The position numbers were made by a program, and so were the translations under genes. The notes beneath the pieces were generated by a model. It did no database searches and was not told the DNA's origin. It was given only the letters and a program-made list of their open reading frames with translations. From a virus: a DNA stretch of 26,993 nucleotides. The DNA lies in the IMG/VR virus record IMGVR_UViG_3300011013_000067, positions 1-26,993 of that record; one strand, given 5' to 3'. Of this stretch, positions 1-26,993 are shown piece after piece; the stretch's first letter is position 1; every line of letters begins with the position of its first letter.

Positions 1-1056
1 ACAAAAGACCTAATAAATAATGTAGGTGACGCAGCAGAAACAACCAGACCTAGGGATTTTTATCCAAGTGAAACTATTACACAAGTTCATTTAGATTATT
101 TTGATAGCCTTCTGTTAGATGATGATACACCAGATTTTATAGACACTGCTAGAATTGTTGCTTCTGTGTCCCAAGAAGGACTGCAGGCAGATGTAGGGCT
201 TCCTGCCTCCAGTGATTACACACCCATCTTTACTAGACCAGAAGCTCCTGACCAAATCCCTAATTACCCCCTTGCTGATCCAGGTGATCGCGAAAGACTA
301 TTCACGGTATTTTTCTGTAACCCCGCTAATGCCTCCGTATCAGCTAATGGATTTGCTAACTTAATAAAATATAAAATATCTTTTTATGAAGATGCAACCA
401 TATCTAATGGTGGCATATTAGATAGTGCATTCTGTATGTCAGATGGATCCGGTATCGAGTTAATGTGTTCGGCTCCTTTCATAGATGCTGGTGTTACCAA
501 TTTAATCTTAGATTGGTTTTATATTGCAGACTTAAATACTGGTGAAACACAGGGTGATCTAACAGTAATAGTCAACGGGCAAGAGATACCAAGATTTGTG
601 GCTGGCGCCACTCTCGATGCTTACTATGAAGAGATTCCTGGAAACAATAAACAGATCAAATTTTATGCGGATTTAAGCGGATCACCTATATCTATTGAAG
701 TCTATAGGAGACAAGGGTCTGTGGATACCTCAAGTGAGAATTCACAAGATCTGGCAAACTTACAACAGTCGCTCGTTATAACAAGTGGTATAACCTTAGA
801 TAGGAAGAAATCTCAGAGGATACTAGCTGATTCTTCAGGTGGTATTTTTACGATAAGTCTACCTGCAACACCGTTTGTTGGCGATACTATACACATACAA
901 GACTCTGTTGCTTCATGGGCAGCAAATAATGTGACAGTAGATAGGAATGGTAATTTAATTGAAACACTAGCCGCCAATGATATACTAGATATCGATAGAG
1001 GCTGGATCATATATGAATATTATGATGCAATTCAGGGCTGGATAACGAGGACTTAA
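1..1056 (+). CDS. Tail-fibre/baseplate structural protein, 5'-truncated
   Basis: The frame is open from base 1 to the TAA at 1054-1056, so the start lies upstream; 351 residues are visible. An in-frame GTG at 166 is internal and has no reason to be the true start. The last ~100 residues form a beta-rich module with the pattern SQRILADSSGGIFTISLPATP, then GDTIHIQDS and NNVTVDRNGN. Such modules recur in phage tail-fibre and T4 gp10-like baseplate proteins. The stop overlaps the next start (TAATG), so the gene heads the fibre block that follows. A virion role is inferred from the module and the neighbours; the exact part is not determinable. Confidence 0.7.
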   Translation, partial: TKDLINNVGDAAETTRPRDFYPSETITQVHLDYFDSLLLDDDTPDFIDTARIVASVSQEGLQADVGLPASSDYTPIFTRPEAPDQIPNYPLADPGDRERLFTVFFCNPANASVSANGFANLIKYKISFYEDATISNGGILDSAFCMSDGSGIELMCSAPFIDAGVTNLILDWFYIADLNTGETQGDLTVIVNGQEIPRFVAGATLDAYYEEIPGNNKQIKFYADLSGSPISIEVYRRQGSVDTSSENSQDLANLQQSLVITSGITLDRKKSQRILADSSGGIFTISLPATPFVGDTIHIQDSVASWAANNVTVDRNGNLIETLAANDILDIDRGWIIYEYYDAIQGWITRT

Positions 1057-1835
1057 TGGCTAGACTTAGCGATAGAAAAACTAAAAATGATGATGTCAGC
1101 GGTCATACTCCGCCTGTTGGATCTATAATAGCTTATATGCCTGGTTATTATAGTGCCGCTGCTAATGGAGGTGGCTTCACAGAAGTCGGTTTAGCAAGCA
1201 ACACTGTCACGGCATGTAACGATGCTTTACCGAATAACTGGCGTGTCTGTGATGGTACAGATATTAATGACCCTGAAAGTCCAATATGGAATGCAGTAGG
1301 TAGACATTTACCAGAAATGACAGATAGTCGTTTCATGAGAGGCGCTACTGCTTCTGGTGTTGCAGGTGGTGCAAATAGTAAAACTTTAAATACTCCACAA
1401 CTACCTAGTCATAGTCACTCAGGTACAACGGCAGCAGCTAATGCACCTCACGCTCACCCAGGTACAACTGGTACAGCTAATGCACCTCACGGCCACCCTG
1501 CTGGTGGCGTACCGGGTAATAATGCACCACACGCTCACACACAGAATGTCAGTGCAAATGTATCACCTGGACCGGGTGTGAGAGCTGATTATAATACTGA
1601 TGCACCATCAGCGATTTTCCCACAAGGTATTAACACAGGTACATCAAATGCACCGCACGGTCACGCAGCTAGCCCTAATGGAGCAGCTAATGCACTGCAT
1701 AGTCACTCAAGTGGAGCAGGTACAAATAATGCACCGCATAGTCACACAATAACAACTAATACAACTGGTGCAGGGGATGCATTCGATGTGCAGCCAAATT
1801 ATGTTAGCGTATTTTACATAATACGTATAAAATAG
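1056..1835 (+). CDS. Tail-collar short tail fibre protein, HxH-rich
   Basis: 259 aa receptor-binding fibre candidate. The N-terminal half carries a phage tail-collar type domain: PVGSIIAYMPG (residues 20-30), NNWRVCDGTDI (60-70), and RFMRGATASGVAGGANSKT (92-110). From residue 119 it has seven HxH motifs (119, 132, 145, 159, 201, 215, 228) in NAPHxH repeats, and it ends with the collar-type PNYVSVFYIIRIK. In T4 gp37 HxH motifs line the fibre tip and bind iron; a similar metal-stabilised trimeric needle is inferred here. Start ATG overlaps the previous stop; GAGG at 1047-1050 serves as SD. Stop is TAG. DNA segments are shared almost exactly with the next gene. Confidence 0.85.
   Translation: MARLSDRKTKNDDVSGHTPPVGSIIAYMPGYYSAAANGGGFTEVGLASNTVTACNDALPNNWRVCDGTDINDPESPIWNAVGRHLPEMTDSRFMRGATASGVAGGANSKTLNTPQLPSHSHSGTTAAANAPHAHPGTTGTANAPHGHPAGGVPGNNAPHAHTQNVSANVSPGPGVRADYNTDAPSAIFPQGINTGTSNAPHGHAASPNGAANALHSHSSGAGTNNAPHSHTITTNTTGAGDAFDVQPNYVSVFYIIRIK
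1368..1514 (+). repeat. Repeat shared by adjacent fibre genes, copy 1
   Basis: 1368-1421 matches 2168-2221 with two differences, and 1429-1514 is identical to 2268-2353 over 86 bp. Both copies encode the QLPSH and NAPHAHPGT/NAPHGHPAGG repeats of the two neighbouring collar fibres. The direct orientation would allow recombination between the genes. Confidence 0.9.
1666..1748 (+). repeat. Repeat shared by adjacent fibre genes, 3' copy 1
   Basis: Matches 2502-2584 with one substitution. It encodes the C-terminal ASPNGAANA..HSHSSGAGTNNAPHSHT segment pattern in both fibres. Sequence between the two repeat pairs is diverged, so identity is confined to the histidine repeat modules. Confidence 0.9.
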
Positions 1836-1843
1836 GAAAAACA

Positions 1844-2710
1844 ATGGCAAGAACAGAACAAGTATCAGATGGATTAGTCGTAAAGCAGAAAGAACAGAGT
1901 ACATCTACTTTTGTTGCCGATAAGAGTGTTACTGCTGCCCAACTATCAGATGAGGTATCTAACGGTCTTATCCCCATTGGTGCAGTGATACCAGTGATGA
2001 CACATTTATCTGGTGCTTTTATTCCAGCTGCTACAGGCGTAGTATCTAAAGGTTTAATGCTATGCGATGGAGCTAGTATCCCAGCAGGCAACACGCTACT
2101 GGGTACCACACCGAATTTAAGTAATGATGCCTATCTAAGAGGATCGGGTGTAGCTGGCGCCGCAGCTGGTGCAAATAATAAAACTTTAAATACTCCACAA
2201 CTACCTAGTCATAATCACTCAATTGTCGTAGATGCAGATAATGCCAATCACGGTCATACAGGTACAGCGGCAGCAGCTAATGCACCTCACGCTCACCCAG
2301 GTACAACTGGTACAGCTAATGCACCTCACGGCCACCCTGCTGGTGGCGTACCGACATCAAGCGCCCCAGTCAGCAGCTCGGGGAGAGGTGCTATTTATGA
2401 GCATTTTTGGGTTGGCGCCGTACCATCTGGACCAGGTGGCACAGCCACAGGCGGCCCAACGCCTGTAACAGCAGATAGATATTATGCACCGCACAGTCAC
2501 TCAGCTAGCCCTAATGGAGCAGCTAATGCACCGCATAGTCACTCAAGTGGAGCAGGTACAAATAATGCACCGCATAGTCACACAGTGGTAGCTGATTTAG
2601 CTGACGCGCTCCACGCGCATACGGCAACAGCGGGTACAACAGGTTCAGGTGATTCTATTAATTTTGAACCAAACTATATCACGTGTGTATATGTGATAAG
2701 GGTTAGATAG
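1844..2710 (+). CDS. Tail-collar short tail fibre protein, HxH-rich paralogue
   Basis: 288 aa paralogue of the preceding gene. A collar-type domain is visible at residues 43-120: IPIGAVIPVM, LMLCDGASIPAG, and AYLRGSGVAGAAAGANNKT. Eight HxH motifs follow (123, 136, 149, 162, 217, 231, 244, 257), interrupted by a unique segment at about 170-212. It ends PNYITCVYVIRVR. The N-terminal 40 residues (KQKEQSTSTFVADKS) differ from the first paralogue and may be the attachment part. SD AGGAAAAAC precedes the ATG. The stop is TAG. Receptor binding is inferred from the family, not shown. Confidence 0.85.
   Translation: MARTEQVSDGLVVKQKEQSTSTFVADKSVTAAQLSDEVSNGLIPIGAVIPVMTHLSGAFIPAATGVVSKGLMLCDGASIPAGNTLLGTTPNLSNDAYLRGSGVAGAAAGANNKTLNTPQLPSHNHSIVVDADNANHGHTGTAAAANAPHAHPGTTGTANAPHGHPAGGVPTSSAPVSSSGRGAIYEHFWVGAVPSGPGGTATGGPTPVTADRYYAPHSHSASPNGAANAPHSHSSGAGTNNAPHSHTVVADLADALHAHTATAGTTGSGDSINFEPNYITCVYVIRVR
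2168..2353 (+). repeat. Repeat shared by adjacent fibre genes, copy 2
   Basis: Second copy of the 1368-1514 modules. Here a 39-bp-longer spacer separates the two matching blocks, adding one extra HxH unit (NANHGHTGT) compared with copy 1. Confidence 0.9.
2502..2584 (+). repeat. Repeat shared by adjacent fibre genes, 3' copy 2
   Basis: Second copy of 1666-1748, differing at one base. Confidence 0.9.
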
Positions 2711-2717
2711 GCAAAAC

Positions 2718-3140
2718 ATGGATACATATAATTTTACTTATAGGCGAGTTAAAGGTAAATGCTTGCATTGTGAAAAATTAAAACAAAGATCGTTTTTTAA
2801 AAAAATGATAAATGGTGCTTTTAATAGAAAAAAAATGCGGTCGAGTGCGGTGAAAGACTGCGAACTAGAGTGGCGGTCATTTGAAGTAGTGGGCCATGGT
2901 CCTGAAAATTATACAGAGTCATATGTGCGAACAAATAATGACGAGAAGACATATGAATCTGTTGATTCTAGTGACCGCAATAGAATGGTGTTGTATTTTA
3001 AGAATGGAGCACTGCAGACAATATCTGATTGGCGAGATTGTGAATTAAAATTAGATACAGATTGGGTATTATTTACAAAAAGTAAGATGGAAAGAGAATC
3101 CGGGCAAGATATTAAACTTGCCGTAGATGTTAAACAATAA
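2718..3140 (+). CDS. Hypothetical protein in fibre block
   Basis: 140 aa, not recognised. The N terminus is basic (KGKCLHCEKLKQRSFFKK) with one CxxC at residues 16-19, which alone is not a zinc finger. The remainder is mixed charged and soluble, with no signal peptide or membrane segment. It starts 7 nt after the fibre stop and sits between two fibre paralogues, so a tail or fibre-assembly accessory role is possible but unsupported. A hairpin follows the stop. Confidence 0.6.
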   Translation: MDTYNFTYRRVKGKCLHCEKLKQRSFFKKMINGAFNRKKMRSSAVKDCELEWRSFEVVGHGPENYTESYVRTNNDEKTYESVDSSDRNRMVLYFKNGALQTISDWRDCELKLDTDWVLFTKSKMERESGQDIKLAVDVKQ

Positions 3141-3151
3141 ATTAAGCAGCT

Positions 3152-3180
3152 ATCCTGATACAATCAGGGTGTAAGTTTTT
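3152..3180 (+). terminator. Possible terminator after 2718-3140
   Basis: ATCCTGAT (3152-3159) pairs with ATCAGGGT (3163-3170) across an ACA loop, 8 bp with one G-U pair. The sequence GTAAG and five T follow. A moderate rho-independent terminator; the next gene starts at 3197 with GGGGTAAAAC before a GTG. Confidence 0.45.
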
Positions 3181-3196
3181 ACATTAGGGGTAAAAC

Positions 3197-3742
3197 GTGG
3201 CATTAAAAGGCTTTCTAAGCGCAGAAAATTATACAGTAATAACAATAGACGCCTACGATAAACAGGAAAAGCGTTTGGTTTTTATTGCAAGAACTTTCAC
3301 AGATAGTACTAAAGTAGAGTTGTTGAGTGAAACAACCTTTAATGCGACTGCTGATATGGCTGGTTTTAGAACAGTGATATCTAAAGACATTACATCTGTG
3401 CCAGAAAATCCTGTAGAGGGGGATTCATATATAGTTGGTTCTACATCAGAAGCCCCCTTTAATGGAATGGAAGGTTGTGTTGCAGTGTGTGGTGAAAATC
3501 CAGGCGACTGGATGTTCTTTAGCATCGTCGACGGTGAATGTACATATGTAACTGATGAAGATATGTATTATATGAGAAAAGATGGTTCCTGGATGCTACC
3601 TAGTTCAGAAGATATGACCCCTGCAAAATGGGATTTATTATTTGATCCTAATATATTTGAAGCAGCTGGCGCCAACCTAATACAGGCAATATATACTTAT
3701 TTAAAAACTACGCCGCAATTTTCACATACAGTTGATGCTTAA
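3197..3742 (+). CDS. Fibre-associated protein, paralogue family member 1
   Basis: 181 aa, GTG start preceded by AGGGG. It shares both ends with the genes at 4515 and 5070. The N terminus has ENYTVITIDAYDKQEK..VFIARTFTDSTKVELL; the C terminus has KWDLLFD..GANLIQAIYTYLKTTPQF and ends TVDA. The middle has PVEGDSYIVGS (75-85) followed by spaced Gly/Trp residues (GDWMFFS, GSWML), which resembles the DUF2793 module of tail-fibre proteins. The conserved ends with a variable centre suggest adaptors or chaperones that match individual fibres. That role is inferred from position between collar genes. Confidence 0.6.
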   Translation: MALKGFLSAENYTVITIDAYDKQEKRLVFIARTFTDSTKVELLSETTFNATADMAGFRTVISKDITSVPENPVEGDSYIVGSTSEAPFNGMEGCVAVCGENPGDWMFFSIVDGECTYVTDEDMYYMRKDGSWMLPSSEDMTPAKWDLLFDPNIFEAAGANLIQAIYTYLKTTPQFSHTVDA

Positions 3743-3751
3743 GAGGATTTT

Positions 3752-4507
3752 ATGCCACTAATTTTAGGAATAGATAATCTGGTTTTAGATCCAGCTACGA
3801 CTTTCGGTACGGTGCCAGTTGGCGCTATTTTACCAGTTATGTCTAACATAACGGGTAGTTTTACCGTACCAGCTACAGGCGTTGAAGATGGCGGTTTCAT
3901 GTTATGCGATGGTGCCGCGATACCAGGTGGGCAATCTATGTCAGGTAGTACACCAAATTTATCAGACGGTAGATTCTTAATGGGATCTAGCGTCGCCGGT
4001 ACTGCAGCAGGGGCTAATAATCAAACCCCCACTGGATCAATATCTAGTTCTTTTAGTGGAGCCGCTGTAGCTAGAACAGATTTTTTTAAAAACGCAACCT
4101 ATACACCGAGTGGTAGTGTATCAACTACAGTAACTTTTAATAAAAATGTTTTAAATACAACTTCTCATCAAAGCGCACACGCGCATGTTTTAACCAGTAG
4201 TACTTTTAACAACCTGGTTGTTCAGGGTGTTACCAGTGGTGGTACAAATAAGACAGTCAATTCGACCATACAACCATCATCAACATACACTGCAAGTTCT
4301 GATGGGAGATATGCCAGTTGGGTCTCATCGACTGCAGCAACAAGTGAGAGTTCGAGTTTTTCAGGGTCAGGTATTAATATCCGAAGCACATTCGGTAACA
4401 CAGGTAGTTATGTCCCTAGCGGGTCAATTAGCGGTAGTTTTACCGGTGCATCTAGAGATATTAGACCTAACTACCTAAGCACAGTTTATGTAATAAGGAC
4501 AAAATGA
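3752..4507 (+). CDS. Tail-collar fibre protein, third paralogue
   Basis: 251 aa with the same collar frame as the 1056 and 1844 genes: VPVGAILPVM (21-30), FMLCDGAAIPGGQ (49-61), GRFLMGSSVAGTAAGANNQ (73-91), and the ending RDIRPNYLSTVYVIRTK. Here the C-terminal half is Ser/Thr/Gly-rich (repeated PSGS and SGSFSG units) and has a single HAH motif (143-145) instead of the HxH ladder. It therefore probably folds as a different shaft with a related head. SD GAGGATTTT lies upstream. Stop is TGA. Confidence 0.8.
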   Translation: MPLILGIDNLVLDPATTFGTVPVGAILPVMSNITGSFTVPATGVEDGGFMLCDGAAIPGGQSMSGSTPNLSDGRFLMGSSVAGTAAGANNQTPTGSISSSFSGAAVARTDFFKNATYTPSGSVSTTVTFNKNVLNTTSHQSAHAHVLTSSTFNNLVVQGVTSGGTNKTVNSTIQPSSTYTASSDGRYASWVSSTAATSESSSFSGSGINIRSTFGNTGSYVPSGSISGSFTGASRDIRPNYLSTVYVIRTK

Positions 4508-4514
4508 GGAAGAT

Positions 4515-5057
4515 ATGGCAATATTAAATTTCATAAATACAGGTAGCTATTCCACGGTCGAAGATGTCCACTTAGATAGAAGACAACCTAGAGTTTTATT
4601 TAACTTAAACGTGTATCAAGATGCTACTAAAAAAGTAATGCTACACTCGATACCGTATACATTAGATGGATCAACAGATATTCTTTCTGTAGGTGGAGAG
4701 GTCAGTACTCCACTAGACGGAAATGGTGGGCTAGATATAGCAGCATTAGAGATATCGGCAGTACCAGTAGTGTTACTTGGATCGGGATATGATGACCATG
4801 TATTTACAAATAAAGCAGGCACGTGGACAGTAGATGCGCCGTTTGAGAATATGGTTGTATTTAGATCTGATCTGTCTAAATATTTTATATATGATGGTGA
4901 CGAATTAGTAGAGCAACCTGTTGATTTTTTTACATCTAGCGAGTTTGATTCTAACTTTAGTATAACCGCTATAAGCGGTAACGATACAAATATAATTAAA
5001 CAAATATACGTTTACTTATTAAACAGAAGTGACTTTTCTGGATCAATAAGCGACTAA
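4515..5057 (+). CDS. Fibre-associated protein, paralogue family member 2
   Basis: 180 aa. N-terminal NTGSYSTVEDVHLDRRQ..FNLNVYQDATKKVML and C-terminal NIIKQIYVYLLNRSDFSGS align with the 3197 and 5070 proteins but are more diverged, and the terminal TVDA is replaced by SISD. The centre (about 55-135) lacks a clear YIVG module. It begins 7 nt after the third collar gene (SD GAGGAAGAT), giving a repeated collar-plus-small-protein gene pair. Function is not known. Confidence 0.6.
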   Translation: MAILNFINTGSYSTVEDVHLDRRQPRVLFNLNVYQDATKKVMLHSIPYTLDGSTDILSVGGEVSTPLDGNGGLDIAALEISAVPVVLLGSGYDDHVFTNKAGTWTVDAPFENMVVFRSDLSKYFIYDGDELVEQPVDFFTSSEFDSNFSITAISGNDTNIIKQIYVYLLNRSDFSGSISD

Positions 5058-5069
5058 TGGAGAAAAAAT

Positions 5070-5642
5070 ATGGCTATGCTTAATGCATTAAAAGCAGGTA
5101 CATACAGTGTTATCAGGATTACTAGATTTAGTAAGCACGATAAAGAAATGAATTTTACGGTGGATATTTATACCGATAGCACTAAGGCTAAACTGTTAAC
5201 ATCTGTAGATAAAACTATATTGAACCCCGAGCTAGATGAAGTTTTAGCTGATAGAGGGATTAGTGATGCGCCGGCCAGTCCAGTATATGGCGATGAGCAC
5301 TTAGTTGGCGAATCCCCTGTTAATGGATTCTCTAGTTTCTCTATTGGGGAGAAAGTTAGATGGACTCAAGACGGTGCCCTAGATGGCAATGGCGATCCTA
5401 TAGATGGTTGGGTTGTTGTAGGATCACTATCAGACGCTACTATTTATTACGTAACATCTGAGGATAAATATCTTAAAATAAACGACGGTGCCTGGTTTGA
5501 ACTATCTAATTATTTTGGATCAACTAGGTGGGATACATATTTTGATTCAGCTGTATTGGATCAAGCAGGTAAGAGCCTGCTTACTTGCATATACGACTTT
5601 TTAAAAACAACGCCAGAATTTATAAATACAGTGGACGCTTAA
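5070..5642 (+). CDS. Fibre-associated protein, paralogue family member 3
   Basis: 190 aa and closest to the 3197 protein: KAGTYSVIRITRFSKHDKE, DIYTDSTKAKLL at the start, PASPVYGDEHLVGES (68-82) in the centre, and RWDTYFD..GKSLLTCIYDFLKTTPEF..TVDA at the end. Tandem placement after 4515 suggests duplication. SD GGAGAAAAA is present. A TATAAATA, the T4 late promoter core, lies in its last codons (5621-5628), and a strong terminator follows its stop. Confidence 0.6.
   Translation: MAMLNALKAGTYSVIRITRFSKHDKEMNFTVDIYTDSTKAKLLTSVDKTILNPELDEVLADRGISDAPASPVYGDEHLVGESPVNGFSSFSIGEKVRWTQDGALDGNGDPIDGWVVVGSLSDATIYYVTSEDKYLKINDGAWFELSNYFGSTRWDTYFDSAVLDQAGKSLLTCIYDFLKTTPEFINTVDA
5621..5628 (+). promoter_or_regulatory. 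T4-late-type TATAAATA motif
   Basis: Exact TATAAATA inside the last codons of 5070-5642, about 85 nt before the next gene's start. In T4 this is the entire late promoter core. It would drive the oxygenase genes from about 5640, giving a transcript that includes the hairpin region. It could also be chance in AT-rich coding sequence. Confidence 0.35.
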
Positions 5643-5708
5643 TCCCTAAAAACACAACTAAGAAAATGCATAGTGGGTACAACTACTATGCATTTTTATA
5701 TTTAGGGA
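5643..5708 (+). terminator. Terminator nested in a stem that covers a ribosome site
   Basis: AAAATGCATAGT (5663-5674) pairs perfectly with ACTATGCATTTT (5685-5696), 12 bp with a 10-nt loop, followed by TTATATTT. It ends the fibre block and could act in both directions. Outside it, TCCCTAAA (5643-5650) is the exact complement of TTTAGGGA (5701-5708). The latter contains the SD (AGGGAG) of the gene at 5715, so read-through RNA could fold the SD away. Confidence 0.75.
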
Positions 5709-5714
5709 GCCAAT

Positions 5715-6287
5715 GTGTCACGCAAAATAATAATCTACGATGATTTCTACAAAGATCCTGACTATATCAGGTTTCTTGCAAAAGAAAATATATCACTACC
5801 GCTAGTATGCTCTGATTTTAATGAATTAGCTGCAAGTATCACTGGTGCTATAATCAACAGTATAAGTACTAATCATGGCTGTTTTCAACTAAATAATAAG
5901 TCACCTGAAGTAGAAAAAATAACATTCAATACAGAAAATAAATGGACATGCTTACTGTTTTTAACAGAAAATTGCAGTAACAAACAGAGTAATGGTGTAA
6001 CTTTTTGGAAAAATAAAAATAGCGAATATGCAGGCAGTAAGAGTGTAGAAGATACTGTAAATGCCAGTGATATAATAAACGGATATGTAAATAAAACACA
6101 AAAAACCCAAATAGAAATAGATAAAAAACAGTGGAATAAAGACGTCTTTATTCCAGGTAAATATAATAGGGCTGTCTTTTTTAGATCAGAGTTGTTCCAC
6201 TCTATTAGTAAGGGATTCGGAAAAAACTTTGAGAATGGGCAATTAATACAAACTTTCGCTTTCGGTGATAACAATGAGTCTAATTAA
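5715..6287 (+). CDS. DUF6445-like oxygenase-fold protein, metal ligands lost
   Basis: 190 aa. GTG start chosen because AGGGAG lies just upstream; the ATG two bases earlier is out of frame and stops after five codons. It aligns along its length with the protein at 6987: RKIIIYDDFYKDPDYIR (3-19), a middle with GVTFWKNKN, then KYNRAVFFRSELFHS (149-163) and NGQLIQTF (174-181). Those features match the DUF6445 family, related to 2-oxoglutarate/Fe(II) dioxygenases. The metal motif HxD of the sister is TFN here (70-72) and the 2OG-binding Arg aligns with Gln176, so it is probably not an active oxygenase. It may be a partner subunit. Confidence 0.6.
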   Translation: MSRKIIIYDDFYKDPDYIRFLAKENISLPLVCSDFNELAASITGAIINSISTNHGCFQLNNKSPEVEKITFNTENKWTCLLFLTENCSNKQSNGVTFWKNKNSEYAGSKSVEDTVNASDIINGYVNKTQKTQIEIDKKQWNKDVFIPGKYNRAVFFRSELFHSISKGFGKNFENGQLIQTFAFGDNNESN

Positions 6288-6987
6288 TTTTGATTCTAAA
6301 ATGCTGAGTTATAGCATGGAGCGCAAAGAGGGATTAATAGATCCAGACTATGCAAAACAAATTAACATTTATAATAGAACTATAAACACACATGAATGTG
6401 AAGATTTTGGAGATGCTATAATGTATTTTCATAATGTAGTGGACAGCAAAATGTGTGAACATATTATAGAACTGTGTTATCAGGTTGCTAATTGGGAAAA
6501 AGCTATAACAGTTGGAGAAGGGACAGGGCAGATGTCAGCGAAAAATAGCCCAAGACAAAATGACACATGTAGGATCTCAGGGGATGATAGACTGTTAGAG
6601 GTTGATTCATACATACATCGCGCCATGTCTACAACACTAGCAGCTTATTTTAATAAGCTAGGTGTAGGTAGTGCCACCGATGCAGGTATCACAGAGGATG
6701 AAGGGTATAGTGTATTACGTTATTCCAAAAATGGCCACTACAAGAAGCATATAGATTATAGTAGTTTTTCAAACCCTAATAGCACACCAACTATACGCGC
6801 CGTGTCTGGTTTAATATATTTAAACGATGACTATGAGGGCGGAGAGATACACCTTGATAGACAAAATATAACAGTTAAACCCACAAAAGGGGGAATAATA
6901 TTATTCCCCTCTATATATACACACCCCCATGCATCTTTAGACATAATTTCTGGTACCAAATATTGCATAGTAACTTGGTGGAAATAA
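6274..6987 (+). CDS. 2-oxoglutarate/Fe(II) dioxygenase, prolyl-4-hydroxylase type
   Basis: 237 aa. ATG 6274 chosen over a GTG nine bases upstream; it overlaps the previous gene by 14 nt. Family features are visible in order: YSVLRYSKNGHYKKHIDYS with the HxD pair H159/D161, SGLIYLNDDYEGGEIHL (178-194), then FPSIYTH with distal H217 and GTKYCIVTWW at the end. Lys229 stands where Arg usually binds 2-oxoglutarate. The expected reaction is hydroxylation using Fe(II), O2 and 2-oxoglutarate; the substrate is unknown. Its place between two DUF6445-like genes downstream of fibres suggests the three act together. Confidence 0.85.
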   Translation: MSLINFDSKMLSYSMERKEGLIDPDYAKQINIYNRTINTHECEDFGDAIMYFHNVVDSKMCEHIIELCYQVANWEKAITVGEGTGQMSAKNSPRQNDTCRISGDDRLLEVDSYIHRAMSTTLAAYFNKLGVGSATDAGITEDEGYSVLRYSKNGHYKKHIDYSSFSNPNSTPTIRAVSGLIYLNDDYEGGEIHLDRQNITVKPTKGGIILFPSIYTHPHASLDIISGTKYCIVTWWK

Positions 6988-7580
6988 TGAAATTCAAAGT
7001 ATTAGTTATAGATGATTTCTATGATAAACCTGAACTAATTAGAGAAGAAGCGCTGCAAGCTGATTTTCTAACGGGTGGCACTTATCCAGGCAAAGATAGC
7101 AATGGTGATAAATTTACGCAAGACATGATTGTCAAATTTGGATCTATAATGGGGAGACCGCTATACCCCATGAGTAATACCGGCAATTACAGATTAAGCT
7201 TAAAAGGTGATAAGGCATCTAGGCATATACACTTCGATAGTAACGTATATGTTGCAAGCATATGTCTAACACTGGATAATGATTGTAAGGGCGGTGTAGC
7301 GCTCTGGAAACATAAAGAAACAGGTATAGAAGACATACCATTGAAGGATAGCGATATAGAAAATAAATATGGAATAAACCATTCATATTTAGAGAATGAA
7401 ATAGTGTTAAAACAAGGTGTAGATGAATCTAATTTTGAACAAACTACATATGTACCATATAAATTCAATAGATGCGTAATACTCTACGGTAGACAATTCC
7501 ATTCTCCTTATCCTCAAGGATGGGGAGATAGTCCGGAAAATGGTAGATTAACTCAACACTTCTTTTTTAAACCTGTCTAA
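6987..7580 (+). CDS. DUF6445-like 2OG/Fe(II)-type oxygenase
   Basis: 197 aa. The ATG overlaps the previous stop (TAATG) and has GGTGGA upstream, so it is preferred to a TTG 24 nt earlier. Family pattern: KVLVIDDFYDKPELIR (4-19), RHIHFDSNVYVASICLTL with H82 and D84, GGVALWKHKETG (102-113), KFNRCVILYGRQFHS with H172, and NGRLTQHFFF with R187. These match the HxD...H...R set of the dioxygenase fold, so this copy looks catalytically complete, unlike its paralogue at 5715. Substrate unknown. Its TAA stop interlocks with the convergent TAG stop of the minus-strand gene (shared bases 7578-7579). Confidence 0.75.
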   Translation: MKFKVLVIDDFYDKPELIREEALQADFLTGGTYPGKDSNGDKFTQDMIVKFGSIMGRPLYPMSNTGNYRLSLKGDKASRHIHFDSNVYVASICLTLDNDCKGGVALWKHKETGIEDIPLKDSDIENKYGINHSYLENEIVLKQGVDESNFEQTTYVPYKFNRCVILYGRQFHSPYPQGWGDSPENGRLTQHFFFKPV

Positions 7581-7993
7581 TCTTCTGTATCCTCAAAAAC
7601 GCCTTCAAGAAATAAACTACCGATATCTATATGAAAGACTTTATCGCTAAACATATGCTTACCAATATAAAAACTAGACCAAGTTATTGTTACAGAATCA
7701 ACTCTCAAATCTTTCCAATTCTCAGTATCATGTTCATTATTCCATTGTATAGATATATCTACATCTGGGTCAATCGCCTGAAGCCTACTTTCAAGAAAAC
7801 CACCTAATCGTGACAAGCCAGAATCAAACTCAATTAAGCTATCTCCTACTTCTTCTCTTAGTTTTTCAAACTCTTCTATAAACTCTAACACGATAGTTTT
7901 AGGTCCAGCGCGTTTAGCGGATTTAGTTTTAAATATTCTATTTTTAGCTACCCTGGCTTTTATTAGATCTTTTATGCGTTTTTTGTTTGACAT
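7577..7993 (-). CDS. Hypothetical protein, last gene of replication operon
   Basis: 138 aa, not recognised. Basic N terminus (NKKRIKDLIKARVAKNR) then a helical stretch (IVLEFIEEFEKLREEVGDSL), ending acidic. No motif or membrane segment. The start overlaps the primase 3' end by 22 nt, so it is co-translated with the replication genes, and its TAG stop overlaps the convergent oxygenase stop. Possible replication accessory role by context only. Confidence 0.55.
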   Translation of the reverse strand: MSNKKRIKDLIKARVAKNRIFKTKSAKRAGPKTIVLEFIEEFEKLREEVGDSLIEFDSGLSRLGGFLESRLQAIDPDVDISIQWNNEHDTENWKDLRVDSVTITWSSFYIGKHMFSDKVFHIDIGSLFLEGVFEDTED

Positions 7994-8868
7994 GGTTTTA
8001 TACTCTTTAAAAAGTGTGAGGCAAATTCTTTCTTCCCAACGGATTTCAATAGATCATTCCAATCCACGTCATCTTCCATTGTCATATTAAAATGGGTTGC
8101 AGCACCAGCATTCACAGCTTTACGCAACATCTTAACACCGGCTTTATCAGAATCTGGGGCAATGATAATCTTTATTCCCCGCTCTTTTAATTCTATCAGG
8201 GTATCGATGTGATGCTGTGATAAACCAGACCCAGAACAAGCAATACACTTCCATGGATTATCTAGAATATGAGGGTACAGAGGGGCAATAGCCTGCTGTA
8301 TCGCGAGAGCATTAAACGCACCCTCAGTCACAATAACTGCTTTAATATTAGCGCCAAAGTTCTGTTGATTCCAATTATAGAATAACAAACCTAATCTGGT
8401 ACCTGGCATAGTATCTATTTTTCTTTCCTCGCCATCCTCGTCAACATATGGTTCTAAGAGACGTATCTGTGCGCCACAGAAGACACTATCGAAGAAATAT
8501 GGAAATACTATACCTTTTCTCCATGTATCGTAATAAATATTATCATCGGGTTCAATACCTCTTGTCTTGAGGTATTCCATGCCCGGTTTAGCATCATTAT
8601 GGTAAAGTGGGACAAAGGATTTAGGCCAAGTCATTTTCTGAACTTCGTTAGGTGGTGCCTCACGAAAATCAAAGTCTTGTTTTAAGAAATCTGTTAGAGA
8701 CAAGCCAGCTTTCGCAGTGTATTCATAGATTGAATACCCACGCTGACACTTACCTACACAGTAAACCCACGGCATACTAGTATCAGGATCCATGTGCCAA
8801 TGTAAACAATCGTTCTTTCTACCATCTTTACAGATCAGGCACTTGCGTGTGCTTATCGGTTGTGTCAT
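7972..8868 (-). CDS. DNA primase (zinc-binding plus TOPRIM domain)
   Basis: 298 aa. Residues 10-41 hold a zinc-binding module (C10, C13, C37, C41) of the type that recognises primase start sites. TOPRIM motifs follow: VIVTEGAFNAL (E182) and IIIAPDSDKAG (D239, D241), which bind Mg and catalyse RNA primer synthesis. The length su its a primase without a fused helicase. It starts inside the end of the upstream helicase gene (41-nt overlap, different frame), so translation is coupled. In T7 the two activities are one protein with primase first; here they are separate with the helicase first, as in T4 gp41/gp61 logic. Confidence 0.85.
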   Translation of the reverse strand: MTQPISTRKCLICKDGRKNDCLHWHMDPDTSMPWVYCVGKCQRGYSIYEYTAKAGLSLTDFLKQDFDFREAPPNEVQKMTWPKSFVPLYHNDAKPGMEYLKTRGIEPDDNIYYDTWRKGIVFPYFFDSVFCGAQIRLLEPYVDEDGEERKIDTMPGTRLGLLFYNWNQQNFGANIKAVIVTEGAFNALAIQQAIAPLYPHILDNPWKCIACSGSGLSQHHIDTLIELKERGIKIIIAPDSDKAGVKMLRKAVNAGAATHFNMTMEDDVDWNDLLKSVGKKEFASHFLKSIKPCQTKNA

Positions 8869-9883
8869 CTTTACTACCCTTACTTAAATTATCTTCTTGT
8901 CCATCAGCGATACCAACTTTATCTTCAATAATATCAATTTTCTGTTGCTGAATCTTTTCTAGAGCTCCCCTATCTAAAGTGACAAATTTACCTCTATCAA
9001 ATCCGCATGTTATTTTCATACCAGCAAAACCAAATCGATCTTTATGAATTATGAAGTCTGAAGTATGCTCTTCAAAATTAGGTACAATTTCAACCACAAC
9101 TGTTGAGGGTTCATAGATATCTGGACAGTGCTTTATGCGATTATCGAGATCTTTATTGTTACGTTTACCTAGTGAATGAAGTTGAGCAAATACAACAATC
9201 GGGATATTGGCTCGTTTGATATACTGACCTAACCAGATACGGAAATTGTTAAGTACATCGTAGGATCCAGCTTGAGGATTCTTAATAGATGTCTTAATAA
9301 GTTGATAGTAATCAATCATTGCACAAGAATAATCGTGATCTTCCACCATCTCTAAAATCTTTTTAACGCCTTCAACTTTAGTTGTAAAACCATCTTTAAA
9401 GTTTACATCAACAACTTTAACGAATTTAGCAATATCTGGAAACAATATCATGCACTGTTTCTGTTGTGCTTTAGGCATTCTGCCTTTTTTGTATTCATTG
9501 AAATTATAACCAAGCTCCAAACTAGCTATCCTAAACATGACATCTTGTTCAGATTCCTCATTAGAAATAACTAATGATTTCTTACCCTGCTTCCACAATG
9601 GATGGGATACATTCGCGGCAACTGTAGACTTACCAGAACCAGAGTATGCGCATAGGAGGTAGAGATTTTCTTTAGTAAATGGGATCGCATCTGTCAAGTC
9701 TTGATTAACAAATGTTATTTTTTCTTCAAGCATCTCGTTATAATTCTTAATGCTCTTGAACATTTTCTCAATAGAATCTTTGTCACCGAACGATTCGAGT
9801 TCATCTAATGATATATCCACGTCGTCGGCTGGATCTGCTTGACTCATTATCTTTTTTATTTTGTCTTGTGATATAGTTACCAA
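8828..9883 (-). CDS. Replicative DNA helicase (DnaB/gp41-type RecA fold)
   Basis: 351 aa. TTG start chosen because GGGAG lies 7 nt upstream and the upstream stop is 2 nt away; the next ATG is codon 13 without a comparable SD. Walker A is AYSGSGKST (79-87, K85), Walker B ends AMIDYYQ (D191), and VVFAQLHS (230-237, Q234) is the DnaB-like sensor. Arginine-rich DR and KDRFGF segments follow. It lacks the long DnaB N-terminal domain, as T4-type helicases often do. Role: hexameric unwinding at the fork with the downstream primase. Confidence 0.85.
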   Translation of the reverse strand: MVTISQDKIKKIMSQADPADDVDISLDELESFGDKDSIEKMFKSIKNYNEMLEEKITFVNQDLTDAIPFTKENLYLLCAYSGSGKSTVAANVSHPLWKQGKKSLVISNEESEQDVMFRIASLELGYNFNEYKKGRMPKAQQKQCMILFPDIAKFVKVVDVNFKDGFTTKVEGVKKILEMVEDHDYSCAMIDYYQLIKTSIKNPQAGSYDVLNNFRIWLGQYIKRANIPIVVFAQLHSLGKRNNKDLDNRIKHCPDIYEPSTVVVEIVPNFEEHTSDFIIHKDRFGFAGMKITCGFDRGKFVTLDRGALEKIQQQKIDIIEDKVGIADGQEDNLSKGSKDDTTDKHTQVPDL

Positions 9884-9885
9884 GA

Positions 9886-10395
9886 TTATTCTCCCAAATC
9901 AGTCGCAGAAAATGTTAATTCGGTATCGTCTTCAACCTGTTGTTCTCGTATTTTACCAAGATCTATAGAGGGAAAACTATCCGCATATCTTCTCTGGCGG
10001 AGGTATTCGTCTTTACTCATACCTCCGCCAGTTCCAGGTTTATCCTTTTGCTCTTCTGTGACAGGGAGCGGATAACGGAAAAAGAAAGCCTGCTTGGCTC
10101 TATCCGCTATAAGACGTTTCCAGTCTTCAAAAAACTCTTGCTCAGAGATACCCTCACCTTTACGTTTTTTAAATGTTAATTTAACAATATATTTAGAAGG
10201 CAAGTGGGCAGTGATAGCTTCTTTAAGAAAAGACTCTGCTAAATCAAAATCTATATTAGCATAGATAAAAGACTCAAACAGCTCATCAAAGTTATCAAGT
10301 AATGAAGAATGAGAGCGATCCTTGCTAACTAGCCCGGATTTCCACTGATCGAAAAGTCTTTCAGCTTGCTTTCGTTCTTTTGCATTACTGCTCAT
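9886..10395 (-). CDS. Hypothetical protein upstream of helicase
   Basis: 169 aa, not recognised. Charged and soluble, with helical N-terminal half (ERLFDQWKSG, FDELFESFIYANIDFDLAESFLKEA) and an acidic tail. It is 2 nt upstream of the helicase start and overlaps the preceding gene by 11 nt. A helicase loader or replication accessory (as T4 gp59 or gp32 near these genes) is possible from position, but no sequence signature supports it. Confidence 0.55.
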   Translation of the reverse strand: MSSNAKERKQAERLFDQWKSGLVSKDRSHSSLLDNFDELFESFIYANIDFDLAESFLKEAITAHLPSKYIVKLTFKKRKGEGISEQEFFEDWKRLIADRAKQAFFFRYPLPVTEEQKDKPGTGGGMSKDEYLRQRRYADSFPSIDLGKIREQQVEDDTELTFSATDLGE

Positions 10396-10585
10396 TCGCT
10401 AAACCCTCTACAATCTCACCACTTTTAATATTGGTGACACGGATTTTTGCACTAAGATGTTCACGATCGATATGTAACAATTCGATCCTATATTCATCAT
10501 TGACTATGAATGGGCGTTTTTTACCAAGCCACCAATAGAGTGAATCTTTTAACTTGTTAGCATAACTGTTGAGCTTATCTGACAT
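10385..10585 (-). CDS. Small hypothetical protein, first gene of replication operon
   Basis: 66 aa. The ATG at 10585 is chosen because a strong SD, GGAGGT, lies 6 nt upstream; the longer frame to 10633 has no SD and reads through the leader. Sequence has SLYWWLGKKRPF and a small beta-like C-terminal half. No family recognised. It opens the leftward operon. Confidence 0.55.
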   Translation of the reverse strand: MSDKLNSYANKLKDSLYWWLGKKRPFIVNDEYRIELLHIDREHLSAKIRVTNIKSGEIVEGLANEQ

Positions 10586-10634
10586 AGCGGACCTCCAAAA
10601 TGAGTAGAATACACAAACTTGATGAATCTCCATC

Positions 10635-10642
10635 TATAAATA
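10635..10642 (+). promoter_or_regulatory. uvsW promoter: T4-late-type TATAAATA promoter motif
   Basis: Exact TATAAATA 35 nt upstream of the UvsW-like helicase start, in the divergent gap between the leftward replication operon and the helicase. T4 uvsW is known to be a late gene with this promoter class, so the match of motif and gene is informative. Confidence 0.55.
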
Positions 10643-10677
10643 TTCGATTCGGTATATTTTATACAAAGGATACATGA

Positions 10678-12051
10678 TTGAAAGCCTCGATAGATAATAA
10701 CACAATTAAGATAACTAGTGCTGATGAGAATATTAAAAGCTTTCTTAAAGATAATTTATCCTATAAAGATAAATCTAAAGAGTATCAGCTCCGTAGATTG
10801 GGAAAAAATCCATTCAATAAAAAAACAGCTCATTATCGCAAACTCCAATCTGAAGTTTACGGATCACTATACGAAGAGTTGAATGGGGATATCATTATAC
10901 CATCTGGTTTCGCACATTTGATTGATATCGCGGATACGGAAGATAATAGGTGTGATACGGGAGATGTTATATCGCTACCTTGGAAAACTAAACCATTTGA
11001 TATGAGACCATACCAAGAAGAAGGTGTTGAAGAAATACTGGATAACTGGAGAGGTTTAATTAATTTCGCAACAGGTCTTGGAAAAACACTGACTGCGGTA
11101 CACGCTATCAGAAAGATAAAGCGAAAGACTCTCGTCTTATGTCCTAATGTCAGTATCGCTGATAACTTCTATGAAGAGCTCATTAATGCTTTCGGTGAAG
11201 CAAGGGTTGGATACTTTGGTGGTGGTAAGAAGAAGATAAGAGACATCACTGTTGGTATTGCTCAATCTGTCAACAATCATGTAGAGAAATTTAAGGAAGC
11301 AGGGCTTGGTCTTATCATCATCGATGAAGTACACCATATTCCTGCGACGACGTTCTTCTCTATCGCATCTGAACTGAATGATGTTGGTCGTATGTATGGA
11401 TTAACTGCAACAGATTTTAGATCCGATGGCAAAGACGTTATGATTACTGCCGGTGTTGGTAGAGTCTTAATTAAAAGAGATCTTGTATGGGGTGTTGAAA
11501 ATGGCTGGTTAGCTAAACCGTATATTATCGTAAGAAATATAGATACAGATGGTCGCAATTATAGAGACGATAAGCTCAAGAACTATAAAGCACATGTTCT
11601 GAATTGTGAGCAAATGAATTCCCGTATAATATCAGACTGTCAAAAATTCATAGCAGCAGGTAAGAGTGTATTATGTCTTGTGAGTGAGGTAGCACATGGT
11701 ACTCTTATATCTGAACAGCTAGGTGTCCCTCTTGCTACGGGAATAGATAAGAAATCTACTCAATACGTCAAGGATCTGAATAATGGTAAGATTCCAGGTC
11801 TTGTAGGGACGGCATCAAAAATTGGTGAGGGTACAGATACTAAAAGAGTTGATGTTCTTGTCCTTGCTAATTTTGTAGCTAGCAAAGGACCATTATGGCA
11901 AAATCTAGGTCGTGGTTTAAGATTATATGGAGATAAAACCCATGTAATCGTTCTAGATTATTGCCCTGAGGGATCAAGTATGCTGAAGAGACACTGTGAT
12001 CAAAGAATAGGCTTCTATAAAGAAATAACAAACCAAGTGGAGATTAGATAA
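10678..12051 (+). CDS. uvsW: SF2 DNA helicase, UvsW-like
   Basis: 457 aa. TTG start with AGGA 7 nt upstream; an ATG four bases earlier is out of frame and closes after seven codons. Motifs: MRPYQEEGVEEIL (Q motif-like, 109-121), ATGLGKT (Walker A, 131-137), IIIDEVHH (213-220), MYGLTATD (239-246), and a C-terminal QNLGRGLR motif VI. A ~100-residue N-terminal region precedes the ATPase, as in T4 UvsW, which remodels R-loops and branched recombination intermediates late in infection. Start overlaps nothing upstream; its TAA overlaps the next ATG. Confidence 0.8.
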   Translation: MKASIDNNTIKITSADENIKSFLKDNLSYKDKSKEYQLRRLGKNPFNKKTAHYRKLQSEVYGSLYEELNGDIIIPSGFAHLIDIADTEDNRCDTGDVISLPWKTKPFDMRPYQEEGVEEILDNWRGLINFATGLGKTLTAVHAIRKIKRKTLVLCPNVSIADNFYEELINAFGEARVGYFGGGKKKIRDITVGIAQSVNNHVEKFKEAGLGLIIIDEVHHIPATTFFSIASELNDVGRMYGLTATDFRSDGKDVMITAGVGRVLIKRDLVWGVENGWLAKPYIIVRNIDTDGRNYRDDKLKNYKAHVLNCEQMNSRIISDCQKFIAAGKSVLCLVSEVAHGTLISEQLGVPLATGIDKKSTQYVKDLNNGKIPGLVGTASKIGEGTDTKRVDVLVLANFVASKGPLWQNLGRGLRLYGDKTHVIVLDYCPEGSSMLKRHCDQRIGFYKEITNQVEIR

Positions 12052-12254
12052 TGTTTACGATTAATGATAAAGACCTATTAAAAGCTACCATAAAAAATGA
12101 TATGATGTATCCGCAGATAGATCTTAACAATGGTGGTAGTCCAAAAGATCAGATTGAGTATGCTATACGTATGTGTGTAGAGTCTGCAATAGATGCAATA
12201 GTCGATAAATTATATACCACAGGTGAATTTGAAAAGGATTTGGGTATAGATTGA
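12051..12254 (+). CDS. Small hypothetical protein
   Basis: 67 aa, TAATG-coupled to the helicase. Acidic and probably helical (DQIEYAIRMCVESAIDAIVDKL). No family recognised. Translational coupling implies expression with the UvsW-like helicase. Confidence 0.55.
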   Translation: MFTINDKDLLKATIKNDMMYPQIDLNNGGSPKDQIEYAIRMCVESAIDAIVDKLYTTGEFEKDLGID

Positions 12255-12269
12255 TAAATAGGAATAACA

Positions 12270-12518
12270 ATGGAAATTGTGGCATGGATGAGCAGTATAT
12301 TGCTCGCGGTATGTGCAATACCACAAGCAGTGCAGAGCCTAAAAGAGGGACACTCCAATGGAATGTCCACTCTATTCCTATGGGGATGGTTAATCGGGGA
12401 AATACTCGGAGCCATATACGTCATCTATTTATTTAATATCCCCTTAATATTCAACTACTTAGCCAACATAATAGCTCTATTGATAATAGTGCGTTACAAG
12501 CATTTTCCTAGAAAATAA
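12270..12518 (+). CDS. PQ-loop (SemiSWEET-like) membrane protein
   Basis: 82 aa with three predicted membrane helices. Helix 1 ends in the PQ-loop AVCAIPQAVQSLKEGHSNGM with P18/Q19, followed by STLFLWGWLIGEILGAIYVIYL and a third helix NYLANIIALLIIVRY. That is the layout of one PQ-loop/SemiSWEET half-transporter, which dimerises in the inner membrane to carry sugars or other solutes. Start ATG has SD AGGAATAAC. A phage role is not known; altering nutrient flux or membrane state is speculation. Confidence 0.65.
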   Translation: MEIVAWMSSILLAVCAIPQAVQSLKEGHSNGMSTLFLWGWLIGEILGAIYVIYLFNIPLIFNYLANIIALLIIVRYKHFPRK

Positions 12519-12530
12519 TTAAGCAAAATC

Positions 12531-12539
12531 GGGTATAAT
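12531..12539 (+). promoter_or_regulatory. Promoter -10 before endolysin
   Basis: TATAAT at 12534-12539, preceded by GGG, with a predicted start near 12546 and a 20-odd nt leader to the endolysin ATG. No -35 match is seen. Confidence 0.5.
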
Positions 12540-12568
12540 AGTATAAGACACGAAATGTGGAGAATACT

Positions 12569-13075
12569 ATGCCTAAATTGGGCAAAAGAAGCAAGAAAAA
12601 CTTATCTGAATGTCACCCACTTCTTCAAGAATTATTTGAAGAGGTTATAAAGCATTATGATTGTTCTATTATTGAGGGTCATAGACCTCAAGAAGAGCAA
12701 GATAAAGCATATCACGCGGGTAAATCTAAGCTTAAATTCCCACAATCCAAGCACAATAAGACACCATCTCTGGCTGTCGATGCTGTTCCATACCCAATCG
12801 ATTGGAATGATTCCAAACGCTTCTACTTCTTTAGTGGATTAGTACAGGGTATCGCAGACTCACTAGGTATAGATATTCGATGGGGTGGTGATTGGGATAG
12901 TGACAATGATTTCAAAGATCAATCTTTTCATGACCTACCTCACTTTGAATTAAGGTCTACAAAAAGAAAACCTGGTATAATCAAGGCAAGCAAGGATGTT
13001 TTGCCGGATGAACCAACTGAAAGCGACATCGATATATCTCTTGGTGAGATAGAAGATTCGATCTTTAAGGATTAA
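12569..13075 (+). CDS. Endolysin, M15-type L-Ala-D-Glu peptidase
   Basis: 168 aa. ATG 12569 chosen because GGAG precedes it by 6 nt; an in-frame GTG at 12557 overlaps that SD. Family marks: EGHRPQEEQDKAYHAGKSKL (36-55), SKHNKTPSLAVDAVP with zinc ligands H62 and D71, RWGGDWDSD (104-112) and LPHFEL with H125. These are the VanY/T5 Lys-type peptidase motifs, which cut the peptide stem of peptidoglycan at lysis. An acidic C-terminal tail of about 35 residues (from 134) goes beyond the catalytic core. No signal peptide, so a holin is needed; none is recognised here. Confidence 0.85.
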   Translation: MPKLGKRSKKNLSECHPLLQELFEEVIKHYDCSIIEGHRPQEEQDKAYHAGKSKLKFPQSKHNKTPSLAVDAVPYPIDWNDSKRFYFFSGLVQGIADSLGIDIRWGGDWDSDNDFKDQSFHDLPHFELRSTKRKPGIIKASKDVLPDEPTESDIDISLGEIEDSIFKD

Positions 13076-13136
13076 TAGTGTTGTAGATACATCACATCTT
13101 AAAACCTCCCTAACATCTCTAGTTTACTGTAGACTA

Positions 13137-13149
13137 TATACTATATACT
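13137..13149 (+). promoter_or_regulatory. Possible tandem -10 boxes
   Basis: Two TATACT hexamers (13137-13142 and 13144-13149) just before the SD (GGAGATATC) of the gene at 13162. The transcript start would fall at or inside the SD for the second, so the first is the better candidate. Weak evidence. Confidence 0.3.
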
Positions 13150-13161
13150 GGAGATATCAAA

Positions 13162-13434
13162 ATGAAAAAACTACAAAAATTAAAACAAATACAAAAAGAA
13201 TATGCGATCGAAATCCATAAACTAAAATCAACACGTAAAACATGCGAAGATGGCTATGTACCTCTACTTGACAACATGCGTTGGAATGCTAGACATAACC
13301 ATATTGCATATTGTATGCTTCGAGGTAAGTCTTATGAAGAGATTGAGAAGAAGTGTCACGAACCTGCTAACATGGCGAGAGTAGAGAAAATAATGGAGGA
13401 GTATCGGGATGAAGATGTATGTGCTAGTGCGTAA
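13162..13434 (+). CDS. Hypothetical protein
   Basis: 90 aa, ATG with SD GGAGATATC. Lys-rich helical N terminus (KKLQKLKQIQKEYAIEIHKLK) and a C-terminal segment (CMLRGKSYEEIEKKCHEP) that could be a small helix-turn-helix or RNA-binding fold. No family recognised. It overlaps the next gene by 26 nt. Confidence 0.6.
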   Translation: MKKLQKLKQIQKEYAIEIHKLKSTRKTCEDGYVPLLDNMRWNARHNHIAYCMLRGKSYEEIEKKCHEPANMARVEKIMEEYRDEDVCASA

Positions 13435-13720
13435 CGATTTATCTCCTGCACAGAGAATGGTTCAGGCCGCGCATGCCGTGGCTGAACTGGCACTGCTAGG
13501 GTGCCTTAAAGGATGGGACAATGAGACCCTTGTTATTCTCGGCGTGGATGATTTAAATACTCTACATGAATGGTATGATACTCTTCTAGATGTGCCAGGA
13601 TCTGCATTTGCATGGTTTGAAGAACCATATTATAATGATGAAATGACGGCTATATCAGTGGTCTGTACCGATGGAAATATTGCAGCGTTATTCTCAGAGC
13701 TTAATCTCTGTAAGATATAA
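13409..13720 (+). CDS. Peptidyl-tRNA hydrolase II-like protein
   Basis: 103 aa, ATG placed 7 nt after GGAGGAG. The N-terminal segment YVLVRNDLSPAQRMVQAAHAVAEL resembles the Pth2 signature (DL..GK..AQ..HA) in spacing, followed by a hydrophobic strand TLVILGVDDLNTL and PYYNDEMTAISVV. Pth2 frees tRNA from stalled peptidyl-tRNA. The protein directly precedes the tRNA array, which makes a tRNA-related role attractive. The conserved Lys of Pth2 is not evident (Arg instead), so catalysis is uncertain. Confidence 0.55.
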   Translation: MKMYVLVRNDLSPAQRMVQAAHAVAELALLGCLKGWDNETLVILGVDDLNTLHEWYDTLLDVPGSAFAWFEEPYYNDEMTAISVVCTDGNIAALFSELNLCKI

Positions 13721-13726
13721 CAACCA

Positions 13727-13916
13727 ACGCGTATAGCTCAGGGGTAGAGCACCATGTGGAAACAGGTCAGTACCTTCCGCCAAGAAGAGAATAGGCTTGA
13801 CCACGCTATCGTAATTAAAGATGTGACTATATACGTCGCGGGTATGTATAATCAAATTGAAAGCGGTAGTGAAAAATATGGGGGTCATTAGGTTCAAATC
13901 CTTTTTACGCGTTCCA
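13727..13916 (+). tRNA. tRNA-like gene interrupted by ~120 nt
   Basis: The ends make a perfect 7-bp acceptor: ACGCGTA (13727-13733) with TACGCGT (13906-13912), then T and CCA (13914-13916). The 5' part has T8, A9 and a normal D-arm (GCTC/GAGC, 13736-13750) and begins an anticodon stem CCAT (13752-13755). Its partner ATGG occurs only at 13878-13881. The T-loop region TTCAAAT (13893-13899) has a poorly paired stem and one extra T. About 120 nt split the anticodon loop; the insert has a TATAAT at 13847. Intron, split tRNA or pseudogene are all possible; anticodon not determinable. Confidence 0.6.
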
Positions 13917-13918
13917 AT

Positions 13919-13993
13919 GCTCCTGAAGCTCAATGGTCGAGCAGGTGCCTCTAAAACACTTGGAAATGGGTTCGATTCCCATCAGGAGCGCCA
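13919..13993 (+). tRNA. tRNA with anticodon CTA (amber-reading)
   Basis: Perfect acceptor GCTCCTG/CAGGAGC, D-stem GCTC/GAGC, T-arm ATGGG/CCCAT with TTCGATT loop, 5-nt variable loop and encoded CCA. Anticodon loop CTCTAAA (13949-13955) with T33 gives CTA at 13951-13953, which reads UAG. The top anticodon pair is C-A. The charging amino acid is not evident. Confidence 0.85.
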
Positions 13994-14003
13994 AAGGAAA
14001 AAT

Positions 14004-14222
14004 ATGGCTAAAATCGATAGCAAACCAATATCAGTGCACATGAGTGATATTGAATTACAGAAAAGCCTAGGAATGACTCATAATATGCGTTTAGAAGATG
14101 CAATAATGATTCTTGCAAGACGAGTTATCCTACTAGAAGATCAGTTGGCTGATTATGGCTTACTAGTTCATGAGGAGAATGGTGATGTACGAATACAAAG
14201 CAAAAGTGATAAAAATAGTTGA
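14004..14222 (+). CDS. Small hypothetical protein
   Basis: 72 aa. ATG 14004 with SD AAAGGAAAA, 10 nt after the preceding tRNA; a longer frame reads back into tRNA genes and is rejected. Contains a likely helix-turn-helix-like stretch (DIELQKSLGMTHNMRLEDAIMILARRVILLEDQL). No family recognised. It overlaps the nuclease gene by 38 nt, with which it is presumably co-translated. Confidence 0.55.
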   Translation: MAKIDSKPISVHMSDIELQKSLGMTHNMRLEDAIMILARRVILLEDQLADYGLLVHEENGDVRIQSKSDKNS

Positions 14223-14511
14223 CGGTGATACCATTGACTGTAATGTGGATCTCGGGTTTTACATGACCGCAAAAATCCGATTCAGATTAGCCCGCATAGA
14301 CACCCCAGAAGTTAGGGGTGCAGAGAGAGAAGATGGTCTTCTTGCTAAGCAGTGGTTGATAGATCTTTTAAACCAACATAATAATGAAATAATCGTTAGG
14401 ACAGCCAAGACTGGCAAGTATGGTCGATGGATAGGTGAGATTATCATTGGCGAAATGAATGTCAATGATGAGCTTGTTAAAACTGGCCATGCAGAATATG
14501 TCACATATTAA
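14185..14511 (+). CDS. Staphylococcal-nuclease-like (SNase) endonuclease
   Basis: 108 aa. ATG 14185 chosen for its GAGGAG SD; an in-frame ATG at 14170 overlaps that SD. SNase marks: KIVDGDTID (10-18, Ca ligand D15), FRLARIDTPEVRG (33-45, with R34, D39, E42), and GKYGRWIGEI (77-86, R81), matching R35, D40, E43 and R87 of staphylococcal nuclease. No signal peptide, so an intracellular nuclease, perhaps degrading host DNA or RNA. It ends at the tRNA promoter that follows. Confidence 0.85.
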   Translation: MYEYKAKVIKIVDGDTIDCNVDLGFYMTAKIRFRLARIDTPEVRGAEREDGLLAKQWLIDLLNQHNNEIIVRTAKTGKYGRWIGEIIIGEMNVNDELVKTGHAEYVTY

Positions 14512-14532
14512 TATCTTTTTTTAAAAAAACTG

Positions 14533-14541
14533 TGGTATAAT
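14533..14541 (+). promoter_or_regulatory. Extended -10 promoter for Met tRNA block
   Basis: TGG plus TATAAT (14536-14541), an extended -10 (TGnTATAAT). The predicted start near 14548 is two bases before the initiator tRNA, so the transcript would begin almost at the mature tRNA end. A T7A7 run lies upstream. No -35 match. Confidence 0.65.
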
Positions 14542-14549
14542 CATATTCT

Positions 14550-14625
14550 CGCGGAATAGAGTTCTGGGAACTCATCAGTCTCATAAGCTGATCTAGGTAT
14601 GGTTCGATTCCTGCTTCCGCAACCA
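14550..14625 (+). tRNA. Initiator tRNA-fMet (CAT)
   Basis: Acceptor CGCGGAA/TTCCGCA leaves C1-A72 unpaired, the hallmark of bacterial initiators, with A73 and CCA. D-stem GAGT/ACTC; anticodon loop CTCATAA on stem TCAGT/GCTGA. The three G-C pairs next to the anticodon loop seen in E. coli initiator are absent, and the T-stem (TATGG/CCTGC) pairs in only two positions. Confidence 0.8.
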
Positions 14626-14700
14626 GGCGAGATAGCATAATGATAATGCGGCCCATGTAAAAATGGGAAAATCGAGGTTTAAATCCTTGTCCTGCCACCA
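14626..14700 (+). tRNA. Irregular tRNA, non-standard anticodon loop
   Basis: Abuts the initiator tRNA. Acceptor GGCGAGA/TCCTGCC has one A-C mismatch; D-stem GCAT/ATGC; T-arm CGAGG/CCTTG with TTTAAAT loop; CCA encoded. The anticodon arm folds as CCCAT/ATGGG with a 6-nt loop, or CCCA/TGGG with an 8-nt loop (TGTAAAAA). With T33 before it the triplet would be AAA, but identity is uncertain. Confidence 0.6.
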
Positions 14701-14775
14701 AGCGACGAAGCCGAGCGGTGAGGCAGTCCTCTCATAAGGGACCAGTTGTGGGTTCGATTCCCACCGTCGTTACCA
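14701..14775 (+). tRNA. tRNA with CAT anticodon (elongator Met or Ile2)
   Basis: Acceptor AGCGACG/CGTCGTT pairs throughout with one G-U. Anticodon arm GTCCT-CTCATAA-GGGAC; T-arm GTGGG/CCCAC. Position 1 pairs with 72, unlike the initiator two genes upstream. CAT may decode AUG, or AUA if C34 becomes lysidine; the separate tRNA-Ile(TAT) makes Met more likely. Confidence 0.85.
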
Positions 14776-14803
14776 AATAAAATCCCACCAATTAAGAAAG
14801 ACG

Positions 14804-14812
14804 TGGTATAAT
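14804..14812 (+). promoter_or_regulatory. Extended -10 promoter of leader unit 1
   Basis: TGGTATAAT with TATAAT at 14807-14812. Predicted start about 14819, three bases before an ATG. The same TATAAT-9 nt-ATG layout recurs at 17402 and 18830. Confidence 0.65.
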
Positions 14813-14821
14813 ACAATCACT

Positions 14822-14890
14822 ATGAAAACGACACTCCAAAATTTCAATTCCTTTAGATGTTTCTCAACATCGTATAGTAATTTATCGTAA
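14822..14890 (+). CDS. Leader peptide 1 (putative, 22 aa)
   Basis: ATG lies 9 nt after TATAAT and has no SD, so translation would be nearly leaderless. Of 21 codons after Met, 16 encode Asn (3), Phe (3), Ser (5), Leu (2), Tyr, Arg or Cys, exactly the amino acids of the downstream tRNA block. They include AGA for tRNA-Arg(TCT), TTA for the TAA tRNA, TCA for tRNA-Ser(TGA), AGT for tRNA-Ser(GCT), TGT for Cys and TAT for Tyr. The start resembles leader 2 at DNA level. No homology is claimed. It is proposed as a regulatory peptide; chance composition or a non-coding RNA 5' end are alternatives. Confidence 0.45.
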   Translation: MKTTLQNFNSFRCFSTSYSNLS

Positions 14891-14975
14891 TTACTAAATA
14901 GTCGTTTTTCCAATTCCATAATCAATATAATCAATAGCGGAAACCGACTAAAGTTTTGAATGTCGTTTTTTTATT
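14822..14975 (+). promoter_or_regulatory. Structured leader RNA with attenuator-like pairings
   Basis: Four segments can pair in exclusive ways. Segment 1 AAAACGAC (14825-14832, codons 2-4 of the leader frame) matches segment 2 GTCGTTTT (14901-14908). Segment 2 TAGTCG (14899-14904) matches segment 3 CGACTA (14944-14949). Segment 3 CGAC (14944-14947) matches segment 4 GTCG (14961-14964), followed by T7. Segment 1 can also pair with segment 4 over nine bases (14825-14833 with 14960-14968). Two local hairpins lie between: GATGTT/AACATC (14856-14871) and TAGTAATT/AATTACTA (14875-14896). This is the logic of amino-acid operon attenuators. The 3:4 stem is short (4 bp). tRNA-Asn starts at 14978. Confidence 0.5.
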
Positions 14976-14977
14976 TA

Positions 14978-15053
14978 TTGTGGTGTAGCTCAGTAGGTAG
15001 AGCGCCTGGCCGTTAACCAGGATGCCGCGGGTTCGATCCCTGCCACCACAGCC
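14978..15053 (+). tRNA. tRNA-Asn (GTT), with C33
   Basis: Acceptor TGTGGTG/CACCACA, D-stem GCTC/GAGC, anticodon arm CCTGG-CCGTTAA-CCAGG, CCA encoded. Position 33 is C rather than the near-universal T; all helices are otherwise sound. Confidence 0.9.
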
Positions 15054-15055
15054 AG

Positions 15056-15134
15056 TGGGTCTGTAGTACTAAATAGGCTAAAACTCTCCGCTGTTAACGG
15101 AGGAGATGTAGGTTCGAGTCCTACCGGGCCCGCC
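15056..15134 (+). tRNA. tRNA-Asn (GTT), second copy
   Basis: Acceptor GGGTCTG/CGGGCCC with two T-G pairs; anticodon arm CTCCG-CTGTTAA-CGGAG with normal T33; T-arm GTAGG/CCTAC; CCA encoded. The D region is enlarged and poorly paired (79 nt overall). Not a recent duplicate of the first tRNA-Asn. Confidence 0.85.
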
Positions 15135-15136
15135 AA

Positions 15137-15211
15137 AGTGAACGTAGCTCAGGGGTAGAGCTCCTGTCTGAAACGCAGGGAGTCGCTGGTTCAAATCCAG
15201 CCGTTCGCACC
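15137..15211 (+). tRNA. tRNA-Phe (GAA)
   Basis: Acceptor GTGAACG/CGTTCGC, D-stem GCTC/GAGC, anticodon arm CCTGT-CTGAAAC-GCAGG, T-loop TTCAAAT, CCA encoded. Ends two bases before the RNase P RNA. Confidence 0.95.
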
Positions 15212-15213
15212 AA

Positions 15214-15505
15214 TGAGAAGGCCGAAACCACTACTGGTAGTTGCAAGACACTGGAGGAAGGTCGGGACATCACAGAGTACCCTAGCGGATAACGTCCGCG
15301 CACCGTGAGGTGACGACTAGTGGAACAGAGACGAGCCAGTTAAGTCTGGATGAAACGGCTAAACTCTAGGGGATGCAACACCAAATAGACCAATGCTTGA
15401 CCGTTACTCGCGGGATGTTGGAGGGTTGGTGGCAGTGAGGCGGAAGGTAACGACCGTCCCAGATAGATTGTGGTTCACGACAGAATCCCGCCTACTGGTT
15501 TTCTC
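15214..15505 (+). ncRNA. rnpB: RNase P RNA (type A, compact), phage-encoded
   Basis: About 292 nt, against about 377 in E. coli. P1: GAGAAGGCCG (15214-15223) pairs with TGGTTTTCTC (15496-15505). P2: AACCAC (15225-15230) pairs with GTGGTT near 15470. Conserved core is clear: GGAGGAAGGTCGGGAC (P4 5' strand), P8 GCGGA-TAACG-TCCGC with the same loop as E. coli, P9 CACC-GTGA-GGTG with a GNRA loop, GTGGAACAGAGAC (P10/P11 region), CTAAACTC, ACCAAATAG, and CACGACAGAATCCCG (P4 3' strand). P12 is reduced to CCAG/CTGG, and P13-P14 appear absent. It would process tRNA 5' ends with host protein C5. It lies between tRNA-Phe and tRNA-Ser in one transcription block. Confidence 0.92.
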
Positions 15506-15517
15506 TATCTTAACAAT

Positions 15518-15602
15518 GGAAGGTATGCTAGCGGCCTAGCACCCGGTTTTGAACACCGGTACAGTGTAACAGCTGGGGGATCGACACCTCTACCTTCCGC
15601 CA
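15518..15602 (+). tRNA. tRNA-Ser (TGA)
   Basis: Acceptor GGAAGGT/ACCTTCC, anticodon arm CCGGT-TTTGAAC-ACCGG, long class II variable arm, G73 and CCA. T54 is replaced by A (loop ATCGACA). Confidence 0.9.
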
Positions 15603-15604
15603 AT

Positions 15605-15689
15605 GGATCGGTCGCATAGCGGCGATTGCACCTGACTGTAAATCAGGCGGTTAATACCCTCGTAGGTTCGAGTCCTACCCGGTCCACCA
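15605..15689 (+). tRNA. tRNA-Tyr (GTA)
   Basis: Acceptor GGATCGG/CCGGTCC, anticodon arm CCTGA-CTGTAAA-TCAGG, class II variable arm as expected for bacterial Tyr, T-arm GTAGG/CCTAC, A73, CCA. Confidence 0.95.
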
Positions 15690-15766
15690 GGTCCCTTAGC
15701 CCAATTGGTAGAGGCATTCGGTTTAAACCCGATACAGTGTGAGTTCGAATCTCACAGGGACTACCA
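15690..15766 (+). tRNA. tRNA with TAA anticodon (Leu), short variable loop
   Basis: Acceptor GGTCCCT/AGGGACT, anticodon loop TTTAAAC giving TAA (reads UUA), T-arm GTGAG/CTCAC, CCA. The variable loop is only 5 nt (ACAGT), while bacterial tRNA-Leu is class II. It abuts the neighbouring tRNAs with no spacer. Resembles the CAA tRNA at 17075. Confidence 0.8.
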
Positions 15767-15841
15767 GCAGGCGTGGCAGAATGGATATGCAGCGGTCTTC
15801 TAAGCCGTACCACGTGGGTTCGAATCCTACCGCCTGTGCCA
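15767..15841 (+). tRNA. tRNA-Arg (TCT)
   Basis: Acceptor GCAGGCG/CGCCTGT, anticodon arm GCGGT-CTTCTAA-GCCGT, T-arm GTGGG/CCTAC, G73, CCA. Reads AGA/AGG, codons frequent in this AT-rich phage. Confidence 0.95.
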
Positions 15842-15936
15842 GGAAGAGTAAGTCAAGAGCATCTGGGTACTGACTGCTGTTTGCTAAACAGTTAGGTGTA
15901 ACAGCCGTGCAGGTTCGAATCCTGTCTCTTCCGCCA
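15842..15936 (+). tRNA. tRNA-Ser (GCT), enlarged D-loop
   Basis: Acceptor GGAAGAG/CTCTTCC, anticodon arm GCTGT-TTGCTAA-ACAGT, class II variable arm, G73 and CCA. The D-loop between AGTC and GACT is about 17 nt, roughly double the usual, making the gene 95 nt. Confidence 0.85.
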
Positions 15937-15937
15937 A

Positions 15938-15994
15938 GGGCGTGTATTCGGAAAAATTCTAGATAAGTGGGTTCGACTCCCGCCACGTCCACCA
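15938..15994 (+). tRNA. 57-nt mini-tRNA (acceptor plus T-arm) with G3-U70
   Basis: Perfect acceptor GGGCGTG/CACGTCC with G3-U70, T-arm GTGGG-TTCGACT-CCCGC, A73 and CCA, plus T8-A9. Only 22 nt join acceptor and T-arm, so there is no room for both D- and anticodon arms. G3-U70 with A73 is the alanine identity known to suffice for AlaRS charging of minihelices. It may be a charged minihelix, or a deleted tRNA-Ala. Confidence 0.65.
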
Positions 15995-15995
15995 A

Positions 15996-16070
15996 GGCTC
16001 AATAGTCGAGTGATAAGACGCTCAGTTGCAACCTGAGAGATCGTGAGTTTGATTCTCACTTGAGCCTCCA
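15996..16070 (+). tRNA. tRNA-Cys (GCA)
   Basis: Acceptor GGCTCAA/TTGAGCC, anticodon arm CTCAG-TTGCAAC-CTGAG, T-arm GTGAG/CTCAC with TTTGATT loop, T73 (U73 is a Cys identity base), CCA. Confidence 0.95.
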
Positions 16071-16076
16071 CTAACT

Positions 16077-16085
16077 TGGTATAAT
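16077..16085 (+). promoter_or_regulatory. Extended -10 promoter
   Basis: TGGTATAAT with TATAAT at 16080-16085. Predicted start about 16092, next to the ATG at 16093. Confidence 0.6.
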
Positions 16086-16092
16086 TCCCCTT

Positions 16093-16386
16093 ATGACAGC
16101 ATTAATGCCATGTTTTATATGTAAAACAGTACGAATCTACGGGCAATATGGATGTGCAAGAAAGACTAGTATGAAAATAACTAATGAAGAAAAATCCGTA
16201 TTAAATAAAATAGGTGAAGCCCATAAAGCTTTTATGGATTTAGAACAACAACATCCGGATGATATAAGAGATTTTGTAAATGGTGTACATATCATGCAAG
16301 GGCTTTTAATGCAAAGAGTTGCACGCAGGGCAGATCCTGAATCCTTTCCATCTTATAAAACACAAGTGTACAAAGAGAACTTATGA
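16093..16386 (+). CDS. Small helical protein, possible Acb2-like
   Basis: 97 aa from a leaderless-type ATG 7 nt after TATAAT; the core (71 aa) could instead start at ATG 16171, which has only a weak AAGAAAG before it. Core: NEEKSVLNKIGEAHKAFMDLEQQ helix, then DIRDFVNGVHIMQGLLMQRVARRADPESFP. The helix pair followed by a Q-x(5)-R-x-A-R-P/ADPE-F ending is reminiscent of the Acb2/Vs.4 hairpin family of phage cyclic-nucleotide sponges that block CBASS. That is from memory of the pattern, not a database hit. The N-terminal extension has three Cys. TGA overlaps the next ATG (ATGA). Confidence 0.5.
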   Translation: MTALMPCFICKTVRIYGQYGCARKTSMKITNEEKSVLNKIGEAHKAFMDLEQQHPDDIRDFVNGVHIMQGLLMQRVARRADPESFPSYKTQVYKENL

Positions 16387-17084
16387 AAATTAATATAATT
16401 GGTGATATAGCTGGACGGTACGATGAACTAATGCTTCTATTAGATAAGATGCCTGAAGCTGATTTAATTCTTTCTGTTGGAGATCTTGTCGATAGAGGTT
16501 CACAATCTAAAGAGGTCATTCAGTGGTTTATGGATACAGAGAATGCAGATGCCGTATATGGTAATCATGAAGATTTATTCGTGAATGGTATCATCCATAG
16601 AGATACATTTAATTGGATCCAGAATGGCGGTGGTGCAACACTAAGATCATATATTGAATTAGGCCCTGGCGAGGAAATTGAGGATAAAACGATTAATGAT
16701 GTACATGTTCCTCAAGAGCACATGCAGTGGTTGCAGACGCGTCCAATGTATTTTCAAACAGATAACCTGTTTGTTAGTCACGCACCTGTAATAAGCCTTA
16801 AGAGTATTCCTGCAGATCCATTAAGTAGAAATGAACTCTTTATTTGGAATCGCTATGAGCCCAGAAAACCACAGGATAAATACATGATTTATGGCCACAA
16901 TGGTCAATTCAAAAGACACAAGTGGGGCGACGGAACAGAGTTTGCAATGTGTCTTGATAATTCACATTCAGGCAGATTGACTGGTGCTCACTGGGATGGA
17001 GATAAAGTTACAGAGATTTTCTCTGTTGATTTTCCAGATAGAGATGATCACCCAGGTTATTATCACAATATCATAGCTGAGTAG
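16383..17084 (+). CDS. PPP-family metallophosphatase
   Basis: 233 aa. Calcineurin-like motifs in order: IIGDIAGRYDEL (D8), SVGDLVDRGS (31-40), YGNHEDLF (59-66), FVSHAP, and MIYGHNGQ. This is the layout of lambda phosphatase/ApaH-type enzymes that cleave phosphoserine/threonine or dinucleoside polyphosphates. The usual GDxHG motif reads GDIAG, so the first His ligand is Ala; activity may be altered, or this is a subfamily trait. Start overlaps the previous stop. The TAG stop (17082-17084) is also T8-A9-G10 of the tRNA that follows. Confidence 0.75.
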   Translation: MKINIIGDIAGRYDELMLLLDKMPEADLILSVGDLVDRGSQSKEVIQWFMDTENADAVYGNHEDLFVNGIIHRDTFNWIQNGGGATLRSYIELGPGEEIEDKTINDVHVPQEHMQWLQTRPMYFQTDNLFVSHAPVISLKSIPADPLSRNELFIWNRYEPRKPQDKYMIYGHNGQFKRHKWGDGTEFAMCLDNSHSGRLTGAHWDGDKVTEIFSVDFPDRDDHPGYYHNIIAE

Positions 17085-17151
17085 CCCAATTGGAAGAGGC
17101 AGCAGGTTCAAACCCTGTTCAGTGCGGGTTCGACTCCCGCCTCAGTTACCA
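17075..17151 (+). tRNA. tRNA with CAA anticodon (Leu), short variable loop
   Basis: Acceptor AGCTGAG/CTCAGTT, anticodon arm GCAGG-TTCAAAC-CCTGT, T-arm GCGGG/CCCGC, A73, CCA. Five-base variable loop as in the TAA tRNA at 15690. Its first 10 bases overlap the phosphatase gene, and its final A begins the SD (AGGAG) of the next gene. Confidence 0.85.
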
Positions 17152-17160
17152 GGAGACTAT

Positions 17161-17391
17161 GTGGCGATTATTAAAGAGTTACATGCTGAGCGCAAGGCAT
17201 TAATTAAAGCAGTAAAGTGGGGAGCAATATGGGACAAAAAGAAAGTTGATGATATAGACCACAAGATAAAAACCATCAGGGGGTTCCTACTTACCATGTG
17301 TCGTCTGAAATTCCATGAAGATTATCCTTATAAAAACCAGATAGAAACCGAAGAATTTCTAAAAAATATTATGGAAACCATTGTTAAATGA
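17161..17391 (+). CDS. Small hypothetical protein
   Basis: 76 aa. GTG 17161 chosen: AGGAG (17151-17155) lies 5 nt upstream; the longer frame would be translated tRNA sequence. Charged, helical (ELHAERKALIKAVKWG, KKKVDDIDHKIKTIRG). No family recognised. It ends at the promoter of leader unit 2. Confidence 0.55.
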   Translation: MAIIKELHAERKALIKAVKWGAIWDKKKVDDIDHKIKTIRGFLLTMCRLKFHEDYPYKNQIETEEFLKNIMETIVK

Positions 17392-17398
17392 TTTTTTA

Positions 17399-17407
17399 TG
17401 GTATAAT
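17399..17407 (+). promoter_or_regulatory. Extended -10 promoter of leader unit 2
   Basis: TGGTATAAT with TATAAT at 17402-17407; TTGTTA at 17381 could be a weak -35. Predicted start about 17414, three bases before ATG 17417. Confidence 0.65.
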
Positions 17408-17416
17408 CATTTTACT

Positions 17417-17476
17417 ATGATAAAAACACTTCAAAAACAGATTCTTTCAGAACCTAAGGCTTGCTTTAAACAGTAA
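17417..17476 (+). CDS. Leader peptide 2 (putative, 19 aa, Lys-rich)
   Basis: ATG 9 nt after TATAAT, no SD. Four of 18 codons after Met are Lys (AAA, AAA, AAG, AAA) and one is Glu (GAA); the downstream tRNAs are Lys(TTT), Lys(CTT), Glu(CTC) and Glu(TTC). GAA (17450-17452), AAG (17456-17458) and AAA (17468-17470) sit at, in and just after the 5' arm of the terminator, where a stalled ribosome would stop the hairpin forming. The 5' end of the frame resembles leader 1 in DNA. Confidence 0.45.
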   Translation: MIKTLQKQILSEPKACFKQ

Positions 17477-17490
17477 GCCTTAGGCCTTTT
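17453..17490 (+). terminator. Terminator hairpin overlapping leader 2
   Basis: CCTAAGGCTT (17453-17462) pairs perfectly with AAGCCTTAGG (17475-17484), 12-nt loop, then CCTTTT. The 5' arm and loop are codons 13-18 of the leader frame and the 3' arm begins at its stop codon. Translation through the frame would therefore compete with termination before tRNA-Lys. Confidence 0.8.
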
Positions 17491-17526
17491 AATTCCCTTT
17501 ACAATTCAATTAATATTCCCAATCAT

Positions 17527-17603
17527 GGGTAGGTAGCACATGCTGGTAGTGTGACGGTCTTTTAAACCGTAGAGCGCGGGTTCGATTCCCGTCCTACTCT
17601 CCA
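17527..17603 (+). tRNA. tRNA-Lys (TTT)
   Basis: Acceptor GGGTAGG/CCTACTC, anticodon arm ACGGT-CTTTTAA-ACCGT, T-loop TTCGATT, CCA encoded. First tRNA after the unit 2 terminator. Discriminator is T rather than the common A. Confidence 0.95.
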
Positions 17604-17605
17604 TA

Positions 17606-17637
17606 GAGGTTGCATGTTACCTCGTTAAAAACATGCA
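17606..17637 (+). other. H-type pseudoknot between tRNA-Lys genes
   Basis: GAGGT (17606-17610) pairs with ACCTC (17619-17623); the loop sequence TGCATGT (17611-17617) pairs with ACATGCA (17631-17637), leaving an A-rich GTTAAAA linker. The two stems are compatible only as an H-type pseudoknot. It lies 3 nt after tRNA-Lys(TTT) and 4 nt before tRNA-Lys(CTT). Confidence 0.5.
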
Positions 17638-17640
17638 CAT

Positions 17641-17717
17641 GGGAAGGTAGCATATGCGGGTAATGCGACTGGCTCTTAACCAGTAGTGCGGGGGTTCGAG
17701 TCCCCTCCTTCTCTCCA
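17641..17717 (+). tRNA. tRNA-Lys (CTT)
   Basis: Acceptor GGGAAGG/CCTTCTC, anticodon arm ACTGG-CTCTTAA-CCAGT, T73, CCA. Similar to the TTT gene, so probably a duplicate that changed its wobble base. Confidence 0.95.
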
Positions 17718-17792
17718 ACGGTAGTCGTCTAACGGCTAGGACGCCAGCCTCTCAAGCTGGTAATCAGGGTTCGATTCCCTGCTACCGTACCA
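17718..17792 (+). tRNA. tRNA-Glu (CTC)
   Basis: Acceptor ACGGTAG/CTACCGT, anticodon arm CCAGC-CTCTCAA-GCTGG, A73, CCA. No spacer on either side. Confidence 0.95.
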
Positions 17793-17867
17793 GCTCTATT
17801 CGTCTATTGGTTAGGATCTCAAGCTTTCAACTTGAAGAAACGGGTTCGATTCCCGTATAGAGTACCA
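17793..17867 (+). tRNA. tRNA-Glu (TTC)
   Basis: Acceptor GCTCTAT/ATAGAGT with G1-T72, anticodon arm TCAAG-CTTTCAA-CTTGA, A73, CCA. Directly abuts tRNA-Glu(CTC). Confidence 0.95.
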
Positions 17868-17891
17868 ATCATAAAATAAATTTATTTTTTG

Positions 17892-17897
17892 TATAAT
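17892..17897 (+). promoter_or_regulatory. Promoter -10 before 5'-3' exonuclease
   Basis: TATAAT after a T-rich run. Unlike the leader units it is followed by a normal ~19-nt leader with SD GGGAGATAAG. Confidence 0.55.
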
Positions 17898-17922
17898 AGA
17901 TATCAAATCATTGGGAGATAAG

Positions 17923-18819
17923 ATGAAAAAAGTATTTATTATAGACTTCATGAATATAGCATTCCGCAATTACCATGCATTTGAAAAAATGAAACTGCAA
18001 ACAAAATCAGGTATTCCAACAGGAACACTATTCGGGTATGCATCGTTCTTAGTAAACCTAATTAAGAATGAGAACCCAGACTACATTGCGGTAGCAATGG
18101 AATCAGATGAGTCTTTTAGAAAAGATATCCTACCATCATATAAAGAGAATAGGTCTGGTAAACCCTCTGACTTCGAAGCAGAACTAGGAAATGTTGTAGG
18201 TATGTTTCGTACACTCGGTATTCCTTTATTTAAATTTAGAGGAATGGAGGCTGATGATGTTATCGGGATCTTAACAAAGAAGTTCCGAACTGATCCTAAT
18301 AATGAAATCTTTATAGTTTCTGGTGATAAAGATTTTATGCAGCTCATTGATGATAAAACTAAAATGTACATGCCTAAATCAAGGGGTTTATACACAATCA
18401 TTGGTAAGGATGCAGTTCATGAAAAGTTTGGGTGTCACCCTGAACAGGTAATCGATATCCTTGCATTGATGGGTGATAAGGTTGATTGCATTCCGGGTGT
18501 ACACGGGATCGGTGCAAAGGGTGCAGCTAAACTAATTGCTGAATTTGGATCAATCGAAAAGATGTATGAAGATCCTGTAGCCCTAATGAAATCTACAACT
18601 AAATCTCAGTTCACCAAATTAATGGATGGGGAAGATGATGCATTCATGTCATATAAACTGGCTACGATCGTCACAGATGTCAATATCGATCTCAATCTAG
18701 AAGATATGGCATTCAACCCATCTTCTATCGAAGACCCTATTTTCCTGAATTTCTGCGATACATTCGAACTCACCTCAATAAAAAACAAAATCTTTGTCAA
18801 TTTAAATGGCATTGATTGA
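17923..18819 (+). CDS. 5'-3' exonuclease / flap endonuclease
   Basis: 298 aa. ATG 17923 chosen for its GGGAG SD; the TTG at 17911 precedes that SD. Pol I 5'-nuclease type: KVFIIDFMNIAFR (D8), ESFRKDILPSYKENR (arch entry), GMEADDVIGIL (acidic pair), FIVSGDKDFMQLI, MGDKVDCIPGVHGIGAKGAAKLI (helix-3-turn-helix). It matches the T4 RNase H/T5 D15 family, which removes RNA primers and flaps during replication. It stands alone between tRNA blocks. Confidence 0.88.
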   Translation: MKKVFIIDFMNIAFRNYHAFEKMKLQTKSGIPTGTLFGYASFLVNLIKNENPDYIAVAMESDESFRKDILPSYKENRSGKPSDFEAELGNVVGMFRTLGIPLFKFRGMEADDVIGILTKKFRTDPNNEIFIVSGDKDFMQLIDDKTKMYMPKSRGLYTIIGKDAVHEKFGCHPEQVIDILALMGDKVDCIPGVHGIGAKGAAKLIAEFGSIEKMYEDPVALMKSTTKSQFTKLMDGEDDAFMSYKLATIVTDVNIDLNLEDMAFNPSSIEDPIFLNFCDTFELTSIKNKIFVNLNGID

Positions 18820-18826
18820 GATTTTG

Positions 18827-18835
18827 TGGTATAAT
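18827..18835 (+). promoter_or_regulatory. Extended -10 promoter of leader unit 3
   Basis: TGGTATAAT with TATAAT at 18830-18835, 9 nt before ATG 18845. It overlaps nothing; exonuclease stop is at 18819. Confidence 0.65.
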
Positions 18836-18844
18836 CGACTTGTT

Positions 18845-18961
18845 ATGAAAAATGTATTCACACAACTTAATATTCTCCAAGATACGCATCAACGCGTAGA
18901 TCTAGCTGTCCGTGGTATTGATGGTCTTCCGGCCATAACTATATCCGCGTACTGGCGCTAA
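18845..18961 (+). CDS. Leader peptide 3 (putative, 38 aa)
   Basis: Same TATAAT-9 nt-ATG layout, no SD. Of 37 codons after Met, 31 encode the twelve amino acids of tRNAs downstream to 21697 (Ala, Gln, Gly, Leu, Pro, Ile, Val, Arg, Thr, Trp, Asp, His), and all twelve occur. Synonym choice fits: Arg is CGC/CGT (tRNA ACG), never AGA; Leu is CTN including CTA (tRNA TAG); Ile is ATT and ATA (tRNAs GAT and TAT); Trp and His are present once. It ends ISAYWR. It could also be an ordinary small protein. Confidence 0.45.
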   Translation: MKNVFTQLNILQDTHQRVDLAVRGIDGLPAITISAYWR

Positions 18962-18998
18962 AAAAACCCAGCAAATAACAACAACAAGTAAATAACAC
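18962..18998 (+). promoter_or_regulatory. G-poor A/C-rich stretch after leader 3
   Basis: Between the leader stop and tRNA-Ala the sequence is almost only A and C with repeated CAA/AAC, unstructured, with no T-run. This composition suits a Rho entry site that a stalled ribosome could mask, as at tnaC. No intrinsic terminator was found in this unit. Confidence 0.3.
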
Positions 18999-19072
18999 GG
19001 GACCGTGGTGAAATGGTATCACCTCTGTTTTGCAAGCAGAAGTTAAGGGTTCGACTCCCTTCGGCTCCACCA
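18999..19072 (+). tRNA. tRNA-Ala (TGC)
   Basis: Acceptor GGGACCG/CGGCTCC contains G3-U70, the alanine identity pair, and one A-C mismatch at 4-69. Anticodon arm TCTGT-TTTGCAA-GCAGA, T-arm AAGGG/CCCTT, A73, CCA. Confidence 0.92.
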
Positions 19073-19129
19073 ACAGATTGGATTTATTATGCAAACGATA
19101 GCAGTTAACATACACGTTTAATAGTACGA

Positions 19130-19203
19130 TGGGGATTAGTTTAATGGTAGAACGAGAGGATTTGACCCTCTTAGTCTCAGTTCGATTCTGAGATCCCCCG
19201 CCA
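19130..19203 (+). tRNA. tRNA-Gln (TTG)
   Basis: Acceptor TGGGGAT/ATCCCCC leaves T1-C72 unpaired; GlnRS favours a weak first pair. Anticodon arm AGAGG-ATTTGAC-CCTCT, G73, CCA. A 57-nt spacer upstream holds no recognised gene. Confidence 0.9.
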
Positions 19204-19277
19204 TGGGATGTAGTTTAACGGTAGAACTCTGGGATCTGACCCCAGTAGTGAGGGTTCGATTCCTTCCATCCCCGCCA
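19204..19277 (+). tRNA. tRNA-Gln (CTG)
   Basis: Acceptor TGGGATG/CATCCCC, again T1-C72. Anticodon arm CTGGG-ATCTGAC-CCCAG, G73, CCA. Close relative of the TTG gene, which it abuts. Confidence 0.93.
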
Positions 19278-19352
19278 GCCGGTGAAGTGTTGATGGGTAC
19301 ACGCCAGGCTTCCACCCTGGAATAATGAGTTCAAATCTCATTATCGGCTCCA
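19278..19352 (+). tRNA. tRNA-Gly (TCC)
   Basis: Acceptor GCCGGTG/TATCGGC, anticodon arm CCAGG-CTTCCAC-CCTGG, T73, CCA. Last tRNA before the HNH genes. Confidence 0.93.
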
Positions 19353-19358
19353 TTTTTG

Positions 19359-19367
19359 TGGTACAAT
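19359..19367 (+). promoter_or_regulatory. Extended -10 variant (TGGTACAAT) before HNH gene
   Basis: TGG plus TACAAT (19362-19367) preceded by TTTTTG, one base off the TATAAT motif repeated in this region. A ~19-nt leader with AAGGAG follows. Confidence 0.5.
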
Positions 19368-19392
19368 ATTTGTAAACGCTCCAAGGAGAATT

Positions 19393-19884
19393 ATGAAGAA
19401 GTGTACAAAATGTAAAACAGAGAAAGAATTAGAAGCTTTCCCTAAGGATAGTAAAGCTAAAAGTGGGCTTTATTCTAAATGCAAAGAATGTAAAAACCAA
19501 CAAAAAAGAGAATGGTATTCTAAGAATAAAGACTTTGTTTCAAAACAGGATAAAACACCAGAACGACGCTTTAGCTTCGGTAGGGCAAAAGCTAAAAATC
19601 GTAATTTGAAATGGAATATTGAAAAAGAAATATTCTTTAAACTTATAAAGAAAAAGTGCTATTACTGCGGAGAATCAATAGCGAATGAAAAAGGATGTGG
19701 ACTAGATCGATTAGATAATTCTAGGGGTTATATTATAGATAATGTAGTAACTGCTTGTGGAATATGCAATGGAGCTAGAAATAATTATTTTACTCCAGAA
19801 GAATGGAAAACAGCAATTACAGCTATTTTAAACTTTCGAAAGGCTAATCGAGATGAGAACACTAGTACTAAATGCAAGCTATGA
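19393..19884 (+). CDS. HNH endonuclease with N-terminal zinc motif
   Basis: 163 aa, SD AAGGAG. C4/C7/C30/C33 form a probable zinc finger, followed by a basic linker. The HNH core is CYYCGES (C89, C92), GLDRLDNSRGYIIDNV (103-118) and ACGICNGARN (C122, C125). This is the free-standing homing-type HNH common in T4-like tRNA regions, where it nicks cognate genomes and spreads by repair. It may have brought nearby disorder to the array. Overlaps the next gene by 32 nt. Confidence 0.85.
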   Translation: MKKCTKCKTEKELEAFPKDSKAKSGLYSKCKECKNQQKREWYSKNKDFVSKQDKTPERRFSFGRAKAKNRNLKWNIEKEIFFKLIKKKCYYCGESIANEKGCGLDRLDNSRGYIIDNVVTACGICNGARNNYFTPEEWKTAITAILNFRKANRDENTSTKCKL

Positions 19885-20359
19885 ACCCATACAGATGGTC
19901 GACTGGAAAGAGGCCATCACGATGATCATGAAAGAGAAGGCTGATATTGTATCAACGTATGCCGACAAGATGATCAGATCAGCATATGAGGCATTCGAGA
20001 TGCCAAAGATTATTCGGTTACGTAAATACGTAAACGTTGCAAAGAAGGCCACAATCCTTCGTTACAGTAGAAGAAATATACTGATTCGAGACAACCACAA
20101 GTGTCAGTACTGCGGTAAGAAATGTGTGGGAAAAGACGCGACATTAGATCACGTACTCCCGAGTTCAAGAGGTGGTAAGTCTTCTTGGACAAATATTGTT
20201 CTTGCATGTACAAAGTGCAACAACAAGAAAGATGACAGAACACCTAAGGAAGCAGGTATGATTCTGTTAAGAGAACCTGTCAAGCCTCAGGCAGAGACAG
20301 GTACGTTCGAAAAACTGTTAAAGGAATTTGGTTTCTCACTCGATTTCTTAAATAGATAA
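19853..20359 (+). CDS. HNH endonuclease, second
   Basis: 168 aa. N-terminal MRTLVLNASYEPIQMVDWKE and EAITMIMKEKADIV are typical of a widespread HNH family; the core is CQYCGKKC, ATLDHVLPSSRGG (catalytic His) and NIVLACTKCNNKKDDRTP. Zinc-binding CxxC pairs flank the catalytic His. Different subfamily from the gene just upstream, which it overlaps, so the pair is not a simple duplication. Ends five bases before tRNA-Leu. Confidence 0.85.
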   Translation: MRTLVLNASYEPIQMVDWKEAITMIMKEKADIVSTYADKMIRSAYEAFEMPKIIRLRKYVNVAKKATILRYSRRNILIRDNHKCQYCGKKCVGKDATLDHVLPSSRGGKSSWTNIVLACTKCNNKKDDRTPKEAGMILLREPVKPQAETGTFEKLLKEFGFSLDFLNR

Positions 20360-20363
20360 ACAT

Positions 20364-20450
20364 GCCGAAGTGGTGAAATTGGTAGACACGCTGGTCTTAG
20401 AAACCAGTGCCCGCAAGGGCATGTGGGTTCGACTCCCACCTTCGGCACCA
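20364..20450 (+). tRNA. tRNA-Leu (TAG)
   Basis: Acceptor GCCGAAG/CTTCGGC, anticodon arm CTGGT-CTTAGAA-ACCAG, full class II variable arm (GCCCGCAAGGGC), A73, CCA. The only tRNA-Leu here with the standard long variable arm. Confidence 0.95.
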
Positions 20451-20451
20451 G

Positions 20452-20523
20452 GACTTGATAGTGTGGTATTGCACGCCGGTACACCATACCGGAAGGACAG
20501 TGAAACTCTGGTAAAGGTCCCCA
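20452..20523 (+). tRNA. Degenerate tRNA-like sequence
   Basis: Lies exactly between two good tRNAs and ends in CCA. T8-A9, a D-like stem GTG/CAC and a perfect anticodon stem CCGGT/ACCGG are present, but position 33 is C (loop ACACCAT), the T-loop reads TGAAACT, the variable loop is 3 nt and the acceptor pairs at five of seven positions. The triplet at 34-36 is ACC. Probably a decaying tRNA. Confidence 0.5.
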
Positions 20524-20525
20524 GA

Positions 20526-20601
20526 CAGGGACAAGGGTTGATGGTAACCCGCGGCTTTTGGAAGGCTGAGATTCCGGGTTCGACTCCCGGGTTCCTGACC
20601 A
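20526..20601 (+). tRNA. tRNA-Pro (TGG)
   Basis: Acceptor CAGGGAC/GTTCCTG with the Pro-typical C1-G72, D-stem GGGT/ACCC, anticodon arm CGGCT-TTTGGAA-GGCTG, A73, CCA. Confidence 0.93.
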
Positions 20602-20676
20602 TGGACTATAGTGAAACGGTGATCACGCCACTCTGATAAAGTGGAATTTCGGGTTCGACTCCCGGTAGTCCTACCA
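20602..20676 (+). tRNA. tRNA-Ile (GAT)
   Basis: Acceptor TGGACTA/TAGTCCT with T1-T72 unpaired, D-stem GTGA/TCAC, anticodon arm CCACT-CTGATAA-AGTGG, T-arm TCGGG/CCCGG, A73, CCA. Confidence 0.92.
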
Positions 20677-20677
20677 G

Positions 20678-20752
20678 TTTCGTATAGCTCAGTTTGGAAG
20701 AGCCCCATATTGGTATGGGAGGTCATTGGTTCGATTCCAATTGCGATACACA
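20678..20752 (+). tRNA. Irregular tRNA, short anticodon loop, no CCA
   Basis: D-stem GCTC/GAGC and T-arm ATTGG-TTCGATT-CCAAT are normal; acceptor TTTCGTA/TGCGATA has one mismatch. The anticodon arm is CCCAT/ATGGG with a 6-nt loop ATTGGT, or CCCA/TGGG with an 8-nt loop; the triplet after T33 is TGG. It ends CACA, not CCA. Same stem as the irregular tRNA at 14626. Confidence 0.6.
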
Positions 20753-20828
20753 GGTCCCGTAGCTCAGTGATTAGAGCAGTGCTTTTACAAGGCAACGGTC
20801 GTAGGTTTGAATCCTACCGGGATTACCA
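20753..20828 (+). tRNA. tRNA-Val (TAC)
   Basis: Acceptor GGTCCCG/CGGGATT, D-stem GCTC/GAGC, anticodon arm GTGCT-TTTACAA-GGCAA, T-loop TTTGAAT, A73, CCA. Confidence 0.93.
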
Positions 20829-20890
20829 ATTCAAGATCTAGCCCACCTTGATTACGCAGGTAGAAATATCGCGGTCTATACGGGCATCAT

Positions 20891-20966
20891 GGGTGATTAG
20901 TGAAATGGATTATCACGATGGTCTACGAAACCATTATTACAGGTTCGAATCCTGTATCACCTGCCA
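20891..20966 (+). tRNA. tRNA-Arg (ACG)
   Basis: Acceptor GGGTGAT/ATCACCT, D-stem GTGA/TCAC, anticodon arm ATGGT-CTACGAA-ACCAT, G73, CCA. A34 would need host TadA conversion to inosine to read CGU/CGC/CGA. The 62-nt spacer before it holds no gene. Confidence 0.94.
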
Positions 20967-21033
20967 AAGCTTAGGAGATTTTATGGCATCACAAAAAGGT
21001 TCTCTATTTTAGTTAACAGCTAAAAAAGGAGAA

Positions 21034-21269
21034 ATGATGAGTTACTTTAGACACCCGCAAACCCGTAATGAGAAGCGCAAGTGGTATCAGTTGAAGTGGG
21101 AGAAAAAGAGTGCGGTTTTAAAATCAGGGCAAGAGCTGCTAGAAATACAAAAAATCTAGTGGATTCATATGATGATATACATAAATCATACGGATGGGAA
21201 GTGAAAAGTTGGAAACATTATAAAAGATCTAAGCAGTGGGATAGAAGTGATATTAACAAGCTCCGGTAG
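21034..21269 (+). CDS. Small conserved-type phage protein split by a frameshift
   Basis: SD AAAGGAGAA precedes ATGATG at 21034/21037. That frame reads MSYFRHPQTRNEKRKWYQLK and stops at 21159. From about 21105 the -1 frame continues as IRARAARNTKNL, DSYDDIHKSYGWEVKSWKHY and KRSKQW to a TAG at 21267. The two halves together give the usual order of a small phage protein type (FR.P.T..E.R at the start, YDD..SWK..K.QW at the end), so they belong together. The overlap includes GAGAAAAAGAG, a G-AAA-AAG slip site candidate. Either programmed -1 frameshifting or a mutation. The stop is T8-A9-G10 of the next tRNA. Confidence 0.6.
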
Positions 21270-21335
21270 CTCAGCGGTGAGAGCAGCACTCTTATAAGGT
21301 GTTGGTCGAAGGTTCGAATCCTTCTCGGAGTACCA
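21260..21335 (+). tRNA. tRNA-Ile (TAT)
   Basis: Acceptor GCTCCGG/TCGGAGT, D-stem GCTC/GAGC, anticodon arm GCACT-CTTATAA-GGTGT, A73, CCA. Reads AUA directly, so no lysidine is needed. Confidence 0.93.
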
Positions 21336-21391
21336 GTCGCGAACGTCGGCGACGCAACTAGACGTGACATAGCTGGAGAGACAGCATCCAT

Positions 21392-21465
21392 GCTCTTATA
21401 GTTCAGTGGTAGAATACCTGTTTTGTAATCAGGGGATAACAGTTCGATTCTGTTTAGGAGCTCCA
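21392..21465 (+). tRNA. tRNA-Thr (TGT)
   Basis: Acceptor GCTCTTA/TAGGAGC, D-stem GTTC/GAAT, anticodon arm CCTGT-TTTGTAA-TCAGG with a T-T at 31-39, T73, CCA. The 56-nt spacer upstream has a GTCGC/GCGAC hairpin (21336-21353). Confidence 0.92.
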
Positions 21466-21539
21466 AGGAGATTGGTGTAGTGGTAACACAACGGCTTCCA
21501 AACCCGTTGATGAGGGTTCGATTCCTTCATCTCCTGCCA
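21466..21539 (+). tRNA. tRNA-Trp (CCA)
   Basis: Acceptor AGGAGAT/ATCTCCT, D-stem GTGT/ACAC, anticodon arm with ACGG/CCGT and loop TTCCAAA, G73 (Trp identity), CCA. Abuts tRNA-Thr. Confidence 0.94.
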
Positions 21540-21542
21540 TAT

Positions 21543-21622
21543 GGAATATGGAACTGCTAGGTGTGGTTGCTCCCCTGTCACGGGAGACGTTCAGATGGGT
21601 TCGAATCCCATATATTCCGCCA
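21543..21622 (+). tRNA. tRNA-Asp (GTC)
   Basis: Acceptor GGAATAT/ATATTCC, anticodon arm CTCCC-CTGTCAC-GGGAG, G73 (Asp identity), CCA. D-stem is short (AAC/GTT) with a large loop, giving 80 nt. Confidence 0.92.
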
Positions 21623-21623
21623 T

Positions 21624-21697
21624 GTATCTGTAGCTTAATGGTAAAGCCGCCGATTGTGATTCGGCTAATGCGGGTTCAATTCCCGTCAGATACCCCA
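21624..21697 (+). tRNA. tRNA-His (GTG)
   Basis: Acceptor GTATCTG/CAGATAC with the His-typical C73, anticodon arm GCCGA-TTGTGAT-TCGGC, CCA. Position -1 is T in the DNA, not the encoded G-1 usual for bacterial tRNA-His. Last tRNA of the array. Confidence 0.93.
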
Positions 21698-21753
21698 TAA
21701 TTCCAATACTACAATAATTTCCATCCTGAATATTATTCTACACACTACTATTC

Positions 21754-21798
21754 TTACTTACGGGCTTGCCCGTAAGTAATGTCCGCGCGAGCGCGGAC
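21754..21798 (+). terminator. Tandem strong hairpins closing the tRNA array
   Basis: TTACTTACGGG (21754-21764) pairs with CCCGTAAGTAA (21769-21779), 11 bp with CTTG loop. One base later GTCCGCG (21781-21787) pairs with CGCGGAC (21792-21798), 7 bp with CGAG loop. Both are perfect and GC-rich in an AT-rich stretch. Neither has a T-run, so they may be a 3'-end block against nucleases, a pause site or a Rho-assisted stop rather than a classic terminator. Confidence 0.55.
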
Positions 21799-21894
21799 GT
21801 ATAGAAAAATAAAGATAAGATATAGATAGAGTACAGACAAGACTCTTCTATTATACCCGTAAGGTAGATTTTTACTTAAAATTATTTTTATTAG

Positions 21895-21900
21895 TATAAT
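21895..21900 (+). promoter_or_regulatory. Promoter -10 before dUTPase
   Basis: TATAAT in an A/T-rich region, with predicted start near 21907 and a ~38-nt leader to ATG 21945 (SD AGGATAACC). Confidence 0.5.
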
Positions 21901-21944
21901 TAAATATGTGAATTAATTAGAAATCAATATTTAGGATAACCATA

Positions 21945-22511
21945 ATGGACTTAAAAACAGAACAAAAAGAAATCCACAATAAAGTTCAAGAGCACCTTAT
22001 GCAGCTTAGACGTCAAGCATTTCGCATTGGTGTCGAAGTATTACAACCAGGTGATACATATACAGTAAAGACTGCTGATGGTGAAAAAACAATCACTGTT
22101 GACGTTGCTGGTAAATTGCCAAATAAGAAAAATGTTACAGATGCTGGCTTTGATCTATTCACCCCTTATGATGTAGAGGTTGAATGGGGAAAACCCATAA
22201 AAGTACCTTTAAATATCCGCATGGAATTACCTGCTGGATCTTGGGGGCGCATTGAAACTAAGTCGGGTCTTGGTTCAAAGGGTATGCTGGTTTATGCTGG
22301 TGTAATTGATCAAGATTACCGTGGTGTTCCACATATCATAATGACTAACTTGAATCACTATGATGGTCCAATTAAGGTTCCAGCTAGCTCTAAGATTGCA
22401 CAGATGACAATGAATCCGCATAATATAGAGTTCTTCGTAGAGCAGGTTGAATCTGTTAGCACGGACACTGCTAGAGGTGAAGGTGGTTTCGGATCTACGG
22501 GGTCTAAATAA
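21945..22511 (+). CDS. dut: dUTPase (dUTP diphosphatase)
   Basis: 188 aa. All five trimeric dUTPase motifs are present: DAGFDLF (66-72), ETKSGLG (104-110), AGVIDQDYRG (118-127, catalytic D122), KIAQMTM (150-156) and RGEGGFGSTG (177-186). The enzyme hydrolyses dUTP to dUMP, keeping uracil out of phage DNA and feeding dTMP synthesis. An N-terminal extension of about 55 residues (helix plus DTYTVKTADGEKTITVDV strands) precedes the core. Its TAA overlaps the next ATG. Confidence 0.92.
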   Translation: MDLKTEQKEIHNKVQEHLMQLRRQAFRIGVEVLQPGDTYTVKTADGEKTITVDVAGKLPNKKNVTDAGFDLFTPYDVEVEWGKPIKVPLNIRMELPAGSWGRIETKSGLGSKGMLVYAGVIDQDYRGVPHIIMTNLNHYDGPIKVPASSKIAQMTMNPHNIEFFVEQVESVSTDTARGEGGFGSTGSK

Positions 22512-22924
22512 TGTCTTGGCATCTTATAAATGAGATATTCCCCAGTGTGGTCAGTTATTCTGTTAATTATAAAGCTACTGACTATCAAACCCTGGTTAAA
22601 CCATACTATTTGAACAGTGTATGTTCAGATACTGCATTTAAGGCAGGCGATACTGGATTAATCGAGTTAAAAGTAACTCTTGTTCCAAGTCAGGGATCTT
22701 CTCCATTTGCGCCTAAAGCGCTTTTAAAATCTCTTGTACCAGATAATATGATGACGCATCTAAAAGAGTTTAATTCAAAGCGCGATGGAGATCGTTGCTT
22801 TGTAGATCTTTTATTCGTCTTTCCTGGTAATTGTTTCGATACCACTATTATAGAGATATGTAAGGAATCGTTCGAAAGTAAGTTTACAGAACAATTAGAA
22901 CAAGAACTCACTAAAAGTGAGTAA
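22511..22924 (+). CDS. Hypothetical protein
   Basis: 137 aa, TAATG-coupled to dUTPase. No family recognised; mixed alpha/beta, with hydrophobic strand CFVDLLFVFP and acidic C terminus. Its 3' end includes an inverted repeat (22906-22922) and is 7 nt from the next promoter. A nucleotide-metabolism link is suggested only by coupling. Confidence 0.55.
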   Translation: MSWHLINEIFPSVVSYSVNYKATDYQTLVKPYYLNSVCSDTAFKAGDTGLIELKVTLVPSQGSSPFAPKALLKSLVPDNMMTHLKEFNSKRDGDRCFVDLLFVFPGNCFDTTIIEICKESFESKFTEQLEQELTKSE

Positions 22925-22928
22925 CTTG

Positions 22929-22937
22929 TAGTATAAT
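22929..22937 (+). promoter_or_regulatory. Promoter -10 for leaderless-type gene
   Basis: TATAAT at 22932-22937, 7 nt before ATG 22945; preceded by TAG rather than TGG. Predicted start at 22944, so the mRNA would begin at the start codon. Confidence 0.5.
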
Positions 22938-22944
22938 CCATTCT

Positions 22945-23649
22945 ATGGATGATAACCTATTAAAACTTTTTAACTCTAACATCAGGGTTAATAGTATCAG
23001 CGCTCTTGACCCTGATGCTATCTGGCCACATAAAGTGGAAATATGTATAACTCGTATCCCTATAAGGAAGCGCGATGGATATGACGATATCATGATGCGC
23101 GGTTTCGCCCACAAGTTGAAATCGAACATGGTAAAGAATGGAATAGTATTTCTTATGTGTTATGCACCGGTTGAGTGCAAGTCTCGCCCCTTTGAAGTCG
23201 CTCGACTTATGACAGACGCTGGTTTTAATCATATAGATAATATAATTATTCAAAAAAGTTGGTTCCCAGGTAAGAGATCGGAGATTAATCTAGTAAATTC
23301 ACATGAATATGTTCTATATTTCTGCAACGGCGACGTGTGGAACTTAGATAGATTACCAATAAGAGATTATTTAAAAACAAACGAAGATATAACATGTCCA
23401 GGGAATACCTGGAAAGTAGAAACAGGCTCACTAGATGAGTCAATATCGCGCGACTTATCCGAACTCCTCCTCAGGATGACAGATGCCCTGCCCGGCTCGA
23501 TAGTGTTTGATCCTTTCATGGGCAATCAATCCACCATGTTAACATCGATTAGACTAGGCCATTCTTTTTATGGTTTTGAGAAGGACTCAAAGCGGGTAAA
23601 AAAGTATGAGAAATTAATTAAAAAGTATACCGAAACCGGGGAATTTTAA
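22945..23649 (+). CDS. DNA methyltransferase-like protein with degenerate motif IV
   Basis: 234 aa. C-terminal SAM-binding motif GSIVFDPFMGNQST (184-197) and YGFEKD (209-214) match N4/N6 DNA methylases (DPFxGxGT; GxExx), and SHEYVLYF (119-126) fits the same family. Where DPPY/SPPW (motif IV) should follow the first strand, the sequence reads ICITRIPIRK (33-42), so the catalytic motif is not recognisable. It may be inactive, a different acceptor specificity, or a DNA-binding decoy. No SD; ATG is 7 nt after TATAAT. Stop overlaps the GroEL start. Confidence 0.65.
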   Translation: MDDNLLKLFNSNIRVNSISALDPDAIWPHKVEICITRIPIRKRDGYDDIMMRGFAHKLKSNMVKNGIVFLMCYAPVECKSRPFEVARLMTDAGFNHIDNIIIQKSWFPGKRSEINLVNSHEYVLYFCNGDVWNLDRLPIRDYLKTNEDITCPGNTWKVETGSLDESISRDLSELLLRMTDALPGSIVFDPFMGNQSTMLTSIRLGHSFYGFEKDSKRVKKYEKLIKKYTETGEF

Positions 23650-25355
23650 TGATATATCAGAAAAGTAAAGCAAAAGAGATTATTGCAGATAAAGAACAGT
23701 TGCATAAAACTGTTTCTGAAACTTTAGGGATAATGGCTGATATCGTGGGTCGAACACTTGGTCCAGGTGGGAATCCGGTACTTATCGAACGTGACGGGTT
23801 ATCTCCGCTCGCCACAAAAGACGGTGTTACTGTAGCAAAATCATTAGGTCTTTCTCAAGCAGATGCTAATATCATTGTTGACGCAGCGAAAGAGATTTGT
23901 ATCAACACCGCGAAGCAGGCAGGTGACGGAACAACTACTGCTATCGTATTAGCTAATGAGTTAGTAAAACGCGGTCAGCTATTTCTTAAAAATAACCCTA
24001 AATATAATCCACAGCGAATGATTAATGAGTTCAATACTGCTTATACAAGTGTGATAGTTCCATTCTTACGAGAAGCATCAATTGCGATCGATGAAGAATA
24101 TCAATTAAAACATGTAGCGACAATCTCAGCCAACGGTGACTCCCAGACAGCCGATATTGTTGTTGACGCAGTTATGGCCGCGGGGGATGATGGTACTGTT
24201 CTTATTAATGAAGGACAAGATTCAATTACTAAGGTCGAAACGGTTGATGGTTATATCGTTACGACTGGTCTTAAGGATATTGGACAAATGGGCCCAGCAT
24301 TCATTAATGATAAGGCTGGACAGCAAGTAAAGATGGACGAAGGTCTTATCGTTCTTTATGATGGTGCTATTAATGATTTAAAAGTACCAGGGGCTATTCA
24401 AGGGGCTGTAGCTGATCAAGCTGGTTTCACAGATGGAACGCCTATTATAGTTCTAGCGCATTCATTTGCTGATTCTGTATTGGAGAAGTTTGCTAAATCT
24501 ACAAAAAGTGGATTAACAATTGTTCCAATTAGGACACCGAGATCTGGCCTACCAAATGGTGCGTCTGAGTTCTTAAATGATATGGCGGCATATACTGGCG
24601 GTATGATTTACGATCCGGGTAATGTTGATAATATGAAAAAGGAAGATTTGGGTACATTCGTAGAAGCGAAAGTGAATATGTATGAATCGTTCATATCTTG
24701 CGATCCTGATCTTGGCGAGGTTGAAGAAAGAATTGTTGAACTACGTTCGATTGAGAAAGCGGCTTTCAGCGAGATGGATAAATCATTCGTCCGTGCGGCT
24801 ATCGCAAAACTCACTGGTGGTGTAGCAACCATAATCGTTGGTGGTAATTCTGACCTTGAAATTCGAGAGAAAAAAGGCCGTGTAGAAGATGCCGTGGAAG
24901 CCGTACGTTCTGCAATTGCAGAAGGTATAGTTCCCGGTGGAGCTACAATGCATTTACGATTAGCTAAAGAATTATCTTCACGAAGAGATAAGAGTGTTGC
25001 GTGGGATATCCTGATTGATGCTTTACGGGCACCGTTCGATCTGTTAATGACAAATTGTGGTGAAGATCCATCTTCGGTTTACATGGCTATTAAGGAATAC
25101 GTAGAGGATACTCAAACAGTTAGACCTGCGCTGGTATTCGATGCAAATGAGCATAAGACAGTTGATCCGCTGGACGTAGGGATTATAGAGCCTGCTAAAG
25201 TGGTAAGAGTTAGCATTAGTAATGCACTATCTGTTGCATCACTGTTAACAACACTAGGTGGCATTGTAGTTGTTCCACGAGATGGCAACTTAGAGATGCA
25301 AATGGAACTTGCTAATCAAGCTTTTAGCAATATGATGAGTACAGCGGAAGAATAA
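23649..25355 (+). CDS. groEL: GroEL-like chaperonin
   Basis: 568 aa, close to cellular GroEL length (548). ATP site: RTLGPGGNPVLIE (35-47), LATKDGVTVAK (55-65, catalytic D58), GDGTTTAIVL (92-101), ALTGGVATIIVG-type strand (387-398) and RVEDAVEAVRSAIAEGIVPGGA (D414). It has equatorial, intermediate and apical domains in the normal order. The GGM repeat tail of host GroEL is missing; it ends MSTAEE. No GroES gene is visible here. Phage chaperonins (as in Pseudomonas phages EL and OBP) fold phage proteins, some without a co-chaperonin. Overlaps genes on both sides (AATG junctions), so co-translated. Confidence 0.93.
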   Translation: MIYQKSKAKEIIADKEQLHKTVSETLGIMADIVGRTLGPGGNPVLIERDGLSPLATKDGVTVAKSLGLSQADANIIVDAAKEICINTAKQAGDGTTTAIVLANELVKRGQLFLKNNPKYNPQRMINEFNTAYTSVIVPFLREASIAIDEEYQLKHVATISANGDSQTADIVVDAVMAAGDDGTVLINEGQDSITKVETVDGYIVTTGLKDIGQMGPAFINDKAGQQVKMDEGLIVLYDGAINDLKVPGAIQGAVADQAGFTDGTPIIVLAHSFADSVLEKFAKSTKSGLTIVPIRTPRSGLPNGASEFLNDMAAYTGGMIYDPGNVDNMKKEDLGTFVEAKVNMYESFISCDPDLGEVEERIVELRSIEKAAFSEMDKSFVRAAIAKLTGGVATIIVGGNSDLEIREKKGRVEDAVEAVRSAIAEGIVPGGATMHLRLAKELSSRRDKSVAWDILIDALRAPFDLLMTNCGEDPSSVYMAIKEYVEDTQTVRPALVFDANEHKTVDPLDVGIIEPAKVVRVSISNALSVASLLTTLGGIVVVPRDGNLEMQMELANQAFSNMMSTAEE

Positions 25356-26095
25356 TGGGTGTAGAAATTTTAAAGATATTGAAGAACAAATATATTCAAT
25401 TGGTACTAGCATTTGGTATCGGTGCGGCTATTGGCGTTATCTTCTATCCATCTAAATCAACAGAAACAAGAGAAAAGATACAACTCTTAGAGCGAACAGT
25501 AAGAACACAGGAAAAGGAACTCGATGAGAAAGAAATCAAGATGCAAACAGCTGAAAGATCTCTACAGGAATCCACGACTTCCTTTAAGACTTATCGAGAG
25601 CATACCGGTTCTAAGATTGAATCGTTGCGCACCGAGAACAGTTCTCTTAAACAGTCAGCTAAACGTCAAAAATTCAGAATTGTTAAACCAGATGGAACAG
25701 TTATTGAAAAAGAATTCGAAGAATCAAGTTCCGAGAAAGCTACCTCTGTTATAATTGAGGTACGCGAAGAGTTTACTCGTAAGGTTGAATCAATAGAATC
25801 AAAATGGAAGCAAATACACGAGACTCGGGTATTAAAAATCAAGGACTCTTACGAAAAGAAGCTTAAAGAGAAAAAGACAGAAATCAAGATAGTAGAGAAA
25901 ATCGTCGAGAAAGAGAAGATTGTTAAAGTTAACGAGAAAAAACTGAGAACAGAGCTTGGCTACTCTTCTGACGATAAAGTATATACCCACGCTTCATATC
26001 CTATCTGGGGACCTGTATTCTTAGGCGGTGGAGTCTCTATCGATAGAGATATGAAACAACCTGAGGCTAGAATTGGCGTAGGAATTGACTGGTAA
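25355..26095 (+). CDS. Membrane-anchored coiled-coil protein
   Basis: 246 aa. One N-terminal membrane helix (YIQLVLAFGIGAAIGVIFY, about 12-32) then a long charged coiled coil (about 36-195) with repeated KIxxVEKIVEKEK units, and a short globular C terminus (SYPIWGPVFLGGGVSI and IGVGIDW). The layout, inside-anchored helix plus coiled coil, resembles an i-spanin or an internal membrane scaffold, but no lipobox partner is seen nearby. The Gly-rich end recalls phage proteins with a beta-barrel-like tail. ATG overlaps the GroEL stop. Confidence 0.6.
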   Translation: MGVEILKILKNKYIQLVLAFGIGAAIGVIFYPSKSTETREKIQLLERTVRTQEKELDEKEIKMQTAERSLQESTTSFKTYREHTGSKIESLRTENSSLKQSAKRQKFRIVKPDGTVIEKEFEESSSEKATSVIIEVREEFTRKVESIESKWKQIHETRVLKIKDSYEKKLKEKKTEIKIVEKIVEKEKIVKVNEKKLRTELGYSSDDKVYTHASYPIWGPVFLGGGVSIDRDMKQPEARIGVGIDW

Positions 26096-26466
26096 TGCCA
26101 AAATATACATTCATATGTCCAGAGTGTGGATTGCAAGAACAGCAGACTGTACCCCGCAATATTAAGACTGTTTCTTGTTGTCGTTGTGCACCAACTAAAG
26201 AATCTTGGATGAAGCGTCAGATGCCTAAACTAGGCGGACAATCAACCGTAAATGAAATAATTAATAAACACACAGGTACTACTTGGGCTGATGGGCAGCA
26301 GGAATCTATTAAAGCTAGACGCGATAAATACTACTGGGAACAAGAGGTTCCACGAATGGTTCGCTCTGGAATATACGGCCTCGACACAATGCTCGAGAAT
26401 GGTTGGGTATATTTTAATGACAAGGATGAGATGTGTATAAACGATAAATCACCCAGCGAGCGATAA
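26095..26466 (+). CDS. Zinc-ribbon protein (FmdB-like N terminus)
   Basis: 123 aa, TAATG-coupled. N terminus YTFICPECGLQEQQTVP and SCCRC (C8, C11, C28 or C29, C31) make a probable zinc ribbon, the kind in short regulatory or DNA-binding proteins. The rest is helical and charged with ESWMKRQMPKLGG and RRDKYYWEQEVPRMV. It sits between the membrane coiled-coil and the gp46-like gene. Function unknown; a replication or recombination accessory is possible. Confidence 0.6.
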   Translation: MPKYTFICPECGLQEQQTVPRNIKTVSCCRCAPTKESWMKRQMPKLGGQSTVNEIINKHTGTTWADGQQESIKARRDKYYWEQEVPRMVRSGIYGLDTMLENGWVYFNDKDEMCINDKSPSER

Positions 26467-26993
26467 ATGCAAATTAAATTTGTTGAAATAAAAGATATCC
26501 TCAGTATAGGCCATGTGAGACTGGAATTCGGTAACACTGGCCTAATTTTGTTAGATGGTTGGAATCATGATGATGGTTCTGCTAATGGTGCAGGTAAGAC
26601 AGCTATCCCATCCGCTGTTACATTTGGTATCTATGATAATATCCCAAGAAAGATTAGCAAGTCCGAGATTCTGAGAAGAGGAACAAAGAAGGGTTATGTA
26701 CATGTCGGAATACAGGTTGGTGATGATCTTTTAGAAGTTAAGAGATCTAGGCCGAAAAATGTAGAGTATTTTATCAACGGGATAAAATCTGACATGACAC
26801 AAGAAGAGTTTGAAAAAAAGATACGCATGTCGTATGATCAATTCTTAATATGTATGTATGCAGCTCAAATTGGCGACCAACGATTCCTATCTATTAATGA
26901 TACGGGTAAGAAAGATTTTATTCTGAAATTAATGGATCTAAATAAATTTCTCTTTAAGAAGAAAGAAATAGATGCCAAAATTAAGACACTGCT
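26467..26993 (+). CDS. 46: Recombination endonuclease ATPase subunit (gp46/SbcC-like), 3'-truncated
   Basis: Starts at ATG just after the previous TAA and remains open to the window edge (175 codons seen). It begins MQIKFVEIKDILSIGHVRLEF, the normal start of Rad50/SbcC-type ATPases, followed by the P-loop NGAGKTAIPSAVTFGIYD and then EVKRSRPKN and the Q-loop-like MYAAQIGDQRFLS. T4 gp46 with gp47 resects DNA ends for recombination-dependent replication. The coiled coil and signature motif lie outside the window. Confidence 0.88.
   Translation, partial: MQIKFVEIKDILSIGHVRLEFGNTGLILLDGWNHDDGSANGAGKTAIPSAVTFGIYDNIPRKISKSEILRRGTKKGYVHVGIQVGDDLLEVKRSRPKNVEYFINGIKSDMTQEEFEKKIRMSYDQFLICMYAAQIGDQRFLSINDTGKKDFILKLMDLNKFLFKKKEIDAKIKTL

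Follow-up and report, generated by a model that had tools for sequence, protein, structure and literature searches.

Reading frames at the heads of phage tRNA blocks carry codons for the tRNAs of their own block

Short open reading frames (ORFs) lying between a promoter and a block of tRNA genes in a family of uncultured phages have codon contents that match the tRNAs encoded in the block and that covary with the content of the block. Every decoding box served by a block has a codon in that block's own leader, 150 out of 150 boxes in the curated set (19 leaders, 8 phages) and 133 out of 133 when only default ARAGORN tRNA calls are used. Why phages carry tRNA genes has long been debated, and the regulation of these genes has hardly been described. 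Codon-matched leaders before tRNA blocks in several unrelated phages seem to constitute an overlooked control circuit, through which a phage probably detects when any tRNA of the block runs short and then switches the block on.

Leaders and blocks in the window

The window, the whole 26,993-nt stretch of viral DNA analysed here (IMGVR_UViG_3300011013_000067), contains three leaders (Table 1). A preliminary description had placed leader 1 at 14822 with codons for all tRNA species of its block, and this proved correct: the leader covers 8 of 8 boxes, 15 of its 21 codons are in-block (binomial P=3e-5 versus phage codon usage), and none of 1940 windows of equal length from this phage's coding sequence matches the block as well. 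Default ARAGORN does not call one member of the block, tRNA-Ser(gct) at 15842-15936. The composition described for leader 3 is likewise confirmed, with 31 of 37 codons in-block and 13 of 13 boxes covered (binomial P=6e-4 versus phage codon usage; 0 of 1774 windows as good); Arg is encoded by CGN rather than AGR, Leu by CTN rather than TTR, and Ile by both ATY and ATA. For leader 2, said to be Lys- and Glu-bearing ahead of tRNA-Lys and tRNA-Glu, the position and the coverage of both boxes stand, but with 5 of 18 codons in-block the match is not significant taken alone (P=0.08). From leader stop to first tRNA there are 88, 50 and 37 nt for leaders 1, 2 and 3. Block 0 (14550-14775) shares the promoter of the leaders but has no leader of its own.

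Table 1. Positions of leaders, promoters, folds and tRNA blocks in the window
Feature	Position	Strand	Remarks
Leader 1 promoter: extended -10 TGGTATAAT and 9-nt spacer	14804..14821	+	TATAAT = 14807-14812
Leader ORF 1: MKTTLQNFNSFRCFSTSYSNLS, then stop	14822..14890	+	samples Asn, Phe, Ser(TCN), Tyr, Leu(TTR), Arg(AGR), Ser(AGY), Cys
Leader 1 long-range terminator-like fold	14826..14972	+	predicted fold, -33.6 kcal/mol
tRNA block 1: Asn Asn Phe (RNase P RNA) Ser(tga) Tyr Leu(taa) Arg(tct) Ser(gct) Cys	14979..16070	+	
Leader 2 promoter: extended -10 TGGTATAAT and 9-nt spacer	17399..17416	+	TATAAT = 17402-17407
Leader ORF 2: MIKTLQKQILSEPKACFKQ, then stop	17417..17476	+	Lys AAA/AAG, Glu GAA
Leader 2 terminator-like hairpin: CCTAAGGCTTGC...GTAAGCCTTAGG, then CCTTTT	17453..17490	+	predicted fold, z -4.4
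tRNA block 2: Lys(ttt) Lys(ctt) Glu(ctc) Glu(ttc)	17527..17867	+	
Leader 3 promoter: extended -10 TGGTATAAT and 9-nt spacer	18827..18844	+	TATAAT = 18830-18835
Leader ORF 3: MKNVFTQLNILQDTHQRVDLAVRGIDGLPAITISAYWR, then stop	18845..18961	+	samples 13 boxes
Hairpin within leader 3: TGGTC-TTCC-GGCCA	18922..18935	+	in homologue L018, TGGTC-TTCT-GACCA
tRNA block 3: Ala Gln Gln Gly Leu(tag) Pro Ile(gat) ? Val Arg(acg) Ile(tat) Thr Trp Asp His	18999..21697	+	

Codon content across the phage family

Seven related uncultured phages contribute 16 further leaders at the heads of tRNA blocks; the reading frame and codon content are kept, and the codons track the tRNAs of each block. A short ORF lies between promoter and block in all 19 cases, and exactly these 19 are retrieved at block heads by a rule blind to codon content (GG plus TATAAT with ≤1 mismatch, 6-9 nt, ATG, an ORF of 15-60 aa). 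The expected TATAAT-9 nt-ATG arrangement is recovered in relatives as to its place, but not as a fixed length: the spacing is 6-9 nt, constant within most relatives (9,9,9; 6,6,6; 7,7,7), and puts the ATG at or beside the expected transcript start. The family leaders are effectively leaderless mRNAs. Leaders are absent from G010, G015 and G018, three relatives whose few tRNA genes are scattered.

Other reading frames of the same leaders cover 101 of the 150 boxes and codon usage predicts 110; in-block codons number 385 out of 601, against 238 expected. The permutation test called for in the preliminary description rejects chance, with p<=1e-5 overall, 1.5e-4 within phage and about 1e-5 within leader class. 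Among the boxes that vary between phages in class 3, a tRNA in the block is accompanied by a codon in the leader in 63 cases and never by its absence; where the block has no such tRNA, the codon is present in 13 cases and absent in 20 (Fisher 2.7e-12 for the contrast). Class-2 homologues vary in the same sense, with Lys codons in the window, G005 and G016, whose blocks have Lys tRNAs, and zero Lys codons in G009 and G013, whose blocks carry Glu tRNAs only. Most leaders of small Lys/Glu blocks are not significant singly, and the match holds for decoding boxes; at the isoacceptor level (NNA versus NNG) it is not clear when tested.

A search of viral contigs with GTGGTATAAT-9-ATGNAAAA gave 49 matches including one true homologue (L018/L124), so promoter plus ATG alone is not diagnostic. 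With GTGGTATAAT-6-ATGAACA, G009 and G013 were the only leader-bearing returns, and a class-2 motif search added solely L321, a near-identical copy of G016. Querying with the 5'-3' exonuclease returned distant loci only, all without arrays. No isolate in the phage collection belongs to the family; one relative's contig sits in a Cytophagales MAG, which we do not trust as host evidence.

RNA structure, related arrays and the proposed switch

Leaders 1 and 2 overlap terminator-like structures, in line with the preliminary description. The predicted leader 1 fold joins a 5' arm within the first ORF codons (14826-14844) to a 3' arm at 14951-14967 that is followed by T7, and leader 2 has its stop codon within its 3'-end hairpin. 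These are the two of the 19 family leaders in which T-run terminators were found; none was found in the other 17, including leader 3, where there is a hairpin only. Taken as a whole, the 3' ends of the leaders show more structure than shuffled sequences do (mean z -2.2); stop-spanning pairing, when the downstream part alone is shuffled, is not significant for individual leaders except leader 2 of G009. The stop-spanning hairpins of class 2 have conserved arms (GGTGTGCGTT/AACGCACACC), and competing hairpins can be read in the class-2 leaders of G005 and G016. Several stop-to-tRNA spacers are C-rich and G-poor (13C:3G, 9C:2G, 7C:1G).

Similar ORFs head tRNA arrays in KVP40, in giant phages of Caulobacter and Brevundimonas, in Agrobacterium phage Atu_ph07 and in Bacillus phage G, where they usually precede an intrinsic terminator. 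The Atu_ph07 leader covers 9 of 9 boxes (19 of 23 codons in its core; 0 of 4024 windows as good) and has a terminator, GGAACCGGGTAA-GAAA-TTACCCGGTTTTTTT, and a 10-bp antiterminator, TCCGGTTCCG/CGGAACCGGG, that begins at codon 28, directly past the sensing codons; together these show the textbook geometry of two apparently exclusive pairings. Phage G (7 of 7 boxes, 26 of 43 codons) and KVP40 (20 of 22 boxes, with no Gly or AGR codons) also have terminators; five relatives of KVP40 share its layout, terminator included, and the XZ1 leader has lost Cys. CcrColossus, CcrPW, Bajun, Gurke and Kikimora have the layout of the window leaders, the last three with intrinsic terminators in the same place as in Atu_ph07, KVP40 and phage G; Bajun adds a 10-bp helix, a candidate antiterminator pairing as in Atu_ph07, and its leader retains Lys and Ala codons though those tRNAs are absent. 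Six of ten other tRNA-rich phages (T5, RaK2, Aeh1, GAP32, Mx1 and Vibrio phage 2.275.O) gave no acceptable leader, and two low-p ORFs in this survey were rejected as spurious. Candidate translation start signals, which had also been asked for, are the constant promoter-to-ATG spacing in most family members and Shine-Dalgarno-like starts in Atu_ph07, phage G and the Brevundimonas phages.

The leader is best read, and we think with good probability, as a ribosome-mediated attenuator that senses scarcity of any tRNA encoded in the block. We infer that it is translated in vivo, as a short ORF at the 5' end of the block transcript that would act as a polyvalent sensor of tRNA supply. Rapid passage of the ribosome would signal that all block tRNAs are available, and transcription would then end before reaching the block, either at an intrinsic terminator or, where there is none, perhaps through Rho; termination in leaders that have no T-run is thus presumed. 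A stall at a codon whose charged tRNA is scarce would leave the distal leader RNA free for an alternative fold, whether antiterminating or protective, and transcription would continue into the block, scarcity being the presumptive on-signal. The benefit may be to make good the tRNAs that host defence destroys or that disappear when the host is shut off. The tRNA supply loop of the preliminary description is supported, in that the codon match, the frame and the promoters hold; we infer the attenuation step itself, and the rarity of T-run terminators in the family goes against it.

That same rarity favours a scheme, possible though on balance doubtful, in which supply is sensed with no intrinsic-terminator attenuation and stalled or queued ribosomes either keep Rho or RNase off the leader RNA or direct how the pre-tRNA is processed. 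The C-rich, G-poor spacers are as expected of Rho loading sites, which the GGTGTGCGTT/AACGCACACC hairpins could mask; the intrinsic terminators of Atu_ph07, KVP40, phage G, Gurke, Kikimora, Bajun and window leaders 1 and 2 argue against it. The opposite polarity, with tRNAs made only while translation works because block expression needs full translation of the leader, draws on leader 2: its hairpin spans the stop and would be melted by any ribosome that completes the ORF, and this fits poorly with a block turned on by scarcity. We nevertheless consider this unlikely, since it amounts to positive feedback in which sampling every species would bring no gain, and since the antiterminator segment of Atu_ph07 follows closely on the sampled codons, an arrangement known from attenuators that respond to stalling.

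Short promoter-proximal ORFs might match by accident or composition bias, given that the window has only three leaders, that blocks with few tRNAs are matched by chance and that the outside survey produced spurious ORFs; codon usage, other frames, coding windows, three permutation schemes and content-blind retrieval all stand against this, and for the family as a whole chance is already refuted. Nor, despite open frames that start at fixed promoters, are the peptides at all likely to be functional proteins or regulators themselves: they are poorly conserved between phages beyond stretches explicable by RNA arms, differences within the KVP40 group show no third-position bias, and leader composition follows the tRNA set.

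Relation to known systems and meaning for phages

Leader-peptide attenuators are familiar from enteric amino-acid and aaRS operons (trpL, hisL, leuL, thrL, ilvL, pheM). The phage leaders share with them an upstream short ORF that is rich in codons for the operon's product and ends in hairpins. Several lineages also place a terminator ahead of the first gene, and in Atu_ph07 terminator and antiterminator are apparently exclusive. They differ in that the circuit would regulate tRNA itself, in sampling up to 15-20 tRNA species rather than one to three amino acids and, in the window's family, in being leaderless and mostly without a T-run terminator. T-box riboswitches also read tRNA supply to control translation-related genes, but have no ORF and bind uncharged tRNA directly; Rfam covariance models at gathering thresholds matched only tRNA and RNase P, and found no T-box, amino-acid operon leader or other leader family at the positions of the phage leaders. 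In the tnaC and mgtL leader peptides the ribosome's position controls Rho, a possible logic for phage leaders that have no T-run, although those peptides respond to a single ligand or residue at a single stall region, whereas the phage leaders spread many codons along the ORF.

We found no earlier report of such leaders in the literature searched. Phage tRNAs counter anticodon nucleases (PMC10264068); that work, whose subject is tRNA sequence and whose text makes no mention of leaders, promoters or attenuation, explains why inducible replacement tRNAs would benefit a phage. We tentatively propose that at least five tRNA-rich phage lineages, with hosts from Vibrio and Agrobacterium to Bacillus, may share an unrecognised polyvalent codon-sampling alarm for phage-tRNA depletion that releases replacements when they are needed; its most plausible role would be that of an inducible defence against host immune systems that cleave tRNA. 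The leader is a sequence signature for locating tRNA-supply operons, and its codon list, by matching the block tRNAs, shows block by block what the phage monitors, so that both the codon-compensation and the counter-nuclease hypothesis can be put to a direct test. If the reading is true, this would be an unusually wide-band translational sensor, in which one ORF covers up to about 20 tRNA species.

Leader ORFs heading tRNA blocks in the window and its relatives

The three short ORFs that the preliminary description placed at the heads of tRNA blocks are present at the positions claimed (leaders 1 to 3, heading blocks 1 to 3), each starting exactly 9 nt after TATAAT as stated; the -10 element is extended, TGGTATAAT, and the leaders lie 37-88 nt upstream of the first tRNA of their own block. 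Leader 1, MKTTLQNFNSFRCFSTSYSNLS, heads Asn Asn Phe (RNase P RNA) Ser Tyr Leu(taa) Arg(tct) Ser(gct) Cys, and in split boxes its TTA and AGA agree with Leu(taa) and Arg(tct). Leader 3, MKNVFTQLNILQDTHQRVDLAVRGIDGLPAITISAYWR, has codons for 13 of the 13 boxes of its block, bearing out the coverage claimed for it, and its split-box codons, CTN and CGN, likewise agree with Leu(tag) and Arg(acg) of block 3.

We gathered the family through the methylase downstream in the window (91 loci, 80 kept); all sequences are metagenomic viral contigs except named GenBank records, and the phage collection held no isolates of the window's family. A whole-contig tRNA search located arrays in six large relatives and in locus L018, and the array regions were retrieved. 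ORFs of this kind also stand at the heads of their tRNA blocks: MMFLNSIKHIQETIIGGWQPAAVGHAIGIEPKGHHDIQVQQ in contig G006 heads Ala Gln Asp His Gly Ala Pro Glu Lys Ile Val Ile Thr Trp, M(M)KRTLELIIIEIECKVCVELSVA in G021 heads Ile Glu, and MNTFVHTHSSLKGMQRDCATALPCVQGTDGIKPLTKRLPLWA in G013 heads Ala Lys Gly Gln Leu Pro Ile Val His Asp Thr Met Arg Cys Trp.

A content-blind rule (GG + TATAAT with at most one mismatch, 6-9 nt, ATG, ORF of 15-60 aa), applied to both strands of 17 loci, returned 24 distinct ORFs, of which 19 are leaders, each the sole match at its own block head; downstream of the remaining five, no tRNA occurs within 2.8 kb. An in-frame ATG that could serve as an alternative start is present in two leaders. 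The -10-to-ATG distance is constant inside most phages (9,9,9; 6,6,6; 7,7,7) and puts the ATG at or adjacent to the expected transcription start, so the leader messages are probably leaderless. Another TATAAT, 7 nt from an ATG, heads an ordinary 97-aa ORF in the window, and from this spacing other genes of the phage may also use leaderless starts.

Other genes of the window and its relatives are listed in the table. Five related phages have RNase P RNA (153-180 bits) within block 1, which gives these blocks a tRNA-processing ribozyme of their own. An amber tRNA occurs in the window and in more than 30 family loci, whether or not these have an array; since most of the members sampled still use TAG as a stop (none was seen in L038), there is no clear recoding. 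ARAGORN assigns 2- or 4-base anticodons to the tRNA-like genes whose anticodon loops have 6 or 8 nt, and these genes are possible frameshift-type tRNAs. The short tRNAs, several of them Arg(tct/cct), sit at comparable sites in block 1.

Leaders and other features of the window and related loci
Feature	Sequence	Positions	Remark
Leader 1	window	14822-14890	
Leader 2	window	17417-17476	
Leader 3	window	18845-18961	
TGGTATAAT promoter of block 0	window	14536-14625	immediately 5' of tRNA-Met, no intervening leader ORF
TATAAT-7 nt-ATG and 97-aa ORF	window	16080-16386	
Class A bacterial RNase P RNA	window	15214-15510	phage-encoded; in block 1
Class A bacterial RNase P RNA	L148	2724-3027	in block 1
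Class A bacterial RNase P RNA	L152	8611-8913 (-)	in block 1
Class A bacterial RNase P RNA	L153	14482-14889 (-)	in block 1
Class A bacterial RNase P RNA	L154	1760-2059	in block 1
tRNA, anticodon CUA (amber)	window	13919-13993	
tRNA-like, 6-nt or 8-nt anticodon loop	window	14626-14700, 20677-20751	
tRNA-like, 6-nt or 8-nt anticodon loop	L018	2818-2891	
Short tRNA, normal D arm seemingly missing	window	15937-15995	
Short tRNA, normal D arm seemingly missing	L148	5226-5293, 5380-5450	
Short tRNA, normal D arm seemingly missing	L152	8025-8096 (-)	
Short tRNA, normal D arm seemingly missing	L153	14120-14189 (-)	
GroEL-like chaperonin gene	window	23649-25355	about 58% identity to relatives in L014-L017

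Match between leader codons and downstream tRNAs

With tRNAs collapsed into 24 decoding boxes, the leaders have a codon for 150 of 150 curated boxes of their own blocks (110 expected from codon usage), and of their 601 codons 385 are in-block, meaning that they fall in a box of the leader's own block; codon usage predicts 238. Read in the +1 and +2 frames, the leaders reach 101 of 150 boxes, and 36-39% of the codons are in-block; for boxes that belong to other blocks of the same phage, a codon is present in only 101 of 235 cases. Chance had been left open in the preliminary description; with blocks shuffled among leaders, the observed value was never reached in 1e5 trials, and permutation within phages gave p=1.5e-4 (near the floor) and within classes p about 1e-5. 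Because the curated list included permissive calls made once the leaders had been seen, we repeated the test with tRNAs from default ARAGORN and blocks delimited by an automatic rule, which gave 133 of 133 boxes covered and p values similar in size. The Lys/Glu leaders are mostly too small for significance on their own.

The sharpest evidence for the match is covariation within class-3 leaders, leader 3 and its counterparts. An internal Met occurs wherever, and only where, the block has tRNA-Met (the second ATG of G006 is at the leader start), a Cys codon only together with tRNA-Cys, and ATA only together with Ile(tat); a Glu codon is found in G006, whose block has tRNA-Glu, and elsewhere only as the second codon of L018. 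All varying boxes give 63/0 versus 13/20 (Fisher 2.7e-12), the rows being phylogenetically non-independent.

Leaders in unrelated tRNA-rich phages

An ORF test on about 45 block heads of ten unrelated tRNA-rich phages found four leader-positive; T5, RaK2, Aeh1, GAP32, Mx1 and Vibrio 2.275.O were counted leader-negative. Given that number of heads and two spurious low-p ORFs (Aeh1, KVP40 internal), both lacking a terminator, the positive cases rest on terminator and conservation besides p. The p values and window counts below come from nulls built on each phage's own coding windows. In KVP40, a 37-codon ORF with 19 of 20 amino acids precedes 27 tRNAs (joint p 0.0025) and is followed by the terminator GGACGC-ACGTA-GCGTCC-TTTTTT, both conserved in VS1, nt-1, CZ01, QD01 and XZ1. 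The Atu_ph07 leader, MQPTTEIIAIERNVFVRAEAAMFWYPISGSDSHTGDKR, heads Ala Arg Phe Pro Ile Tyr Trp Met Glu (joint p 0.0024; core 0/4024) and is followed by the terminator GGAACCGGGTAA-GAAA-TTACCCGGTTTTTTT; directly after the sampled run, at codon 28, begins TCCGGTTCCG, which can form a 10-bp helix with the 5' arm of that terminator, CGGAACCGGG. Bacillus phage G has MMKCSWFEFDTDFTDVFYCEYTFYSLYTFLDIRKQ... ahead of Cys Asp Phe Tyr Glu Thr Ser, then GAGCTGATTC-GTATA-GAATCAGCTT and a T-rich run. In CcrColossus (0/5750), CcrPW and the Brevundimonas phages Bajun, Gurke and Kikimora, Pro Lys Leu His Ala Ser-type blocks follow leaders in which Leu, Ser, Ala, Pro, Thr, His and Lys are abundant, with a strong terminator additionally in the three Brevundimonas phages. 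The KVP40, Atu_ph07 and CcrColossus records carry no CDS annotation for these ORFs.

RNA structure and the proposed attenuation

Leader 3' ends form more stable folds than their shuffled versions (mean z -2.2). Leader 1 ends in a long-range helix and T7, and leader 2 in a hairpin across the stop codon, then TTTT; of the 19 family leaders, the remaining 17 have no T-run terminator, and for these Rho is a candidate for stopping transcription, since several have C-rich, G-poor spacers. In the relatives, class-2 leaders, the counterparts of leader 2, keep a hairpin whose 5' arm, GGTGTGCGTT, encodes Val-Cys-Val; the 3' arm falls around the stop codon or past it, and substitutions mostly preserve pairing; G005 and G016 have an additional competing hairpin, ACGCT-ACG-AGCGT.

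The best reading of these sequences is ribosome-mediated attenuation with a many-species sensor. A stall at any sampled codon would have to have an equal effect, so the deciding structure would be expected at the ORF's distal end, and the hairpins, stop-spanning arms and antiterminators do lie there. The geometry in Atu_ph07, together with the logic of supply, suggests that scarcity would switch the tRNA block on; the geometry of leader 2 fits this polarity less well. Full-text literature, with most subscription journals and all preprints outside its coverage, returned no report of such leaders, and the counter-nuclease view of phage tRNAs does not discuss regulation (PMC10264068).

Together, the association of leaders with tRNA blocks is real and general; sequence and evolutionary evidence supports its interpretation as attenuation, the switch itself being proposed.
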